Shown here piece by piece: positions 1 through 64,000 of a stretch of DNA of 64,000 nt. The number at the start of each line of letters is the position of its first letter. The stretch's first letter is position 1. The DNA is from Streptomyces sp. NRRL B-24484 (lineage in GTDB: Bacteria > Actinomycetota > Actinomycetes > Streptomycetales > Streptomycetaceae): NCBI RefSeq assembly GCF_000717715.1, contig NZ_JOAI01000005.1, positions 310,001-374,000 on the forward strand, given 5' to 3'. The position numbers were made by a program, and so were the translations under genes. The notes beneath the pieces were generated by a model, which was not told where the DNA came from, searched no databases, and worked only from the letters and a program-made list of their open reading frames with translations.

Positions 1-1248
1 CAGCGGGGCGTCACCGACCAGCACCGGGATGCCCCGCGCCCGGACGGCCGCGATGCCGCGGGCCTGCGGGTCCCGTTCGACGCAGACCACCGGCACGCCG
101 GTGTCCTGGACCAGAGTGGCCACCCGGATGCCGACGCTGCCGAGGCCGACCACCACGACGTGGCCGCGCACCCCGGCGCTCGGGGCGCGGGGCACGCCGC
201 GGCGGCCGCTGGCCAGTGCCTCCACCACGACGGCGGTCGCCACCGGCATGAAGGTGATCCCGCAGAAGGTGATGACCACCTGGGCGGCCCTGGTCCAGAT
301 CCCGCCCGGGGCGCCCGCAGCCGGGTCGTCCGGCTGGGCGGCGCCGGCGAGGTCGAGCAGCGCGAGGTACAGCGTCCAGCCGGCGTCGCGGTGGGCGAGG
401 TAGAGCACGGCGGTGCTGAGGAGGACGGCGGCGAACGCGGTGCTGAGCACCAGCCGCATCCGTACGCCGGTGACGTAGCGCAGCGCGTCCAGCAGCGTCC
501 AGCGCAGCCGGGAGGTCCAGGGGATGCGCAGCGGCGGTTCGGAGCCGAGGGCCTGCAGGGCGGCGAGTCCGCCGGGGCCGGCGGCCGGCGCGGGCGGGTC
601 GGCGGGGTCGGTGCCGGGCGGGCCGTTGTCGCCGTATCTCCGGGCCAGTTCGATGAACTCGGCGGCGCGGCCGGCGGTGTCGGGCAGCAGCCGGAGCCGG
701 GAGAGGTCCTGCCGGTCGATGCGGTCGGCGACCAGGCAGAGCCGGCCCGCGCCGATGTCCTCGTCGTAGGCGACGTAGAGGTAGCGTCCGCCGACCGGCA
801 CCGCGTTGGGGCGGCCGAGGACGCCGTCGGCGAAGGCCGGGGCGGCGGTGGCGGAGCCGGAGAGCGCCGCGCAGTTGGGCAGCAGCCGTTCGATGTGTTC
901 GCCGAGCCGCTGGTTGAACATCCGCAGCACGATCCGGATGCCCGGGTTGGCGCCCTGCGCGGTGAGCGCCGCGTGGATGTTCTGCTGGTCGTCGCCGTCG
1001 ACCAGGGCGATGCCGAGCGCGCCTTCGACCCCGGCGGCCCGCAGCGCCTGCTCGGTGACCGAGCCGTGCTCCAGCACCGCGGCGACCCCCGGCAGCCGCC
1101 CGATCCGCGGCCCGTGGTCGCGGTCGCGGTCCGGCAGCACGGCGACCACCGGGACCTCGTAGTGCTCCGTCAGCTCCAGCACCAGCCGGTGGGCCAGTGC
1201 GTTCCCCCCGCACACGATGTAGTGCCCGCGGTGTCCGTCCCCTGTCAT
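1..1248 (-). CDS. TrkA-N/RCK NAD-binding membrane protein (3' part beyond window)
   Basis: The frame is open from an ATG at 1248 to the window edge: 416 codons and no stop, so the C-terminus is missing. An N-terminal Rossmann domain (HYIVCGGNALAHRLV, about residues 9-22, then acidic beta-strand ends) matches the TrkA-N/RCK NAD-binding fold used in K+ transport control. A hydrophobic stretch around residues 270-340 looks like one or two membrane segments, followed by a second nucleotide-binding motif (HVVVVGLGSVGIRVA). The order RCK-membrane-RCK is the same as in the gene at 25694-27598, so the two are paralogues. The family usually gates or senses potassium or cation flux; the substrate is not visible here. 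Class assignment is firm, exact role is not. Confidence 0.85.
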   Translation of the reverse strand, partial: MTGDGHRGHYIVCGGNALAHRLVLELTEHYEVPVVAVLPDRDRDHGPRIGRLPGVAAVLEHGSVTEQALRAAGVEGALGIALVDGDDQQNIHAALTAQGANPGIRIVLRMFNQRLGEHIERLLPNCAALSGSATAAPAFADGVLGRPNAVPVGGRYLYVAYDEDIGAGRLCLVADRIDRQDLSRLRLLPDTAGRAAEFIELARRYGDNGPPGTDPADPPAPAAGPGGLAALQALGSEPPLRIPWTSRLRWTLLDALRYVTGVRMRLVLSTAFAAVLLSTAVLYLAHRDAGWTLYLALLDLAGAAQPDDPAAGAPGGIWTRAAQVVITFCGITFMPVATAVVVEALASGRRGVPRAPSAGVRGHVVVVGLGSVGIRVATLVQDTGVPVVCVERDPQARGIAAVRARGIPVLVGDAPL

Positions 1249-1345
1249 ACCGGTGAAGCGTATGCGCAGAACCCTTCGGCCGGGCGGCCGCGAGGTGTCT
1301 GACGTGTGATCAGTTCGGTTTCTCCGAGCCGCTGTTCGGCGGGCG

Positions 1346-1969
1346 TCAGGCGGTGGCGGTGACGCCGGCGACCAGGAGCAGCAGGACGGAGGAGACGGCG
1401 GTCATCCGGCGGGCCGCGGTCGGGGTGGAGCCGAGGGAGGCGCGGGCCCGGCCGGCGGCGAGGGCCACACCGGCGTAGACGAGGGCGCAGGAGAGGACGT
1501 TCACCGCGCCGAGGGCGAGGACCTGGCCGCCGACCGGGAGGGCGGCCGCGGGGTCGACGAACTGCGGGACGAGCGAGAGGTAGAGCAGCAGGCCCTTGGG
1601 GTTGAGCAGGGCGGTGAGCACGCTCTGCCGCAGGACGGCTCGGGCGGGCTGCGGACGGGCCTCGGGGAGGCTGCCGCCGTCGCGGCGCAGCGAGAGCAGC
1701 ATGGTGACGGCGAGGACGGCGAGGTACGCGGCGCCGGCCCAGCGGAGGGTGGGCAGCACGGCGGGGACGGCGCGCAGGGCGGCGGCGAGGCCGGCGGCGG
1801 AGAGCAGCGTGTGGACGGTGTACCCGGCGCAGACGCCGGCGACGGCGAGCAGCGCGGCGCGGCGGCCCTGGCCGAGCCCGCGGGCGGCGATCAGCAGCCA
1901 GTCGGGCCCGGGGGTGCAGACCAGCAGGAGGTCCACCCCCAGGAAGAGGATCAGGGCGTGTGCGTCCAT
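1346..1969 (-). CDS. LysE/RhtB-family amino-acid exporter
   Basis: This 207-residue protein has about six hydrophobic segments and the LysE-family signature near the N-terminus (LVCTPGPDWLLIAARGLGQG, around residues 16-35), plus the conserved NPKG motif (ALLNPKGLLLYLSLVPQF, about 122-139). Family members export amino acids or related small metabolites across the plasma membrane. It is transcribed divergently from an Lrp/AsnC regulator at 2093, a classic arrangement in which the regulator senses the amino acid and controls the exporter. The start is the ATG at 1969. Substrate cannot be told from sequence. Confidence 0.9.
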   Translation of the reverse strand: MDAHALILFLGVDLLLVCTPGPDWLLIAARGLGQGRRAALLAVAGVCAGYTVHTLLSAAGLAAALRAVPAVLPTLRWAGAAYLAVLAVTMLLSLRRDGGSLPEARPQPARAVLRQSVLTALLNPKGLLLYLSLVPQFVDPAAALPVGGQVLALGAVNVLSCALVYAGVALAAGRARASLGSTPTAARRMTAVSSVLLLLVAGVTATA

Positions 1970-2092
1970 GGCGGTGCGGTGCTCTCCGTGGCCGGCGGGT
2001 CGGGTGTCGGTGACCGAAGGTAGCGGGAATCACGAAGCAGGCGATGACCTGTTTGCGCAGTTCAACGGGGTGGTTTGGCAGAATGTTGCGCC

Positions 2093-2569
2093 ATGGACCG
2101 CACTGACCGCAGAATCCTCCACGAACTCCAGCAGGACGGCCGGCTGACCAACGCCGAGCTGGCGGACCGGGTCGGCCTGACGCCCTCGCCCTGCCTGCGG
2201 CGGGTGCGGCAGCTGGAGCGGTCCGGGGTGATCCGCGGGTACCGGGCGATGCTGGACGGCGCCGCCGTCGGCCGCGGTTTCCAGCCGTTCGTGACGGTGG
2301 TGATGCGGCACGAGGACCGCGCGACGGTGGCCGAGTTCGAGCAGCGGGTGGCCGAGCTGCCCGAGGTGGTGGAGGCGCACCGGCTGTTCGGCGACCCGGA
2401 CTACCTGCTGAAGATCGCGGTGGCGGACGTCGCCGCGTACGAGCGGTTCATCACCGACGTGCTGTCCGGCCTGCCGGGGATCGCGCAGGTCAACTCGCTG
2501 ATGACGATGAAGCGGGTGAAGGAGGACGCCGGCCTGCCGGTGCTGCCCGCCACGGGCGCCCGCGGCTGA
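2093..2569 (+). CDS. Lrp/AsnC-family transcriptional regulator
   Basis: The 158-residue protein begins MDRTDRRILHELQQDGR, the typical start of the winged-helix DNA-binding domain of Lrp/AsnC proteins (residues 1-60; recognition helix near LTPSPCLRRVRQLE). The C-terminal half is the ligand-binding RAM domain (from about 65). I chose the ATG at 2093 because family members begin almost exactly at this Met; an in-frame TTG at 2075 would add six unconserved residues. It is divergent from the LysE exporter, with 123 bp between the starts that must hold both promoters, and probably regulates that exporter. Confidence 0.92.
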   Translation: MDRTDRRILHELQQDGRLTNAELADRVGLTPSPCLRRVRQLERSGVIRGYRAMLDGAAVGRGFQPFVTVVMRHEDRATVAEFEQRVAELPEVVEAHRLFGDPDYLLKIAVADVAAYERFITDVLSGLPGIAQVNSLMTMKRVKEDAGLPVLPATGARG

Positions 2570-2710
2570 GCCCCGCCCGGGCCCGCGGCGCCGCCCACCC
2601 GTGCGGGTGGTCCGCGGCCGCCGTTCGGCAGCCCACCGATTGCCGCCCCCGCGGACCGGCCGGACACTCGGAAAGGCCCGGAACACGGACGACGGAACGA
2701 GGTGGAGACC

Positions 2711-2971
2711 ATGGCGGTCTGCGTGGTGTGCAAGAACGACTACTGGCTGTCCTTCGAGATCAAGACGGTCAGCGGCGACACGTACACCTTCGACAGCTTC
2801 GAGTGCGCGATGGAGAAGCTCGCGCCGCGCTGCGAGCACTGCAGCGTGCGGATCGTCGGCCACGGCGTGGAGGTGGCCGGGATGTTCTTCTGCTGCGGCA
2901 ACTGCGCGCGGGCCAACGGCGGGCTGGGCGACCAGATCCGCGACGCGGTCGGCGCCCACCCCGGCAGCTGA
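2711..2971 (+). CDS. small Cys-rich putative zinc-binding protein
   Basis: An 86-residue protein with four cysteine pairs or clusters: CVVC at the N-terminus, a lone Cys in SFECAMEKL, CEHC near residue 44 and CCGNC near residue 62. This spacing suggests one or two bound Zn2+ ions. Similar short proteins are common in streptomycetes, but I know of no assigned function. The ATG at 2711 is preferred over the in-frame GTG at 2702. It stands alone between the Lrp gene and a strong terminator hairpin. Confidence 0.72.
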   Translation: MAVCVVCKNDYWLSFEIKTVSGDTYTFDSFECAMEKLAPRCEHCSVRIVGHGVEVAGMFFCCGNCARANGGLGDQIRDAVGAHPGS

Positions 2972-2979
2972 GCCGGCGG

Positions 2980-3012
2980 CCCGGCCGCCGCCGTGCGCGG
3001 GCGGCGGCCGGG
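2980..3012. terminator. bidirectional terminator hairpin
   Basis: A perfect 13-bp stem (2980-2992 pairs with 3000-3012) with a 7-nt loop lies 8 nt after the stop of the Cys-rich gene and before the convergent end of the GNAT-AAA gene. It is placed to stop transcription from both sides. No U-tract follows, as is usual in actinomycetes. Confidence 0.7.
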
Positions 3013-3038
3013 TGGAGTACGGCGGGCCGGCCGCCGCT

Positions 3039-4334
3039 TCAGACGCGGGCGTGCGAGCCGATGTCGGCGGTGAACTCCGCCGTCATCGCCGGGGTGACCG
3101 TCGGCCGGCACTGGGCGATGGCGGCGAGGTAGTCCTCCGTCCCCGCCCCGACCGTCGCACGCTGCCCCTCGGCGGGTTCGCCGAGGTCCCGTTCGAACGC
3201 CGCCTGGGCCGCGATCCGGGCGGCGTGCTCGATGTCCGCGGGGGTGAACAGCCCGCTGGCGTCGACCAGCGCGGCGAGGTCGACCCCCGCCCGGCCGGCC
3301 GTGTACCGGGACCAGATCGCCCGGCGGGCCGCCGCGTCCGGCGTGCCGATCGGGATGAGGTAGTCGAACCGGCCGTGGCGCAGGAAGGCCGGGTCGAGCG
3401 AGCGGATCGAGTTGGTGGCGCACACCAGCAGCCGCTCCTCCCCCTCGCGGAAGCCCGGGATCAGCTTGAGCAGTTCGTTGGTGACCCCGTGCATGCCGCC
3501 GGGCGCGCCCTCGCCGCGCACCGGGGCGATCTCCTCGACCTCGTCGACGAAGACCAGCACCCGCTCCAGTTCGGCGATCCGCGCGAAGGCCGTGCGCAGC
3601 GCGGCGGCGAGGTTGCCCTCGTCGGCGAGCCGGGACGGCAGCAGCTCGACGAACGGCCAGCCGAGCCGGGAGGCGACCGCCCGGGCGAAGGTGGTCTTGC
3701 CGGTGCCGGGCGGCCCGAACAGCGCGACGGCCCGCGGCGGCCGGACACCGTGCCGGGCGGCCCGCTCGGGCTCGGCGAGCGGCAGCACCACCCGGCGTTC
3801 GATCAGCGCCTTCTCGGCCTCCATGCCGGCCACCTTCTGCCACAGGTCGCCGGGCAGCACGCGGCCGCCCAGCTCCTCCAGCAGGCCGGCCGACGGGCCG
3901 TGCTGCGGCTCGGTCTTCTCGAAGTAGGCGACGGCCGGCCGGCGGCTGTACCCGGCGTTCTGCAGTCCCTCGCCGAGCTGCTCCTCCTCGGGCAGCACGT
4001 AGGCGATCCGCCGGACCCGGCGCTCCACCAGCCGGCGTTCGAGCTCGCGGAGCAGCGCGCTGGCGAGTCCGCGGCCGCGCCAGGCCGGGGCGATGGCGAT
4101 CCGCATCACCCAGGCGCGGTCCCCGGCGAGGTGCGCGAGGGCGGCACCGATCGGGACGCCCCGGCTGACGGCGACCACCGCGGGCTGCCGGGAGGTGAGC
4201 GCGGTGATGCACTCGGCCAGTGAGAACACCGACTCCTGGCCGAGGCCCGCGGTGGTGTCGATGAGATGGACGACCGCCGCCAGGTCGTCCTCGCGGTAGT
4301 CGTGGATCAGCCACTCGGTGGTGGACACCTGCAC
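3039..4334 (-). CDS. GNAT acetyltransferase-AAA+ ATPase fusion
   Basis: A 431-residue protein starting at a GTG (4334) behind GAGAGG. Residues about 5-135 form a GNAT fold with the acetyl-CoA-binding loop RIAIAPAWRGRGLASALL (Q/R-x-x-G-x-G/A). Residues about 175-400 form a classical AAA+ ATPase: Walker A FGPPGTGKTTFARAVA, Walker B VLVFVDEVEEIAP, sensor-1 Asn in LLVCATNSIRSLDPAF, and an arginine-finger-like RHGRFD. This is the FtsH/Cdc48-like clade that remodels protein complexes. The two domains in one chain suggest ATP-driven remodelling linked to acetylation, but no partner is encoded next to it. Neighbouring genes are unrelated. Confidence 0.85.
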   Translation of the reverse strand: MQVSTTEWLIHDYREDDLAAVVHLIDTTAGLGQESVFSLAECITALTSRQPAVVAVSRGVPIGAALAHLAGDRAWVMRIAIAPAWRGRGLASALLRELERRLVERRVRRIAYVLPEEEQLGEGLQNAGYSRRPAVAYFEKTEPQHGPSAGLLEELGGRVLPGDLWQKVAGMEAEKALIERRVVLPLAEPERAARHGVRPPRAVALFGPPGTGKTTFARAVASRLGWPFVELLPSRLADEGNLAAALRTAFARIAELERVLVFVDEVEEIAPVRGEGAPGGMHGVTNELLKLIPGFREGEERLLVCATNSIRSLDPAFLRHGRFDYLIPIGTPDAAARRAIWSRYTAGRAGVDLAALVDASGLFTPADIEHAARIAAQAAFERDLGEPAEGQRATVGAGTEDYLAAIAQCRPTVTPAMTAEFTADIGSHARV

Positions 4335-4511
4335 GGTGCGCGCCTCTCGTCCGTCCTGGTGGGATGCCAGGACGGTAGGGGGCGGTGCAGGGCCCCGGCG
4401 CCTGCCGGAGCGGACAAGCGGGCGGGTGCGAACCGTACGGACTGCGGGTGGCCGGCCGCGCCGCGAACGGGCAGGTGGGACGGGCCGGAAGACCCGGAAG
4501 GCCCGGAAGGC

Positions 4512-5765
4512 TCAGAAGGTGAAGCGCAGGGAGCGGACCCGGTGGTCGAAGCTGGACGGGATCAGCGCCGGCTCGCCGACCGAGCGCAGCTCGGGCATCC
4601 GGGTGAACAGCTCGCGGAAGAGCACCTTCATCTCCTGCCGGGCCAGGTAGGCGCCGAGGCAGAAGTGCGGCCCGCCACCGCCGAAGCCGAGGTGCGGATT
4701 GGGCGAGCGCATGATGTCGAAGGCGTCCGGGTCGGTGAAGACGGCCTCGTCGCGGTTGGCGGAGGCGAAGAACAGCACCACCTTCTCGCCCGCGGCGAGC
4801 CGGGTGCCGTTGAGGACGTGGTCGACCGCGACGGTGCGGCGGAACTGGATGATCGGGGTGGAGTGCCGGACGATCTCCTCCGCCGCCCCGCCGATCCGCG
4901 CGTCGAAGTCCTCCATCAGCAGCGCGCGCTGGGCCGGGTGGCGGGTCAGCAGGTGCAGGCCGTGGGCGAGCGCGTTGCGGGTGGTCTCCACCCCTGCGAC
5001 CAGCAGCAGCGAGAAGAACGCCCCCAGCTCGCGGGAGTTGAGGTGACGGCCGTCGACGTCCGCGGTGACCAGGGCGGAGATCAGGTCCTCGGTCGGCCTG
5101 CGGCGGCGCTCGCGGCCCAGCGCGGCGATCACCAACTGCATCCGGGCCAGCGCCCGCAGGCCCCGCCCGGGCACCCGCAGCCGCCCGCGGGCCACCCCGG
5201 TGTGCTCGGAGGCGTGGTTGACCTGCGCGAGGATCTGCCGCCGCTGCCGCTCGGGGATGCCCATCATGTTGCAGATGACCTGGTAGGGCAGCTCCGCGGC
5301 GACGGCGGTGACGAAGTCCTCCGGGCGGCGGTCGAGCACCTCGTCGACGATCCGCACCGCGACCCGGCGGATGTCCTCCTCGACCCGGGAGATCAGCCGC
5401 GGGGTGAAGGCGCGCGAGACGATCCGGCGCAGGTCGGCGTGGCGCGGGTCGTCCAGGTTGACCATCGAGTCGCCGAACACCGTCCGCACCCAGCGGGCCG
5501 GCTCGGGGGTGGTCACGCCGGGGCCGCTGATGAACACCTCGGGGGTGCGGCTGGCCGCGACCACGTCGGCGTGCCGGACGAGCGCGAGGAAGCTGCGGCC
5601 GGTGGCCCGGTGGGTGAAGCGCACCGGGCCGTCCAGGCGCCGGAGTTCGGCGAAGGCCGCGGCCCGGTCGGCCTCCGGCAGCCGCCAGAAGCCGGGGTCG
5701 GCGAGGTCGACGCCCGCGGGGGCGGGCGGGGTCGCGGTGGCCTGGGTGCCTGCCGGTGCGCTCAT
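4512..5765 (-). CDS. cytochrome P450
   Basis: This 417-residue protein has the expected class I bacterial P450 length. It shows the I-helix oxygen-activation motif LLVAGVETTRN (about residue 240), the ExxR pair in AAEEIVRHS, and the heme-Cys loop FGGGGPHFCLGAYLAR (Cys near 358). It is soluble and cytoplasmic and needs a ferredoxin and reductase, none of which is encoded nearby. The start is ATG 5765 with GGAAGA upstream. It stands alone, so its substrate is unknown. The form resembles CYP105/107/125-type actinobacterial enzymes, but subfamily cannot be set by eye. Confidence 0.92.
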   Translation of the reverse strand: MSAPAGTQATATPPAPAGVDLADPGFWRLPEADRAAAFAELRRLDGPVRFTHRATGRSFLALVRHADVVAASRTPEVFISGPGVTTPEPARWVRTVFGDSMVNLDDPRHADLRRIVSRAFTPRLISRVEEDIRRVAVRIVDEVLDRRPEDFVTAVAAELPYQVICNMMGIPERQRRQILAQVNHASEHTGVARGRLRVPGRGLRALARMQLVIAALGRERRRRPTEDLISALVTADVDGRHLNSRELGAFFSLLLVAGVETTRNALAHGLHLLTRHPAQRALLMEDFDARIGGAAEEIVRHSTPIIQFRRTVAVDHVLNGTRLAAGEKVVLFFASANRDEAVFTDPDAFDIMRSPNPHLGFGGGGPHFCLGAYLARQEMKVLFRELFTRMPELRSVGEPALIPSSFDHRVRSLRFTF

Positions 5766-5824
5766 GACGGCTTTTATCTTCCACCCGGTGGCGGAAAGTC
5801 AAATCGCCGTCACTCGCTGTGGTT

Positions 5825-6682
5825 TCACTTGCCCAGGTCGATGGCGTGATCCGATCGGCGGTCCGGGCCGGGGGTGCCGTCGGCAGTGTCCTCCGACCCG
5901 TTCTCCGGCTCGTCCTCCGGCTCGTCCGAGGACTCCTCCGACGGCTCCACCGGGGCCAGTTCGCGGCCGAGCAGGGTGGCGCCGGCCACCGCACCGGGCA
6001 TCGCCAGCACCGTCACGAACGGCACCAGGAAGAGCAGCACCAGCGGCACGCCGAAACCGAGCGCCAGGCCGAGGCGGGAGCGCAGCAGGCGCAGCCGCTC
6101 CTTCTGCGGGATGCCGCGGCGCTGCAGCGCCACCGCGGTGAGTTCGGCCGTCAGGAAGTAGCCGGACACCGCGAAGCCGACCGCGGGGACGGCGGTCTGG
6201 CCGACCACCGGCAGGAAGCCGCAGAGGAAGAGCACCAGGCCGATCGCGGCGACCCGGACGAGGACGTAGAGGCTGTCCCGCGCCGAGATCCGGAGTTCGC
6301 GCCAGAGCGACACGTCGGGGCGGGCCGGTGCGCCGCCCTCCGTCTCGTCGACCTTCTCGCAGAGCGACTCGTAGAACGGCTGGCCGACCAGCAGGGTCAC
6401 CGCGGTGAAGGTGATCACCGACAGCAGACCGCCGACCGCGACCGCGGTGACCGCGAGCGCACCGCGCAGCAGGCCCTGCCAGGGCGAACCCCAGCCGTCG
6501 GCGAACGGCGTCGCCCAGTCGGCGAGGTCGCCCGCGTAGAGGACGAGCGCGGTCATCGCACCGGCGTACCCGACCAGGGTGATCAGCGCCGGGATCATCC
6601 CGAAGCCCCACCAGCGCCCGTGCCGGGCCACCCAGCGCTGGCCCTTGAGGAGGTACCCGATCCCCGCCGCAACATCTCGCAT
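5825..6682 (-). CDS. EI24/CysZ-like membrane protein
   Basis: This 285-residue protein has four to five strong hydrophobic segments (about residues 25-50, 70-100, 140-175 and 210-240). It starts MRDVAAGIGYLLKGQRWVARH, typical of the bacterial EI24 domain family that includes the sulfate transporter CysZ. The last 45 residues are a very acidic, Ser/Glu/Asp-rich tail that is likely disordered and cytoplasmic. Family membership is well supported. Sulfate transport is not, because no cysteine-synthesis gene is nearby. Confidence 0.8.
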   Translation of the reverse strand: MRDVAAGIGYLLKGQRWVARHGRWWGFGMIPALITLVGYAGAMTALVLYAGDLADWATPFADGWGSPWQGLLRGALAVTAVAVGGLLSVITFTAVTLLVGQPFYESLCEKVDETEGGAPARPDVSLWRELRISARDSLYVLVRVAAIGLVLFLCGFLPVVGQTAVPAVGFAVSGYFLTAELTAVALQRRGIPQKERLRLLRSRLGLALGFGVPLVLLFLVPFVTVLAMPGAVAGATLLGRELAPVEPSEESSDEPEDEPENGSEDTADGTPGPDRRSDHAIDLGK

Positions 6683-6855
6683 GGCCCCAGCCTACGGGCC
6701 GGGCCCGCCCCATGATCACCTGCGGTGTTCCGGTCGCGGCACAAGGGGGTAACGGGCCGTCCCGGCCGCGGATGCCCGGAGCCCGGGTGCTGACGGACCG
6801 TCCGTCGGACGACCGCCGGGAGCCGTCCGCACAGGGCGCCCGGGTGGTCGGTCCA

Positions 6856-6992
6856 AGGGCGCGCGGGGGCACCCCCCCCCCGAAGGCCGGGGGGAGAACT
6901 ACGCAATCCGGGCGCGGTGCTCCTCACCGATCCGGCTCACCCCTGGTCCGCACGGTGGCCCGCATCCGATTGCGCAGTTACCCGCGCCCCTG
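6856..6992. repeat. dispersed intergenic repeat, copy 1
   Basis: First of three copies in the window of a composite GC-rich repeat (others at 24550 and 32717). The left part holds a GGCCG-rich hairpin ending GGGGGGAGAACTACGCAATC; the right part is an inverted arm, CGATTGCGCAGTTACCCGCG followed by CCCCTG. This copy has a run of ten C at 6872-6881. The right arm runs into the 3' end of the PucR gene and supplies its last codons and its TAA stop (6978-6980). Similar elements are widespread in streptomycete intergenic DNA; function is unknown. Confidence 0.75.
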
Positions 6993-8294
6993 GCCCCATG
7001 TGGAATCCGTCGACTTCGAAGACACGCCCCGGTGGGCCGGGGGCGCCTGCAGCAGGCGGTGCGCGCAGGTGGCGAGCAGCAGCTCCGCCTGCAGCTCGGG
7101 GTCGGCGACCGTGATCCCGAGCAGCCGCTCGATCCGCTCCAGGCGCTGGTAGAGCGACTGCCGGCCGATGTGCAGCAGGGCCGCGGTACGGGTCGGCGAG
7201 CAGCCGTGGCGCAGGTGCACCTCCAGGGTCCGCACCAGGTCGCCAGCGTGCCGCGACTCCCACGCCAGCACCGGTCCGAGCACGTCCCCGGCCAGCCGGG
7301 CCCAGCGTTCCCGACCGCCCGACCGGGTCAGCTCCCGCTCCAGGGCGAAGGCGCGGGCGGTGGCCACGGTCGGCCGCGGCGGACCGGGGACGCCCGGCTC
7401 GGCGGGCGGCACGGTGACGGCCAGTCCGAGGGTGACCGCGGCCTCGCGCAGGCTCTCCCCGTACCGGTCCCAGCCCGACCCGGCGGGGACGGCCGGCCCC
7501 AGGGCGACCACCGCACCCGGCGGGGCCGTCTCCTCCAGCACGGCCCGCACCGCGTGCACCGGGTCCGGCGCGGACGACACGGCGACCAGCGCGAACAGGC
7601 CACCCCGGACCTCGGCCGCCAGGGCGGTGCCGGGCAGGCCTGCGAGCAGCGGCGGGGCCGGACGAGCACCCGTCCGGCCGCCAGCGGTCCGGGCCGTCGG
7701 GACCTGCCACGCGCCACGGGCGGCCAGCCCCAGCAGACGGTGGCCGTCCGGCACCCGGAAGCCGGCGCGGACACCGTCCACACCCTCCACACCCTCCACC
7801 CCCTCCGCGCCGTCCAGCAGGGCGCCGATCAGGGCCCGGGCGGGGTCGGAGCCGGGGTGCGCCCCCGGGCCCCGGGCCGTCCGGCCGGCCGGCGGTGCCA
7901 CGCCCAGCGCGGAGTGCACCGCACGGGCGAGCCGGGCGAAAGGCACGACCCGGCGCAGCGCCACCAGCGGCAGCCCCAGCCGGTCCGCCTCGGCCGTGAC
8001 CGCGGCCGGCATCCGCGGCAGCGCCCGTCCGACCTCGGCGAACAGGGCCGCCGCCCCGCCGCCGGCCAGCGCCCGGACGCAGGCGCGTTGCCCGTCCGGG
8101 GTGGCCCGGGCCAGCCCGTGGCCGTCGGTGAGGAGCAGTTCGCCACCGGACAGCGCGCTGCTGCCCTCCGGCACCCGGCCGGTGTGCACCCGGCGAACGG
8201 GCCGGTCCAGCCCGCCCCGGCCCGCCAGCAGCAGCGGCGCGGCCGGACCGAGGACGTCGAGGGCGAGGACCTCGCGGACGGTGAGTGCGGGCAC
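6978..8294 (-). CDS. PucR-family transcriptional regulator
   Basis: A 438-residue regulator. The N-terminal part (TVREVLALDVLGPAAPLL onward, about residues 4-120) is the PucR purine-catabolism-type domain. The C-terminal 60 residues form the PucR HTH_30 DNA-binding domain: TLEVHLRHGCSPTRTAALLH, then SLYQRLERIERLLG. I chose the GTG at 8294, behind GGGAGG, because the open frame further upstream only mirrors the deaminase gene. It is divergent from the deaminase/oxygenase pair and probably controls it. The last residues (about TWGQGRG) and the stop are read from an intergenic repeat. Confidence 0.88.
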   Translation of the reverse strand: MPALTVREVLALDVLGPAAPLLLAGRGGLDRPVRRVHTGRVPEGSSALSGGELLLTDGHGLARATPDGQRACVRALAGGGAAALFAEVGRALPRMPAAVTAEADRLGLPLVALRRVVPFARLARAVHSALGVAPPAGRTARGPGAHPGSDPARALIGALLDGAEGVEGVEGVDGVRAGFRVPDGHRLLGLAARGAWQVPTARTAGGRTGARPAPPLLAGLPGTALAAEVRGGLFALVAVSSAPDPVHAVRAVLEETAPPGAVVALGPAVPAGSGWDRYGESLREAAVTLGLAVTVPPAEPGVPGPPRPTVATARAFALERELTRSGGRERWARLAGDVLGPVLAWESRHAGDLVRTLEVHLRHGCSPTRTAALLHIGRQSLYQRLERIERLLGITVADPELQAELLLATCAHRLLQAPPAHRGVSSKSTDSTWGQGRG

Positions 8295-8471
8295 GGCGGC
8301 CTCCCGGGTGGCAGGGGTACGGGTGGGGTGTACGGGCGCAGCTCGCAGCGGGTGGGGCCGGCGGTGGATGCCGCCGGGCGGGGAGTCGGACACGGCAGTA
8401 CGTCGGACCGGGCGCCAGGGAGGGTACGCACCCTTCGTTGCCACGGTGTTTCGGATCGGGAGGTACAGCCG

Positions 8472-8912
8472 GTGGATGTGCAGAGGATGCTCGCGGTCGC
8501 GGTCGAGGAGGCCCGCGCCGGACTGGCCGAGGGCGGGATCCCGATCGGGGCCGCGCTCTTCGACGAGCACGGCGAACTGCTCGGCCGCGGCCGCAACCGC
8601 CGCGTCCAGGACGGCGATCCGTCGATGCACGCGGAGACGGCGGCGTTCCGGGCGGCCGGCCGGATGCGCGGCTACCGCCGGACCACGATGGTCACCACGC
8701 TGTCGCCGTGCTGGTACTGCTCCGGCCTGGTGCGGCAGTTCGGCATCGGCCGGGTGGTCGTCGGCGAGGCCCGGACGTTCAGCGGCGGCCACGACTGGCT
8801 GGCCGAGCACGGTGTGCAGGTCACGGTGCTCGACGACCCCGGGTGCGTGCGGATGATGACCGACTTCGTGGCCGCACGGCCCGAGCTGTGGTTCGAGGAC
8901 ATCGGCGAGTGA
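8472..8912 (+). CDS. cytosine deaminase-like nucleoside/nucleobase deaminase
   Basis: This 146-residue protein has both zinc-binding motifs of the cytidine-deaminase fold: HAE in SMHAETAAFR (about residues 55-64) and PCxxC in LSPCWYC (about 77-83). The C-terminus, ARPELWFEDIGE, closely resembles the end of yeast cytosine deaminase FCY1 (recalled, not aligned by program), which supports a small fungal-type cytosine deaminase releasing ammonia to form uracil. GTG 8472 has GGGAGG eight bases upstream; an ATG at 8487 is possible. The next gene, an oxygenase, follows after 38 bp. PucR is divergent, suggesting nucleobase-linked control. Confidence 0.85.
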   Translation: MDVQRMLAVAVEEARAGLAEGGIPIGAALFDEHGELLGRGRNRRVQDGDPSMHAETAAFRAAGRMRGYRRTTMVTTLSPCWYCSGLVRQFGIGRVVVGEARTFSGGHDWLAEHGVQVTVLDDPGCVRMMTDFVAARPELWFEDIGE

Positions 8913-8950
8913 ACCGGGAAGCACGGAAAGGCCGGGAAGGAACGGACGGC

Positions 8951-9919
8951 ATGGCGGAGGCGCGCATCCCCACGGTCGACCTCCGGGTGTGGACGGACGG
9001 CACCGCGGACGAGCGCACCGCGATCGCCCGCAGCGTCGACGAGGCGCTCGGCCGCGCGGGATTCCTGCTGCTCACCGGACACGGCGCGACCGAACGGGAG
9101 CGGGCCGGGATCCGTGCGGCGGCCCGCGGGTTCTTCGCCCTGCCGGAGGAGGTGAAGCAGCGCTACGCCGTCGCCGTCGGCGGCCGCGGCTGGCTCGGAC
9201 CGGGTACCGAGGCGAACGGCTACGCGGAGGGCACCGAGACCCCGCCCGACCTCAAGGAGTCCTGGACGGTCGGCGCCGACCGGGCCACCGGGGACGAGGA
9301 GTTGGACGGCTTCTGGTTCCTGCCGAACGTCTGGCCGACCGCCGAGGCGCCCCGCCTGCAGGGCCTCGTGGAGGCCCACATGGCGCGGATGCGGACGGTC
9401 GCCGACGAGACGCTGCGCCTCCTCGCGGCGGCCCTCGGACAACCCGGGGACTTCTTCACCCGGCACACCGGCGCGCCCACCTACACCTGCAACATCAACT
9501 GGTACCCCTCGGCCGGCACGCTCGGCGAAGCGCTGCCCGGCCAGTACCGGATCGGCCCGCACACCGACTTCGGCACGGTGACCCTGCTCGACCGCCAGCA
9601 GGGCCGCGGCGGCCTCCAGATCTGGACGGAGGAACAGGGCTGGGCCGACGCCCCCTGGGACTCGGCCGCGCTCACCGTCAACATCGGCGACCTGATGGCC
9701 CGCTGGACGGGCGACCGCTGGCGGTCCGGGCGCCACCGCGTCCTGCCGCCCTCCCCCGAGGCACCGGAGGAGGAGCTGATGTCCCTGGTCTACTTCTACG
9801 AGTGCGACCCGCACACCCTCGTCAGCCCGCTGCCCGCCCCGATCGGACGGGTGGCCCACCCGCCGGTCGACTCCACGGCGTACCTGCGGGCCAAGCTGGA
9901 CGCCATCACCGTCGACTGA
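8951..9919 (+). CDS. isopenicillin-N-synthase-family 2OG/Fe(II) oxygenase-like protein
   Basis: The 322-residue protein has the DIOX_N segment (residues 7-120) and the double-stranded beta-helix core with the Fe-binding H-x-D pair in IGPHTDFGTVTLLDRQQG (about 198-215) and the distal His in SGRHRVLPP (about 262). At the place where the family has the 2-oxoglutarate-binding R-x-S, this protein reads LMS (EELMSLVYFYE), so the co-substrate Arg is missing or moved. It follows the deaminase by 38 bp and is likely co-transcribed. A role in pyrimidine or purine base oxidation is inferred from context only. Confidence 0.85.
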   Translation: MAEARIPTVDLRVWTDGTADERTAIARSVDEALGRAGFLLLTGHGATERERAGIRAAARGFFALPEEVKQRYAVAVGGRGWLGPGTEANGYAEGTETPPDLKESWTVGADRATGDEELDGFWFLPNVWPTAEAPRLQGLVEAHMARMRTVADETLRLLAAALGQPGDFFTRHTGAPTYTCNINWYPSAGTLGEALPGQYRIGPHTDFGTVTLLDRQQGRGGLQIWTEEQGWADAPWDSAALTVNIGDLMARWTGDRWRSGRHRVLPPSPEAPEEELMSLVYFYECDPHTLVSPLPAPIGRVAHPPVDSTAYLRAKLDAITVD

Positions 9920-9947
9920 CCGCTCCGGCACCCGGCCCGGGAACGAC

Positions 9948-9986
9948 CGTGCCCGCCGCCCCCCGGTCGGGGAGTCGGCGGGCACG
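9948..9986. terminator. bidirectional terminator hairpin
   Basis: An 11-bp perfect stem (9948-9958 with 9976-9986) and a 17-nt loop sit between the ends of the oxygenase gene (+) and the repeat-rich gene (-). Confidence 0.65.
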
Positions 9987-10007
9987 GACCCGGAGCGGTC
10001 GGTCCGA

Positions 10008-11838
10008 TCAGGCGCGGACCTCGGAGACGGCGGCGCCCAGCGCCTCCTTGATGCGGGGGCCGAGGCGGGTGAAGCCGAGCTCCTTCATCGCGGCGCGGAG
10101 CAGCTCGTCGTCCGAACGCTCGGTGCCGTCACCGTCCAGCCACCCGACCAGCGCCACCAGCTCTGCGGGGCTGTAGGCGGTCACCGCCTTGCCCGCAGTG
10201 ATCTCCGGCTTCGCCGGCCGACCACCCGCAGCCGCCTCGACGACCGGCTCGGCCTCGACGACGGCAACGGGCTCCTCGACGGCCTCGGGCTCCACCTCGA
10301 CGACAGCCTGCTCCTCGGCAACGACCTCGGGCTCGACCTCGGCAGCAGGCTCCTCGGCCGGAACCTCAACCTCGACGACGGCCTCGACGGGCTCCTCGAC
10401 GGCAGCCTCCGGCTCGACCTCGACAGCCGGGACCTCGACCTCAACGGCCGCGACCTCGACAACGGGCTCGGGCTCGGCCTCGGCCACCGGCTCCGCAACC
10501 GGGACCCTCCGGCTCGACGACGGCGACAGGCTCCTCAGCCGGAACCTCAACCTCGACGACGGCCTCGACCTCGACCTCGACGACGGCCTCGGCCTCGACC
10601 TCGACAGCCGGGACCTCGACCTCAACGGCCGCGACCTCGACAACGGGCTCGGGCTCGGCCTCGGCCACCGGCTCCGCAACCACGGCCTCCGGCTCGACCT
10701 CGGCCACCGGCTCCGCAACCGGGGCCTCGACCTCGGCAGCAGCCTCCTCGACCTCGACCTCCACCACAGCCTCGGGCTCAGCAGCGGCCTCGGCCTCGGC
10801 CTCAGCAGCGACCTCTGCGGTCTCCTCCGCGACGACCTCGGCGGCCTCGGCGGCCTCCGCCGTCTGCTCGCCGCGCGGACCGGCGGCGAGCGCCTGGCGG
10901 GCGACCTCCTCCGCGTCCGCACCGTCCTCGGCGGAGCCGGCGGTGTGCCGGTCGTACGCCGCGAGGGCGGCCTCACGGTCGGCCTGACGCTCGGTCAGCT
11001 CGGTGAGGAGGTCGTCGAGACCCTGCTCGGCGAGCGCCGTGCGGAGGGAGGCGAGGGCGGGCAGCCGGAAGAGGGTGCCCTCGTCCGCGGCCAGGCGGTC
11101 GACCAGGTCGGCGAGTTCGCCGAGCGGCAGCGACTCCGGCTCCTGGCCGGGCAGCAGGCGGCCGAGCGCGCGGACCGCCGTGCCGAGCGAGTCGATGGCC
11201 TGGGCGGTCTCGGCGAGCAGCACGCCGTCCACCGGGACGGCCGGGTTGGCGCCGCCGGTGGCGAGCGCCGACCAGTCGGTGCGGGCACCGGCGGCCGCGG
11301 CGAGGGCGGCGTGCAGGTCGGCGCGGCCGAGCTTCTTGCCGCCGGTCAGCGACTTGGCCTGCGAGCGCAGCGCCCATCGGCGGCCGATGGACAGCTTCAC
11401 GTTCTGCTCGGCGCGCCAGCGGCGGGTGCCGGTGGCGGCCGCGAGGGCGTCGAGGTCGGCGGAGAAGGCCTCGACGGTGAGCGTGGAGGTGGCGGACTGC
11501 ACGCGCTGCAGGACGTCGAGCAGGGTGCTCAGGCCGAGCAGGGTGTCCGGGACACCGAGTTCGGCCTTGGCGGCGAGGCCGCTGACGGCTCCGCCGACAG
11601 CCCGGATCTCCAGGCTGCGCAGTTCGGCGAGGACGGTGGAGGCGGCGCGCGCGTCCTCGCCCTCGGTGACGGTGGTGGCTGCGGCCAGCCACGGGTTGGC
11701 GTCGGGGGTCAGGGTGAAGCCGCCCTGGTCGGCGTACCGGCCGAGTTCCTCGCGGGTGTCCGGCCCGGCTTCGCCGTCCGGAGTGGCAGCCGGGGCCGGC
11801 ACCGAGGCGTCGGCGTCGTTCAGGTAGCGCACTGTCAT
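10008..11838 (-). CDS. Val/Glu/Ala-repeat protein, helicase-accessory-like, frameshifted near 10505
   Basis: Reading starts at ATG 11838 (MTVRYLNDAD). The first about 310 residues are helical and resemble, from memory, the non-motor region of large actinobacterial superfamily-1 helicases (for example FRLPALASLRTALAEQGLDD). A long V/E/A/P-rich repeat region follows. The first frame breaks down near 10505; one extra base in a repeat unit moves the reading into the next frame. That frame continues the repeats and ends in a conserved-looking C-terminal module (SDDELLRAAMKELGFTRLGP), stopping at 10008. The first frame alone would run on to 10441 with unrelated Gly/Arg-rich residues. This is either a true frameshift or an assembly error in repetitive DNA. 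No Walker motifs are present. Function unknown. Confidence 0.6.
10230..10800 (-). repeat. coding tandem repeats (V/E/A/P-rich)
   Basis: Imperfect direct repeats encode blocks such as VAEPVAEAEPEPVVEVAAVE and VEVPAVEVE several times. Two long units, roughly 10390-10510 and 10575-10700, are nearly identical. The region encodes a very acidic, probably extended linker. The frameshift of the host gene lies inside one unit: GAGGGTCCCGGTTGCGGAG, compared with GAGGCCGTGGTTGCGGAG in its sister. Confidence 0.75.
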
Positions 11839-11989
11839 GTGGAAGTCCGGTTCGTGGCGGGTGACGGGAGGGGGTTTGCGGAGAGGGGGCGCCGAGATGC
11901 GGCTCGGCGGGTACGGCGCGAGGGCCAGAATACGGGTGCCCGTTCGACGGGCGCGAGCACCCGGCGGGTTGTTGCGGAGCTGTGCCGTG

Positions 11990-13486
11990 TCATGGACCGG
12001 TCCGGGGTGCGAGGTGCCGGACGTCGCTGAGCGTGACCGGCGGGAGGAAGTCGCGCAGGGGTTCGCGCTGCCACCACTCGCCGGTGGACCTGAGCCGGCG
12101 CCAACTGCTGTACCGGTAACGGTAGAGGCGGGCGCGGACGAAGGTGGGCGGGGTGTCGGGGAAGGGGTTGTGGCGGAGCAGCCGGAGGGTGTCCGGGTCG
12201 TTGACGAGGAGCCGGGCGACCAGCGGGGCGAACCAGGGCCTCGCGTAGGAGGGGGAGATGGCGGCGAACCACATGAGCCAGTCGAGGCGGAGGTGGTAGG
12301 GGGCGATCTGCCGCGGCATACGTCGGAGTTCGCCCGGTTTGCCCCGGAATCCGTAGGCATGCCAGTGGGTGCCGGGGCCGGGGAGTTCCGCGTCGGTGCC
12401 CTCCAGGACGATCTCGTGGCGGATCCGGGTGACCGAGCCGAAGGCTCCGTAGCTGTTCACCAGATGGAGTCGGTCGTAGGACCTGTTCATCGCCTGGTGG
12501 GGTGAGAGCAGGTTGCGGGCCGGCCGGCGGCTGAGGACGAGCACGCCGGCGGTGAACGCGAGCACCAGGACCTCGTACCAGAGCGGGGCGGCCGGGTAGT
12601 GCGGGGCGTCGGGGAGCGGGAGCACCCGGCCGGCGGTGCCGGCGTCGACGGCGGAGAGCGCCAGGGCGATGGTGAGCCAGTTCAGCCAGGCGAAGTTGCC
12701 GGAGAGGACCAGCCACAGCTGGGTGACGGTCATCAGGGCGGCGGCGGCGCTCGCCCCCGGCTGGGGCAGGAAGAGGGCGAACGGCACCAGCAGTTGGACG
12801 GTGTGGTTGGCCGCGACCTCGACCCGGTGCAGCGGCTTCGGCAGGTGGTGGAAGAACCAGCTGAGCGGGCCGGGCATCGGCTGGGTCTCGTGGTGGTAGT
12901 AGAGGCAGGTGAGGTCGCGCCAGCAGGCGTCGCCGCGCCACTTGATCAGTCCGGCGCCGAACTCGACGCGGAAGAGCAGCCAGCGCAGCAGCCAGAGCAC
13001 GGTGACCGGCGGGGCGACGTCGCCGTTGCCGAGGAAGACGGCGAGCACCCCGGCCTCCAGCAGCAGCGACTCCCAGCCGAAGGCGTACCAGGTCTGGCCG
13101 ACGTTGACGACGGAGAGGTAGAGCGCCCAGAGCAGCGCCCACCAGAGCATGGCGGCCCACAGCGGCACGAGCTCGCCCGCCCCGGCGACCAGTGCGGCGG
13201 CGAGGACTGCTCCGGCGCGGGCGGTGGTGGCGAAGGCCCGGTCGCTGTAGTGCCAGTGGAACAGGCTGGGCGAGCGGCGGAAGGGGACGGCGGCGGTGAA
13301 GCGCGGCACGGGGAGCATGCCGTGCTCGCCGATCAGGGCGCGGAACTGGTTGGCCGCGGCGACGAACCCGACGGTGTAGAGCAGCGCGATCAGCCGCTGG
13401 AAGACCTGGCGGGCGAGCCAGTAGTCGGGGGCCGCGAACCACTCCACCTCGTGCGCTCCTCGGTCGTCCGCGCTCGGACCGTCCAT
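11990..13486 (-). CDS. lipase maturation factor family membrane protein
   Basis: This 498-residue protein has multiple hydrophobic segments across its first about 330 residues and the family's conserved core: LLFRVEFGAGLIKWRGDACW (about residues 155-174), then the TCLYYHHETQPMPGPLSWFF block. The soluble C-terminal half holds YEIVLEG-like beta structure and RLDWLMWFAAI. Homologues in animals (LMF1) help lipases fold in the ER; the bacterial role is unknown but is likely at the membrane. ATG 13486 has GGAG about eight bases upstream. It is transcribed toward the repeat-rich gene and is divergent from an EamA permease. Confidence 0.88.
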   Translation of the reverse strand: MDGPSADDRGAHEVEWFAAPDYWLARQVFQRLIALLYTVGFVAAANQFRALIGEHGMLPVPRFTAAVPFRRSPSLFHWHYSDRAFATTARAGAVLAAALVAGAGELVPLWAAMLWWALLWALYLSVVNVGQTWYAFGWESLLLEAGVLAVFLGNGDVAPPVTVLWLLRWLLFRVEFGAGLIKWRGDACWRDLTCLYYHHETQPMPGPLSWFFHHLPKPLHRVEVAANHTVQLLVPFALFLPQPGASAAAALMTVTQLWLVLSGNFAWLNWLTIALALSAVDAGTAGRVLPLPDAPHYPAAPLWYEVLVLAFTAGVLVLSRRPARNLLSPHQAMNRSYDRLHLVNSYGAFGSVTRIRHEIVLEGTDAELPGPGTHWHAYGFRGKPGELRRMPRQIAPYHLRLDWLMWFAAISPSYARPWFAPLVARLLVNDPDTLRLLRHNPFPDTPPTFVRARLYRYRYSSWRRLRSTGEWWQREPLRDFLPPVTLSDVRHLAPRTGP

Positions 13487-13675
13487 GCCTACCACTCCGC
13501 GGCAGGTCCGGCGCGCGGTGGCGTCCGTCCGGGCCGCCGACTTCATCCGGAAGGCGCACCGGTCGCCGGGGGCCCGCGCCCGGGCGGGGCGGCCGCAGGG
13601 TGGGACGGGGCTCCCGCGGCCCGCCCGGACTGTGATCTCATACCGGATGTTCAGTACCGAACCAGGGAGACACCC

Positions 13676-14665
13676 ATGACATCGGCTTCGCCGCAGCCAG
13701 CCGCCGACCCGTCCTGTCCAGATCCGTCCCGGTCCGTCCCTGCGAGCACTCCCACGAAGGCCCCGCAGGATGCCGTGCCGCGGCGCGGCCTGTCCGGCGC
13801 GGTGTGGGGCGCGCTCGGCATCGTCTACGTGGTGTGGGGCTCGACCTACCTGGCGATCCGGGTCGTGGTGGAGACCATGCCGCCGTTCCTGTCGGGTTCG
13901 ATCCGCTTCGTCGCGGCGGGGCTGGTGCTGGCGGTCCTGATCGCCGCCCGGCAGGGGCCGGCCGCGCTGCGGGTGTCCTCGCGCGAGCTGGGCTCGGCGG
14001 TGCTGGTCGGCCTGCTGCTGCTGGTCGGCGGCAACGGCCTGGTGGTGCTGGCGGAGCGGTCGGTGCCGTCCGGGCTGGCCGCGCTGATGGTGGCGAGCGT
14101 GCCGCTGTGGGTCGTGGTGCTGCGCCGGGTGCTGGGTCACCGGACGACGGCGGCCACCGTGGGCGGGGTGCTGGTCGGCCTGCTCGGTCTGGTGGTGCTG
14201 AGCGCCCCGGGGCTCACGGGCGAGGTGCAGCTGCTGGGCCTGGCCTCCGTCCTGGCGGCCTCGCTGCTGTGGGCCTGCGGCTCGGTGCTGGCGGGACGGC
14301 TGCCGATGCCCGCCAATCCACTGACGGCCAGCGTGTACGAGATGCTGGCGGGCGGCGTCGGGGCGCTGGTGCTGGCGCTCGTCCGGCACGAGCCGCAGCG
14401 GTTCGACCCGGCCGCGGTGTCGGGGGCCTCCTGGGCGGGCCTCGCCTACCTGGTGGTGTTCGGTTCGCTGATCGCGTTCAGTGCGTACGCCTGGCTGCTG
14501 CAGCGCGCGCCGCTGCCGCTGGTGGCCACCTACGCGTACGTGAACCCGGTGGTCGCGGTGCTGCTCGGCTGGCTGGTCCTCTCCGAGGCGCTGACCTGGC
14601 CGATCGCGGTCGGCGGCGGCGTGGTGGTGGCCGGTGTGTGCCTGGTGGTGCGCACCGAGCGGTGA
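13676..14665 (+). CDS. EamA/DMT-family permease (drug/metabolite exporter)
   Basis: This 329-residue protein has ten predicted membrane helices arranged as two EamA repeats, preceded by a 40-residue Ser/Pro-rich cytoplasmic tail. VYVVWGSTYLAIRVVVETMP at the first helix is the typical EamA/RhaT start, and VATYAYVNPVVAVLLGWLVL marks the second repeat. ATG 13676 follows AGGGAG. Members usually export amino acids or small metabolites. This is one of three DMT permeases in the window. Confidence 0.9.
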   Translation: MTSASPQPAADPSCPDPSRSVPASTPTKAPQDAVPRRGLSGAVWGALGIVYVVWGSTYLAIRVVVETMPPFLSGSIRFVAAGLVLAVLIAARQGPAALRVSSRELGSAVLVGLLLLVGGNGLVVLAERSVPSGLAALMVASVPLWVVVLRRVLGHRTTAATVGGVLVGLLGLVVLSAPGLTGEVQLLGLASVLAASLLWACGSVLAGRLPMPANPLTASVYEMLAGGVGALVLALVRHEPQRFDPAAVSGASWAGLAYLVVFGSLIAFSAYAWLLQRAPLPLVATYAYVNPVVAVLLGWLVLSEALTWPIAVGGGVVVAGVCLVVRTER

Positions 14666-14795
14666 TCGGACGGGCCCGCACCGTCCGGGGCCCGGTCCGC
14701 GCACGTGAGTTGAGAAGTTGTCGGCATCATCGGCCCGAGGGGGGCCGGAGGGAGATCATGTATTCAACAAGGTAACAATGTGGTCGAGAAATCTT

Positions 14796-14810
14796 AGTGA
14801 ACGTTTTACT
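14796..14810. promoter_or_regulatory. operator-like imperfect palindrome upstream of sugar-binding lipoprotein gene
   Basis: AGTGAACGTTTTACT is a partial palindrome (outer AGT/ACT and inner AA/TT pairs match) about 80 bp upstream of the sugar-binding protein gene, just before TTGACG, a possible -35. Size and position would fit a LacI- or ROK-type site controlling a sugar uptake gene. The region (about 14755-14815) is noticeably more A/T-rich than its surroundings, as expected for a promoter. Confidence 0.35.
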
Positions 14811-14889
14811 TGTTGACGGCCCACGGCGTCGGCGGATTGACTTCCTGCTCGCCGCACTCCGCGGCGCTGTCAGGGAGGCACCACCCACC

Positions 14890-15975
14890 ATGAACGCAAT
14901 GACGCGTCGCATCCTCGCCGGCACGGCTGCAGTGTCGGCGGCGCTGTCACTCGCCGCGTGCGGCTCCGGCAGCAGTGCGAGCAGCTCCTCCGGCACGAAG
15001 ACCATCGGTCTGCTACTGCCGGAGAAGTCGTCGTCGACCCGGTACGAGAGCTTCGACAAGCCGCTGATCGAGGCCTCGGTCGCCGCACTGTGCACCAAGT
15101 GCGACGTCGACTACGCCAACGCGGACGGCGACGAGACCGTCCAGAAGCAGCAGTTCGACGCGCTGCTGGCCAAGGGCGTGAAGGTCATCCTCCTCGACCC
15201 GGTGAACTCGGGCGCCACGGCGACCTGGGTGGACGCGGCCGCCAAGAAGGGCGTGAAGGTCATCGCCTACGACCGCCTCGCCGCGGGCAAGGTCTCCGCC
15301 TACATCTCCTTCGACAACGAGCGCACCGGCGAACTGCAGGGCCAGGCCCTGCTCGACGCGCTGGGCAACAAGGCGTCGAACGCCAATGTCGTGATGATCA
15401 ACGGCGCCGAGTCGGACCCGAACGCAGCCCAGTTCAAGAAGGGCGCCCACAAGGTCCTGGACGAGAAGGTCAAGAAGATCGTCTACGAGCAGTCGGGCGA
15501 GTGGAAGCCCGAACTCGCGGCCACCAAGGTCAACGAGGCGATCGGCCACTTCGGCAAGAACGGCATCCAGGCCGTCTACTCCGCCAACGACGGCATGGCC
15601 TCGTCGATCATCGGCGCACTCAAGGGCGCGGGCATGAACGTGCCCGTCGGCGGCCAGGACGCCTCGCTCGACGCGATCCAGCGCATCCTGACCGGCGAGC
15701 AGACCTACACCATCTACAAGCCGTACAAGCCCGAGGCCGACGCCGCCGCCACCATGGCCGTCTACCTCGTGAAGGGCCTGGACATCACCTCGGTCGCCAG
15801 CGCAATGACCGAGAGCAACGGCCTGCAGATCCCGTCGATGCTGCTCAGCCCGATCGTCGTCACCAAGGAGAAGGTGGCCTCCACGGTCATCGCCGGCAAC
15901 CTCTACAAGCCCAAGGACGTCTGCACCCCGCAGGTCGCCGACGCCTGCCGGGAAGCCGGCATCGAGGTCAAGTGA
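14890..15975 (+). CDS. sugar ABC transporter substrate-binding lipoprotein (xylose/ribose type)
   Basis: A 361-residue exported lipoprotein. The signal peptide ends in the lipobox LSLAAC with Cys about residue 24, followed by a Ser/Gly linker. The rest is a type-1 periplasmic-binding fold of the XylF/ChvE class: IGLLLPEKSSSTRYESFDKP, the hinge block VILLDPVNSGATATWVDAAA, and SANDGMASSIIGALKGAGM near residue 240. ATG 14890 is behind GGGAGG. No ABC ATPase or permease gene is adjacent, so it either serves a remote transporter or acts as a sensor. Confidence 0.9.
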   Translation: MNAMTRRILAGTAAVSAALSLAACGSGSSASSSSGTKTIGLLLPEKSSSTRYESFDKPLIEASVAALCTKCDVDYANADGDETVQKQQFDALLAKGVKVILLDPVNSGATATWVDAAAKKGVKVIAYDRLAAGKVSAYISFDNERTGELQGQALLDALGNKASNANVVMINGAESDPNAAQFKKGAHKVLDEKVKKIVYEQSGEWKPELAATKVNEAIGHFGKNGIQAVYSANDGMASSIIGALKGAGMNVPVGGQDASLDAIQRILTGEQTYTIYKPYKPEADAAATMAVYLVKGLDITSVASAMTESNGLQIPSMLLSPIVVTKEKVASTVIAGNLYKPKDVCTPQVADACREAGIEVK

Positions 15976-16003
15976 CCCCCTGCGGCCACCCGGCGGGCGG
16001 GCG

Positions 16004-16897
16004 TCAGCCCCGCGCCCGCTGGGTGGCCGCGATGCATCCCAGCACCAGCAGCGCCGCGACAGGCGCCGCCGGGGAGAGCCGCTCCCCCAGCACCAGCACC
16101 GCCCAGCCGAGCGTGAGCAGCGGCTGCGCGAGCTGCAGCTGACTCGCCTTGGGCACGCCGATCTCGGCCATCCCCCGGTACCACAGCACGAAGCCGCCGA
16201 ACTGCGAGACCGCCGCCGTGTAGGCGAGGCCGGTGAGCGCCCGCGGCCCCGCGTGGACCGGCTCCGCGGCCAGGGCCAGGCCCGCCGTCAGCGCCGAAAC
16301 GGGCAGCGCCGCGACCACCGCCCAGGCGATCACCTGCCACCCGGGCATCGAACGGGCCAGCCGGCCGCCCTCCGCGTAGCCCGCCGCGCACACCACCAGC
16401 GCCGCGGCCAGCAGCAGGTCCGCCCGGCTCAGCGCACCGCGGCTCTGCTGGACGGTGAACCCGAGCACCACCGCCGCCCCGGCCAGCGCCGCCCACCAGA
16501 AGGCCCGGGACGGCCGCCCGCCCGACCGCAGCGCCGCCACCACCGCCGTCGCCAGCGGCAGCAGGCCGATCACCACCGCCGAGTGCGCGATGGAGGAGGT
16601 CTGCAGGGCCAGCGTGGTGAGCAGCGGGAAGCCGAGGACGCAGCCGACCGCGACCGCGGCCAGGCCCGGCCAGTGCGCCCGGGCGGGCAGCGGCACGCGC
16701 GCGGCGAGGAGTCCGGCACCGGCCACCGCCGCGGCGAGCACCCCGCGCAGGCCGGCGGCCGTCCACGGTCCGAAGCCGGTGAGCGCCCAGGCGGTCGCCG
16801 GGAAGCTGAAGGAGAAGGCGAGGACGCCCAGGGCGGCGAGTGCGGTGCCGCCGACCGCTACTGAACGAGGAGCAATAGCGCTATCGTGTGCTGTCAT
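16004..16897 (-). CDS. EamA/DMT-family permease
   Basis: This 297-residue protein has ten hydrophobic helices in two EamA halves (for example FGPWTAAGLRGVLAAAVAGA in the first and LQLAQPLLTLGWAVLVLGER in the second). It is divergent from a MocR-type regulator, and the start codons overlap: CAT on this strand occupies 16895-16897 and the regulator's ATG is 16896-16898. A MocR regulator beside an exporter often means the regulator controls it in response to an amine or vitamin B6-linked ligand. The true start may lie downstream, for example at the GTG of VAVGGTALAALG. Confidence 0.88.
   Translation of the reverse strand: MTAHDSAIAPRSVAVGGTALAALGVLAFSFSFPATAWALTGFGPWTAAGLRGVLAAAVAGAGLLAARVPLPARAHWPGLAAVAVGCVLGFPLLTTLALQTSSIAHSAVVIGLLPLATAVVAALRSGGRPSRAFWWAALAGAAVVLGFTVQQSRGALSRADLLLAAALVVCAAGYAEGGRLARSMPGWQVIAWAVVAALPVSALTAGLALAAEPVHAGPRALTGLAYTAAVSQFGGFVLWYRGMAEIGVPKASQLQLAQPLLTLGWAVLVLGERLSPAAPVAALLVLGCIAATQRARG
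16875..16884. promoter_or_regulatory. perfect palindrome ATAGCGCTAT between divergent starts
   Basis: A 10-bp perfect palindrome lies 11 bp before the MocR start codon and inside the annotated start of the EamA gene. Its place between divergent genes, one encoding a GntR-type DNA-binding protein, makes it a plausible autoregulatory operator. TATCGT at 16882-16887 could serve as a -10 box for a nearly leaderless regulator mRNA. Confidence 0.5.
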
Positions 16898-18326
16898 GCA
16901 CGAGCGTAGCAGTGGGGCGGATCTAGCCGCGATTCTCCGGGCCGAACTCGACCGCTACCCGGTCGGCGGTCGACTGCCGTCCAGCCGGGCCCTGATGGAG
17001 CGGCACCAGGTGAGCCCGGTGACGGTGGCCCGGGCGATCGCCCTGCTGGCCGCCGAGGGGCTGGTCGTCCCGCGGCCGGGCGCCGGGGTGTTCCGGGCCG
17101 CGGCCCGGCGCCCGGCGCCGGCCGTCGGCGACACCTCCTGGCAGGAGGTCGCCCTCAGCGCCGAGGCCGGGGTGCCGCCGGCCCGGTCCGCCGACGCCTC
17201 CGGGGTGCTCGGCGCGCTCGCCGTCCAGCCCGCCGAGGTGATCGACCTCAACGGCGGCTACCTGCACTCCTCCCTGCTGCCGGAACAGGCGCTGGCCGCC
17301 GCGCTGGCCCGGGCCGGCCGGCGGCCCGGCGCCTGGAGCAGGCCGCCGCTGGAGGGCCTGCCCGAGCTGCGTGCCTGGTTCGCCCGCGACATCGGCGGGA
17401 CGGTGAGCGCCGCCGAGGTGCTGGTGGCCGCGGGCGGGCAGAGCGCCCTCACCGCCGCCCTGCGCTCGCTGGCCGCACCCGGCGCGCCCGTCCTGGTGGA
17501 GTCCCCGACCTACCCCGGGCTGCTGGCGGTGGCGCGCGCGGCGGGCCTGCGTCCGGTGCCCGTCCCGGTGGACGCCGACGGCGTGCGGCCGGACCTGCTC
17601 GCCGATGCCTTCGCGGCCAGCGGGGCCCGGGTGTTCGTCTGCCAGCCGCTGTACCAGAACCCGACCGGGGCGGTGCTGGCCGCCGCCCGGCGGCCCGAGG
17701 TGCTGCGGATCGCCCGGGCGGCCGGCGCCTTCGTGGTCGAGGACGACTTCGCCCGGCGGCTCGCGCACGCCGACGCCCCGCCGCCCCCGCCGCCGCTCGC
17801 CGCGGACGATCCGGACGGCGTCGTGGTGCACATCCGCTCGCTGACCAAGCCGACCTCCGCCAACCTGCGGGTCGCGGCGCTCACCGCCCGCGGGCCGGCC
17901 CTGGAGCGGCTGCGCGCCGTCCAGGCCGTCGACAGCTTCTTCGTCCCGCGGCCGCTGCAGGAGGCGGCGCTGGAACTGGTCGGCGCACCGGCCTGGGGGC
18001 ACCACCTGCGGGCCCTGGCCGGGCGGCTGCAGGAGCGCCGGACGGCGCTCGCCGGCGCGCTCGGACGGCTGCGGCCGGAGCTGCTCCCGGCGCGACTGCC
18101 GTCCGGCGGCCACCACCTGTGGCTGCGGCTGCCGGACGGCACCGATCCGCAGGTGCTCGCCGCCGCCGCGCTGCGCGCCGGGGTCGCCGTCACACCGGGG
18201 CGTTCGTACTTCACCGCCGAGCCGCCGGCCCCGCACCTGCGGGCGGGCTACGGCGCCGCCGAGGGCGTCGACCGACTGGTGACCGGGGCCGAGCGGCTGG
18301 CCGCGGCACTCGACGGAACGGCCTGA
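16896..18326 (+). CDS. MocR/PdxR-type regulator (GntR HTH fused to aminotransferase fold)
   Basis: A 476-residue protein. Residues 1-75 form a GntR winged helix (YPVGGRLPSSRALMERHQVS, then TVARAIALLAAEGLVVPRPG). Residues about 115-470 form a fold-type I aminotransferase domain, with FVCQPLYQNPTGAVLAAARR and the PLP-Lys region RSLTKPTSANLRVAAL. The Lys of SLTKPTS would form the Schiff base with PLP. MocR proteins bind PLP-amino-acid adducts and regulate neighbouring metabolism or transport. It is divergent from an EamA permease with overlapping start codons, which is the likely target. Confidence 0.9.
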   Translation: MHERSSGADLAAILRAELDRYPVGGRLPSSRALMERHQVSPVTVARAIALLAAEGLVVPRPGAGVFRAAARRPAPAVGDTSWQEVALSAEAGVPPARSADASGVLGALAVQPAEVIDLNGGYLHSSLLPEQALAAALARAGRRPGAWSRPPLEGLPELRAWFARDIGGTVSAAEVLVAAGGQSALTAALRSLAAPGAPVLVESPTYPGLLAVARAAGLRPVPVPVDADGVRPDLLADAFAASGARVFVCQPLYQNPTGAVLAAARRPEVLRIARAAGAFVVEDDFARRLAHADAPPPPPPLAADDPDGVVVHIRSLTKPTSANLRVAALTARGPALERLRAVQAVDSFFVPRPLQEAALELVGAPAWGHHLRALAGRLQERRTALAGALGRLRPELLPARLPSGGHHLWLRLPDGTDPQVLAAAALRAGVAVTPGRSYFTAEPPAPHLRAGYGAAEGVDRLVTGAERLAAALDGTA

Positions 18327-18350
18327 TCCGCACGCCCCGACCGGGACGGG

Positions 18351-18381
18351 CCCCGGCCCGCCGCGGCCGGCCGGGCCGGGG
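18351..18381. terminator. bidirectional terminator hairpin
   Basis: A 10-bp stem (18351-18360 with 18372-18381) and an 11-nt loop lie between the convergent MocR and GAF-PAS genes. Confidence 0.6.
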
Positions 18382-18413
18382 CGCCGTGCGCGCCCCGGCC
18401 GGAGGCGGCCCGG

Positions 18414-19496
18414 TCAGCCCGACAGGCCGGGGCGGCCCTGCGGGTAGGGCGGGAGCATCTCGCCGGGGTTGCGGCCGGAGTGCTGCAGCCGGTCCACCAG
18501 CAGCGCGGCGAGGGTGCCCAGCTCCTCCTCGGTGCGGGACTGCGCGGTGACGTCCATGCCGACCGTCAGCACGCCGTTCACCATGCCCGTGCGGGCGTTG
18601 CGCAGCGGGGTGCAGGTGAAGGTGTACACCTGCTCGGCGCGCCGGGCGCCCGGCAGGTAGGACTGCACCCGGATGTCCTTGAGCACGGTGGACCGGCCGG
18701 TGCGGTGGGCCTCGCCGACCGCGAGCGGCAGACCCGCCGCGGCCAGCTGCGGGTAGGCCTGGGCGAGGTCGGAGTACGGGCCGGGGGCGCCGAAGATCCC
18801 CGCGTGCTCGGCGTTGGCGTAGCGGATCGCGTTGTCCATGCCGTCGGTGAGCATGATCGGGAAGGGTGAGCCGTCGAAGGCCGCGAACATCTCCTGCTGC
18901 TGGGCGAGCAGGTTGTCGCGCAGCCGGATCTCGGAGAGCAGCGCCTCGGCCAGGTGCTGGATGTCCTTGAGCCGCTCGCGGCCCCACTGGCGCGGCTCGC
19001 GGTCCAGCACGCAGACGGTGCCGATGACGGTGTTGGTGTCGTCCACCAGCGGGGCGCCGAGGTAGGCGCGCACGCCCAGCTCGTCGACCACCGGGTTACC
19101 GGCGAACCGGGGGTAGGCGAGGATGTCGTCCAGCGCCAGCGGCGAGCGCTGCGCCACCACGTGCGGGCAGAACCCGTGGCTGAGCGGCATCTCGCGGGCC
19201 GGGAGGTCGAAGGCGATGCCCCGGTCGGCCCAGGTGTCGTCCTCGACGGGCTGGTTCTGCGCGGGATTTGGCGGGATGTAGAGCCCGCGGAACATCTGGC
19301 GCTCGTCGTTGATGAAGTTGACCATCGCGATCGGGGCGCGGGTGATGCTGGCCGCGAGGTGCGCGAAACGGTCGAAGGCCTCGTCCGGGCTGGGGTCGTT
19401 GAGTCCCAGGTCGCGGAGCCGGCGGGTCCGTCCGGACTCGCCCCCACCGCCCGGATAGGCGTTCTGAGCGCTCATCACATCAGTCATGGCGGACAT
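18414..19496 (-). CDS. GAF-PAS sensory protein without output domain
   Basis: This 360-residue protein has a GAF domain at about residues 30-185 (APIAMVNFINDERQMFRGLY, LSHGFCPHVVAQRSPLALDD, YLGAPLVDDTNTVIGTVCVL) and a PAS domain at about 200-320 (AAFDGSPFPIMLTDGMDNAI to VNGVLTVGMDVTAQSRTEEE). There is no histidine kinase, phosphatase or GGDEF domain, so it must signal through a partner. Three possible ATG starts lie close together (19496, 19487, 19475). It is divergent from an acyl-CoA dehydrogenase gene across 315 bp. Confidence 0.82.
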   Translation of the reverse strand: MSAMTDVMSAQNAYPGGGGESGRTRRLRDLGLNDPSPDEAFDRFAHLAASITRAPIAMVNFINDERQMFRGLYIPPNPAQNQPVEDDTWADRGIAFDLPAREMPLSHGFCPHVVAQRSPLALDDILAYPRFAGNPVVDELGVRAYLGAPLVDDTNTVIGTVCVLDREPRQWGRERLKDIQHLAEALLSEIRLRDNLLAQQQEMFAAFDGSPFPIMLTDGMDNAIRYANAEHAGIFGAPGPYSDLAQAYPQLAAAGLPLAVGEAHRTGRSTVLKDIRVQSYLPGARRAEQVYTFTCTPLRNARTGMVNGVLTVGMDVTAQSRTEEELGTLAALLVDRLQHSGRNPGEMLPPYPQGRPGLSG

Positions 19497-19811
19497 GGTG
19501 TCAGAACTCAGTACAGGACGGATCGGCGACGTCTCGTCAGACGGTCGGAAAGCGAGAGTAAAGATCCATTCCCCTCCGGGGCGCGATCAAATCCTGCACA
19601 CAAAAGGTCGCACCCGTTTCGCGCCAATCCATGATCACGCTCTGGAGGTGTGCAGTGACGCATATGACAATGAGTGCTTGCCGAGGACGGGTCGCCCGTC
19701 CACCCGCGCGCGGCCCTCAACGGCGCGGCGGCCGTTCCGACCGTCCCCACCCCCGGTCGCCCCTGTGCGGGAGGCGGGACGGCGGCGCTCCCGACCGACG
19801 AGAGGACGCCC
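19497..19811. other. long intergenic region between GAF-PAS and acyl-CoA dehydrogenase genes
   Basis: These 315 bp hold the divergent promoters of both flanking genes. The part from 19540 to 19675 is less GC-rich than its surroundings. A GGAGG followed by GTG (about 19647-19657) precedes an Arg/Pro-rich frame that runs into the dehydrogenase gene in another phase; I see no evidence that it is a real gene. Confidence 0.5.
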
Positions 19812-21038
19812 ATGCTGGGCCAGGACTACTTCACCGACGAGCGGCACGAGCAGCTGCGTGCCGAGGTCAGGGAGTTCGCCGAGAAGGAGGTGCGCCCGCA
19901 GATCGCCCGCATGGAGGCGGAGCGCACCGTCGAGCACGAGCTCGCACGGGAGATCGCCCGCAGAGGGTGGATCGGCGTCACCGTCCCCCGGGTGTACGGC
20001 GGCATGGGGCTGGGCCACCTGGCCAAGACCGTCATCATCGAGGAACTCTCCCGGGTCAGCGGCGCGATGGGCGCCATCGCCCAGGCCTCCCAGCTCGGCG
20101 TCGCCAAGGTCATCCACTTCGGCTCCGAGCAGCAGCGCCGGCAGTGGCTGCCGCAGTTCGCGGACGGCCGGGCGCTGCCGACCATCGCGGTGACCGAGCC
20201 GGAGTCCGGCGGGCACGTGCTCGGCATGACCGGCACCGCCCGCAAGCGCGGCCGCGACTACGTGCTGAACGGCCGCAAGTGGTTCGTCGGCAACTCGCAC
20301 ATCGGCGACGTGCACGGCGTGGTGTTCCGCACCGGCAAGGGCTCCAAGGGCCTCTCCGCCTTCCTGGTGCCGAGCGACGCGCCCGGCTTCCGGCTCGGCG
20401 ATTCGGGCAGCCAGAGCGGCCTGCACGGCTTCAGCTTCGGTGAACTGGTCTTCGAGGACTGCCGGATCCCGGCCGCCAACCGGCTCGGCGAGGAGGGGAC
20501 GGGCCTGGACGTCGCCTACTCCTCCAGCATCCTGTACGGCCGGCCGAACCTCGCCGCGGTCGCCCTCGGCATCCACCGGGCGATCGTCGAGGACACCGTC
20601 GCCTTCGCCGAGGACCGCTCGCTCTACGGCAAGCCGCTGGCCGAACTCCCCAACATCAGCCTGAAGATCGGCGAGATGCAGTCCCGCCTGATGACCGCGC
20701 GGCTGGCCGCCTACCACGCCGCGCACCTGCTGGACCTCGGCCGGCCGTGCGACGCGGAACTCATGAACTCCAAGCTGGTCAACACCGAGTACGCGCTGGA
20801 CTCGGCGCGCAACGCGATGGAGATCCACGCCGCCCGCGGCCTGCAGGCGGACTACCGGATCGAGCGGTACCTGCGCGACGCCACGCACATCTACCCGCCG
20901 GCCGGCACCTCCGACGTCCAGCGGCTGCGGCTCGGCCAGGTGGCCTCGGGCAGCTACGGCGTGCAGTGGTCGGAGAAGCTCGCCGAGCTGGCCAAGGTGC
21001 ACAGCACGGTCTGGGCCCCGCAGGCGCTCGCGGTCTGA
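19812..21038 (+). CDS. acyl-CoA dehydrogenase family protein
   Basis: This 408-residue protein has the full acyl-CoA dehydrogenase layout: N-terminal helical domain (residues 10-120, with PRVYGGMGLGHLAKTVIIEE), middle beta domain with the FAD/substrate loop AVTEPESGGHVLGMTGTARK (about 128-147), and C-terminal helical domain (240-400). Near the end, QADYRIERYLRDATHIYPPA is the usual R-x-x-RD-x-x segment. The region where the family carries the catalytic Glu reads THIYPPAGTSDVQRLRLGQ, without the usual EGT, so the base may be elsewhere or lost. It is transcribed alone and ends at a strong hairpin. Substrate unknown. Confidence 0.88.
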   Translation: MLGQDYFTDERHEQLRAEVREFAEKEVRPQIARMEAERTVEHELAREIARRGWIGVTVPRVYGGMGLGHLAKTVIIEELSRVSGAMGAIAQASQLGVAKVIHFGSEQQRRQWLPQFADGRALPTIAVTEPESGGHVLGMTGTARKRGRDYVLNGRKWFVGNSHIGDVHGVVFRTGKGSKGLSAFLVPSDAPGFRLGDSGSQSGLHGFSFGELVFEDCRIPAANRLGEEGTGLDVAYSSSILYGRPNLAAVALGIHRAIVEDTVAFAEDRSLYGKPLAELPNISLKIGEMQSRLMTARLAAYHAAHLLDLGRPCDAELMNSKLVNTEYALDSARNAMEIHAARGLQADYRIERYLRDATHIYPPAGTSDVQRLRLGQVASGSYGVQWSEKLAELAKVHSTVWAPQALAV

Positions 21039-21050
21039 CCGGCGCCCGGC

Positions 21051-21081
21051 GTCCGCCCGGCGCGCCCGGCGCCGGGCGGAC
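21051..21081 (+). terminator. strong terminator hairpin
   Basis: A perfect 13-bp stem (21051-21063 with 21069-21081) and a 5-nt loop begin 12 nt after the acyl-CoA dehydrogenase stop, separating it from the conservon downstream. Confidence 0.7.
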
Positions 21082-21290
21082 CCGGACACCCCGACGCGCG
21101 GTCCACGTTCCGTCAGTTGATGTTGCTCACAGGCCTGTCGGGGCTGGTACCGTGCTGCCCTCGGCGGCACAGCTGCGCGGAACCACTTGATGACGGTCAG
21201 TCAACAGGGGGTATCGTTCCCGCTCGTCCCCGCCGACACCCGTCGACTCGCACGGGCTCACGCCGTTCTGCACCCCGCACGAGGAATCAG

Positions 21291-23138
21291 ATGCCAGGCA
21301 TACCGGCCCAGCGCCCCGGCCACCGCGCCGGACGCACCGGCTCGCTCCGTACCTCCCTCCTGCCCCTGGTGCTGGTGCCCTGCGCCGGCCTCGCCGTCGC
21401 CTGGGGCTACGCCGGCGTGCTGCTGCTGCACAGCGGCCAGGGCCTGGCGTTCGGGCTCGGCACCGCCGCGGTCGCCGCGGTGCTCGCCTGGAGCCTCGTC
21501 CAGGGCCGCCGCACCGCGCAGGTGCTCACCGCCCGCGTGGACTCCCTGCGGGAGATCACCCGCTCCCTCGCCGAGACCGAACTGCCCGGCGTCGTCCGGC
21601 AGATCGAGGCCGGCGAGGACGTCCCGGCGCCGGCCGACGGCCGCGCGGCGCGCCGCTCCGGCGGCGACGAGATCCAGCAGGTCGCCGAGGCCGTCGACGC
21701 CGTCCGGCGGACCGCGGTCACGGCCATCGTCCAGCAGGCGCAGGGCCGCGAGGGCACCAAGAAGGTCTTCCTCAACATCGCCCGCCGCACCCAGGTGCTG
21801 ATCCACCGCCAGATCACCATGCTGGACGAGCTGGAGCGCCGCCACGAGGAGCCGGAGCTGCTCAAGGAGCTGTTCGCGGTCGACCACCTGGCCACCCGGA
21901 TGCGGCGCAACGCCGAGAACCTCGTCGTCCTCGGCGGCGCGCTGCCGGCCCGCCGCTGGCGCAACGCCGTGCCGATGGTCAACGTGCTGCGCTCGGCGGT
22001 CTCCGAGACCGAGAACTACGCCCGGGTGGTCGTCCAGGGCGTGCCCCGCACCGCACTGGCCGGCCAGGCCGTCGCCGACGTGATCCACCTGGTCGCCGAA
22101 CTCATCGAGAACGGCACCACCTTCTCGCCGCCCTACACCCAGGTGCTGGTCTCGGCGCAGGAGGTCCCCAAGGGCCTCGCCGTCGAGGTCGAGGACCGCG
22201 GCCTCGGCATGTCCGAGGAGGAGTACGACCGGCTCAACGCCTATCTCGCCGACCCGCCGGAGCTGGACGTCGCCGCGCTCGGCGACGACCTGCGACTGGG
22301 CCTGTTCGTGGTCTCCCGGCTGGCCGGCCGGCACGACATCCAGGTCGCCCTGCGCCCCTCGCCGTACGGCGGCACCCGCGCCGTCGTCCTGGTGCCCTCC
22401 GCCCTGCTGGAGGCCGCGCCGGCGCCCGCCGGCTTCCCCGGTCTGCCGTTCGGCGCCCGGGTGGCCGAGCAGCCCGCCGCCCGCCCCGCGGGCGGTCTCG
22501 CCGCCGGCGCGCCGATCCCCGGCCTGCCGGGGGCCGTCGTCTCCGCCGTGCCCTTCCGCGCCCCGGCGGCACCCGACCGGCCGGCCGTGCCCGGGCAGAC
22601 CGCCCTGCCGGCCGAGCCCGCCGACCCCGTGGCGCCCGAGGGGGCGCCGGTCGCCGAGCGGGCCGTCCACGAGGCCGCCCCGGAGCCGCGCGAGCTGCCC
22701 ACCCGGCGGTCCCAGCCGCCCGCCCTGCCCGCCGCCGGAACCTCCTACGTCCGGCCGGCCGCGGCCGAAACGCCCGCCGCTCCGGACGTCCAGGAGCTGC
22801 AGGACCCGCAGGAGCTCTCCGCCGGGGGCGAGCTGCGCACCCCGAAGGTGCTGCCGAAGCGGGTGCGGAACGCCAGCCTCGCCGACCAGCTCCGCGAGGC
22901 CGCCGCGGCCGAGCGGGCCGGCGGGGGCGGCACCGGTGCCGCAGCCGCCGCGGCACGTCCGGCCCGGCCCGCCGCCGAGGAGGACCCGTCGCCGCAGCGC
23001 TCGCGCGCCACCATGGCCGCCATCCAGCGCGGCACCCGGACGGCCCGCGACGGTGCGCCGCCGCAGGCGTCCCCCGCCGGGACGCCCGCAGAGACACCCA
23101 CCGCACCCCATGCCCCTGCTCGCGAGGACCAGCCCTGA
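21291..23138 (+). CDS. cvnA: conservon sensor-like histidine kinase (CvnA)
   Basis: This 615-residue membrane protein has two N-terminal hydrophobic segments (about residues 20-45 and 52-70) and an H-box-like region (LIHRQITMLDELERRHEEPE). Its GHKL ATPase domain has N-box ELIENGTTFSPP, G1 EDRGLGM and G2 LGLFVVSRLAGRH (about 255-385). The last about 220 residues are Pro/Ala-rich and disordered. It is the first gene of a four-gene set matching Streptomyces conservons, in which CvnA assembles with CvnB, C and D in a membrane complex likened to eukaryotic G-protein receptor systems. ATG 21291 follows GAGGAA. Its TGA overlaps the cvnB start. Confidence 0.9.
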   Translation: MPGIPAQRPGHRAGRTGSLRTSLLPLVLVPCAGLAVAWGYAGVLLLHSGQGLAFGLGTAAVAAVLAWSLVQGRRTAQVLTARVDSLREITRSLAETELPGVVRQIEAGEDVPAPADGRAARRSGGDEIQQVAEAVDAVRRTAVTAIVQQAQGREGTKKVFLNIARRTQVLIHRQITMLDELERRHEEPELLKELFAVDHLATRMRRNAENLVVLGGALPARRWRNAVPMVNVLRSAVSETENYARVVVQGVPRTALAGQAVADVIHLVAELIENGTTFSPPYTQVLVSAQEVPKGLAVEVEDRGLGMSEEEYDRLNAYLADPPELDVAALGDDLRLGLFVVSRLAGRHDIQVALRPSPYGGTRAVVLVPSALLEAAPAPAGFPGLPFGARVAEQPAARPAGGLAAGAPIPGLPGAVVSAVPFRAPAAPDRPAVPGQTALPAEPADPVAPEGAPVAERAVHEAAPEPRELPTRRSQPPALPAAGTSYVRPAAAETPAAPDVQELQDPQELSAGGELRTPKVLPKRVRNASLADQLREAAAAERAGGGGTGAAAAAARPARPAAEEDPSPQRSRATMAAIQRGTRTARDGAPPQASPAGTPAETPTAPHAPAREDQP

Positions 23139-23572
23139 TGACGACCCAGCACACCGAAACCCAGCGCGACCTCAACTGGCTGCTGGACGAGTTGGTCTCC
23201 CGCGTACCGGAGACCAGGCACGCCGTGGTGCTGTCCGAGGACGGCCTGCTCGTCGGCATGGACAAGAACCTGGACCGCGCGGACGGCGAGCACCTCTCCG
23301 CGGTCGCCTCCGGCCTGCAGAGCCTCGCCCGCGGCGCCGGCCAGCGCTTCGACGGCGGCCGCGTCCGGCAGACCGTGATCGAGATGGACCACCTGTTCCT
23401 CTTCGTCACCACCGCCGGCCAGGGCGCCCGACTGGCCGTGCTCACCTCCGAGGCGGTCGACGCGGGCCTGATGGCCTACGAGATCAACATGCTCGTCAAG
23501 CAGGTCGGTGCCTACCTCACCGCCGCGCCGCGCAGCGATGCCGGCCGGGACCGGGCGGGTGACCTTGCGTGA
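23138..23572 (+). CDS. cvnB: conservon roadblock/LC7 protein (CvnB)
   Basis: A 144-residue roadblock/LC7-fold protein (NWLLDELVSRVPETRHAVVL, residues 12-31). Roadblock proteins act as GTPase regulators or activators, as MglB does for MglA. Its start overlaps the cvnA stop, so the genes are translationally coupled. In conservons it pairs with CvnD, encoded two genes downstream. Confidence 0.93.
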   Translation: MTTQHTETQRDLNWLLDELVSRVPETRHAVVLSEDGLLVGMDKNLDRADGEHLSAVASGLQSLARGAGQRFDGGRVRQTVIEMDHLFLFVTTAGQGARLAVLTSEAVDAGLMAYEINMLVKQVGAYLTAAPRSDAGRDRAGDLA

Positions 23573-23940
23573 CCCCCGAGGAGGCGTGGTTCGACCGGGA
23601 GGCCGGGCATCTCGTCCGCCCTTACGCGATCACCGGCGGGCGGACGGAGTCGGGCCGCACCGACTACTCGCTGATCACCCTGGTGGTCACCGCCGACCCC
23701 CGCGTCGACACCACGCGGATGGGGCCCGAACCGGCGGCGATCCTCGGCATGTGCCGGGAACGGCCGCTGGCGGTCGCCGAGATCGCGGCCCAGCTCGACC
23801 TGCCGGTGAGCGTGGTCAAGGTGCTGCTCGGCGACCTCGCCGACGCCTCGCTGATCATCACGCGGGCACCGGTCCCACTGGCCGAGGTGCCGGACCTGGC
23901 CCTCGTCCAGGCCGTCATCGACGGCGTGCGCAATCTCTGA
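23569..23940 (+). CDS. cvnC: conservon DUF742 protein (CvnC)
   Basis: A 123-residue DUF742 protein: LVRPYAITGGRTESG near the N-terminus and a winged-helix-like body (PLAVAEIAAQLDLPVSVVKV, about residues 62-81). It starts at GTG 23569, overlapping the cvnB stop by four bases. This is the third member of the conservon; its biochemical role is unknown. Confidence 0.92.
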   Translation: MTPEEAWFDREAGHLVRPYAITGGRTESGRTDYSLITLVVTADPRVDTTRMGPEPAAILGMCRERPLAVAEIAAQLDLPVSVVKVLLGDLADASLIITRAPVPLAEVPDLALVQAVIDGVRNL

Positions 23941-23962
23941 GAACAGCTGAGGAGCAAGCACG

Positions 23963-24541
23963 ATGACCCAGAGCCTGGTCCCCGGGGCGGTCAAGATCCT
24001 GGTGGCCGGCGGTTTCGGCGTGGGCAAGACCACCATGGTCGGCTCGGTCAGCGAGATCGAGCCGCTGTCGACCGAGGAGCGGATCACCCAGGCCAGCGTC
24101 GGCGTGGACAGCCTGGACGGCGTCCGCGACAAGTCGACGACCACGGTCGCGATGGACTTCGGCCGGATCACCCTCCGGGACGACCTGGTGCTCTACCTCT
24201 TCGGCACCCCGGGGCAGTTCCGCTTCTGGTTCATGTGGGACGACCTGGCGCTCGGCGCGCTCGGCGCGATCGTCCTGGCGGACACCCGGCGGCTGGAGTC
24301 CAGCTTCGCGGCGGTCGACTACTTCGAGCAGCGCGGGGTGCCGTTCGCGGTCGGCGTGAACTGCTTCCACGGCCGCCGCGAGGCGAGTGCGGAGGACGTC
24401 CGGTCCGCGCTCGACCTCGACGAGTCGGTGCCGGTGGTGCTCTGCGACGTCCGCGACCGGGCCTCCAGCAAGGAGGTGCTGCTGGCGCTGCTCGACCGCG
24501 TCCGCACCGGAGCCCTGGCAGCAGCGGGACAGCCTGCCTGA
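23963..24541 (+). CDS. cvnD: conservon Ras-like GTPase (CvnD)
   Basis: A 192-residue small GTPase of the MglA/Gem type, with P-loop VAGGFGVGKTTMVGSVSEIE (about residues 14-33), switch region TTVAMDFGRI and switch II-like LFGTPGQFRFWFMWDDL. The G4-type NKxD is replaced by VNCFHG (around residue 132), as in other CvnD proteins I recall. GAGGAG lies 22 bp after the cvnC stop. It completes the cvnABCD set; no P450 or other fifth gene follows. Confidence 0.93.
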   Translation: MTQSLVPGAVKILVAGGFGVGKTTMVGSVSEIEPLSTEERITQASVGVDSLDGVRDKSTTTVAMDFGRITLRDDLVLYLFGTPGQFRFWFMWDDLALGALGAIVLADTRRLESSFAAVDYFEQRGVPFAVGVNCFHGRREASAEDVRSALDLDESVPVVLCDVRDRASSKEVLLALLDRVRTGALAAAGQPA

Positions 24542-24549
24542 CCGGGCGA

Positions 24550-24692
24550 GCGTCCGGGGGCGCCGGGGGTACCTCCCGGCCGGAGGCCGGGGGCGGAACT
24601 GCGCAGTCCGGGAATGGGCGTCAGGACGATTCGGGCAAGCCTTGGTGCGTCCAGCGACCCGCATCCGAATTGCGCAGTTCCCCGCGCCCCTG
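24550..24692. repeat. dispersed intergenic repeat, copy 2
   Basis: Second copy of the composite repeat. The left part contains CTCCCGGCCGGAGGCCGGGG and GGAACTGCGCAGTCCGGG; the right part is CGAATTGCGCAGTTCCCCGC followed by GCCCCTG. The GCGCA-containing arms are inverted to each other across about 55 bp. It lies between the convergent cvnD and EamA genes and may fold into a large hairpin. Confidence 0.75.
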
Positions 24693-24724
24693 AGTAGTCA
24701 CCCCTGGACGGGCCGGCCTCCTCG

Positions 24725-25576
24725 TCAGGCCGGGGCGAGCTGGAGGACGGCGATGCCTGCCACCACCACCGCCCCGGCGGCCATCCGGGCGGCCCCGAGG
24801 CGCTCGCGGAAGACCAGCGCGCCGATCAGCGCGGCGATCACGATGCTGGTCTCCCGCAGGGCCGCGATCGTCGCCAGGTCGCCGTGCGCCTGGGCCCACA
24901 CCACGAGTCCGTACGCGGTGAGCGAGAGCACCCCGCCGGCGAGGCCCTGCACCCAGCCGGGGCCCGGCTCGCAGAACAGCGAGGGGCCGCGCAGCAGCAC
25001 CGCGGTCAGCAGCATCCCGGCACCCTGCAGGACGAACAGCCAGGCGATGTAGCCGAGCACGGTCGTGGAGGTGCGCACGCCCGTCCCGTCGACCACGGTG
25101 TAGCCGGCGATCATCGCGCCGGTGCCCAGGGCCGCTGCCACGGCGGGCAGTTGGGCGCGGCCCGGTACGCCGTCGGCGAGCGCCAGCCCGGCCAGGCCGG
25201 CCGAGATCACCAGGACGCCGGCCCACTGCGCGGCGCCGAGCGGACGGCCGAGCACCAGCACCGAGAGGGCGGCCACCAGCCACGGCGCGGTGCCGCGGGC
25301 GAGCGGGTACATCTGCCCGAAGTCGCCCAGCCGGTAGGCCTGCAGGAGCAGCAGCTGGTACAGCACCTGGAGCAGCGCGGAGGCGGCCAGGTAGGGCCAG
25401 GCGCGGGCGTCGGGCAGCGGGGCGAGGCAGGCGAGCAGGACGCCGCCGCCGAGGAAGGCCGCGTTGATGAGGGCGAAGCCGACCACCTTGTCGGGGAGGG
25501 CGTGGGCCAGGGCGTTCCACACCGCGTGCAACGCCGCCGCCACCAGTACGACCACCGGCACCACTGTTGCGTCCAT
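24725..25576 (-). CDS. EamA/DMT-family permease
   Basis: This 283-residue protein has about ten hydrophobic helices, starting MDATVVPVVVLVAAALHAVW and with LRETSIVIAALIGALVFRER in the second half, a typical EamA motif. I prefer ATG 25576 over a further upstream start because the first helix begins right there. It is divergent from the TrkA-N gene at 25694. Export of a small metabolite is likely; the substrate is not inferable. Confidence 0.87.
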   Translation of the reverse strand: MDATVVPVVVLVAAALHAVWNALAHALPDKVVGFALINAAFLGGGVLLACLAPLPDARAWPYLAASALLQVLYQLLLLQAYRLGDFGQMYPLARGTAPWLVAALSVLVLGRPLGAAQWAGVLVISAGLAGLALADGVPGRAQLPAVAAALGTGAMIAGYTVVDGTGVRTSTTVLGYIAWLFVLQGAGMLLTAVLLRGPSLFCEPGPGWVQGLAGGVLSLTAYGLVVWAQAHGDLATIAALRETSIVIAALIGALVFRERLGAARMAAGAVVVAGIAVLQLAPA

Positions 25577-25693
25577 GCCCGCTCCCGTCCCCGTCGCAGA
25601 CGTCCGAGGGTACCAACCAGTGCGAACGTGACGAATCATCAACGCGGCTGCAGGAAGATCGCGTTACGGTCACGGTCCTGCCAGGATGGCGGC

Positions 25694-27598
25694 ATGTCCA
25701 CCACCACCGGGCCCGTTCCCGCCCTGCCTTCGCAGACCGTCCCGGCGGACGGCGGCACCGAGCCGGCCGGACCGCCCGGACCGGCCGGAGGGCCCGCCGC
25801 GGTCGAACGGCCCGCCGCTGCCGAACGGCCGGACGAGGGTGGGCACATGATCGTCTGCGGCCAGGACACCCTCGCCCTCCGGCTCGCCGTCGAACTCACC
25901 ACGCTCTACGGCCGACGGGTCACCGTCGTGGTGCGCTCCCTCCGGGAGGGCCAGAGCCCGCAGATCGCCGCGCTGGCCGAGGAACGGCGGCTGCCCGTCC
26001 GGGTGGTGGAGGCCGCCGAGCCGAGCACCGCGGTGCTCGCCGAGGCCGGCATCCGGGAGGCCGCGGCGCTGGCGCTGACCGGCTCCGACGACCAGGCCAA
26101 CGTGCAGGCCGCGCTGCGGGCCCGCCGGCTCAACCCCGGGGTCCGGCTGGTGCTGCGGGTCTACAACCGGCGGCTCGGCCGCCGGGTCGGCCAGCTGCTC
26201 GACCGGGCCGCCGCCGCCCGCACACCGAACGGCGGGCCCGCCCCCGAGGCCTCCACCACTGTGCTGTCCACCTCGGCGACCGCCGCCCCCGCCCTGGTCT
26301 CCGCCGCCGTCTCCGGCCACCCGGCCGTGGTGCACGTCGACGGCCGGCTGCTGCGGGCGGCCGAACTGCCGCCGGACACCCCGGCCGCCGGCACCGAGCT
26401 GGCCACCCTCGCCCTCCTCCCGAGCGGCCGGGGCCGCTCCCCCGTGCTGCTGCCCGGCCCCGGCGCCACGCCGCCGCCGGAGGGCCGGCGGCTCGTCCTG
26501 GAGCTGCTCGGGCACCCCGAGGAACGGCGGCCCCGCCGTCGCCTGCCCGGCCTGTCCGGACTGCCGGTCGCCGCGCTGTTCTCCCGGCGGCTGCGGCTCG
26601 CGCTCGGCTCGCTGACCGCCCTGCTCGCCCTGTTCGCCGGCCTCACCTCGGCCCTCACCGGCGAGAACCCGGTGCACACCGCCTACCTCGCGGTGCTGGA
26701 CGTGATCGCGATCGCCGACCCGGCCACCGCCGACACCCCGGCCCGCAAGGTGCTGCAGATCCTCACCGCGCTCAGCGGTCTGCTGCTGATGCCGCTGCTC
26801 ACCGCCCTCGCCCTGGAGGCGCTCGGCACCTTCCGGGCCGCCTCGGCGCTGCGCCGCCCGCCGCGCGGGATCTCCAACCACGTGGTGCTGCTCGGCCTCG
26901 GCCGGGTCGGCAGCCGGGTGCTGGACCGGCTGCGCGAGCTGGACCTGCCGGTGGTCTGCGTGGAGAGCGACCCGACGGCCCGCGGGGTGGCCCGGGCCCG
27001 CGCGTACGGGGTGCCGGTGGTGCTCGGCGACGCCACCCAGGAGGGGGTGCTGGAGGCCGCCCGGGTCGGCCGGGCCCGCGCGATGCTCGCGCTCACGAGC
27101 AACGACTCCACCAACCTGGAGGCGGCGCTGTCGGCCCGCGAGTGCAATCCCGAGGTGCGGGTGGTGATGGGCCTGTTCGACGACGACTTCGCCGCCGACG
27201 TGTACCGGGCGCTGCGCGACTCCTACCCGTCGGCGGAGACCCGCAGCCACAGCGTCTCGTTCCTGTCGGCGCCGGCGTTCGCCTCCGCGATGATGGGCCG
27301 GCAGGTGCTGGGCGCGTTCGCGGTCGGGCGGCAGGTGCTGCTGCTCGCCGCGGTGGACGTCGGCGGCCATCCGGAGCTCGCCGGCCGGACGGTCGCCGCG
27401 GCGCACTGCCCCGGGCACTGGCAGGTGCTCGCCCTGGACGTCGCCGAACCCGAGCGGCGCGCCCGGGACCTCGGCCTCGCCTACCGGGCCCGCCCCGAGC
27501 TGCGCTGGAACCCGCCCGCGGAGCACGAGCTCGACGCGGGCGACCTGGTGGTGGTCGCCGCCACCCGGGAGGGCCTGGGGCGGCTGCTGCGGCACTGA
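25694..27598 (+). CDS. TrkA-N/RCK NAD-binding ion-channel-like membrane protein
   Basis: A 634-residue protein. After a 50-residue Pro/Ala-rich tail it has a first RCK domain (HMIVCGQDTLALRLAVELTT, about residues 51-70; VQAALRARRLNPGVRLVLRV near 136). A membrane region follows at about 300-385, with two hydrophobic helices around GENPVHTAYLAVLDVIAIAD that could form a pore. The second RCK domain has VVLLGLGRVGSRVLDRLREL (about 396-415) and a C-terminal RCK-C-like lobe. It is a full-length paralogue of the truncated gene at position 1. RCK proteins regulate K+ or cation channels by NAD or nucleotide binding. Confidence 0.87.
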   Translation: MSTTTGPVPALPSQTVPADGGTEPAGPPGPAGGPAAVERPAAAERPDEGGHMIVCGQDTLALRLAVELTTLYGRRVTVVVRSLREGQSPQIAALAEERRLPVRVVEAAEPSTAVLAEAGIREAAALALTGSDDQANVQAALRARRLNPGVRLVLRVYNRRLGRRVGQLLDRAAAARTPNGGPAPEASTTVLSTSATAAPALVSAAVSGHPAVVHVDGRLLRAAELPPDTPAAGTELATLALLPSGRGRSPVLLPGPGATPPPEGRRLVLELLGHPEERRPRRRLPGLSGLPVAALFSRRLRLALGSLTALLALFAGLTSALTGENPVHTAYLAVLDVIAIADPATADTPARKVLQILTALSGLLLMPLLTALALEALGTFRAASALRRPPRGISNHVVLLGLGRVGSRVLDRLRELDLPVVCVESDPTARGVARARAYGVPVVLGDATQEGVLEAARVGRARAMLALTSNDSTNLEAALSARECNPEVRVVMGLFDDDFAADVYRALRDSYPSAETRSHSVSFLSAPAFASAMMGRQVLGAFAVGRQVLLLAAVDVGGHPELAGRTVAAAHCPGHWQVLALDVAEPERRARDLGLAYRARPELRWNPPAEHELDAGDLVVVAATREGLGRLLRH

Positions 27599-27617
27599 CC
27601 GGCCGCCGGGACGCCAC

Positions 27618-27659
27618 GGGCCCGGCCGCCCGGGGGTGACCCCGTGCGCGGCCGGGCCC
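27618..27659. terminator. bidirectional terminator hairpin
   Basis: A perfect 12-bp stem (27618-27629 with 27648-27659) and an 18-nt loop lie between the convergent TrkA-N and EF-hand genes. Confidence 0.7.
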
Positions 27660-27670
27660 GCGGCCGGGCG

Positions 27671-27880
27671 TCAGCCCTTCTGGATCGCCCAGAACTCGTC
27701 CCAGTTCAGCAGGCCGTCCTTGCTGGTGTCGGCCTTGGCGATGACCGCCTGGGCCATCGGCACGGTCACGTACGGGTCGCCCATCTCCGCCATGACCTTG
27801 GAGTACTCCTCCGGCGAGATGAACCCGTCCCCGTTGATGTCGAACCGGCTGAAATTCGCCTTGGCCTTGTCGATGTCCAT
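27671..27880 (-). CDS. small calmodulin-like EF-hand protein
   Basis: A 69-residue protein with two EF-hand Ca2+ loops: DINGDGFISPEE (about residues 14-25; acidic positions 1, 3, 5 and 12 all suitable) and DTSKDGLLNWDE (about 51-62). It lacks a signal peptide and so is cytoplasmic. Such calerythrin- or CabD-like proteins occur in streptomycetes as Ca2+ buffers or sensors. ATG 27880 has AAGGAG upstream. It is divergent from the DNA glycosylase gene. Confidence 0.9.
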   Translation of the reverse strand: MDIDKAKANFSRFDINGDGFISPEEYSKVMAEMGDPYVTVPMAQAVIAKADTSKDGLLNWDEFWAIQKG

Positions 27881-28011
27881 CTCGGCAGGTGCTCCTTCTG
27901 GGTGATGCGATGACGCCCGTACGATACCGGCGCCCGGTGGCCGCGAGGAGCCCCGCCACCCCTGCGGGCGATCCGATGGCCGCCCCGGCCGGGCCCGGCC
28001 AGACTGGGGAG

Positions 28012-28866
28012 GTGCCCGAACTACCGGAAGTGCAGGCGCTCGCCGAGCGGATGACCGAGGCCTGCGCGGGCCGCTCGCTGGCCCGCGTCGAGGTCCTGTC
28101 GGTGCAGGTGCTGAAGACCTTCGACCCGCCGCCGCAGGCGCTGCAGGACCGGCCGGTGGCCGGGGTCGGGCGGCACGGCAAGTTCCTCGACCTCGCCACC
28201 GACGGCGGCCCGCACCTGGTGCTGCACCTGGCCCGGGCCGGCTGGGTGCACCGGCGGGCGTCCTTCCCCGCGAAGCCGCCCGGCCGGCGCGGACCGCTGG
28301 CGCTGCGGCTGGTCCTCGACGACGGATCCGGCTTCGACGTCACCGAGCAGGGCACCGCCAAGCGGCTGGCCGCGTACGTGGTCGCCGACCCGGCCCAGGT
28401 GCCCGGCATCGCCCGGCTCGGCCCGGACGCGCTCGCCGTCGGCGAGGAGCAGCTGGCCGCGCTGGCCGCCGGCGCCAGGCAGCGGCTGAAGACCTTCCTC
28501 ACCGACCAGGCCGTGCTCGCCGGGGTCGGCAACGCCTACTCGGACGAGATCGCGCACCGGGCGAAGCTCTCGCCGTACGCGACGGCGGCCACGTTCAAGC
28601 CCGACCAGGTGACCGCCCTGCACGCCGCCCTGCACCAGGTGCTCGACGAGGCGCTGGAGCACGCCAGGGCGGTGCCCGCGGACGGCCTGAAGGCGGAGAA
28701 GAAGGCCGGGCTCGCCGTGCACGGCCGCGAGGGCGGGCGCTGCCCGGTCTGCGGGGACACCGTGCGGTCCGTCAACTTCGCCGACTCCTCGCTGCAGTAC
28801 TGCCCGACCTGCCAGACCGGCGGGCGGACGCTCGCCGACCGCAGACTCTCCCGGCTGCTCAAGTAG
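28012..28866 (+). CDS. Fpg/Nei-family DNA glycosylase/AP lyase
   Basis: A 284-residue base-excision repair enzyme. The chain must start at GTG 28012, giving (M)PELPEVQALAERM, because catalysis in this family needs the free N-terminal Pro after Met removal; Pro2 and Glu3 are both present. The H2TH domain (LTDQAVLAGVGNAYSDEI, about residues 160-178) and the C-terminal zinc finger (CPVC ... CPTC, about 243-266) are intact. An upstream in-frame ATG would block the catalytic Pro. The ribosome site GGGGAG directly abuts the GTG, which is unusually close. Confidence 0.92.
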   Translation: MPELPEVQALAERMTEACAGRSLARVEVLSVQVLKTFDPPPQALQDRPVAGVGRHGKFLDLATDGGPHLVLHLARAGWVHRRASFPAKPPGRRGPLALRLVLDDGSGFDVTEQGTAKRLAAYVVADPAQVPGIARLGPDALAVGEEQLAALAAGARQRLKTFLTDQAVLAGVGNAYSDEIAHRAKLSPYATAATFKPDQVTALHAALHQVLDEALEHARAVPADGLKAEKKAGLAVHGREGGRCPVCGDTVRSVNFADSSLQYCPTCQTGGRTLADRRLSRLLK

Positions 28867-28930
28867 TGTGCTTGAATCTGCTCACAAACAGCTCACTACG
28901 AGCATGTTCGAGCAGAGTGGGGGATCGACC

Positions 28931-29845
28931 GTGCTGCTGGTGGTCACACCGAACCCGGCCCTGGACGTCACGTACACCGTGCCGGCGCTGCGCCCGCACA
29001 CCACCCACCGGGTCGCCGCGGTCGCCGCCCAGGCCGGCGGCAAGGGCGTGAACACCGCCAGGGTGCTCACCGCGCTCGGCCACCGCGCGCTCTCCGTGCT
29101 GCCGCTCGGCGGCCCCACGGGCGCGGCCGTCGCCGCCGACCTCGGCGCCGCCGGGCTGCCCCACCGCGCCGTGCCGGTCGCCGGGGACACCCGCCGCACC
29201 GTCGCCGTCGCCGACCCGGCCGACGCCACCCTCTTCAACGAGCCCGGCCCGCGGATCACCCCCGCCGAATGGCGCCGGCTGGTCGCCGCGGTCGCCGCCG
29301 AACTCCCCGCCGCCCGGGTCCTGGTGCTCTCCGGCAGCCTGCCGCCGGGCAGCCCCGGCGACGGCTACCGCGAGCTCGTCGCCCTCGCCCGCGAGCACGG
29401 GGTGCCGACCGTGCTGGACGCCGACGGGCCCGCGCTCACCGCGGCGCTCCCGGCCGGGCCGACCGCCGTCAAGCCCAACGCCGCCGAACTGCTCGCCGCC
29501 ACCGGCCGCACCGACGTCCCCGCCGCCGCGGCCGATCTCCGCCGCCGCGGGGCCGGCGCGGTCGTCGCCTCGCTCGGCCCCGACGGGCTGTACGCGCTGA
29601 CCGCCGAGGGCGCCTGGCGGTGCGCCCCGCCCGAGGCCGTGACCGGCAACCCCACCGGCGCCGGCGACGCCGTGGTCGCCGCACTCGCGGCCGGACTGCT
29701 CACCGGGGCGGGCTGGCCCGCCGTGCTCGCCGAGGCGGTCGCCCTCTCCACGGCCACCGTGCTCGCCCCGCGGGCCGGCCGCTTCGACCGGGCAGCGCAC
29801 CTGCGGCTGCGGGAGACCGTCACCGCCACGGCGGTGCCCGCCTGA
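28931..29845 (+). CDS. PfkB-family 1-phosphofructokinase/hexose kinase
   Basis: A 304-residue ribokinase-fold enzyme beginning VLLVVTPNPALDVTY, as 1-phosphofructokinases (FruK) do. It has the first PfkB signature GGKGVNTARVLTALG (about residues 37-51) and the second, NPTGAGDAVVAALAAG, with catalytic Asp about 245. Start at GTG 28931, behind GTGGGGGAT, fits the family length; upstream ATGs would add 9 to 21 residues. FruK phosphorylates fructose-1-phosphate, but tagatose-6-phosphate is possible. No PTS or fru gene is adjacent; it follows the glycosylase by 64 bp. Confidence 0.85.
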   Translation: MLLVVTPNPALDVTYTVPALRPHTTHRVAAVAAQAGGKGVNTARVLTALGHRALSVLPLGGPTGAAVAADLGAAGLPHRAVPVAGDTRRTVAVADPADATLFNEPGPRITPAEWRRLVAAVAAELPAARVLVLSGSLPPGSPGDGYRELVALAREHGVPTVLDADGPALTAALPAGPTAVKPNAAELLAATGRTDVPAAAADLRRRGAGAVVASLGPDGLYALTAEGAWRCAPPEAVTGNPTGAGDAVVAALAAGLLTGAGWPAVLAEAVALSTATVLAPRAGRFDRAAHLRLRETVTATAVPA

Positions 29846-29852
29846 CGGCCGG

Positions 29853-30848
29853 TCAGTGCGGGCTGGCCTCGCCCAGCCAGCCGAGGGCGGCGACCTGGAT
29901 GCCCGCCTGGAAGCGGCTGCGGGCGTCCATCCGCACCATCAGGTCGGCCATCATCCGGCGCACCGTGCGCAGCGAGACGCCGAGCCGCTGGCCGGCCCGT
30001 TCGTCGGTGAGCCCCTCGGCGAGCAGCCGCAGCAGCTCGCGCTCCTGCGCGGTGAGACCGTGCGGGTCCCGATGGACGCTCCCGCCGAGCGGCCGGGCCT
30101 GCTCCCAGACCTGCTCGAACAGGGCCCGCAGCGCCGCGATCACCCCCGGGCTGCGCAGCAGCACCGCGCCCTTCCGGGCGTCCTCCGGGTCGATCGGGAC
30201 GATCGCGGTGGCGTTGTCGACCAGGATCATCCGCAGCGGCAGCGTCGGCACCGTGCGGACGGCGCCGCCGAGTCCGTGCAGCCAGCGCGCGTACTGCACG
30301 GTGGCCGGGTCGTTGCGCACGCTGTCCTGGTAGACGGTGCGCATCCGGACGCCGCGCTGCAGGGTCTCCTGGTCGAGGACCCGGCTGGCCTCCATCACCT
30401 GCGGCGGCTGCGGCCCGCCCGGCGCGAACGACAGCACCTCGGCGGCGGCGTCGGAGGCGAGTTGGACGAGGCGGTCGCGTACCTCGTCGAGACTGCTGAT
30501 GAGCTCGATGCCGGGCTGGTTCGCCGGCGCGTGGACGCTGGCGTACTCGGCGATCAGGCCGGCCATCGCGGCCCTGCTCCGTTCGATCTCCTGCTGGCGG
30601 CGGGCGGCCTCGGCCTCCTGCCGGGCGAGTAAGGTCGCCAGGCCCAGCTCCGGATTGACGGCCCGCCAGCGGTCGTTGGCGCCGGTGGGTCTCGTCAGCG
30701 CGAGGTCGGCGAGCCGGTCGAGCGCGGCCCGCACCTCGGACTCGGCGCACTCCAGCCGCTCCGCGATGCCGCGGGTGTCGAGCTCCGGGTGCAGGAGCAT
30801 CGTTCTGTAGACGGCTTCACCGAACGGATCGAGGCCGATCGGCGCCAC
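29853..30848 (-). CDS. TrmB/LuxR-like helix-turn-helix regulator
   Basis: About 331 residues. The N-terminal winged helix (LHPELDTRGIAERLECAESE, near residues 15-34) and following coiled segment resemble TrmB-type sugar-responsive regulators. The C-terminus is a LuxR/GerE HTH (LTAQERELLRLLAEGLTDER ... LGVSLRTVRRMMADLMVRM, about 262-315). The start is uncertain: GTG 30848 is the first plausible codon, with TTG and CTG just upstream, and no strong ribosome site. It converges on the PfkB kinase with a 7-bp gap. There are 299 bp between its start and the next gene at 31148; beyond promoters I see nothing in them. Confidence 0.8.
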   Translation of the reverse strand: MAPIGLDPFGEAVYRTMLLHPELDTRGIAERLECAESEVRAALDRLADLALTRPTGANDRWRAVNPELGLATLLARQEAEAARRQQEIERSRAAMAGLIAEYASVHAPANQPGIELISSLDEVRDRLVQLASDAAAEVLSFAPGGPQPPQVMEASRVLDQETLQRGVRMRTVYQDSVRNDPATVQYARWLHGLGGAVRTVPTLPLRMILVDNATAIVPIDPEDARKGAVLLRSPGVIAALRALFEQVWEQARPLGGSVHRDPHGLTAQERELLRLLAEGLTDERAGQRLGVSLRTVRRMMADLMVRMDARSRFQAGIQVAALGWLGEASPH

Positions 30849-31147
30849 CCCGCTCAACAGCCCGCCACCAGAAGTGCGAACACCATCACACCCTCCCCCG
30901 AGCGGGTCGACCGGCGGATCCGACAGGGCGCGAGCATATCGCCACCGGCTCGAACACAGAACACTCTTGCGGGCAATCCCGACGGTCCGATGGATGAACT
31001 GTGAACGGACGCGGACCCCCGTCGCGCGTTCTCCACGGTAGCGCCGTCGCCACGGCCGCCGACCGGCGGTGGCATGTTGCTGCCATGCGGAGATCTGACA
31101 CCGGCCGCCGCCGCCAAAGGTGTTGTGCATCCGTCAGGCTGGAGGGC

Positions 31148-31471
31148 GTGTATGCGATCCGCGTCCACCTGGCGGCGCGGAGCGGCCGGCCGCTCCGCGC
31201 ACCGGTGGAAGCCGCCGTACGGGCCGGGCTGGAGCGCGGGCTCCGGGGCCCCGCCCGGCTGAGCCACGCGCGCATCCGGCAGTCCGCGGACTCCCTGGAC
31301 GCGGTGGTCTTCGTCGACGCCCGGTCGCTGCTGGAGGCCGAACACGGCCTGCGCGAGGCCTGCGGCGAACTCCTCGCCGAGGACGGCGAACTGAGCGGCT
31401 GGGAGCTGCGCTGCTGCGAGGCCGACCCGTGGATCGCGCTCGGCCTGCACGTCCTGCCCAGCCGTCCCTGA
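31148..31471 (+). CDS. conserved hypothetical small protein
   Basis: A 107-residue protein starting VYAIRVHLAARSG, with alternating strands and helices and two adjacent Cys (ELRCCEADPWIALGLHV) near the C-terminus. No signal peptide, membrane helix or known motif is visible. GTG 31148 has GGAGG close by; an in-frame ATG at 31085 would add an Arg-rich, unconserved-looking 21 residues. Codon bias supports it as a real gene. I do not recognise the family. Confidence 0.6.
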   Translation: MYAIRVHLAARSGRPLRAPVEAAVRAGLERGLRGPARLSHARIRQSADSLDAVVFVDARSLLEAEHGLREACGELLAEDGELSGWELRCCEADPWIALGLHVLPSRP

Positions 31472-31727
31472 CCGCCGTCCGCACCCGCCGCCCGGCGGCC
31501 CGGCGAGCTGGCCTCAGGGTGTCACGGCACTGTGGTGCCAGCTCCGGCTGCTGACACGGACCGGCCGGAGCGGCCACTCTCATGGTGTCGGCGGAACGAC
31601 GGACCGCGACCGGGACAGCAGCCCCCACCGGGGCCCGGCACGGACCACCCGTCACCCCGCCCCCGACACCACCGCACCCCGGAAGCAGCCCGGGGTGCAG
31701 CCGAACGCGAGAGGATCGGGCATCCCC

Positions 31728-31925
31728 ATGACGCAGAAGGTCCGTTTCATCACGATTGTCGCCCTGGGTCTCGGCGTGCTCACCGGTGTGGCCACCACCG
31801 CACAGACCGGCGGCACCGGCGCCGCGTACCGCGCCGACGGCGACACCACCCCTGCGCCCACCTCCACCGGCACCCCGCTCCCCCCGCTGCCCACCGGCCA
31901 CCAGGACACCTGGGGCTGGGGCTGA
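31728..31925 (+). CDS. small secreted peptide with Trp/Gly C-terminus
   Basis: A 65-residue protein: basic N-terminus, hydrophobic core VRFITIVALGLGVLTGV and a likely signal-peptidase site near ATTAQT. The mature part is short, Thr/Pro-rich and ends HQDTWGWG. GAGGAT lies upstream of ATG 31728. It lies 109 bp before the response-regulator gene and next to the RiPP cluster, so it might be an extracellular signal or just a small exported peptide. Function unknown. Confidence 0.65.
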   Translation: MTQKVRFITIVALGLGVLTGVATTAQTGGTGAAYRADGDTTPAPTSTGTPLPPLPTGHQDTWGWG

Positions 31926-32034
31926 GCCGAACCCCGGCACCGCCCGCGACCGCCCCGCACCGGCGCCGGCCCCCGCGACCCGGCAGGCCGGCCCCACCCG
32001 CAGACCGAGACGACGACGCCCACGAGGTAGCCGG

Positions 32035-32703
32035 ATGACCACCGTCCTGGAAAGCCCGCTCCACCCGGCGGCCCCCACCGCCCACGGCACCACCACCGCC
32101 GTCCGCGTCCTCCTCGCCGACGGACACCACCTGTTCCGCAGCGGGCTCGGCGCCCTGCTCGGCCGGGAGAGCGACCTCGCCGTGGTCGCCGAATCCCCCA
32201 CCGCCGAGGAGGCCGCCGCCGAGGCCGCCCGCACCAGGCCCGCCGTCGCCGTCCTCGACCCCGACCTGCCCGGCCCCGGCGGCCCCGCCACCGCCGCCCT
32301 CATCCGCGACCGGGCACCCGGCACCGCCCTGCTCCTGCTCACCGCGCAGGCCCGCACCGCCGACCTGCAGCGTGCGGTGGCCGACGGCGTCGCCGGGGTC
32401 CTCCTCAAGGACGTGCCGCCGGCCGCACTGATCGCCGCCGTCCGGGAACTCGCCCGCGGCGGACGGGTCTACGACCCCCGACTGGTCGTCGACGCCGTCC
32501 GCGGCGACGCCTCCCCGCTCACCCCCCGGGAGGTCACCGTCCTCGGCCACGTCGCCGGCGGCTCCACCATCCACGAGGTCGCCGCCGCCCTCTCCCTCTC
32601 CCCCGGCACCGTCCGCAACTACGTCTCCGCCGCCATCGCCAAGACCCGCGCCCGCAACCGCTGCGACGCCATCCGCATCGCCCGCGAACGCGGCTGGCTC
32701 TGA
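32035..32703 (+). CDS. NarL/LuxR-type response regulator (orphan)
   Basis: A 222-residue two-domain regulator. Receiver domain at residues about 22-140: acidic pair in LADGHHLFRSG, phospho-acceptor Asp in VAVLDPDLPG, Thr in LLLLTAQA and the conserved Lys in GVLLKDVP. C-terminal LuxR HTH at about 160-215 (LTPREVTVLGHVAGGSTIHE; SLSPGTVRNYVSAAIAKTRA). All phosphorylation residues are present, but no histidine kinase gene is nearby. It is the gene closest to the 3' end of the RiPP operon, on the opposite strand. Confidence 0.9.
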   Translation: MTTVLESPLHPAAPTAHGTTTAVRVLLADGHHLFRSGLGALLGRESDLAVVAESPTAEEAAAEAARTRPAVAVLDPDLPGPGGPATAALIRDRAPGTALLLLTAQARTADLQRAVADGVAGVLLKDVPPAALIAAVRELARGGRVYDPRLVVDAVRGDASPLTPREVTVLGHVAGGSTIHEVAAALSLSPGTVRNYVSAAIAKTRARNRCDAIRIARERGWL

Positions 32704-32716
32704 AGGGGATCGATTG

Positions 32717-32915
32717 AGGGGCGCGTGGGGGCGCCTCCCGGCCGAAGGCCGGGGGGAGAACTGCGCAACCCAGGCTGCGGGCCAACCACTTAGGGGCGCG
32801 GGGAACTGCGCGGTTCGGATGTGGTCCACCTCTCGACATCGCGTCGACCCGAAAATGGGCCGGCCCGACTCGGCAGGTGCACCTTCTCCGAATTGCGCAG
32901 CTCCCCGCGCCCCTG
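32717..32915. repeat. dispersed intergenic repeat, copy 3 (extended)
   Basis: Third and longest copy. It has the left hairpin (GCCTCCCGGCCGAAGGCCGG, then GGGGAGAACTGCGCAACCC), an extra internal arm (TAGGGGCGCGGGGAACTGCG, 32791-32810), and the right arm CGAATTGCGCAGCTCCCCGC ending at GCCCCTG. It separates the response regulator from the convergent end of the RiPP operon and may serve as its terminator. Confidence 0.75.
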
Positions 32916-32927
32916 CTCGGCTCGGCC

Positions 32928-34415
32928 CTATCCCCTTGCCTCGGCGACCATGTCGGCGAAGCCGTGGGCGGTGCGGGGGACGTCGGACGGGCGGCTGCCG
33001 ATGAGGAATTCGCCGACGGAGGACTCCGCCGTCCAGTCCAGGCCGAGGGCGCGGGCGGCCGCGTCGGTGTCCCCCGAGCCGAGCCCGCAGGGGGCCAGCC
33101 CCATCGCCGTCGCCACCAGGTACAGCGTCTGGTAGACCACGCCGACGTGCTTGAGCGTCAGCGCGTACGCGATCTGGCTGTACTTCCAGGAGAGCCGCCC
33201 GAACCGCGAGGTCACGGTGAGCAGGACCTGCGGGTCGACGCTGCAGCCGGTCGCCCGCCAGGCCGCCGTCATCAGCTCGCGGAAGGCGGTCTCGTCCCCC
33301 GGTCCGGAGAAGGGCCGCGGGCGGAGCCGGTGTGCGGCCGCGTCGTACCGGTAGACCCCGGGCACCAGCCCCTCGCAGCGGACGACCGAGAGGTAGACCT
33401 CCAGTTCGCCGGTGGCGCCGCCGGCCGGGTAGGGCCGGTCGACGATGTCGTAGCCGTGCGGGTCGGCCGGGTCGCCGGGGATCACCCGCCGGACCCGGGC
33501 CACCCGGTAGAGCAGTTCGCCGAGTTGGTCGAGGGTGACGGGCCGCTCGGCGTACGTGCGCACGGAGCGGCGGCCCTCCAGGACTTCGGAGAGGGCCGGG
33601 TCGCGGGCGAGCACTTCGTCCCAGTCGGGGACGGGCAGGTCGATGCCGGCGCCCTCCTCGCGCGGGCCGGTGCCGGGGATCGCCGGCAGCTGGGCGACCT
33701 CGGGGTGGGCGAAGACGCCGCCGCTCGGGTAGTCGTGCCGGCCCGGGCGGCTGCGGGCGTGGAAGAGCAGGTCGTGGAAGTCCCAGAGCGGGGGTTCGCC
33801 CTGGGCGGTGTCGTCGAGGAAGCCCGCGCCGGCGAGCAGTCCGGCGAGCGAGCGTCCGGCGGCCGGGGCGAGCCCGGCCAGCAGGGCCGCTTCGTCGACC
33901 GAGCGGGAGGCGGTGACCGCCGCGACGAAGGCGCCCGCGGCGGGCCGGTGCAGGGTGAGCCGGAAGGGTGCCGTCGGGGATTCGAGGACGCAGGCCCCGG
34001 CGTGCTCCTCGGGCAGCCGTCGCAGGTAGGCGAAGCGGGAGAGCACGGCGGTGTCGGCGGACCGGCCGAGGCCGGGCAGCCCGGCCGAGCGGGCGATCGG
34101 GACGGCGGTGGCCAGCGGCACGCCGAGCGGGTCGGCGAGGGTGGTGGTGACCAGGTACGGGAAGCGCCGCAGCAGGTGCAGCAGCCTGCCGCCGGCGGGG
34201 AGTTCGTCGAGGTCGATCTCGGTGCGGGTGAGTTCGGCGAGCCGGTCGACGGTGTCGGCGCCGAGGGCGTGGACCCGCTGGCGGCCCCAGGGGTGGCTGA
34301 GTTCGAGGTCGTCGCCCTGGGCGGTGACGACGACCTCCGGGCGCAGCCGCAGCAGGGTGCGCAGCGGGCCGCCGCCGGCCGCGAGGTCGGGCGGGAGCTG
34401 TTCGGTCACGGTCAT
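32928..34415 (-). CDS. SagB-type azoline dehydrogenase (RiPP biosynthesis)
   Basis: This 495-residue protein has an N-terminal about 270-residue region with winged-helix-like segments and a C-terminal nitroreductase-fold domain at about 278-495 (GRRSVRTYAERPVTLDQLGE; WKYSQIAYALTLKHVGVVYQ; MGLAPCGLGSGD). This is the SagB form: an FMN enzyme that oxidises azolines made by a YcaO cyclodehydratase to aromatic thiazoles or oxazoles. ATG 34415 sits behind GGAGGAGGT. It is the last gene of the RiPP operon, after the YcaO gene with 58 bp between. Confidence 0.88.
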   Translation of the reverse strand: MTVTEQLPPDLAAGGGPLRTLLRLRPEVVVTAQGDDLELSHPWGRQRVHALGADTVDRLAELTRTEIDLDELPAGGRLLHLLRRFPYLVTTTLADPLGVPLATAVPIARSAGLPGLGRSADTAVLSRFAYLRRLPEEHAGACVLESPTAPFRLTLHRPAAGAFVAAVTASRSVDEAALLAGLAPAAGRSLAGLLAGAGFLDDTAQGEPPLWDFHDLLFHARSRPGRHDYPSGGVFAHPEVAQLPAIPGTGPREEGAGIDLPVPDWDEVLARDPALSEVLEGRRSVRTYAERPVTLDQLGELLYRVARVRRVIPGDPADPHGYDIVDRPYPAGGATGELEVYLSVVRCEGLVPGVYRYDAAAHRLRPRPFSGPGDETAFRELMTAAWRATGCSVDPQVLLTVTSRFGRLSWKYSQIAYALTLKHVGVVYQTLYLVATAMGLAPCGLGSGDTDAAARALGLDWTAESSVGEFLIGSRPSDVPRTAHGFADMVAEARG

Positions 34416-34473
34416 GCGGAGTACCTCCTCCGGGAGGGGCGGGCCGCCGAGCAGCACGGCGGCCCGCACGTCG

Positions 34474-36738
34474 TCAGATGAAGATCGGGACGGGGTTGAG
34501 GTCCTCCTCCCGGGTCGGCCGGTCGAGCCAGCCGAGGGCGAGCGGCACGTCGTAGAGGCGGCCGGGGGCGAAGCGGGCCCAGAAGTGCCGCATGCCGGGG
34601 ACGATCACCTTGGCGACCGGCAGGCCGACGTCGGGGCGGGTCTGGTCGAGCACCAGGAACTCCATGCCTCGTTCCTCGACGAGGCGTCGGGCGAGCCTGA
34701 GGTCGTCGGCGAGGTCGGTGCCGGCGAGTTCCGCCCAGCGGCCTGGGCCGGCGGCCGGGGCTGCGGGGTCGGGCAGCAGGTGCGGGTTGCCGGCGACGGT
34801 GGCCGTGGTCCACCAGGCCTTCTGCTCGGGGTCGGCGCCGGCGTAGCCGACCCGGCCCTCGGCGTCGCCGGCGACGGGGCCGAGGAACTGGTTCATCTCG
34901 GTGAGCGCCCGGGTGAGGGCGATGTGCGGGTCGAGGTGGGCGCCGAAGGCGATCAGGATGTCCTCGGCGGGCTTGTCGAGGCGCCGGGAGAACGCGCCGA
35001 CCACCGGGATGCCGAAGTCCGAGGTGAGGTCGAGCGCCCAGATCTCGCGCCGCAACCCCCGGTAGATGTCGCGGAGTTCGGCGGTGTACGGGTCGCCGAA
35101 GGCATCCAGGTCGACGGCGGGCCGCTGCACCCGGTTGTACCACCAGAGGGCGACGGCGTCGCGTTCGACGAGTTCCAGGAAGCCCTGCAGGGCGGCGTCC
35201 TCGAAGGAGGTCCCTGCCGCGCAGCCGTTGGAGTCGCCGGCGGCGAAGAAGCCGTGGCGGTGCCGGTAGCCGTAGTACAGCGACATGGTGGGCAGCCAGC
35301 GGGTGCGCTGCTCGGTGAGCGACCAGGCGGGCGACCATTCGATCCGGTCGTCCTCGCGGAACCGCTCGGGGACGGTGTTGAACATCGAGCGGCGGGCGTT
35401 CCAGCGGGCCCGCTCCTCGTACTGGCGGTCGCTGTAGAGCAGGGTGCGGGCGGGGTGGATCGCGGCGTCGCCGAGTTCGGTGAAGCTGGCGGTGCGGCGG
35501 GCCTCGTCGCCCTGGAAGACGCCGGAGTAGCGTTCCATCGCCTCGCCGAGGGCGCTGGCCCGGGCCTGGACGTCGGTGCGGCCCTTGCCGCAGCTCACCG
35601 AGCGCAGGCCGGTGCGCAGTTGGCGCAGGTCGCCGCTCTGCCGGGAGAGATTCTGCCCGGAAACGTACACCCGCAGGCCGGTGGGGGTGCGGGCGGCGGG
35701 CACGAGGGAGGTCACCACGCCCGTCACCGGGGAGAGTTGGGGCCGGTAGCGCTCCAGCATGTCCTCCGGGGAGGCGGAGCGGTGGCCGCCGTCGGCGGTG
35801 AAGGCCTTCAGCCGGGGGGCGAACTCGACGGGGGCGAGCTGGCGTTCGGCCATCAGGCCGGCCTCGCCGCAGGCCGGGCACTGCGGGCGGCGGACGAGCT
35901 TGTGGCGTTCGGCCTCCAGCAGGACGGTGTCGAAGGTGAGCACCACCGGCTCCGCGGGACGCACCCCGGCGAGCCACTTGGCGGCCTCCAGGGCGGCGAG
36001 CTGGGCGCCGGTGCCGAGGGTGGGGGCGAGGTGGGCGCCGGCGGTGGAGATCGGGGTGTCCTGGCCGAGCCGGTGCTGCAGGTAGCTGAGCGACTGGCGG
36101 TTGGCGGAGAGCCGGTGGGCGAGGCACTCCCAGCAGCCGGTGGCGTCCTGCCCGGCGTCCGGGGTCGCGGGGACGAAGACCGGGCCGACCCAGACGATCG
36201 AGCCGACCGGGCGGGCGAGCAGCCAGGGGCGGCCGCTCGCGCGGGCGGCGCGGTCCCGGTCGGCGAGGCCGGGGTGCAGGTAGTCCTCGGTGAGGGCGAC
36301 GGTGAACCCGGCGTCCTCGTCGACGGTGACGCCGGCGGCGGCGAGCGCGTCGAGGAAGGGCTGCGGGTCCAGGTCTCCGTACACCTCGACCCGGGCGCGG
36401 GAGGTGCGCAGCGCGGCGGAGGCGGCGGCGCCGTCCAGGCCGGCCATCTCCAGGTAGGCGGCGCCGGCCGGGTCGTCGACGGGACCGGCCGGGGCGAGGT
36501 AGCCGCGGTCGCGGAGGGTGCCGACGGCGCCGAGGACCTTGTCGGCGGGGACGGTGCCGTCCAGGGCGGCACCGATCTGCTCGGGGGTGCGGGTGCCGTC
36601 CAGCAGCGGGGCGAGGCACTGGGCGAGGGCGCCGTCGACCACGGAGACGCCGCGCTCGGAGACCAGGTAGACGGCCTCGCCGTCGACGACGTACGGGGTG
36701 TAGTGGCGTTTGAAGCCGATCGCGGTGGTGTCGGACAT
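34474..36738 (-). CDS. fused leader-binding/YcaO cyclodehydratase (TOMM synthase)
   Basis: A 754-residue protein. Residues 1-90 form a winged-helix leader-recognition (RRE-like) domain. Residues about 110-340 form an inactive E1/ThiF-like domain with a zinc tetrathiolate (GCWECL, Cys202/205; QCPACGE, Cys287/290). Residues about 370-754 form the YcaO domain, with ATP-site residues in SALGEAMERYSG (Glu399, Glu402, Arg403) and LELVERDA (Glu522, Glu525). Such fused enzymes turn Cys/Ser/Thr of a precursor into azolines with ATP. The C-terminus LNPVPIFI is a variant of the Pro-rich tail. The gene is 24 bp after the LanM gene. Confidence 0.92.
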   Translation of the reverse strand: MSDTTAIGFKRHYTPYVVDGEAVYLVSERGVSVVDGALAQCLAPLLDGTRTPEQIGAALDGTVPADKVLGAVGTLRDRGYLAPAGPVDDPAGAAYLEMAGLDGAAASAALRTSRARVEVYGDLDPQPFLDALAAAGVTVDEDAGFTVALTEDYLHPGLADRDRAARASGRPWLLARPVGSIVWVGPVFVPATPDAGQDATGCWECLAHRLSANRQSLSYLQHRLGQDTPISTAGAHLAPTLGTGAQLAALEAAKWLAGVRPAEPVVLTFDTVLLEAERHKLVRRPQCPACGEAGLMAERQLAPVEFAPRLKAFTADGGHRSASPEDMLERYRPQLSPVTGVVTSLVPAARTPTGLRVYVSGQNLSRQSGDLRQLRTGLRSVSCGKGRTDVQARASALGEAMERYSGVFQGDEARRTASFTELGDAAIHPARTLLYSDRQYEERARWNARRSMFNTVPERFREDDRIEWSPAWSLTEQRTRWLPTMSLYYGYRHRHGFFAAGDSNGCAAGTSFEDAALQGFLELVERDAVALWWYNRVQRPAVDLDAFGDPYTAELRDIYRGLRREIWALDLTSDFGIPVVGAFSRRLDKPAEDILIAFGAHLDPHIALTRALTEMNQFLGPVAGDAEGRVGYAGADPEQKAWWTTATVAGNPHLLPDPAAPAAGPGRWAELAGTDLADDLRLARRLVEERGMEFLVLDQTRPDVGLPVAKVIVPGMRHFWARFAPGRLYDVPLALGWLDRPTREEDLNPVPIFI

Positions 36739-36762
36739 GGCGGTCCCTCGGGTCTCGGGCGG

Positions 36763-39700
36763 TCAGCGCAGGGTGGCGAGCGGGGCGGTGGCGGGGTCGA
36801 GCAGGCGCAGCAACAGCAGGCCGACGGCGGCGGTGCCGTCCAGGGCGCCGAGGTTGATCCGGTCGTCGGCGGCCCGGTCGGGGTACCAGCGGCCGGTGGC
36901 CTCGCGGCGGGCGATCAGCTCGCCGACGAGCAGCCCGGCGGCCTCCCGGCCGTCGTAGAACGGGCCGGGCAGCAGCGCGTCGGCACCCTCGGGGACGGTG
37001 TGCAGCAGGCCGGCCTCGGCGGCGGTGAGCGCCTCGGCCGCGGTGGCGACCAGGTCGCGGGTGGTACGGCCGGCGATCTGTGCGGCGCCGACCGGCGGGG
37101 TGAGGGCGCCGAGTTCGGCGGGGTCGACGGTGCCGGCGCCGAGCGAGACGGCGGTGTCCAGGCAGGCGAGCCGGCCGGCCCGGGTCGCGGTGGCGAAGCG
37201 GTGGCCGCGGAGGCGTTCGCGGACGGTCTCGGGGGCGGCGAGCAGGCCGGGCGCCTCGCCGAGGGTGCGGGCGAGGGCGGCGGCGACCGAGTCGGGGCCG
37301 GCCGGGACGAGGTCGAGGAAGCCGTTGTCGGCCGGCTCCTCGCCCGGTTCGGCGGAGAGGGCGTCCAGTGCGGTGGCGGCCAGGGTGCGGATGCCGTCCT
37401 CGGTCGGCGCGTGGCCGGGGCCGGTGGCGCGGCGCAGCCGCAGCAGGTTGAGCAGCAGGCCTGCGGTGCCCATCGGGGTGTCGGGCTGCGGGGTGCGGGC
37501 GGGGCGTCCGGGGCGGGGTTCGGCGGGGGTGGCGACGGCGAGTGCGCCGGGCACCAGGGCCTGGGCGCGGGTGAGGAGTTCGGGTTCGCCGAGCAGGACG
37601 CCGGCGCGGGCGAGGGCGTGGATCAGCGAGCCGGGGCCGGCGAGTCCGCCGGGGACGGGGGCACCGGCGGCGAGCCGGGTGTCGGCGGCGAAGGCGAAGC
37701 CGCGCGGGGAGTCCGGGTCGATGAGGTCGGCGGCGGTGGTGAGGGCGTGCAGGGCGGCACGGTGGAAGCGGGGTTCGCCGGTGGCGGCCCAGAGTTCGGC
37801 GAGCAGCACGGCGAGGCCGGGGGTGCCGGTGACGAGGTCGAGGCCGAGCACCTCGACCTGGCGCAGGTTGGTGCCGGGGTACCAGCTCTGGCCGAGCCAG
37901 CCGTGCCCGCGCCGGTCGGCGAGGATGCGGTCGCCGACGGCGACGGCGTGGCCGAGGAGTTCGCCGGAACCAGGGGTGGCGGTACGGCGGGTGCGGGCGC
38001 CGGCCGGGGCGGGCCGTTCGGTGCCGGCCCGGGCGGCGTCGATGCAGCCGGTGAGGACGGCGAGGTGGGTGTCGAGGTCGAAGGTGTCGAGTTCGGCGAC
38101 CCGGTGCTGGAGGCGCTGCCAGCCGGTGCCCTGGAAGTGTCCGGGGATCTCCCGGCCGTCGGCGGTGAAGACCGAGGTGGAGGTGGTGAGCGAGCGAAAG
38201 AAGGGGATGTCGAGGACGCGGTAGGAGTCGAGTTCGGCGAGGACGACGTCCAGCAGGTCGCCGCGGCCGGGGTCGCCGGCCCGGGCGGTGACGGCGCCGT
38301 GCAGGGCGCCCGCGATGACCGTCTCGCGGGTGGCGCCGCTGTCGAGCGCGAGCGGGCTGGTCGAGGCGCGGACGATCTTGTAACCGTCCCAGGTGTGCCG
38401 CCAGATGTAGCGCACCCAGATGCCCCGGAAGGGCGCCAGCGGGCCGTCCGCGGAGGCGAGTTCGCCGCGCAGTGCGTACAGCGCGGCGTGCATCTCGCGG
38501 TAGCCGGCGGTCAGCTCGTCGGTGTACTGCCACGGGTCGGCGGTCTCGTCGCCGTGGACGGGCCGGTACGGGGGCAGCGGCAGGGCGGGCACGCCGGGGG
38601 CGACCTCCAGGCTGCCGACCCGGGAGAGGCAGCCGATGTCGAGGGCACCGGAGTGCTTGGCGGGCGTCCACGCCTGGAAGGCCATCGCGGTGCGCACCAC
38701 GGTGGACTCCAGCTCGTCGAGCAGGCCGTGCTGGCCGGGGCTGAGCACCGGCGGCGCCTGCACCCGCGGGTAGAGCAGGCACTCCAGGTCGATCAGGGCG
38801 GGGTGCTCGCCGTCGGCGACCAGGTTGTCGGCCCACAGGTCGCGGCCCTCCAGCAGCTGGACGAGCCGGATCGTCATGCCGAGCCGCCGGTAGAAGCGGG
38901 CGAAGCCGCCGCGGTCCGCGCAGGGGCGGTGCGGGACGAGCTCCTCCCAGCCGTAGTCGCTCTCGCAGTCGGCGGCGAGCGAGGCGCCGTGGCCGTCGTC
39001 GCCGCGGTCGCTGCGCAGCAGCACGGTGCGCACCGGCAGGTCGAGCGGGAGGTCCCGGTTGAGCCGGCGGACGAGGTCGAGGTAGGCGGCGGCGTGCCGC
39101 ATGTCCTTGGGCTTGTAGACGACGGCCCGGCCCGTCGCGAAGTGCAGCAGGGCGACCGAGCGGCCGCCGGCGTGCCGGTCGCCGGCGTCGCCGCGGACCC
39201 GGTCGAGCGGGCCCGGGTCCGCGCCCTCCCAGAGCTGTTCGACGAGCAGCGCCCGGTCGGCGGCGAGCCGGGCGAACAGCTCGGTCTGCACGTGCTGCCA
39301 CTGCCGGCAGACGGTGCCGACCAGGTAGGCGAGGGCGGGCAGCCGCTCCAGCCGGGCGAGCCAGCCCTCGGCGGAGGTGTCCAGGCCGCCGGCGGCGTCC
39401 CAGTCGGTGGCGCGCGGGCGGCCGGTGGCGGCCTGCAGCTCGTGGCAGAGCGAGAGGTTGCAGGCCTCGGTGAGCCGGGTGGTCAGGGCGTCGGCCAGGT
39501 CTTTGCGGGCCCGGTCGGTGACCGGGACGCCGAGGATCCCGCCGGGCCCGTCGGGCAGCAGCGCCCGGGCGGCGGCCCCGAAGGCTGCGGTGAGGGCGCC
39601 GGGCGCGGAGGTCTCCGGGCCGGGTGCGGCGGGCAGGGTGCGCAGGAAGGCGGCGAGGGCGAGCGCCCAGGGCGGCAGCGCGGCCGCGTCGGCGAGGACG

Positions 39701-40032
39701 ACCGGGCGCAGGCCGTCGCCGAGCGGCCGGCCGGTCTCCGCGAGGTGGTCGAGCAGGACGCCGGCGCCGCCGTGGCCGCCGGCGGCGCGGCGCAGCCAGG
39801 TGTCGACGGCGGCGGCGCGGGTCCGCCGGTCCTCGTCCGGGTCGGGGGCGAAGTGCGCGGTGCCGTCCGCCCGGGCGGCGGCCCGGTCCTCGAAGGAGGC
39901 CGCGGCGGCCACCACGGCGCGCAGCCGCTCGTCGCCCCGGGCGGTGCCGGGGAGCAGCCGGGCGGGGCCGTCGGCACCCTCGTCGGCGGCTGCGTCGGCG
40001 GGGCGGAGCCAGGTCTGCAGGTCGAGCGACAT
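36763..40032 (-). CDS. LanM-family enzyme with intact elimination site and degenerate LanC domain
   Basis: A 1089-residue protein of class II lanthipeptide synthetase build. The dehydratase part (about 150-650) has the VYKPKD lysines (about 307/309). Its kinase motif reads GRDLWADN, which by spacing aligns to the CylM D-x-H-x-x-N: Asp398 and Asn403 are kept, but the His is Trp400. The following LIDLE Asp415 is kept. The elimination pair is present in RYIWRHTWDGY (Arg541, Thr547). The LanC-like part (about 700-1080) ends normally but has no Cys-His-Gly or other zinc-ligand motif; its few Cys are in unrelated places. I infer a Ser/Thr dehydratase with little or no thioether cyclase activity. 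The start is ATG 40032 behind AGGAGA, and the gene is one base after the ABC gene. Confidence 0.9.
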   Translation of the reverse strand: MSLDLQTWLRPADAAADEGADGPARLLPGTARGDERLRAVVAAAASFEDRAAARADGTAHFAPDPDEDRRTRAAAVDTWLRRAAGGHGGAGVLLDHLAETGRPLGDGLRPVVLADAAALPPWALALAAFLRTLPAAPGPETSAPGALTAAFGAAARALLPDGPGGILGVPVTDRARKDLADALTTRLTEACNLSLCHELQAATGRPRATDWDAAGGLDTSAEGWLARLERLPALAYLVGTVCRQWQHVQTELFARLAADRALLVEQLWEGADPGPLDRVRGDAGDRHAGGRSVALLHFATGRAVVYKPKDMRHAAAYLDLVRRLNRDLPLDLPVRTVLLRSDRGDDGHGASLAADCESDYGWEELVPHRPCADRGGFARFYRRLGMTIRLVQLLEGRDLWADNLVADGEHPALIDLECLLYPRVQAPPVLSPGQHGLLDELESTVVRTAMAFQAWTPAKHSGALDIGCLSRVGSLEVAPGVPALPLPPYRPVHGDETADPWQYTDELTAGYREMHAALYALRGELASADGPLAPFRGIWVRYIWRHTWDGYKIVRASTSPLALDSGATRETVIAGALHGAVTARAGDPGRGDLLDVVLAELDSYRVLDIPFFRSLTTSTSVFTADGREIPGHFQGTGWQRLQHRVAELDTFDLDTHLAVLTGCIDAARAGTERPAPAGARTRRTATPGSGELLGHAVAVGDRILADRRGHGWLGQSWYPGTNLRQVEVLGLDLVTGTPGLAVLLAELWAATGEPRFHRAALHALTTAADLIDPDSPRGFAFAADTRLAAGAPVPGGLAGPGSLIHALARAGVLLGEPELLTRAQALVPGALAVATPAEPRPGRPARTPQPDTPMGTAGLLLNLLRLRRATGPGHAPTEDGIRTLAATALDALSAEPGEEPADNGFLDLVPAGPDSVAAALARTLGEAPGLLAAPETVRERLRGHRFATATRAGRLACLDTAVSLGAGTVDPAELGALTPPVGAAQIAGRTTRDLVATAAEALTAAEAGLLHTVPEGADALLPGPFYDGREAAGLLVGELIARREATGRWYPDRAADDRINLGALDGTAAVGLLLLRLLDPATAPLATLR

Positions 40033-40033
40033 C

Positions 40034-42274
40034 TCACATCTCCTGGAGTCGGGCGAGGCGGGTGAACAGCGGGTCGGTGCCGAGCAGTTCGTCGTACGTG
40101 CCGGCGGCGGTGACCCGCCCGCCGGAGAGCACGTGGATGCGGTCGGCGGTGCGGACGGTGCTGAGCCGGTGGGCGATGACGATGCGGGTGGTGTCGAGGC
40201 CGGCGACGGCCTCGGCGACCTTGCGCTGGGTGGCGTTGTCGAGGGCGGAGGTGGCCTCGTCGAGCAGCAGCACGGCGGGCCGGCGGACGAGGGCGCGGGC
40301 CAGCAGCAGCCGCTGGACCTGGCCGCCGGAGAAGCCCTGGGCGTCCTCGCCGATCCGGGTGCCGAGGCCGAGCGGCAGGCGGCGCAGGTCGTCGGCGATG
40401 CCGGCGAGTTCGGCGGCCTCCCAGATGCGGTCCTCGGTGACCTCGCTGTCGGTGCCGGCGAGGTTCTCCAGCAGCGAGCCGCGCAGCATCCGGCCGTGCT
40501 GGAGGACGGCGCCGAGCCGGCGGCGGACCAGTCGGGCGTCGAGCGTGGCGAGGTCGCGGCCGTCGTAGCGGACGGTGCCGGACTCCGGCTGCTCGAAGCC
40601 GAGCAGCAGCCGGACGAGGGTGGACTTGCCGGCGCCGGACGGGCCGACCACGGCGACGAGTTCGCCGGGTGCGGCGTGCAGCGAGACGCCGTCCAGGGCG
40701 GGGGCGGCGGTGCCCGGGTAGCGGAACACCGCGTTCTCCAGGGCGACCTCGCCGCCGAGCGGGCCCGGGTCGGCGAGCGCCCCGCGGCGCTCGCTCGGTC
40801 CGGACTCGGCGAGGATCGGCCGCAGCCGGTGCAGCACGGGGGCGATGCCGTACGCACCGGCGGCGGCGTGGGTGACCTGGCCGAGCGCCATGGCGATCTG
40901 GCCGGCCGCGACACCGGCGGCCATCAGGTGCCCGGACGGGGTGTCCCCGGCCGCCGTCGCGCCCGCCAGCAGCACCGCCAGCAGCAGCGGCTGCAGGGCG
41001 GCGGTCAGCGCGCCCGCCGCGGCGTCGGCCCGCTGGGCGGCGGCGTCGGCCCGCTTCTGCGCGGCGAAGGGCACCGCCCAGCGGGCGAAGGCCTGGATCT
41101 CCCGGCCCGCCGTCTGGATCTTGTCGATGCCGAGCAGCAGCCCGTACAGCACGCCCTGCAGCCGGCCGTGCAGGGCGAACACCTCGCTCTCGTACCGCTG
41201 CCGGCGGCGGCCGAGGGCCAGCAGCAGCCCGGTGACCACCAGGACGGCGAGCAGCAGCAGCGCGCCGAGCCACGGGTCGACCAGCAGCAGCACGGTCAGC
41301 CCGGAGGTGGCGAACACCGCGCCGAGCACGGCGCCGACCAGCACCTCGGACATCGCCTGGCGGGCCTGGGCGACGGCGTTCGCCCGGTGCACCAGGTCGC
41401 CGGTGGTGAAGTCGCGGAAGAACCGGGCGTCGTGGCCCAGCAGCCGGTCCCAGACGGCCGGTTCCAGTGCGGACTGCACCCGCCCGGTCAGCCGGACGGC
41501 CGCCGTGTTGCGGACGAGCACCAGCAGCCAGGACGCCGCCACCGCCGACCCCAGCAGCAGGGCCAGCCAGCGGACGGGGTGCCGGTCCGCCGCGAGCAGC
41601 TTCGGCAGCAGCACACCGGTGCTGAGCGGCACCAGCAGGCCGAGCAGGGCCGCGGCCAGGCCGGCCGCGGTGAGCCGGCCGAGGTCCCGGCGGGCACCCG
41701 GGACGGCCAGCACGAACCGGGCCAGCCCGGCCGGACCGAGCGCACCGGGCGGCAGCGGCGGGTACAGCAGCAGTGCCCGCCGCTGCAGCGCCACCCGGTG
41801 CTTGCGGCCGGCGGGTCGGGCGCCCGCCGGGTCGTACCGCCGGTGGCCGCCGGACGGGCGCGGCACCAGCGCGATCGGACGGCCGTCGTCCGCGGCGAAC
41901 CCGACCACCGGGCCGGCCAGCCCGGCCGGGTCGCCGTACCCGTCCGGGCACTCCGGCAGGGTGATCGGGCGGGACCGCACCCCGGCCGACCGCAGCAGCG
42001 CGGCCAGCGGGTCACGGGCCGTCCGCACCGCGGCGGGCAGGTCCGCGGGCGGCCGGCCGTCCTCGCTGCGGAGGCCCGGCGGGTCGAGGCCGAGCGCGTC
42101 GAGGACGGCCCGGGCCCGGTCGGCCGGCTCGGTGGCGGCGGGCGGCGGTGCGGCGGCCGCCGGGCCCGCGGTGTGCAGCTCGCCGAGGGCGGCGGCCAGC
42201 GCCGCCCGGTTGGCGGCGGCGGTGGCGGCCGGACCCGAGGTTGCGGGGGCCGCCGGGGTCGTCGCGGTGGTCAT
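40034..42274 (-). CDS. NHLM-type ABC exporter (permease-ATPase)
   Basis: A 746-residue protein. The about 200-residue N-terminal cytoplasmic region lacks a peptidase Cys. Six hydrophobic helices (about 205-470) are followed by an ABC ATPase (VVGPSGAGKSTLVRLLLGFE, about 545; FSGGQVQRLLLARALVRRPA; VLLLDEATSALD). This matches the ATP-binding partner of NHLM bacteriocin export pairs, which forms a heterodimer with a C39-containing exporter. It overlaps the C39 gene by four bases (ATGA). Plasma membrane; role is export of the modified peptide. Confidence 0.88.
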   Translation of the reverse strand: MTTATTPAAPATSGPAATAAANRAALAAALGELHTAGPAAAAPPPAATEPADRARAVLDALGLDPPGLRSEDGRPPADLPAAVRTARDPLAALLRSAGVRSRPITLPECPDGYGDPAGLAGPVVGFAADDGRPIALVPRPSGGHRRYDPAGARPAGRKHRVALQRRALLLYPPLPPGALGPAGLARFVLAVPGARRDLGRLTAAGLAAALLGLLVPLSTGVLLPKLLAADRHPVRWLALLLGSAVAASWLLVLVRNTAAVRLTGRVQSALEPAVWDRLLGHDARFFRDFTTGDLVHRANAVAQARQAMSEVLVGAVLGAVFATSGLTVLLLVDPWLGALLLLAVLVVTGLLLALGRRRQRYESEVFALHGRLQGVLYGLLLGIDKIQTAGREIQAFARWAVPFAAQKRADAAAQRADAAAGALTAALQPLLLAVLLAGATAAGDTPSGHLMAAGVAAGQIAMALGQVTHAAAGAYGIAPVLHRLRPILAESGPSERRGALADPGPLGGEVALENAVFRYPGTAAPALDGVSLHAAPGELVAVVGPSGAGKSTLVRLLLGFEQPESGTVRYDGRDLATLDARLVRRRLGAVLQHGRMLRGSLLENLAGTDSEVTEDRIWEAAELAGIADDLRRLPLGLGTRIGEDAQGFSGGQVQRLLLARALVRRPAVLLLDEATSALDNATQRKVAEAVAGLDTTRIVIAHRLSTVRTADRIHVLSGGRVTAAGTYDELLGTDPLFTRLARLQEM

Positions 42275-44643
42275 GCGGTCTCCTGGGTGCCGGTCGCCCG
42301 GTCGGCGAGCGGGGTGTCGGTGCGCGCGGTGTCGGCCAGCAGCGTGTCGGCGCGCGCGGTGTCGGCGAGCGCGGTGTCGGCGAGCGCGGTGTCGGCCAGC
42401 AGGGTGCGGTACGGGCCCGGGACGGCGGCGAGTTCGGCCGGGGTGCCCTGCTGGACGATCCGGCCGTCCGCGATCACCACCACCCGGTCGGCGGCCTGCA
42501 CGGTGCTCAGCCGGTGGGCGAGCACCAGGCAGCTCGTGCCGCGGCGGCGCAGGTGCGCGTTGACGGCGGCCTCGGTGTGGGCGTCGAGGGCCGAGGTGGC
42601 CTCGTCCAGGACCAGCAGGGCCGGCTCCAGGGCGAGCGCCCGGGCGAGTTCCAGGCGCTGGCGTTCGCCGCCGGAGAGGTTGCGGGCGTCCTCCTCGATC
42701 CGGGCGCCGTCCGGGCCGCCGCGGCGGCGCACCAGCTCGGCGGCCTCGGCGTCGGCGAGCGCCCGGTGCAGGGCGTCCTCGGGCAGGGTCGGGTCCCAGA
42801 GCGTGAGGTTCTCCCGGACGGTGCCCTCGAAGAGCCGCAACTGCTGTTCCACGTAAGCCACCTGGGCGGTCACCACGGACCGGTGCCAGTCGTCGCGGGG
42901 GCGCCCGTCGAGCAGCACCCGGCCGCTCCAGGGCCGGAGCACCCCGGCGGCGAGCCGGGCCACGGTGGACTTGCCGCTGCCGCTGGTGCCGACCACGGCG
43001 ACCCACTCCCCCGGGCGGATCCGCAGCGAGATGCCGGAGATCGCCGGCGGCCGGTTGGGGTCGTAGCCGAAGGAGACGTCCTGCAGCTCCAACTCACCGC
43101 TCAGCCGGACGGGTTCGGCGGGTGCGTCGAGGACGGGGGCGAGGAAGGGGTCCGGCTCGGTGGTCTCCACGTCCTCCAGCAGCGCGTTCTGCGCCCGGGC
43201 GACGGTGAACTCCGACCCGACGCCGACCAGTTGGCCGACCGGCAGGAGGAAGCCGTTGAGCAGCAGCAGGAAGGCCACCAGGGTGCCCAGGGTGAGCGAG
43301 CCGCCGAGCAGCAGCGCGGTGCCCGCCACCACCACGGTCGCGGTGGCGGCCGAGTTGAGCGCACCCGGCAGCGACAGCGGCACGATCACCGCGGCCGTCA
43401 CTTTCTGGCCGGTCTCCATCGCCCGGGCCTGCCAGCCTGCCCAGGAGCGGAAGAAGGAGTCCTCGGCGCCCTCGGCCTTGACCGTCTCGATCGCCGACAC
43501 CCCGGCGAAGGCGACGCCGTCGCGCTTGTACTGCTCGGCGTGCAGCCGGTGCACCAGACCGCCGCGGCGCCGGTCGGCGACCCGCAGCGCCAGCACGTCC
43601 AGCACCGCGACGGCGACCGGCACGGCCACGAGCCGGGGCTCCAGCCAGGCCAGCGCGCCCAGGTGGACGGCGGCCCCGGCGGCGGAGGCGGCGGCGCCCG
43701 CGGCCCGGTACGAGAGCAGCGCGGCCAGGCCGTCGTTCATCTGCACCCGGGTCACCAGGCCGCCGAGCTGCCGCCGGTGGAAGAACGAGCCGGGCAGCCG
43801 CAGCATCCGCCAGAGGAAGCCGGACGAGCCGCGGGCGGCCATCGCCTCCAGCACCCGGTTGACCAGGCTCTGCTGCAGCCAGGTGCCGAGCAGCACCGTC
43901 GCGGCGACGGCGGCCGCCGTCAGGGTCAGCGGCAGCGCCCAGGAGGCGGTGCCGGCCAGGGTCACCGAGGCGAGGTAGGCCCGCAGCAGGAACGCCGCCG
44001 CCACCCCCGGCACCGCCAGCAGCACCGCCAGCAGCACGGCGAGCAGCAGCGGGCCGGCGAACGGCCGCATCCGGCCGGTCAGGGCGTGGAGCAGCGGGAA
44101 GCGGCGGCCGCCGCGCTCGAAGTCCGGGCCCGGTTCGAAGCCGACCGCGATCCCGGCGAAGGACTCCCAGAACTCCCCGGGCGAGGCCGAGTAGGTGCCG
44201 AGGGAGGGGTCGTTGATGTGGACGCGGCCGCGCCGGACGCCCTCGAAGACGGCGAAGTGCGGGCCGGTGACCAGCACCATCGACGGCACCGGCACCTTCT
44301 CCAGGCCGAGCAGCCGGCCCTCGGCGCGCACCACCCGGCGGCCGCGGGCGTTCAGCCCGTACCGGCCGGCGGCGCGGGCCACCGCGGCGGCGCTCACCCC
44401 GTCCCGGCTGACCCCGCAGGACCGGGACGCCTCCTGCAGGGTCACCCGCCGGCCGAAGGCGCCGAGCACCACGGCGAGGCAGGCGGCGCCGCAGTCCTGC
44501 TCCTCCATCTGCGGGACCACCGGGGTGCGCAGGTACCGGCGCGGCCTGCGCCGCCGCGAGGCCTTCGCGGGCTTCTGCGGCACGGCGGCCCGGCCGGGCG
44601 CGTCAGCGGCGGCGGCCGGGGTCTCCCGGACGTCGAGGCTCAT
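42271..44643 (-). CDS. C39 peptidase-ABC exporter (leader-cleaving, NHLM type)
   Basis: A 790-residue protein. Its C39 peptidase domain (residues 40-170) has the complete site: Gln45, Cys51 in EEQDCGAACLAVVL, His129 in GPHFAVFEG and Asp145 in HINDPSLG. Transmembrane helices lie at about 185-470. The ABC ATPase has VVGTSGSGKSTVARLAAGVL, LSGGERQRLELARAL and LLVLDEATSALD. C39 domains cut RiPP leaders after Gly-Gly during export, matching the precursor at 46950. The C-terminus carries an unusual five-residue repeat tail. Both gene ends overlap neighbours by four bases. Confidence 0.93.
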   Translation of the reverse strand: MSLDVRETPAAAADAPGRAAVPQKPAKASRRRRPRRYLRTPVVPQMEEQDCGAACLAVVLGAFGRRVTLQEASRSCGVSRDGVSAAAVARAAGRYGLNARGRRVVRAEGRLLGLEKVPVPSMVLVTGPHFAVFEGVRRGRVHINDPSLGTYSASPGEFWESFAGIAVGFEPGPDFERGGRRFPLLHALTGRMRPFAGPLLLAVLLAVLLAVPGVAAAFLLRAYLASVTLAGTASWALPLTLTAAAVAATVLLGTWLQQSLVNRVLEAMAARGSSGFLWRMLRLPGSFFHRRQLGGLVTRVQMNDGLAALLSYRAAGAAASAAGAAVHLGALAWLEPRLVAVPVAVAVLDVLALRVADRRRGGLVHRLHAEQYKRDGVAFAGVSAIETVKAEGAEDSFFRSWAGWQARAMETGQKVTAAVIVPLSLPGALNSAATATVVVAGTALLLGGSLTLGTLVAFLLLLNGFLLPVGQLVGVGSEFTVARAQNALLEDVETTEPDPFLAPVLDAPAEPVRLSGELELQDVSFGYDPNRPPAISGISLRIRPGEWVAVVGTSGSGKSTVARLAAGVLRPWSGRVLLDGRPRDDWHRSVVTAQVAYVEQQLRLFEGTVRENLTLWDPTLPEDALHRALADAEAAELVRRRGGPDGARIEEDARNLSGGERQRLELARALALEPALLVLDEATSALDAHTEAAVNAHLRRRGTSCLVLAHRLSTVQAADRVVVIADGRIVQQGTPAELAAVPGPYRTLLADTALADTALADTARADTLLADTARTDTPLADRATGTQETA
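42295..42402 (-). repeat. 15-bp coding tandem repeat (LADTA pentads)
   Basis: About seven imperfect copies of a 15-bp unit (GTGTCGGCGAGCGCG on the + strand) encode LADTA-LADTA-LADTA-RADTL-LADTA-type pentads at the extreme C-terminus of the C39 exporter, after the ATPase domain. Confidence 0.8.
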
Positions 44644-45599
44644 CGCGCGACCCCCTTGCCGAGCACGGCCTGGTACGGGTGGCGGGCGCCGAGGTCGAGG
44701 TTCACGGTGACCGGCAGCGGGCCCGGCAGGGCCGCCGCCGACCGCTGTGCGGCGGGCGGGAGTTCGGCGTACGCCGTCCAGACCGGGGCCGCACCGGCGG
44801 GCAGGCCCGGCAGGGCGACGGGCAGGGTGCCGTCCAGCGAGTCGGCGCGGGCGGGCAGCGGGTCGACGGCGGTGATCACGGCCCGGACGGGCGCCCCACC
44901 GGGGACGGGGACGAGCACCGTCCGGCCCGGCCGCAGCTCCCGGGCCCGCGTCGGGTCGGTGGCGAACAGCCGGACGGTCAGCGGGAGTCCGGCCGGGTCG
45001 AGGGTGAGGACGGGCGCGCCGGGGGCCAACAGCCCGCCAGGGCCGGCCGCCAGCGCGGAGACCGTGCCGGCCCGATCGGCCCGCACCTCGGACTGGCGCC
45101 CGTCGGTGCCGCGCACCACGGCCACGGCCTGCCCGGCCGCCACCCGCTCGCCGGGCGACACCAGCAGGCGGACGAGCGTGCCCGCCTGCTCGGCCCGGAC
45201 GGTCGCCGGGGCGGTGCCGTGGGCCACCACTGCGGGCAGGGCCACGGTGTGCGGCAGCGTGCCGAGCACCACCCAGGCCGTCCCGGCACCGACCGCGAGC
45301 AGCAGCGCCGCGGCGGCGGCCGACAGCCGGGCACCGACCAGCCGTACCGGCTGGTCCAGCCCGGGTTCGAGGACGGCCGCGGCCCGCCCGGCGGCCGCCG
45401 CGGTCGCGGGGGTCGCGGGGGTCGCGGGGGTCGGCTCTGCCGTGCGCGCCGCGCCGGGTGGTGCGGGCTCGGGCGGGGGCGTCGGGGCCGGGGCCTGCTC
45501 CCCCGCGGCGGTGGGCGTCGGAGTCACGGCCGGCTTCGGGGCCGGTGCGGCGGTCGTGCCGCCGCGGCGGGCGCGCTTCCTGGTGGCGGTTCCGCTCAT
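44640..45599 (-). CDS. HlyD-like membrane-fusion secretion protein
   Basis: A 319-residue protein. Residues 1-90 form a Pro/Ala/Thr-rich cytoplasmic tail. One membrane helix (about 100-120, AAAAALLLAVGAGTAWVVLG) is followed by lipoyl/barrel-sandwich halves (RAEQAGTLVRLLVSPGERVA; SEVRADRAGTVSALAAGPGG) and a beta-barrel (about 215-310). This corresponds to the NHLM secretion-protein family that works with the two ABC exporters. ATG 45599 overlaps the P450 stop (ATGA). The two lipoyl halves are close together, with no long coiled coil, as expected in a monoderm. Confidence 0.85.
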   Translation of the reverse strand: MSGTATRKRARRGGTTAAPAPKPAVTPTPTAAGEQAPAPTPPPEPAPPGAARTAEPTPATPATPATAAAAGRAAAVLEPGLDQPVRLVGARLSAAAAALLLAVGAGTAWVVLGTLPHTVALPAVVAHGTAPATVRAEQAGTLVRLLVSPGERVAAGQAVAVVRGTDGRQSEVRADRAGTVSALAAGPGGLLAPGAPVLTLDPAGLPLTVRLFATDPTRARELRPGRTVLVPVPGGAPVRAVITAVDPLPARADSLDGTLPVALPGLPAGAAPVWTAYAELPPAAQRSAAALPGPLPVTVNLDLGARHPYQAVLGKGVAR

Positions 45600-46846
45600 G
45601 CCTGCCCCACCTCCGCGAGGACCGGTCGGGGCGGGCACTGCAGCGGTAGTTCGCGCAGGCCGCCGAAGACGAACTGGGTGCTCCAGGGGGCGGTTCGGGC
45701 GGTGAGCGGGGTGCTCAGGGCACGGTGCTCGCCGGCCGCCGCGAGACCCCGCAGGACGGCGGCCCCCGCCATCAGGGAGAGCGGGGCGCCGAGGCAGTGG
45801 TGCGGACCGTGGCCGAAGGCCAGGTGGCGCAGTTCGGCCCGGTCCGGGTCGAAGCGGTCGGGATCGGCGAAGCGCCGCGGGTCCCGGTTGGCGGCGGCGT
45901 ACAGCAGCAGGACGACCCGGCCCGCCGGGATCACCGTCCCGGCGACCTCCACCTCGCGGGTCAGGGCACGGGCACTGGCCCGGACGGGGCTGCCGAGCCG
46001 CTGGGCCTCGTCGAAGACGGCGGCGGCGTCGGCGGGCCGCTCGCGCAGCCGCTCGGCGAGCCCCGGGGTGTGCAGCAACTGCCAGACGGCGAAGGAGAGT
46101 CCCGAGGTGAGCGTCTCCAGGCCGTTGGCCAGCAGCATGACGACGAAGGCCAGCAGGTCCTGGTCGTCGAGCCGGCCCTCGCCGCGGGCGGCCGCGAGTC
46201 GGCTGATCAGGTCGTCGCCGGGCCGGGCCGCGCGGGAGGCGCAGAGTTCCTCCACGTAGCCGCGGAACTCCTCGAACTCCGCGTCGAGTTCGGCGATGCG
46301 GGCGGCACCCTCGGTGCCGTCGAAGTCGTCCAGCAGGGAGCGGGCGACCAGGCGGGCCCAGCCGGTGACGCGGTCCTGCTCGCTGTCGGGGATGTCGAGG
46401 ATCGCGCAGGAGACGGCGACCGGCAGCGGCACGGACAGGTCGGCGACCACGTCGAACGCGCCTGCGGCGAGAAGGGGTCGGAGCATCCGCCCGGCGGTGG
46501 ACTCGATCCGCTGCCGCATCTGCTCCAGCCGGCGGGCGCTGAAGGCGGTGGTGGCGAGCCGCTTGAGCCGGGTGTGGTCGGCGCCGTCGCGCATCGGCAG
46601 CATCCGGTCGACCACGCGGGAGAGCGCGGTGGCACCGGCCCGGGGCAGCCCGACGGCGGTCGGGTCGACGGTGGTGCCGGGGTGCATGAGGACGGTGACG
46701 ATCTCCTCGTAGCCGGCCACGACGTGCACCCGGCCGAGGTCGAGGACCGGCGCCTCGGCGAGCAGTCGGCGGTAGAGCGCGGGTGGGTCCTGCTGCGCGG
46801 CGGGCTGTTGGATGAACCGCGTCAGCTCGTGCCGGAGGCTGTCCAT
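45596..46846 (-). CDS. cytochrome P450 of the RiPP cluster
   Basis: A 416-residue P450. The I-helix reads LLANGLETLTSG, with Asn at a position often Gly or Ala. ExxR is in FDEAQRLG, and the heme loop is LAFGHGPHHCLGAPLS (Cys about 345). It is the first enzyme gene after the precursor and is coupled to the exporter genes, so peptide oxidation (hydroxylation or crosslinking) is likely. ATG 46846 has GAGGAG upstream. Ferredoxin and reductase must come from elsewhere. Confidence 0.92.
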   Translation of the reverse strand: MDSLRHELTRFIQQPAAQQDPPALYRRLLAEAPVLDLGRVHVVAGYEEIVTVLMHPGTTVDPTAVGLPRAGATALSRVVDRMLPMRDGADHTRLKRLATTAFSARRLEQMRQRIESTAGRMLRPLLAAGAFDVVADLSVPLPVAVSCAILDIPDSEQDRVTGWARLVARSLLDDFDGTEGAARIAELDAEFEEFRGYVEELCASRAARPGDDLISRLAAARGEGRLDDQDLLAFVVMLLANGLETLTSGLSFAVWQLLHTPGLAERLRERPADAAAVFDEAQRLGSPVRASARALTREVEVAGTVIPAGRVVLLLYAAANRDPRRFADPDRFDPDRAELRHLAFGHGPHHCLGAPLSLMAGAAVLRGLAAAGEHRALSTPLTARTAPWSTQFVFGGLRELPLQCPPRPVLAEVGQA

Positions 46847-46901
46847 GCCCGGCTCTCCTCAACTGGGTCGGTGGCGTGCGGAGTTGGGCGCGGAAACAGG
46901 G

Positions 46902-46941
46902 GTGCCGCGGTGGAACCCGCAGGGCGGGCCCACCGCGGCAC
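46902..46941 (-). terminator. hairpin between precursor and P450 genes (attenuator-like)
   Basis: A perfect 12-bp stem (46902-46913 with 46930-46941) and a 16-nt loop start 8 nt after the precursor stop and before the P450 gene. In RiPP operons such hairpins commonly let most transcripts end after the precursor gene or protect its 3' end, so far more precursor than enzyme is made. Confidence 0.7.
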
Positions 46942-46949
46942 AGGACCCG

Positions 46950-47114
46950 TTACTCCGCGGCGGTCTCCGCGGCCGAGTTGGACACGGAGCTGAAGCTGGA
47001 GACCGGGCAGGCGGCGCAGGCCAGCGAGCTGACGCTGATGCCACCGTTGACGGTGTCGAGCTCCTCGACCTCGATGTCGAACTGCTCGTTCTCGGTGATC
47101 TCGTTCTCGGCCAT
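46950..47114 (-). CDS. RiPP precursor peptide with Gly-Gly leader site
   Basis: A 54-residue peptide. The leader (1-25) is acidic, carries FDIEVEELD (12-20), similar to azole-peptide/thiopeptide leader recognition sequences, and ends TVNGG, a C39 cleavage site. The core (26-54) starts ISVSSLACAACPVSS and holds nine Ser, one Thr and two Cys (33, 36), with an acidic AAETAAE end. The Cys are candidates for thiazoles, the Ser for dehydroalanines. ATG 47114 with GGAGGGAG upstream is clearly better than earlier starts. It is the first gene of the operon. Confidence 0.88.
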   Translation of the reverse strand: MAENEITENEQFDIEVEELDTVNGGISVSSLACAACPVSSFSSVSNSAAETAAE

Positions 47115-47282
47115 GGTGGTCTCCCTCCGATGGTCGGCGCCGCACCCCGGCCGGGGCCCGGTCACCGTTCTCCGCCTTCGTCCGCCGGCCTTTTCTCCGG
47201 CTCGCTCTCGGCGACGAGAAAAATATGCACCCGGGGCACAGGAGCGCGACAGTAAGGGATGTCAGGAATTCACCCGTGGAAA

Positions 47283-47334
47283 ATGACACACCGCCTCACA
47301 TGACATTTTGAACCGCTTCTGACCTGGCTATATG
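47283..47334 (+). promoter_or_regulatory. candidate promoter with direct repeats for the divergent exporter
   Basis: The 47215-47340 stretch is far more A/T-rich than its surroundings. Facing the ABC genes, TTGAAC (47308-47313) and TATATG (47329-47334) could be -35/-10 boxes with a short 15-bp spacer. Two ATGACA direct repeats (47283-47288, 47300-47305), 17 bp apart, lie just upstream like an activator site. The oppositely oriented precursor promoter must lie in the same region. Confidence 0.4.
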
Positions 47335-47378
47335 TGGACTCTTGCCTTGGCCGCGCATCACCCCTCACGCTGTATTCC

Positions 47379-48347
47379 ATGACATCCACCAACAGCTCCG
47401 GAATTCCCGGGACGGCAGCCGTGGAGGTGCGGGACCTGCACCGCCGCTACGGCGATTACGAGGCGGTGCGCGGCGTGTCCTTCACCGTCGCCCACGGAGA
47501 ACTCTTCGCCCTGCTCGGCACCAACGGCGCCGGCAAGACGACCACGCTGGAGGTGCTGGAGGGCTACGGCCCGCCGAGCTCCGGCACGGTCCGGGTGTTC
47601 GGCCTGGACCCGTACGCGCAGGGGCCGGAGGTCCGCCGGCGCACCGGCGTGATGCTCCAGGAGGGCGGCTTCTTCAAGGAGTTGACCGTCGCGGAGACGG
47701 TCGACTCCTGGCGCACCTTCCTCACCGGGCCGCGGCCGACCGCCGAGGTGCTGGCCCAGGTCGGGCTCACCGAGCGGGCGGGCACCCGGGTCGCCCAGCT
47801 GTCCGGCGGCGAACGGCGCCGGCTGGACCTCGCGCTGGCCGTGCTGAACGGCCCCGACCTGCTCTTCCTGGACGAGCCCACCACCGGCATGGACCCGGAG
47901 GCCCGCCGCACCACCTGGCGGATCGTCAGGGAGTTGCAGGCCTCCGGCACCACCGTGCTGCTGACCACCCACTACCTGGAGGAGGCCCAGCAGTTGGCCG
48001 ACCGGGTGGCCATCATGGACAAGGGCCGGCTGGCCGCGGTCGGCACGGTGGAGGAGGTGCTCTCCGGCCACGGCACCCGGATCACCTTCCCGCTGCCGAA
48101 GGGCGTCAGCGAGGCCCAACTGCCACAGGTGCTGGGCGGGTCGGCGAGCGTCACGGACGGCGTCGCGGTGTACACGGCGGCCCGGACCGCCCCGGCGCTG
48201 GCCGCGCTGCACGCCTGGGCGGCCGAGTGGTCGGTGGAGCTGGACGGCATCGAGGTGCGGTCCGCCTCCCTGGAGGACGTCTTCCTGGAACTGGCGCACG
48301 ACGGCCGCGACACCGGCGCGGCGCACGAAGGGGCAGGTGCACGATGA
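47379..48347 (+). CDS. DrrA/CcmA-type ABC transporter ATPase
   Basis: A 322-residue ATP-binding subunit: Walker A LLGTNGAGKTTTLEVLEGYG (about residues 45-64), signature LSGGERRRLDLALAVL and Walker B DLLFLDEPTTGMDPEA, then the C-terminal DUF4162-like tail of DrrA-type exporters. It is divergent from the RiPP operon and coupled to the permease gene by an ATGA overlap. Probable job: self-protection against, or secondary export of, the RiPP product. ATG 47379 lacks a clear ribosome site. Confidence 0.92.
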   Translation: MTSTNSSGIPGTAAVEVRDLHRRYGDYEAVRGVSFTVAHGELFALLGTNGAGKTTTLEVLEGYGPPSSGTVRVFGLDPYAQGPEVRRRTGVMLQEGGFFKELTVAETVDSWRTFLTGPRPTAEVLAQVGLTERAGTRVAQLSGGERRRLDLALAVLNGPDLLFLDEPTTGMDPEARRTTWRIVRELQASGTTVLLTTHYLEEAQQLADRVAIMDKGRLAAVGTVEEVLSGHGTRITFPLPKGVSEAQLPQVLGGSASVTDGVAVYTAARTAPALAALHAWAAEWSVELDGIEVRSASLEDVFLELAHDGRDTGAAHEGAGAR

Positions 48348-49237
48348 CCACCACCGACCCGGCCGGCGCACTCGCCGCCCGCCGCTCCGGGACCGCCGCC
48401 GCGGGCCCGTCCCGATCGGCCGCGGCCCCGGGCCGGGCCCGCTACGCCCGCGGCCAGTTCCTGCTCTCCTGGCGGGTGTTCTGGCGCAACCGACGGTCCA
48501 CCTTCATCGGCTTCCTGCTGCCGGTGCTGCTCGACCTGGTGGTCGCGGCCCCGCTGCGCGGCAAGGAGATCGCCGGGGTGAACGCGGCCGGCTACACCAC
48601 CGTCGGCTTCATCGGCCTGGCCCTGGTGACCTCCTTCATCAACCTGCTGAACGGGGTGGTCGCCCGCCGCGACGACCTCGTCCTCAAGCGGCTGCGCGGC
48701 ACCGAGGTCCCGCCGACGGCGATCTTCGCCGGTCAGATCGGTGCGGGCGGGGCCGTGGTGCTGCTGCAGGTGCTGGTGCTCGGCGCGGTCTCGGTCGGCT
48801 GGTTCGGCGCGGAACTGCCCGCCGACCCGCTGCTCTTCCTGCTCACCGTGGCCGCGGGCTACCTGCTCTTCGCGGTGCTCGCCGTGGCGCTCTCCGGCGT
48901 CACCCCCAGCGCGGAGACTGCGCCGATGGTGGCCACCCCGGTGCTGCTGCTCTGCATGTTCGGCAGCGGCGTGGTCGCGCCGGTGGCCTCGATGCCGGAC
49001 TGGCTGCAGCCCGTCGCGCACGTGCTGCCGCTCGCCCCGGTCGTGGAGACCCTGCGGACGGCCTGGTTCGGCCGCGGCTTCGGCCACGAGACCTGGGCCG
49101 GCGCCCCGCTGGACCGGCTCGACCTGCTGCACGGCTGGGCGCACGCCGCCCCCTCCCTGCTGATGATCGCCGCCTGGGTCGCCGCCGCGGCCGTCCTCGG
49201 CCGCCGGCTGTTCCGCTGGGAGCCCCGCCGCGGCTGA
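48344..49237 (+). CDS. ABC-2 type permease (DrrB-like)
   Basis: A 297-residue protein with a 40-residue Ala/Ser/Arg-rich tail and six hydrophobic helices (about 52-290) containing the ABC-2 region LVTSFINLLNGVVARRDDLV and RLRGTEVPPTAIFAGQI. It pairs with the ATPase just upstream in a drug/peptide exporter. It ends before a hairpin. Confidence 0.88.
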   Translation: MTTTDPAGALAARRSGTAAAGPSRSAAAPGRARYARGQFLLSWRVFWRNRRSTFIGFLLPVLLDLVVAAPLRGKEIAGVNAAGYTTVGFIGLALVTSFINLLNGVVARRDDLVLKRLRGTEVPPTAIFAGQIGAGGAVVLLQVLVLGAVSVGWFGAELPADPLLFLLTVAAGYLLFAVLAVALSGVTPSAETAPMVATPVLLLCMFGSGVVAPVASMPDWLQPVAHVLPLAPVVETLRTAWFGRGFGHETWAGAPLDRLDLLHGWAHAAPSLLMIAAWVAAAAVLGRRLFRWEPRRG

Positions 49238-49258
49238 CCGCCGCACCGCCCGCCCGGC

Positions 49259-49286
49259 GCGCACCCCCGACCGCCCGGGGGTGCGC
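49259..49286 (+). terminator. terminator hairpin
   Basis: An 11-bp stem (49259-49269 with 49276-49286) and a 6-nt loop begin 22 nt after the permease stop. It is a natural right boundary for the exporter operon and perhaps the RiPP locus. Confidence 0.7.
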
Positions 49287-49360
49287 GGGGCCACCGCCCG
49301 GGTGTGCGAGAGTGCGGACGGACGGATCGTCAGCGGGCGGGTACGAGGAGCGTGGGCGCG

Positions 49361-50887
49361 GTGGCAGGGCGGGCTTCCGGCAGCACTTCGGGCGGCGGCG
49401 GCCGGGTCGGTGGCGGCGGCGGCGGCAGGGGCAGCCGGGTCGACGCGGTGGTGGTCGGCTCCGGACCGAACGGGCTCGCCGCCGCCCTGCTGCTCGCCGC
49501 GGCCGGCCTGGAGACCGTGGTGTACGAGGCCGCCGACACCGTCGGCGGCGGCATGCGCACCGCCGAGACCACCCTGCCCGGCTTCCGGCACGACCTCTGC
49601 TCGGTCGCCCACCCGATGGCCCTGGCCTCGCCGTTCTTCCGTGCCTTCGGCCTCGCCGACCGGGTCGACCTGCTGCAGCCGCCCGCGCCGTACGCGCAGC
49701 CGCTGGACGGCGCCCCCGCCGGGATCGCCTACCGGGACCTCGACCGCACCGTCGAACGCCTCGGCCGCGACGGCCGCGCCTGGCGGGCCCTGTTCGGCCC
49801 GCTGGTGGACCGCTGGCAGGGTACCGTCGACGCCGCGCTCTCCGACCAGCGCCGGCTGCCGGCCGACCCGCTGACGGCCCTCCGGCTGGGCCTGCGGGTC
49901 GCCGAGTTCGGCACCCCGGCCTGGGGTGCGCGGTTCCGCGACCCGGCCGCCCGGGCGATGCTCGCCGGCGTCGCCGCCCACGCCGTCGCCCCGCCGCGCG
50001 CCCTGGCCCCGGCCGGCGCCGGCCTGCTGCTGGCCGCCCTGGGGCACGCCGTCGGCTGGCCGGTGCCGCGCGGCGGCAGCCGGGCGATCGCCGACGCCAT
50101 GGCCGCCGAACTGGTCCGCCGCGGCGGCCGGGTCGTCACCGGCCACCGGGTCGGATCGCTCGCCGAACTCCCGCCCGCCCGGGCCGTCCTGCTCGACCTC
50201 ACGCCCGCCGGGCTGCTCCACCTCGCCGGGCGCGCCCTGCCCGAGGGGTACGCCCGGAGGCTGCGCGCCTTCCGCTACGGCCCGGCCGCCTGCAAGGTCG
50301 ACTTCGCGCTGTCCGGGCCGGTGCCCTGGGCGGACCCGGCCTGTGCCGAGGCGGGCACCCTGCACCTGTCCGGCAGCCGCGAGGAGACCGTCGCCGTGGA
50401 GCGCGAGGTCGCCGCGGGCCGCCATGCGGCGCGGCCGTACGTGCTCGCGGTGCAGCCGGGGGTCGTCGACCCGGGCCGGGCACCCGCCGGGATGCACACC
50501 CTGTACAGCTACGCCCATGTGCCGCACGGCTCGACGGTCGACGTCAGCGAGGCGGTGGAGCGGCAGATCGAGCGGTTCGCCCCCGGCTTCCGCGACCTCG
50601 TCCTCGCCCGCTCCACCACCACGGCCGCCGACCAGCAGCTGCACAACGCCAACTACGTCGGCGGCGACATCGGCGGCGGTGCGATGTCGCTGTGGCAGAC
50701 CGTCTTCCGCCCCGTCCCCGCCCTCGACCCGTACGCCACCCCCCTCGACGGCGTCTACCTCTGCTCCGCCTCCACCCCGCCCGGCCCCGGCGTCCACGGC
50801 ATGGCCGGCCTGCACGCCGCCCGCCGCGCCCTGAAGCACCGCTTCGGCCTCACCGCCGACCCGCTGGAGCACCTGGCGCAGGGCTGA
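49361..50887 (+). CDS. phytoene-desaturase-like FAD/NAD(P)-dependent oxidoreductase
   Basis: About 508 residues. After a Gly-rich leader (GGGGRVGGGGGGRGS) comes the dinucleotide-binding motif VDAVVVGSGPNGLAAALLLA with the next acidic residue in VVYEAADTVGGGMRTAE. The C-terminal FAD contact reads VYLCSASTPPGPGVHGMAG. This is the CrtI/amine-oxidase-like clade; no carotenoid gene is adjacent. The start is unclear: GTG 49361 has GAGGAG ten bases upstream, GTG 49352 is too close to it. It is separated from the RiPP exporter by a terminator, so cluster membership is doubtful. Confidence 0.85.
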   Translation: MAGRASGSTSGGGGRVGGGGGGRGSRVDAVVVGSGPNGLAAALLLAAAGLETVVYEAADTVGGGMRTAETTLPGFRHDLCSVAHPMALASPFFRAFGLADRVDLLQPPAPYAQPLDGAPAGIAYRDLDRTVERLGRDGRAWRALFGPLVDRWQGTVDAALSDQRRLPADPLTALRLGLRVAEFGTPAWGARFRDPAARAMLAGVAAHAVAPPRALAPAGAGLLLAALGHAVGWPVPRGGSRAIADAMAAELVRRGGRVVTGHRVGSLAELPPARAVLLDLTPAGLLHLAGRALPEGYARRLRAFRYGPAACKVDFALSGPVPWADPACAEAGTLHLSGSREETVAVEREVAAGRHAARPYVLAVQPGVVDPGRAPAGMHTLYSYAHVPHGSTVDVSEAVERQIERFAPGFRDLVLARSTTTAADQQLHNANYVGGDIGGGAMSLWQTVFRPVPALDPYATPLDGVYLCSASTPPGPGVHGMAGLHAARRALKHRFGLTADPLEHLAQG

Positions 50888-51041
50888 GCCCCGGCCCGAT
50901 CCGCGGAATCGCGTTGACGGGCGCGCCGACCCTGCCGGAGGCTGTCCCGGACCGTCCGTCAGGAGGCCGACCGGATCGGCCGCCCCGGGCCCGCCGGCCC
51001 GTCCCGGCAGCCCCGGGGACCACCGCTCAGGGAGGGAACCC

Positions 51042-51620
51042 GTGCAGCCACGGACCCGAGCCGCGTCGGCCCTGCTCGCGCCGGCCCTCGCCGCAACACT
51101 GCTCCTCACCGGCTGCACCCCCGGCGCGCCGCACGCCGCCACACCCGTCCCCTCGGACGGCGGGCCGAGCCACAACAACCGGATCCACACGGGCAGCGAG
51201 GCGAGCCCGTCGTACTGGGTCAGGTCGCCGACGGACCGCTTCGCCCTCCTGGTGGAGGAGTCCGGCTCGAAGGGCGATCCCGGGGGCGTCCGGCGCCGCG
51301 CGGTGATCAGGTCCTACACGCCGTCGTCCTCGTCGACCGGCGAGGGGACGCTCGGGCCGGTGGTGTGGCGCGACACCGCGGCGTACGGCACCCTCGCCGA
51401 CAGCCCGACCTTCCGGTGGGAGGACGCCGCGGACCGCGTCTGGATCGTCCTCACCCCCGGCGGGGAACCGTACCCGGCGGTGGCGATCCACGTGGTCTCC
51501 GAGGCGGGCGGCGGAGCCTGGTCCCCACGCACGGTCGACAGGTCCGAGTACGGGAACGTTCCGCGGTCGGTCCTCGGGAGCGTCCCGCAGCCGATGCGCG
51601 GGGAGCTCGGGCTGTCGTGA
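51042..51620 (+). CDS. secreted lipoprotein, unknown function
   Basis: A 192-residue protein with a signal peptide ending in the lipobox LLLTGC (Cys about 25), then a Thr/Pro-rich linker and a beta-rich body (for example FALLVEESGSKGDPGG, DRVWIVLTPGGEPYPAVAIH). GGAGGGAA precedes GTG 51042. It converges on the GrpE-like gene with a 10-bp gap. I do not recognise the domain. Confidence 0.75.
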   Translation: MQPRTRAASALLAPALAATLLLTGCTPGAPHAATPVPSDGGPSHNNRIHTGSEASPSYWVRSPTDRFALLVEESGSKGDPGGVRRRAVIRSYTPSSSSTGEGTLGPVVWRDTAAYGTLADSPTFRWEDAADRVWIVLTPGGEPYPAVAIHVVSEAGGGAWSPRTVDRSEYGNVPRSVLGSVPQPMRGELGLS

Positions 51621-51630
51621 CCGCGGGTGC

Positions 51631-52080
51631 TCAGACCGGGCCGGGCGGCGGTTCGGCGACGACGACCTCGGCGGGGCGCAGCAGCTGGTCGCCGACGCGG
51701 TAGCCGGTGCGGACGACCTCGATGCAGATCGGCTCGGTGACGACGGTGGAGCGGGTGTAGCCGACGGCGAGGTGCAGGACCGGGTCGAAGGCGTCGCCGG
51801 GTTCGCCGAAGGACTGCAGGCCGAGGGAGCCGAGCTCGGTCTCCAGGAGGTCGGCGACGGCGCCGAAGCCGTCGACCACCTCCCCGGCGACCCGGGCCCG
51901 GTCGATGGCGTCGAGCACGGGCAGTAGCCGGCCGAGCACGTTGGAGACGGCGATCTCGCGGACGGCGAGGCGGTCGCGGTGGACGCGGCGGCGGTAGTTG
52001 TCGTAGTCGGCCTTGAGGCGGCGCAGGTCCTCGTCGGGCCCGGCGTGCGGGCCCTCGCCGTCGCCTGCCGAGTGCGCCAT
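51631..52080 (-). CDS. short GrpE-like nucleotide exchange factor
   Basis: A 149-residue protein of GrpE type: LKADYDNYRRRVHRDR (about residues 21-36), the helical FGAVADLLETELGSLGLQSF, and the beta domain ending VGDQLLRPAEVVVAEPP. GrpE releases ADP from DnaK. It lacks the long N-terminal helix of the housekeeping protein, and dnaK/dnaJ are not adjacent, so it is a paralogue, perhaps for a second Hsp70. It is divergent from the zinc-ribbon-like gene. Confidence 0.85.
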   Translation of the reverse strand: MAHSAGDGEGPHAGPDEDLRRLKADYDNYRRRVHRDRLAVREIAVSNVLGRLLPVLDAIDRARVAGEVVDGFGAVADLLETELGSLGLQSFGEPGDAFDPVLHLAVGYTRSTVVTEPICIEVVRTGYRVGDQLLRPAEVVVAEPPPGPV

Positions 52081-52177
52081 GGGCGGAACTCCCTCCGGAC
52101 GGTATCCGCAGCCCCTGAAACCGGGATAATTCTGGATAAAGGGCTTGTCAAGGGCCGAGGCAGGGAGGTAGGGCGCG

Positions 52178-52543
52178 ATGATCACCGAACTGGCCGTGGA
52201 GCGGGTCGAATTCACCTGCGGGCAGTGCTGGCACCACTGGTCCGTGGACTACGACGTCCAGCACTACCGCGACGACGACGGAGGCGACTGGGAGTACTTC
52301 TCCCACGACGGCATAGGCGCGGCCTCGCCCTACACCCCGGACGGCGGGGTCCCGTGTCCGGAGTGCGGGCGGCACTGGGTCGGCCACCTGGTCGCCCGGC
52401 GGCTGGTGCCGCTGGCGGGTTCCGGCGGGTCCGTGCCGCGCCACCCGGTCGGGGACCCGGCGAGCCACCGTCCGGAGCGGCACGACGCGCCGCTGCTGTC
52501 CGGCACCGTGCGCCGCGAGCCGCACCCGACCACGCCGGGCTGA
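52178..52543 (+). CDS. hypothetical zinc-ribbon-like protein
   Basis: A 121-residue protein with CGQC (about residues 14-17) and CPEC (about 60-63), a spacing compatible with a zinc ribbon. The region between is Asp/His/Tyr-rich (YDVQHYRDDDGGDWEYF). The C-terminal third is basic and probably unstructured. GGGAGG lies upstream of ATG 52178. It is divergent from the GrpE-like gene. Function unknown. Confidence 0.68.
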   Translation: MITELAVERVEFTCGQCWHHWSVDYDVQHYRDDDGGDWEYFSHDGIGAASPYTPDGGVPCPECGRHWVGHLVARRLVPLAGSGGSVPRHPVGDPASHRPERHDAPLLSGTVRREPHPTTPG

Positions 52544-52563
52544 TCACCGGCCGTCGGCGGAGG

Positions 52564-53307
52564 TCAGCGGTCCGCGGCGACGGTCGCGTCGATGCCGGCG
52601 AGGGCGATGTCGAGCCCGGCTTCGAACTGGCTGTCGCGGGAGGCGCGCAGGCCGCCGTCCTCGGTGGGCGGCAGCAGGTCGGCGTTGTCGAGGAAGCGGG
52701 CGTCGGCCCGCTCGGCGACGCCGCGGACGACCCGGTTGAGCCCGTCCTCGTCGAGGCCGGAGGCCTTGACCCGCTGCATCCACTGCGACTCGGCGAGGGC
52801 GAAGCCGTAGACGAACTGCAGCACCAGGCCGAGGGCGCCGCCGAGCCGTGCCCCGGTGAGGCCGGTGCGGCGGATCGCGCCGATCGCGCTGGTCGAGAAG
52901 AAGAGCGCGTTGGGGCCCAGGGCGAGGAACTGGCCGACGAGTTGGGCGGCCCAGTGGTGTTCCTGCAGGCAGCGGCGGTACTCGTGGGCGAGCAGCCGCA
53001 GGTGGGCCCGCCAGTCGTCGCCATCGCCGAGCGGCGGGATCCGCATGTCACCGAAGGCCTCGTCGAGGGCGAGTTCGAGGAGTTCGTCCTTGTTGTCGAC
53101 GTACCAGTAGACCGACATGGGGGTGACGTCGAGGGCGGCGGCCAGCTTGCGCATGCTGAAGGCCTGGACGCCGTCGGCGTCGAGCAGTCCGACCGCGGTG
53201 CGCACGATCCGCTCGCGGCTGAGGCCGGCGGGCGCGCTGCCGCGGCGCCGCTCGCGGGGCGGCGCCACCCAGATGCTGACGGCCGGGTCGCGGGGCTTGT
53301 CCGCCAT
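52564..53307 (-). CDS. TetR-family transcriptional repressor
   Basis: A 247-residue regulator with HTH at about residues 33-75 (RERIVRTAVGLLDADGVQAF ... LDVTPMSVYWYVDNKDELL) and the TetR-type C-terminal ligand domain of tetracycline-repressor-like proteins. It lies 65 bp downstream of the MFS exporter gene and is read the same way. The perfect inverted repeat before the MFS gene is its likely operator, controlling both. Confidence 0.9.
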   Translation of the reverse strand: MADKPRDPAVSIWVAPPRERRRGSAPAGLSRERIVRTAVGLLDADGVQAFSMRKLAAALDVTPMSVYWYVDNKDELLELALDEAFGDMRIPPLGDGDDWRAHLRLLAHEYRRCLQEHHWAAQLVGQFLALGPNALFFSTSAIGAIRRTGLTGARLGGALGLVLQFVYGFALAESQWMQRVKASGLDEDGLNRVVRGVAERADARFLDNADLLPPTEDGGLRASRDSQFEAGLDIALAGIDATVAADR

Positions 53308-53372
53308 GCTCGTCCTTCGTGCTCGCTGCACGGCCGCCGGTGCTGCGGCCGTGCAGCGATCGTAGGGCCGGA

Positions 53373-54899
53373 TCAGCCGGCCTGGGGCACCGGCTCGGCG
53401 GGGACGGACGCGGCAGGCGGCGCACCGGCGGCCCGGCCGAGCAGCCAGGCCGCGACCAGGCCGCCGGCGAGCACCGCGGCGGCGCCGATGAGCTGGCCGG
53501 CGGTGAGGCTGTCGGCGAAGGCCGACCGGATCGTCCCGGCCGCGGAGGGGCCGCCGGCGGCGAGCGCGTCGGGCAGCGAGCGGGCGGCGGAGTCGGGCAG
53601 CCCGGCGGGCAGCGCGGCGGCGAACTTCGCGGCGAGCACGGCGCCGAGGACGGCCACGCCGAGCGAGTTGCCGAGTTCGCCGAGGGTGCCCATCAGGCCG
53701 GAGCCGACGCCGGCCTTCTCCGGCGGGATCGAGGTCATCACCGCGCCGGCCATGGCGGGCTGGGCGCAGGCGACGCCGGCGCCCATCATCACCAGGCCGA
53801 GCAGGATGCCCGGGTAGGAGCCGCCGTGGCCGAAGAGGGCGATCGCGGCGAGTCCGCCGGCCAGCAGTGAGAGGCCGGTGGCGATGGCGGTGGGCGGCGA
53901 GAGCCGGGCGGTGAGCCGCATGCCGGCGCCGGTGAGGTTGAGGGCGACCACGGTGAGGGCCATCGGGGCGGTCCGCAGACCGGCGTCGAGCGGCCCGTAG
54001 TGGAGGACGAACTGCAGGTGCTGGGTGAGCAGGAAGAGCGAGCCGCCCATGCCGAAGCTGACCAGGACGCCGCCGGAGACGGCGCCGCGGAAGCGGGCGT
54101 TGCGGAAGAACGCGAGGTCGAGCAGCGGGTGTTCGATCCGGCGCTCCCAGAGGCCGAAGGCCAGCAGGAAGAGCGCGCCGAGGCCGCCGGCGAGCAGGGT
54201 GCGGGGCGCCGTCCAGCCGTAGCCGGGGCCCTGGATGACGGCGTAGACGAGGCCGGTGAGGCCGGCCGTGGAGAGCACGGCGCCGAGCAGGTCGGGGCGG
54301 TCGCCGCGCGGGTCCTTGGACTCGGGCACCAGCCGGCCGACGGCGACCAGGCCGAGGGCGGCGACCGGCAGGTTGACCAGGAAGGTGGAGCCCCACCAGA
54401 AGTGGTTGAGCAGCAGGCCGCCGATGACCGGTCCGAGGGCGATGCCGAGCGAGGCGACGGCCGTCCAGGCGGCGATCGCCTTGGGCTGCTCGTCCGCGTC
54501 GAAGGTGCGGACGACGATGGCGAGGCTGGTGGCGAGCAGCAGGCTGCCGCCGACGCCCATGCCGGCGCGGGCCGCGATCAGCTGGCCGGGGTCGCCGGCG
54601 AGGGCCGCGGCGAGCGATCCGGCGCCGAACAGGCCGAGGCCGATCATCTGGACCTTCTTGCGCCCGTACCGGTCGGCGAGGCCGCCGGCGGCGATCAGCA
54701 GGCCCGCCTGGGCGAGCGAGTAGGCGCCGATGACCCACTGGGTCTGGGAGGTGGTGGCGCCGAGCTCCTCGGTGAGGGAGGGCACGGCGACGTTGAGGAT
54801 GGTGTTGTCGAGGATCACGACGAGCTGTGCCAGACAGATGACCGCGAGGATCACCCATCGGTCGGGGCGGCGCTGGGGATCGGTCACTGCCGGCTCCAC
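53373..54899 (-). CDS. MFS drug efflux transporter (DHA2, 14 helices)
   Basis: A 508-residue permease with 14 hydrophobic helices. It has DHA2 motif C (GIALGPVIGGLLL), motif A (GGLADRYGRKKVQMIGLGLF, about residues 72-91) and the first-helix Asp (VVILDNTILNVAVPSL). It resembles EmrB/QacA/LfrA antiporters exporting drugs with protons. GTG 54899 or GTG 54887 may be the start; the operator lies immediately upstream, so the mRNA may be nearly leaderless. It is followed by the TetR gene in one operon. Confidence 0.92.
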   Translation of the reverse strand: MEPAVTDPQRRPDRWVILAVICLAQLVVILDNTILNVAVPSLTEELGATTSQTQWVIGAYSLAQAGLLIAAGGLADRYGRKKVQMIGLGLFGAGSLAAALAGDPGQLIAARAGMGVGGSLLLATSLAIVVRTFDADEQPKAIAAWTAVASLGIALGPVIGGLLLNHFWWGSTFLVNLPVAALGLVAVGRLVPESKDPRGDRPDLLGAVLSTAGLTGLVYAVIQGPGYGWTAPRTLLAGGLGALFLLAFGLWERRIEHPLLDLAFFRNARFRGAVSGGVLVSFGMGGSLFLLTQHLQFVLHYGPLDAGLRTAPMALTVVALNLTGAGMRLTARLSPPTAIATGLSLLAGGLAAIALFGHGGSYPGILLGLVMMGAGVACAQPAMAGAVMTSIPPEKAGVGSGLMGTLGELGNSLGVAVLGAVLAAKFAAALPAGLPDSAARSLPDALAAGGPSAAGTIRSAFADSLTAGQLIGAAAVLAGGLVAAWLLGRAAGAPPAASVPAEPVPQAG

Positions 54900-54903
54900 T
54901 CTA

Positions 54904-54936
54904 TTCTACGGTGTATAAGACTTGTACACCGTAGAA
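54904..54936. promoter_or_regulatory. TetR operator-like perfect inverted repeat
   Basis: TTCTACGGTGTA (54904-54915) is perfectly mirrored by TACACCGTAGAA (54925-54936) across 9 bp, 5 bp from the MFS start. Size and symmetry fit a TetR dimer-of-dimers site. TAGAAT on the minus strand (54908-54903) could be the -10 box, so a bound repressor would cover the promoter. Confidence 0.8.
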
Positions 54937-55010
54937 GAGAGGCCGCGCGGAGCGCCACCGATTTGCGGCAACCCATCGGCCCGGCCGGGCACCAGGGGCC
55001 GGCCGGGGCG

Positions 55011-55493
55011 TCAGAGTCCGGCGCGGATCTCGTCCAGCGACTCCTGCATCAGCGCCCGCGCCCGGGTGAACCAGTCGGCCAGCACGGCGACCTCCTCCGG
55101 GCCGTAGTCGGCGAAGAGTCCGCCGAGCCGCAGGTAGAACGGCCCGTAGGCCTCCATGATCCGCTGCTGCGCCGAGGGGTCCATCGCGATCCGGACCTTG
55201 CGGCGGTCGTCCGGGTCCGGCGCGCGGCGGGCGTAGCCGGCCTTCTCCAGGCGGTTGAGGACCCCGGTGACGGCGCCGGTGGTGAGGTTGGCCCGCTCGG
55301 CCAAGTCGCCGGCGGCCAGTGACTCGCCGGCCAGCTCGGCCTCGATCAGGAAGCCGATGCAGGTCAGGTCGGTGGTGTTGAGGCCGAGTCGCGCCGCGAT
55401 GTCCTGCTGCCCGAAGTGGGCGAGGGCGATCATCCGGTCCATCGCCTGCAGGGCCTGCTCGGGGGTCGCAGCCGGGCGCGGCTTGCCTTCCAC
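55011..55493 (-). CDS. MarR-family transcriptional regulator
   Basis: A 160-residue winged-helix regulator (LAAGDLAERANLTTGAVTGV, recognition region about residues 62-81; DPDDRRKVRIAM wing). I chose GTG 55493 because AAGGAG lies seven bases upstream; an ATG at 55511 lies upstream of that site. A small palindrome overlaps the upstream region. It is divergent from the small membrane-protein gene at 55596. Likely ligand: a phenolic or drug-like compound, not identifiable. Confidence 0.88.
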   Translation of the reverse strand: MEGKPRPAATPEQALQAMDRMIALAHFGQQDIAARLGLNTTDLTCIGFLIEAELAGESLAAGDLAERANLTTGAVTGVLNRLEKAGYARRAPDPDDRRKVRIAMDPSAQQRIMEAYGPFYLRLGGLFADYGPEEVAVLADWFTRARALMQESLDEIRAGL

Positions 55494-55511
55494 GGACAGT
55501 CTCCTTAGCAT

Positions 55512-55524
55512 CTAAGTTACTTAG
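55512..55524. promoter_or_regulatory. MarR operator-like palindrome
   Basis: CTAAGTTACTTAG is symmetric except for its centre base and lies 19 bp upstream of the MarR start in an A/T-rich patch (55503-55540), a usual place for MarR autoregulation. A further half-site, TTAG, occurs at 55505. Confidence 0.5.
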
Positions 55525-55595
55525 CTCGTGAGATAAAAGTTCTGCCGGGCGCGGGCCTGCGCCGCCGACGGCACCATCACACCGTACGAGGAGAC

Positions 55596-56006
55596 ATGAG
55601 CGCACACGGCGACCACGACATGGGGCACACCGTCGCCGGCTGGACGGGCTCCCTGCTCGCCGTCGCCGGCACCGCGGTGGCCGGAACGGCGTTCGCGGCG
55701 GGCTCCACCGCCGCCCTGTGGGCGGGCCTGGCACTGCTGCCGGCCGCCGCCCTCACCACCTGGCTGCTGCACCTCGCCGGCTGGGGCAAGGCCACCGGCC
55801 CGCGGCCGCTCGGCCGCCGCGACTGGCACCTGCGCGACCGCACCGCCCGGCACGGCCACCCCGACTGCCTCGGCTGCCGCCTGGCCGGCCGCGGACGCAG
55901 CGCACCCGCTCCCGAACGGGCCGTCGCGGCGCCGGGGCGGGTGCGCGTCCAGGCGCCGCGGACCGACGCCGGGTCGGTCAGGGCAGCGTCCAGAACTGCG
56001 TCGTGA
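55596..56006 (+). CDS. small HGxxPAAW-like membrane protein
   Basis: A 136-residue protein starting MSAHGDHDMGHTVAGW, close to the His-Gly/Ala-Trp opening of small actinobacterial HGxxPAAW proteins. Two hydrophobic helices (about 18-38 and 42-62) are followed by a basic cytoplasmic tail with DCLGC. GAGGAGAC lies upstream of the ATG. Its 3' end overlaps the convergent ABM gene by 29 bp. Function unknown. Confidence 0.72.
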   Translation: MSAHGDHDMGHTVAGWTGSLLAVAGTAVAGTAFAAGSTAALWAGLALLPAAALTTWLLHLAGWGKATGPRPLGRRDWHLRDRTARHGHPDCLGCRLAGRGRSAPAPERAVAAPGRVRVQAPRTDAGSVRAASRTAS

Positions 56007-56973
56007 TCAGGTAGAAGACCGCGACCCAGAACGCGGTCGCCGCGGCGACGATGCCGAGGCCGATGCGGTTGGTCCTCGCCGCCGGTTCGTCGGGCTTCGG
56101 CCGGAGCCACCGCTTGAGCAGCCGGTTCACGTAGTACGGCATCGTGAAGAAGGTCATGATGAAGCTCGACAGCAGGTTGCCCACCAGCAGCCCGAGCCAG
56201 AGCGGCATGTGCGCCGGCGACAGCGCGAGCGTCAGCAGCACGACCGTCGGGTAGAGGCCGACCCAGACCGCCAGGGCGGTCTTGGCCTCCGAGGGCGGCG
56301 GCACCTCCCTGCCGTTCTCCTCGAAGGCGAACCAGCTGCCGAACGAGTTGTCGATCGTGTGCAGCTTGAACTCGTCGAACTTCCTGCCCTCCGCCAGGAT
56401 CTCCCGCCGCTCGGCCGACGTCAGCCAGGCGTCGAGGTGTTCGGCGTTGTCGAAGCGGTACAGCGTGGTCCACTCCTCCTGCAGTCCCTCGATCGGGCGG
56501 AAGAGCTCAGTGCCGCGGTAGCCCACGAAGGTGGACTCCTCCTGGCTCATCCGCTGCTGCCAGGCGAGGAAGTCCTCGACGTGGTTCGGGTGGACGCGGT
56601 GGGTGACCACCATGGTCACCAGCGGATCCGGCGGCCTCGCGCCGCCGCTGACCACCTGCTGGGTGGCCGGGCCGTCGAAGTAGCCGCGGCCGACGTCGAG
56701 CAGGGTCTGCCGGGTGGCGCTGTTGATCCACGCCTGCAGGTGGGCGATCGAGTCGAACCGGTACACCACGACCCAGTCCGGCTGCAGGGCCGTCGGCGGG
56801 GAGATCTCCGCACCCAGGTACCCGGTGTAGTCGGCGGCGGCGCTGTTCACGTCCAGCTGCCAGGTCGCGTACTCGCGGTCCAGTCCGGGCCGGACCTTCT
56901 GGCCGATGATGGCCGTCGCCGTCGCGCCGTCGCGCGCCTCGGTGCTCGTGCCGCTGCTCAGGTCGCTGCTCAT
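55978..56973 (-). CDS. membrane protein with two antibiotic-biosynthesis-monooxygenase (ABM) domains
   Basis: A 331-residue protein. Two ferredoxin-like ABM domains in tandem lie at about residues 20-112 (VVYRFDSIAHLQAWINSATR) and 116-205 (TLYRFDNAEHLDAWLTSAER), followed by about three membrane helices (235-330). This matches the membrane-anchored ABM group (COG3224-like), whose function is not settled. It overlaps the molybdenum enzyme gene by four bases and so is co-translated with it. It may act on or shield a quinone-like product, but that is a guess. Confidence 0.85.
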   Translation of the reverse strand: MSSDLSSGTSTEARDGATATAIIGQKVRPGLDREYATWQLDVNSAAADYTGYLGAEISPPTALQPDWVVVYRFDSIAHLQAWINSATRQTLLDVGRGYFDGPATQQVVSGGARPPDPLVTMVVTHRVHPNHVEDFLAWQQRMSQEESTFVGYRGTELFRPIEGLQEEWTTLYRFDNAEHLDAWLTSAERREILAEGRKFDEFKLHTIDNSFGSWFAFEENGREVPPPSEAKTALAVWVGLYPTVVLLTLALSPAHMPLWLGLLVGNLLSSFIMTFFTMPYYVNRLLKRWLRPKPDEPAARTNRIGLGIVAAATAFWVAVFYLITTQFWTLP

Positions 56974-59696
56974 GTCGTCCGCCCCGTGGGTGCCCGCCTG
57001 CTCCCGGCGAGCCGGCCGTAGATGCGTTCCGGGGTCAGCGGCAGCGCACGGTGGCGGACGCCCGTGGCGTCGTGGAGCGCGTTCGCCAGCGCCGGGGCGA
57101 CCGGGTTGATGCAGCACTCCGCCATCCCCTTGGACCGCATGGGCCCGAAGGAGTCCGACGACTCCACCAGGAGCACCTCCGTCCGGGGCACGTCGGCGTA
57201 CGTGGGGATGCGGTAGTTGCGGAAGTTCGGGTTGACCACGGCCCCGCCGGCGTCGACGTGGTGGTTCTCGGTCAGCGCGAAGCCGATGCCCTGGGCGACA
57301 CCGCCCTCCACCTGGCCGCGGACCTGCGCGGGGTTGATCACCACGGCGGCGTCGGTCGCCTGGACGCTGCGCAGGATCCGGATCTCGCCCGTCACCCGGT
57401 GGACGGCGATCCGGAACCCGTGCGTGTTCGAGGTGACGCTGCGCGGCGACCCGTAGGCCTTGCGGGCGGCGTTGAAGCGGATCCCGCGCGCCCGTGCCAG
57501 CGCGACGAGTTCGGCCAGCGACACCCGCCGGTCGCCGCAGACGACACCGTCGTCGTCCATCGAGCACAGGACGAGGTGGACGCCGGTGTGCGCGGCGGCG
57601 AACTCCAGGATGCGGTCGCGCACGGCGTTGGCCGCCCGCAGCACCGCGTTGCCCGCCACGAAGAGGCCGGCGCTCGCGAAGGCGCCGGTGTCGAACCCGG
57701 TGCGGTCGGTGTCGGACTGGACGAGACGGATCCGCGACGGCGTGGTGCCCAGCTGGTTCGCCGCGATCTGCACATGGGCGGTCGAGGTGCCCTCGCCGAA
57801 CTCGACCGTCCCGACGGAGAGTTCGTAGACCAGGTCGTCGCCGAGCGTGACCCGGGCCTCGGAGGTGTGGTCGGTCGGCGGCGCGGTCTCGTGCAGCGAA
57901 CTCGCCACGCCCGTCCCGACCAGCCAGTCCGGACCGGGCGGCGGCTCGTCGGCCGTCCGGGCCAGCGCCTCGCCCACCAGGTCGATGCACTTGCCGAGTC
58001 CGTCCTCGGTGAACATCACGTCGTCGGGGCCGTCGTGCAGGGCGACCAGCGGATCGCCCGGGCGCACGATGTTGCGCCGCCGCAGTTCGAGCGGGTCCAT
58101 GTGCAGCGAACGGGCCAGTTCGTCCATCGCCGACTCCACGGCGAACGCCGGCTGCGTCATCCCGTAGCCGCGCAGGGCCCCGCTCGGGACGGTGTTGGTG
58201 TAGACGGAGAAGGCGTCGTACTTCTTGTTGGGGCAGCGGTAGATCATGACGGCCGCGCCGCCCGCGAACAGCGTCTCGCCGCCGTGGTTGCCGTAGGCGC
58301 CCGTGTTCGACACGTTGCGCACCTGGAACGCCGTCAGCGTTCCGTCCGCCTTCGCGCCGAGCCGGACGGTCAGCGTCATCGGGTGCCGGGGCGAGGCGGT
58401 GGTGAACTCCTCCTCGCGGGTGTACTCGAAGCAGACCGGCCGGCCGGTGTCCAGGGCCGCGAGCGCGACCAGGTCCTCCGAGATCACCTCCTGCTTGCCG
58501 CCGAAGCCGCCGCCGACCCGCTTGCAGAACACCCGCAGCTGGTCCGGCCGCAGCGCGAAGAGGTAGGCCAGCTTGACCTTCGCGATGGACGGCGACTGCG
58601 AACTGGTCCGGACGTTCAGCCGGCCGTCCTCCATCCAGGCGATCGAGCCGTGGGTCTCCAGGTGCGCGTGCTGCACCCGCGGCGAGGAGTAGGTGCCCTC
58701 GTGGATCACGTCGGCCTCGGCGAACCCCGCGTCCACGTCGCCGATGTGCGAGTGGAGTTCGAGCAGGATGTTGTGGACGGGGTCGCGGACGAACGGGTCC
58801 GCCGTGCCGTGCAGCTGCGGCGCCCCGTCGGCCATCGCCTCCTCGGGGTCGAACACCGCCGGCAGGGGCTCGTAGTCGACGACGACCCGGCGGCAGCCCT
58901 CCTCCGCCGCCGCGACCGTGTCGGCCAGCACCGCGACGACCCGCTGGCCGACGAACCGCACCGTGTCGTCCAGGACGAAGGTGTCGTCCGGATCGACGAG
59001 GTGGTCGGTGTGGATCGCCGTGGTGAAGCGTTTGCGCGGCACGTCCTCCCAGGTGTAGACCCGGTGCACGCCAGGGACGGCGAGCGCCGCGGTCCTGTCG
59101 ATCGAGACGATCCGGGCGTGCGCGTGCGGCGAGTGCAGGACCTTGAGGTGCAGCATGCCGTCGATGTGCGTGTCCATCGTGAACTCGGCACGGCCGGTGA
59201 CCACGTCGTTGGCCGCCGGCGCGCCCACGGACGTCCCGACGGCCCGCCCGGGCGCGGCCGTCTCCACACCGGTCACGCCCCGTACCGCGTCCTCGATCGC
59301 CCGGTAGCCCGTGCATCGGCAGAGGTTGCCCTTCAGCGCCCTCGGCAGGTCCTCCTTCTGGGCCTCGGTGAAGGTGGCCGAGGTCATGATCATCCCTGCG
59401 GTGCAGAAGCCGCACTGGAAGCCCGGGGCGTCCCGGAACCGGCGCTGCATCGGATGCAGGTTCCCCGGGGACCCGAGACCCTCGATCGTGGTGACCTCGC
59501 GGCCCTCCGCGCGGAAGGCGGGGGTGATGCAGCTGTGCACCGGGCTCCCGTCCACCCACACCGTGCAGGCCCCGCAATCGCCCGCGTCGCAGCCCTTCTT
59601 GACACCGTGGTGGCCGAGCTGCCGGAGGAAGGTGCGCAGGCACTGGCCCGGAGCGGGCTCCTCCTCGAAGCCCCTGCCGTTCACGCTGTAGGTCAT
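56970..59696 (-). CDS. fused [2Fe-2S]-molybdopterin oxidoreductase (xanthine dehydrogenase family)
   Basis: A 908-residue fusion. Residues 1-150 hold two [2Fe-2S] clusters (KKGCDAGDCGACTVWVDG, then QCGFCTAG and GNLCRCTGY). Residues about 165-900 form the Moco domain (GGGFGGK about 390; GALRGYGMTQPAFAVES; catalytic Glu in SKGMAECCINP near the end). Its FAD partner is the coupled gene upstream. In most bacteria the Fe-S and Mo parts are separate chains. The enzyme hydroxylates N-heterocycles or aldehydes; the exact substrate is open. An adenosine kinase gene upstream hints at purines. Confidence 0.92.
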   Translation of the reverse strand: MTYSVNGRGFEEEPAPGQCLRTFLRQLGHHGVKKGCDAGDCGACTVWVDGSPVHSCITPAFRAEGREVTTIEGLGSPGNLHPMQRRFRDAPGFQCGFCTAGMIMTSATFTEAQKEDLPRALKGNLCRCTGYRAIEDAVRGVTGVETAAPGRAVGTSVGAPAANDVVTGRAEFTMDTHIDGMLHLKVLHSPHAHARIVSIDRTAALAVPGVHRVYTWEDVPRKRFTTAIHTDHLVDPDDTFVLDDTVRFVGQRVVAVLADTVAAAEEGCRRVVVDYEPLPAVFDPEEAMADGAPQLHGTADPFVRDPVHNILLELHSHIGDVDAGFAEADVIHEGTYSSPRVQHAHLETHGSIAWMEDGRLNVRTSSQSPSIAKVKLAYLFALRPDQLRVFCKRVGGGFGGKQEVISEDLVALAALDTGRPVCFEYTREEEFTTASPRHPMTLTVRLGAKADGTLTAFQVRNVSNTGAYGNHGGETLFAGGAAVMIYRCPNKKYDAFSVYTNTVPSGALRGYGMTQPAFAVESAMDELARSLHMDPLELRRRNIVRPGDPLVALHDGPDDVMFTEDGLGKCIDLVGEALARTADEPPPGPDWLVGTGVASSLHETAPPTDHTSEARVTLGDDLVYELSVGTVEFGEGTSTAHVQIAANQLGTTPSRIRLVQSDTDRTGFDTGAFASAGLFVAGNAVLRAANAVRDRILEFAAAHTGVHLVLCSMDDDGVVCGDRRVSLAELVALARARGIRFNAARKAYGSPRSVTSNTHGFRIAVHRVTGEIRILRSVQATDAAVVINPAQVRGQVEGGVAQGIGFALTENHHVDAGGAVVNPNFRNYRIPTYADVPRTEVLLVESSDSFGPMRSKGMAECCINPVAPALANALHDATGVRHRALPLTPERIYGRLAGSRRAPTGRTT

Positions 59697-60520
59697 GCCG
59701 GGCCTCCGTCCGCGAGTTCGCGGCGAATCTCTTCGGCGAAGTGCTGGGTCAGGTGGCGGCGGTGGTCGGGGGTCCCGTTGGGGTCGTCGAACCAGACGTC
59801 GTCGGGGATCGCGTCGACGCCGCGCCGCAGCGTCTCGGCGTCGGGCACGGTCTCGAAGGCCAGGCGCACCGGCCGGGTGGTGCCGGCGGTGACGGTGAGC
59901 AGCATCCCGCCCGTGCCCGGCGCCCGGGTGCCGACGAGGAAGACCGTCGAACGGCCGAGGCGGGTGAGTGAGAAGCGGCGGTGCGCGGTGCGTTTGCGCA
60001 GGGCGCGCGCGGGGATGTCGATGCGCCGCAGGATCTCCCCGGGCGCGAGGACGTTCCGGTTGTTGCCGGTGACGAAGTCGTGGGCGTCGACGGTGCGCAC
60101 CGACCCGTCGGCGGCCCACAGTTCGTAGGTCGCCTCCAGGGCGACGGTCAGGGTGATCATCGGGCCGGCCGGCAGTGACAGGCAGATGTTGCCGCCGACG
60201 GTCGCCGCGTTCCAGACCTTGAACGACGACAGGAACGCCTCGCAGCTCGCCGCCAGGAGCGGGCCGGCCGTCCAGTCGCCGGGCGGCTCGAAGGCGTGGA
60301 GGTCACGGACGGTGCACGTGGCCCCGATCGAGAGACCGGCGTCGCTCGTGACGAGCGGGTCCCAGCGTAACGAGGTCAGGTCGACCAGGCGGTCGAGGTG
60401 CGGCTGCTCCACGGAGTACAGGAAGGTTCCGCCGGCGAGCCAGGCGTCGCCCTCGCGCCAGTCGGCGCCCGGACGGTCGGCCGGCCGCCGCACGACTTCG
60501 GTGATGGTGTTGAGGTCCAT
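59693..60520 (-). CDS. FAD-binding subunit of the molybdenum hydroxylase
   Basis: A 275-residue protein of the CoxM/XdhB FAD type: DAWLAGGTFLYSVEQPHLDR (residues about 25-45) takes the place of the usual AGGTDL block, and NAATVGGNICLSLPAGPM (about 106-123) binds FAD. The C-terminal CO-dehydrogenase-like domain is present. Its stop overlaps the start of the fused Fe-S/Mo gene (ATGA), so the two are made in step. ATG 60520. Confidence 0.9.
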   Translation of the reverse strand: MDLNTITEVVRRPADRPGADWREGDAWLAGGTFLYSVEQPHLDRLVDLTSLRWDPLVTSDAGLSIGATCTVRDLHAFEPPGDWTAGPLLAASCEAFLSSFKVWNAATVGGNICLSLPAGPMITLTVALEATYELWAADGSVRTVDAHDFVTGNNRNVLAPGEILRRIDIPARALRKRTAHRRFSLTRLGRSTVFLVGTRAPGTGGMLLTVTAGTTRPVRLAFETVPDAETLRRGVDAIPDDVWFDDPNGTPDHRRHLTQHFAEEIRRELADGGPA

Positions 60521-60605
60521 GGCAGTTGGTCTTGGCTCGGTGGACTCGCCGGATCCGACGGGTCGCGACGTGCGCCGGGAGCGGGCACAACCTCGAGCGA
60601 CAGAG

Positions 60606-61688
60606 TCATGTTCCGGCCGCTGCGGTCGAGCTGTTCGAGGAAGGACCGGCGGGCGCTGGATTACCTTTCGAGCGTATACCGGAACGGGCCGGCAGGTGCG
60701 GCCGGACGGCCGCGGCCGCCGCGGGCCCGTAGGCCTCGGCGAGCCGGTGCAGGAAGTCCGCCCGGTCGAAGCGGTACTCCTGGGTGCCGACCGCCTCCAG
60801 CGCCAGGGTGGCCAGCAGGCAGCCGACCCGGGCCGCGGCGAGCACGGGCAGCCGCCAGACCGTCCCGGCCAGGAAGCCGGCCCGGAAGGCGTCGCCGACA
60901 CCGGTCGGGTCGGCCACGGCCCGCTCGGGCGGCGGGCCTGTGCGCACGGGCGGTGCGCCGCGGCGCTCGATCCGGACGCCGTCGGCGCCGAGGGTGGTGA
61001 TCCAGCTGCCGACCCGCCCGAGCACCTGCTCCGCCGTCAACCCGGTCTTGCGGAGCAGCAGTTCCCGCTCGTACGCGTTGGTGAACAGCAGCGCGGCGCC
61101 GCCGACGAGCTGCGCGATCTCCTCGCCGTCGAGCCGGGCGAGCTGCTGGGACGGGTCCGCGGCGAACGGGATCCCGGCCCGGCGGCACTCCTCGGTACGG
61201 CGCCGCATGGCCGCGGGATCGTCCGGGCCGACCAGGACCAGCCGCGCCGGTCCGCTACGGGCCAGCACCCCCGCGAGGTCGATCTCCGCGGCGCGGGCCA
61301 TCGCGCCCGGGTAGAAGGAGGCGATCTGGTTCTGCTCCCGGTCGGTGGTGCACAGGAAGCGGGCGGTGAACAGCTCCGGCACGGTCAGCACCCCGGTGGT
61401 GTCGACGCCGTTGGCGCGCAGCCAGGCGTCGTACTCGGCGTGGTCGGCCCCGGCGGCGCCGACCAGCACCGGGGCCAGCCCGAGCCGGCCGAGGCCGACG
61501 GCGATGTTGGCGCCCACGCCGCCGCGGCGCACCTCCAGCCCGCCGACCAGGAAGGAGAGCGAGACCCGGTCCAGCCGGTCGGGCAGCAGCTGTTCGGCGA
61601 TCGACCCGGGGAACTCCATCAGGTGGTCGGTGGCGATGGAGCCGCTAACCACGATCCGCCCGGCCGGGTCGTACGCGGTGCTGGTCAC
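60606..61688 (-). CDS. adoK: adenosine kinase (PfkB family)
   Basis: A 360-residue ribokinase-fold protein whose sequence, from memory, follows mycobacterial AdoK (Rv2202c) closely: VSGSIATDHLMEFPGSIAEQ, FLVGGLEVRRGGVGANIAVG, TARFLCTTDREQNQIASFYP and ADPTGVGDAFRAGFLAGTVW (catalytic Asp). It converts adenosine to AMP. GTG 61688 has AAGGAA upstream. A C-terminal tail of about 20 residues (KGNPAPAGPSSNSS) goes beyond the family end. It is in line with the molybdenum hydroxylase genes 85 bp downstream. Confidence 0.9.
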   Translation of the reverse strand: MTSTAYDPAGRIVVSGSIATDHLMEFPGSIAEQLLPDRLDRVSLSFLVGGLEVRRGGVGANIAVGLGRLGLAPVLVGAAGADHAEYDAWLRANGVDTTGVLTVPELFTARFLCTTDREQNQIASFYPGAMARAAEIDLAGVLARSGPARLVLVGPDDPAAMRRRTEECRRAGIPFAADPSQQLARLDGEEIAQLVGGAALLFTNAYERELLLRKTGLTAEQVLGRVGSWITTLGADGVRIERRGAPPVRTGPPPERAVADPTGVGDAFRAGFLAGTVWRLPVLAAARVGCLLATLALEAVGTQEYRFDRADFLHRLAEAYGPAAAAAVRPHLPARSGIRSKGNPAPAGPSSNSSTAAAGT

Positions 61689-61714
61689 GGGGGTTCCTTC
61701 CGGTGGCGGGCCGG

Positions 61715-62821
61715 TCACCAGCCGCGTCGGGCGGCCGGGATCCGGACGCCGTGGCGGAGGCGGGCGACGAGGGCGCGGCGCAGTTCGCGGTCGTGGTCGG
61801 TCTCGGCGGGCAGGTCGAGCTGGACGATGTCCACGCCGGCCGAACGGAGCAGGCCGATGCGGTCGGCGACGGTGTCCGGCGACCCGGTGTACGTGGCGGC
61901 GAGCGAGCGGCGGACGTAGGCGGCGACCTGGTCGGCACCGTCGCTGCCGGCCCGCCGCGGGTCGGCGCGGCCGCGTTCGCGGTCCCGGTCGAGCTGGACG
62001 GCCTCGGCGAAGCCGTGGGCGGCGGGGCCCGCGGTGAGCCGCAGGGCGTCGCGCCGCAGCCGCCGGACGCGCTCCCGGGCGGCCTCGTCGGTGTCGTCGA
62101 GGACGACGGTGACGTGCCGCCAGATCCGCAGGGTGCGGCCGTGCGCGGCCGCGGCGGACCGGACCTCGGCGATCCTGCGGCGGGTGTCCGGCAACGGCAG
62201 CGGGCTCACCGCGTACACGTCGGTGTACCGGGCGGCCAGGGCGACTCCCTCCGGGGCGGAGCCGCCGAAGGACAGCAGCTCGCCGCCCGGGTCGGGGCGC
62301 AGCCCCGGCCTGGCGCCGTGCACCTGGTAGAACTCGCCGTCGTGGTCGATGTCCGCGTCGGCCGCGAGGTAGCGCCGGAACACCTCCAGGTACTCGCCGG
62401 CCCGGCGGTAGCGGTCCGCCTTGCCGAGCAGGTCGCCGTCGCGGGCGACGTCCAGGTCGCTGGAGCCGACGATCACGTGGGCGGCCGCCCGTCCGCCGGA
62501 GAGCCGGTCCAGGGTGGCGAGGGCGCGGGCGGCGGTGGTGGGCGCGGCGGCGCCGACCCGGTGCGCGACGGCGAGCCGCAGCCGGTCGGTGGCGGCGAGC
62601 GCCCAGCCGGCGACCAGCCACGGGTCGGGCCAGGAGCTGGACTGCACCACGAGGGCGGAGTCGAAGCCGTCCTCCTCCAACTCCCGTGCGGTGCGGGCGA
62701 CGTGCCCGGGGTCGGCGGTGCGGTCCCGCGGGTCGGGGGCGTGGCGCAGCGCCTGCCGTTCCTGCGGGGTGCGGCCGGTGACGGGGGCGGCCCGGACGCC
62801 GCCGCGGATCTCGAGTTCCAT
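61715..62821 (-). CDS. LLM-class flavin-dependent oxidoreductase (SsuD-like)
   Basis: A 368-residue luciferase-like TIM barrel. It has the SsuD-type features DSALVVQSSSWPDPWLVAGW, AHRVGAAAPTTAARALATLD, RAAAHVIVGSSDLDVARDGD and the phosphate-binding LLSFGGSAPEG. SsuD-like enzymes use reduced FMN to desulfonate alkanesulfonates, but no ssu transporter gene is complete here. It lies 26 bp upstream of adenosine kinase and 39 bp downstream of a second LLM gene. Confidence 0.87.
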   Translation of the reverse strand: MELEIRGGVRAAPVTGRTPQERQALRHAPDPRDRTADPGHVARTARELEEDGFDSALVVQSSSWPDPWLVAGWALAATDRLRLAVAHRVGAAAPTTAARALATLDRLSGGRAAAHVIVGSSDLDVARDGDLLGKADRYRRAGEYLEVFRRYLAADADIDHDGEFYQVHGARPGLRPDPGGELLSFGGSAPEGVALAARYTDVYAVSPLPLPDTRRRIAEVRSAAAAHGRTLRIWRHVTVVLDDTDEAARERVRRLRRDALRLTAGPAAHGFAEAVQLDRDRERGRADPRRAGSDGADQVAAYVRRSLAATYTGSPDTVADRIGLLRSAGVDIVQLDLPAETDHDRELRRALVARLRHGVRIPAARRGW

Positions 62822-62860
62822 CGGGGTACCTCCTCGGGTCGGGCAGGGCCTGGGCCGTCT

Positions 62861-63886
62861 CTAGCCCGCGGCGGGGCCGAGGCGGGCGAGGGTGTCGAGC
62901 AGGCGGGACCGGCTGACGAAGACCTCCGGCGGCAGCGAGACGTACAGCTGGATGGTGGTGACGCCGGGCAGGTGGTACTGCAGGATCCGCTCCCGGCACT
63001 CCTCGGGCGAGCCGCTGATGAACAGGCCGTCGACGGCCTCGTCGGGCAGTGCCTTCTGGGCGCCCTCGTGGTCGCCGGCCGCCCAGCGTTCGTGGGTCTC
63101 GGCGAGCAGCTCGCCGTTGCCGAGCCACTCGTGGAACTTCCGGTAGGGCTCGCGGTTGAGGATCCAGGCGAGGAAGGGGCGGCTGGCCCGGTGGGCGTGG
63201 TCGGTGTCCTCGGTGGGGCAGACGAAGACCTTGACGACGAGTTCCTTGCCCGGCGGCTGCGGGCCGACGGCGCCCAGCACGGTCGGCAGGTCCTTGGGGA
63301 ACAGCAGGTTGGTGATGGCGCCGTCCCCCTCGGTGAAGCCGAGCCGGAGCATGCCGGGGCGCAGGGCGCCGAGGATCACCTTGACCGGCTCGGCGGGCGG
63401 GTGCGGCAGCCGGTAGCCGGTGATGGAGAAGGTGTCGAAGTCCCCGGCGACGTGCTCGCCGCGCAGCGCGCGGGTGACGAAGCGCAGCACGTCCCGGGTG
63501 CGTTTGAAGGGCTCGTCGAACGGGATGCCGTTGATGTCGGTGACGTGCGCGGGCACGGACGCCCCGATGCCCAGCAGGACCCGTCCGGGGGCGAGTTGGG
63601 CGAGGGTGGCGGCGGTCTGGGCGAGCACCGCCGGCCCCCGGGTGTGCACCGGCACGATGCCGGTGGCGATGCGCAGACCCGGGGACCAGGCGGCGGTGGC
63701 GGCCAGCGGGGTGAAGGCGTCGGTGCCGCCGCCCTCCGCGCTCCAGACGTCGGTGTAGCCGAGGTCGGGGAGCCGTTCGACGAGGAAGCGGTGCCGGTCG
63801 ATGGTGAGGCCCGGCAGCGGCAGGGTGATGCCCCACTTCGGCGGTCCGGCCGGGGTGCGGCCGTGCGGTGGGTACGGGGCGGTCAT
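62861..63886 (-). CDS. LLM-class (F420-type) oxidoreductase
   Basis: A 341-residue TIM-barrel protein: WGITLPLPGLTIDRHRFLVE, SAEGGGTDAFTPLAATAAWS, LGIGASVPAHVTDINGIPFD and the C-terminal GSPEECRERILQYHLPGVTT. This resembles F420-dependent LLM enzymes (MER/Fgd-like) rather than SsuD. Substrate unknown. ATG 63886. It forms a run with the next LLM gene and possibly the partial gene at the window end. Confidence 0.88.
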   Translation of the reverse strand: MTAPYPPHGRTPAGPPKWGITLPLPGLTIDRHRFLVERLPDLGYTDVWSAEGGGTDAFTPLAATAAWSPGLRIATGIVPVHTRGPAVLAQTAATLAQLAPGRVLLGIGASVPAHVTDINGIPFDEPFKRTRDVLRFVTRALRGEHVAGDFDTFSITGYRLPHPPAEPVKVILGALRPGMLRLGFTEGDGAITNLLFPKDLPTVLGAVGPQPPGKELVVKVFVCPTEDTDHAHRASRPFLAWILNREPYRKFHEWLGNGELLAETHERWAAGDHEGAQKALPDEAVDGLFISGSPEECRERILQYHLPGVTTIQLYVSLPPEVFVSRSRLLDTLARLGPAAG

Positions 63887-63936
63887 GGCGGCGGACGTCC
63901 TTCCTGGACGGTTCGGTGGGCGGCGGAGCGCCGTGG

Positions 63937-64000
63937 CTACGGGCGGACCCGGACGGTGGTGAGGTCGAGGAACCAGGACTGCGGCTGGACGAGCCCCTCG
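63937..64000 (-). CDS. partial gene, C-terminal end only
   Basis: Minus-strand frame ending in a TAG at 63939-63937; the visible tail reads GLVQPQSWFLDLTTVRVRP. Codon bias is coding-like, and it lies 50 bp before the LLM gene on the same strand. Only about 20 residues are in the window. A substrate-binding or oxidoreductase protein would fit, but nothing decides it. Confidence 0.45.
   Translation of the reverse strand, partial: EGLVQPQSWFLDLTTVRVRP

Follow-up and report, generated by a model that had tools for sequence, protein, structure and literature searches.

A probable short-leader RiPP operon of the dehydrazole type in Streptomyces sp. NRRL B-24484

Introduction

The closest described relatives of the operon reported here are the dehydrazoles, a class of about 50 clusters, mostly from Proteobacteria and Actinobacteria, that combine a LanMbC enzyme, a YcaO protein and a dehydrogenase (Pei, Zhu and Nair 2023, PMC10676384). 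As set out there, the precursor of each cluster bears a long nitrile-hydratase-like leader, and a sub-clade of the proteusins has been suggested. Carnazolamide, from the cca cluster, is without lanthionine; the dehydratase CcaM dehydrates only Ser residues that precede an azole, does not need the leader and requires its own cyclase domain (PMC10676384). The same text mentions that Streptomyces sp. SN-593 has a cluster in which LanMbC and YcaO are joined by a P450, and notes that goadsporin and the thiopeptides carry azoles and dehydroalanine (Dha) in one peptide. Some lanthipeptide clusters also contain YcaO and P450 genes, according to Walker et al. (PMC7268733). Among the main texts of open-access journal articles searched, the terms dehydrazole and carnazolamide appear only in PMC10676384, whose main text does not contain the words C39, transporter or Kitasatospora.

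The operon lies in a 64,000-nucleotide stretch of Streptomyces sp. NRRL B-24484 DNA, the whole of which we call the window; it is not described in the consulted passages of the decRiPPter paper (PMC7794033). A sequence-only reading of the window had presented the operon as a union of two chemistries usually found apart, which the dehydrazole class, with its roughly 50 clusters, had already joined (PMC10676384). The architecture is thus not new in kind, the class having been described in 2023 with a P450-bearing Streptomyces cluster among its members. Like the dehydrazoles, the window has a DUF4135 dehydratase gene 24 bp from a YcaO gene, a cyclase domain that lacks zinc ligands as judged by sequence only, an azoline dehydrogenase, and a core rich in Ser, Thr and Cys. 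Unlike the precursors described in PMC10676384, its own has a 25-residue leader that ends in GG and is served by a C39 exporter, not a long nitrile-hydratase-like one. It also differs from the cca cluster, in that no rSAM epimerase, methyltransferase or S8 peptidase is found among its eight genes and a P450 is present. We regard the operon as a dehydrazole variant, not a typical member; its leader and export arrangement is not described in the consulted passages of PMC10676384.

The DUF4135 dehydratase fold and residues, the C39 exporter and the GG leader are shared with class II lanthipeptides (CylM, LicM2), from which the operon departs by the presence of YcaO and SagB and by the missing motifs of the zinc-dependent LanC-like cyclase (Cys, Cys, His); on this last ground an ordinary class II lanthipeptide system is rejected. 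The fused cyclodehydratase and SagB-type oxidase recall the cyanobactin/LAP machinery (LynD, TruD, MusD; CyaGox), to which the window adds a LanM-type dehydratase, a P450 and a GG leader. Goadsporin and the thiopeptides use split LanB glutamyl-tRNA dehydratases, whereas the window enzyme is of the LanM type. The locus matters because its core is shared between a short GG-leader precursor and long-leader proteusins, and because it offers a compact system for testing directly how dehydration depends on azoles and which stretch of the leader YcaO requires. Should it merely repeat the SN-593 cluster of PMC10676384, it would be a further member with a clearer core.

Results and discussion

Operon layout and gene identities

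Eight genes run on the minus strand from 47114 down to 32928, in the order precursor, P450, HlyD-like, C39/ABC, second ABC, LanM-like, fused YcaO and SagB (Table 1); the coordinates, strand and gene names of the sequence-only reading hold. The intergenic gaps are 103, -4, -4, -4, 1, 24 and 4 bp, which points to a single operon comprising at least the seven genes for enzymes and transport, and third-position GC is 0.94-0.98 (P450, C39/ABC, YcaO and SagB). A scan of 46800-47450 found no sigma-70-like promoter site; upstream of the precursor it gave a single terminator-like site (47240-47226), with 0.3 expected by shuffling.

Table 1. Features of the operon and its conserved neighbours, in window coordinates.
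Feature	Coordinates	Strand	Basis
Precursor peptide, 54 aa (leader of 25 aa with GG end; conserved core of 21 aa; variable tail of 8 aa)	46950..47114	-	ATG preceded by GGAGGGAG; homologs
Cytochrome P450, 416 aa	45596..46846	-	PF00067, 86 bits
HlyD-like adaptor, 319 aa	44640..45599	-	HlyD_3 PF13437, PF00364
C39 peptidase/ABC exporter, 790 aa; presumed GG leader cleavage and export	42271..44643	-	PF03412, PF00664, PF00005
Second ABC exporter, NHLM_ABC2 type, 746 aa	40034..42274	-	TIGR03797
LanM-type dehydratase, cyclase domain without zinc-ligand motifs (LanMbC-like), 1089 aa	36763..40032	-	DUF4135 PF13575; CylM/LicM2 alignment; tree
Fused leader-binding (TIGR03882) and YcaO cyclodehydratase, 754 aa	34474..36738	-	PF02624, TIGR03604, TIGR03882; LynD/TruD/MusD relatives
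SagB/ThcOx-type azoline dehydrogenase, 513 aa	32928..34469	-	PF22767, PF00881, TIGR03605; CyaGox relative
Divergent DrrA-like ABC ATPase, candidate export/self-protection	47334..48347	+	PF00005; 14/14 full-operon Streptomycetaceae loci
Probable ABC permease partner of the DrrA-like ATPase	48344..49237	+	similar gene in 12/14 full-operon loci
Response regulator, candidate regulator	32035..32703	+	PF00072, PF00196; beside SagB in 14/14 loci
LuxR-type regulator, conserved neighbour	29853..30800	-	PF00196; 14/14 loci, 70-98% identity

The two exporters resemble NHLM families at scores under the model cut-offs: the best NCBIfam match of the C39/ABC protein is TIGR03796 NHLM_ABC1 (692.5 bits, cut-off 853.3), and the second ABC protein reaches 605.7 bits with TIGR03797 NHLM_ABC2 (cut-off 709.4). 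The YcaO protein matches PF02624 at 335 bits and both TIGR03604 and the leader-binding TIGR03882 above cut-off, and its nearest solved relatives in the PDB are the azoline-forming LynD (605.8 bits), TruD (578.5) and MusD (565.1). SagB matches TIGR03605 above cut-off, with the oxidase CyaGox as nearest solved relative (233 bits). Elsewhere in the same genome (G000:C23:145218-147473) lies the gene for another fused YcaO-type protein, which is 44% identical along nearly its full length. The nearest solved relatives of the P450 are general bacterial P450s, so its reaction is not readable from homology, and the RiPP P450 model ApyO scores it at 68.7 against a cut-off of 525.

Spread and conserved neighbourhood

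Scanning genomes with the LanM alignment gave 34 loci, 15 of them in Streptomycetaceae. The precursor and all seven other genes recur in the same order in 14 of these 15 (L001-L013 and L015), which indicates that the operon is not a chance assembly; near-duplicates among the 14 include three K. phosalacinea strains. The sequence-only reading was right in taking the first gene, 46950..47114, as the precursor, and a matching precursor is present at each of the 14. The nearest locus is that of Kitasatospora sp. DSM 101779, where LanM is 96% identical in the tree set; across the family the search matches give LanM identities of 62-94%. In the window's genus LanM was found at E < 1e-60 in 13 of 46 sampled genomes, its own included, and a profile search at 1e-100 found it in 5 of 46 genomes of the family sample. 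The LanM gene of L010 appears to be in pieces (best segment 683 aa; protein record P0039, 798 aa), so intactness is not established for every copy. The fifteenth locus, L014 of Streptomyces sp. CBMA156, lies at a contig end; it retains LanM residues 186-730 without any further gene of the operon, and appears to be a broken or wrongly assembled copy.

The eight genes do occupy 32928-47114, as had been proposed, but neighbours are kept on both sides of them, extending the conserved neighbourhood to about 29853-49237. For the DrrA-like ATPase the coding score favours a start at 47421. The permease-like gene beside it matches no Pfam family, and no counterpart was found at 1e-5 in L011 or L013.

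A probable LanMbC-type dehydratase

The LanM-like protein matches DUF4135 (PF13575) at 269 bits, with a weak LANC_like match (PF05147, 26 bits, above the cut-off of 23.2) and a score of 303.6 against the LanM model TIGR03897, just under its cut-off of 304; as its cyclase part has diverged, the match stops at model position 713 of 932. Among solved structures it is related to LicM2 (89.6 bits) and to CylM (29.2 bits). Residues D285, H287, K307, D398, N403 and D415 align with D252, H254, K274, D347, N352 and D364 of CylM, which we take to be catalytic, and R541 and T547, presumably the counterparts of CylM R506 and T512, are invariant in both LanM alignments (A3 and A4). The dehydratase part of the earlier assignment as a LanM enzyme therefore stands, as these residues are kept, while the cyclase part does not share the zinc-ligand motifs and leaves TIGR03897 under cut-off.

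The cyclase zinc motif C-[HNQ]-G was absent from the window protein and from all 67 nearest hits (P0001-P0067, some partial or chimeric), and was present in 15 of 22 more distant hits (P0068-P0089); six of those 22 show neither searched motif, so that a missing motif is not specific by itself. Alignment with ordinary LanM proteins likewise shows the zinc-ligand motifs of the window protein to be missing. Its final 400 residues contain one Cys, and the missing motifs argue against lanthionines. The NCBIfam model LanKC (class III) matches residues 724-873 at a weak 19.6 bits. In a tree of 34 chosen rows, with 20 of the 34 loci, 13 chosen proteins and several long branches, the window protein and 26 LanMbC-like proteins form a clade of 27 rows (99/99) apart from five ordinary LanM rows. 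The enzyme is not an ordinary lanthionine synthetase and would appear to be of the LanMbC type, a membership that rests on shared features and not on direct comparison, as CcaM is not among the protein hits; neither CcaM nor the SN-593 protein appears by name among the 102 hits of the further protein search (A4).

The precursor and its nearly invariant core

The precursor search yielded 35 homologs, of which 33 were aligned with that of the window (34 rows; P0090 and P0092 were left out). The leader ends in GG in 24 of the 34 and in AG in the other 10, both of which fit C39 processing. The 21-residue core is almost invariant: there are 17 distinct cores, in which positions 4, 5, 10-16, 18 and 21 never vary. 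S4, S5, S14, S15 and S18 are present in all 34 precursors, as are Cys11 and Phe16, and S17 is replaced by Gly in two. The unpaired Ser residues can be replaced by Ala, which stands at S2 in two of the 34 and at S20 in four. Position 8 is Cys in 26 precursors and Ser in eight; in the Streptomycetaceae (the window and 14 loci) it is Ser in 11 of 15 sequences.

Beyond the core, 16 precursors end at Asn21 and 18 bear a variable tail of 4-8 residues. As the tail is variable and missing from so many precursors, it suggests that the product would end at Asn21. Among the 15 loci the tail occurs in 10/10 Kitasatospora and 0/5 Streptomyces/Actinacidiphila; P0107, named Streptomyces, has a tail. Over 105 pairs the un-normalised codon differences number 544 synonymous against 204 nonsynonymous in the core and 107 against 140 in the leader, where the counts do not point to amino acids being more constrained than codons. 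The conserved core suggests a constrained, useful activity.

A longer precursor start with an NHLP leader was considered and rejected: the visible letters of the in-frame 71-aa extension (46950-47165) give no such match, and a strong ribosome-binding site precedes the ATG at 47114. The window precursor matched neither TIGR04351 nor TIGR03793 at E 0.1.

Proposed product and alternatives

We consider it probable that the window encodes a RiPP operon of the dehydrazole type whose precursor leader has been shortened, with the chemistry read from the genes; azoles and dehydroalanines in one small peptide are the best-supported product type. In this model, the fused YcaO protein would bind the leader, likely through its FDIEVEELD stretch, and cyclise core Cys and Ser, after which SagB would oxidise the azolines to azoles. 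The LanM-like enzyme would phosphorylate and then eliminate Ser standing before an azole, resulting in Dha and no lanthionine. The P450, which occurs at 17 of the 34 loci and accompanies the window-type core at all 15 loci, is for the latter reason likely to take part in making the product, where it would add an oxidation or a cross-link; the invariant Phe16 and Cys11 are candidate sites. Cleavage behind the GG would fall to the C39 exporter, which, together with HlyD and the second ABC protein, would also export the peptide.

Applying the CcaM rule to the core predicts azoles at S5, C8, C11, S15 and S18 and Dha at S4, S14 and S17, resulting in three putative Dha-oxazole pairs at the Ser-Ser pairs. 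The computed [M+H]+ of this predicted mature core is about 1861.78 before the P450 and about 1877.77 with one added oxygen; were the tail kept, the values would be 2592.1 and 2608.1. Support for the predicted sites is moderate, and stems from the Cys/Ser exchange at position 8, which fits an azole and not a thioether, and from the fixed second Ser of each pair. Three Ser-Ser pairs among eight Ser in 21 positions are about what chance provides (2.7 expected). TruD is known as a Cys-only cyclodehydratase; were the window YcaO likewise restricted to Cys, no Ser would stand in front of an azole, and under the CcaM rule Dha would not be formed.

This dependence of Dha on predicted Ser azoles lends some plausibility to a product bearing azoles only, with LanM vestigial or acting on something else. 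Such an outcome seems quite unlikely, given that LanM keeps its catalytic residues, is present in 14/14 full-operon loci and is 62-94% identical across Streptomycetaceae. Alternatively, LanM could form a thioether at Cys11 with a class III-like cyclase that needs no zinc, to give a lanthipeptide/azole hybrid, a route with which the retained cyclase domain (the weak PF05147 match) and the invariance of Cys11 in 34/34 precursors are both compatible. We judge this unlikely, as the zinc-ligand motifs are missing, Cys8 is replaceable by Ser, and the characterised enzyme of the LanMbC type, although it cannot dehydrate without its cyclase domain, forms no lanthionine (PMC10676384).

A thiopeptide-like product is less plausible still. 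The model NF033482 does match the precursor, at 22.3 bits, but below its cut-off of 25, and although several homologs are named thiocillin family RiPP at NCBI, the 19 window proteins scanned contain no LanB-type dehydratase domain (Pfam), no pyridine synthase was recognised among their general family matches, and the number of Cys in the core is only one or two. On the sub-cut-off score and the missing LanB domain we reject a thiopeptide identity. The public name thiocillin family RiPP is for this reason misleading, the enzymes not being those of a thiopeptide.

Long-leader relatives and other lineages

Near-identical cores also occur behind long leaders. The metagenomic protein P0124 has a nitrile-hydratase-like leader (TIGR04351, 65.8 bits, cut-off 65) whose end, GDLSIEELEGVAAG, aligns with FDIEVEELDTVNGG of the window and is followed by a near-identical core. 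Minicystis rosea (Myxococcota, L016) has a P450, LanM, YcaO and SagB together with a precursor whose nitrile-hydratase-like leader scores 54.1 with TIGR04351, under cut-off. Its core is identical at 17 of 21 positions, as opposed to 41-53% identity for LanM, P450, YcaO and SagB, and no match to the transport genes was found within 10 kb. Given nearly the same core behind a long leader in both Minicystis and P0124, the short leader of the window is best interpreted as what remains of a proteusin leader after trimming; that the change ran this way is our inference.

A further proposal, possible but doubtful on present comparisons, is that these systems form a distinct dehydrazole branch, found in Streptomycetaceae and a myxobacterium. 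Such a branch would have lost the nitrile-hydratase leader domain except for its final part (FDIEVEELD..GG), acquired GG/C39 processing and come to make a single, almost fixed peptide that carries three Dha-oxazole pairs and is modified by the P450, which may cross-link Phe16 or Cys11.

The remaining lineages share parts of the enzyme set. Fourteen Streptosporangiaceae loci (L017-L027, L029, L031 and L032) have the C39/ABC, second ABC, LanM, YcaO and SagB genes, and at these loci we found no P450 match, no heme motif and no window-type core. The members inspected have nearby small genes with nitrile-hydratase-like leaders and other cores, and the loci seem to hold several precursors each; at L017:4289-4570, for instance, a small ORF before the HlyD gene combines a nitrile-hydratase-like leader with the Cys-rich end PCLDFCFCWMQVSK. 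Two Chloroflexi loci (L033 and L034) match LanM alone. The metagenomic protein P0138 joins a partial DUF4135 to a YcaO domain, a fusion that could be natural or an artefact of assembly. Two Micromonosporaceae loci (L028 and L030) have the P450 and not the window-type core. Small ORFs with CFC-x-GTFCW-type ends lie just before the P450 at both of these (L028:3389-3610 and L030:3465-3740), and might be the precursors from which these enzymes make another product, one that contains Trp.
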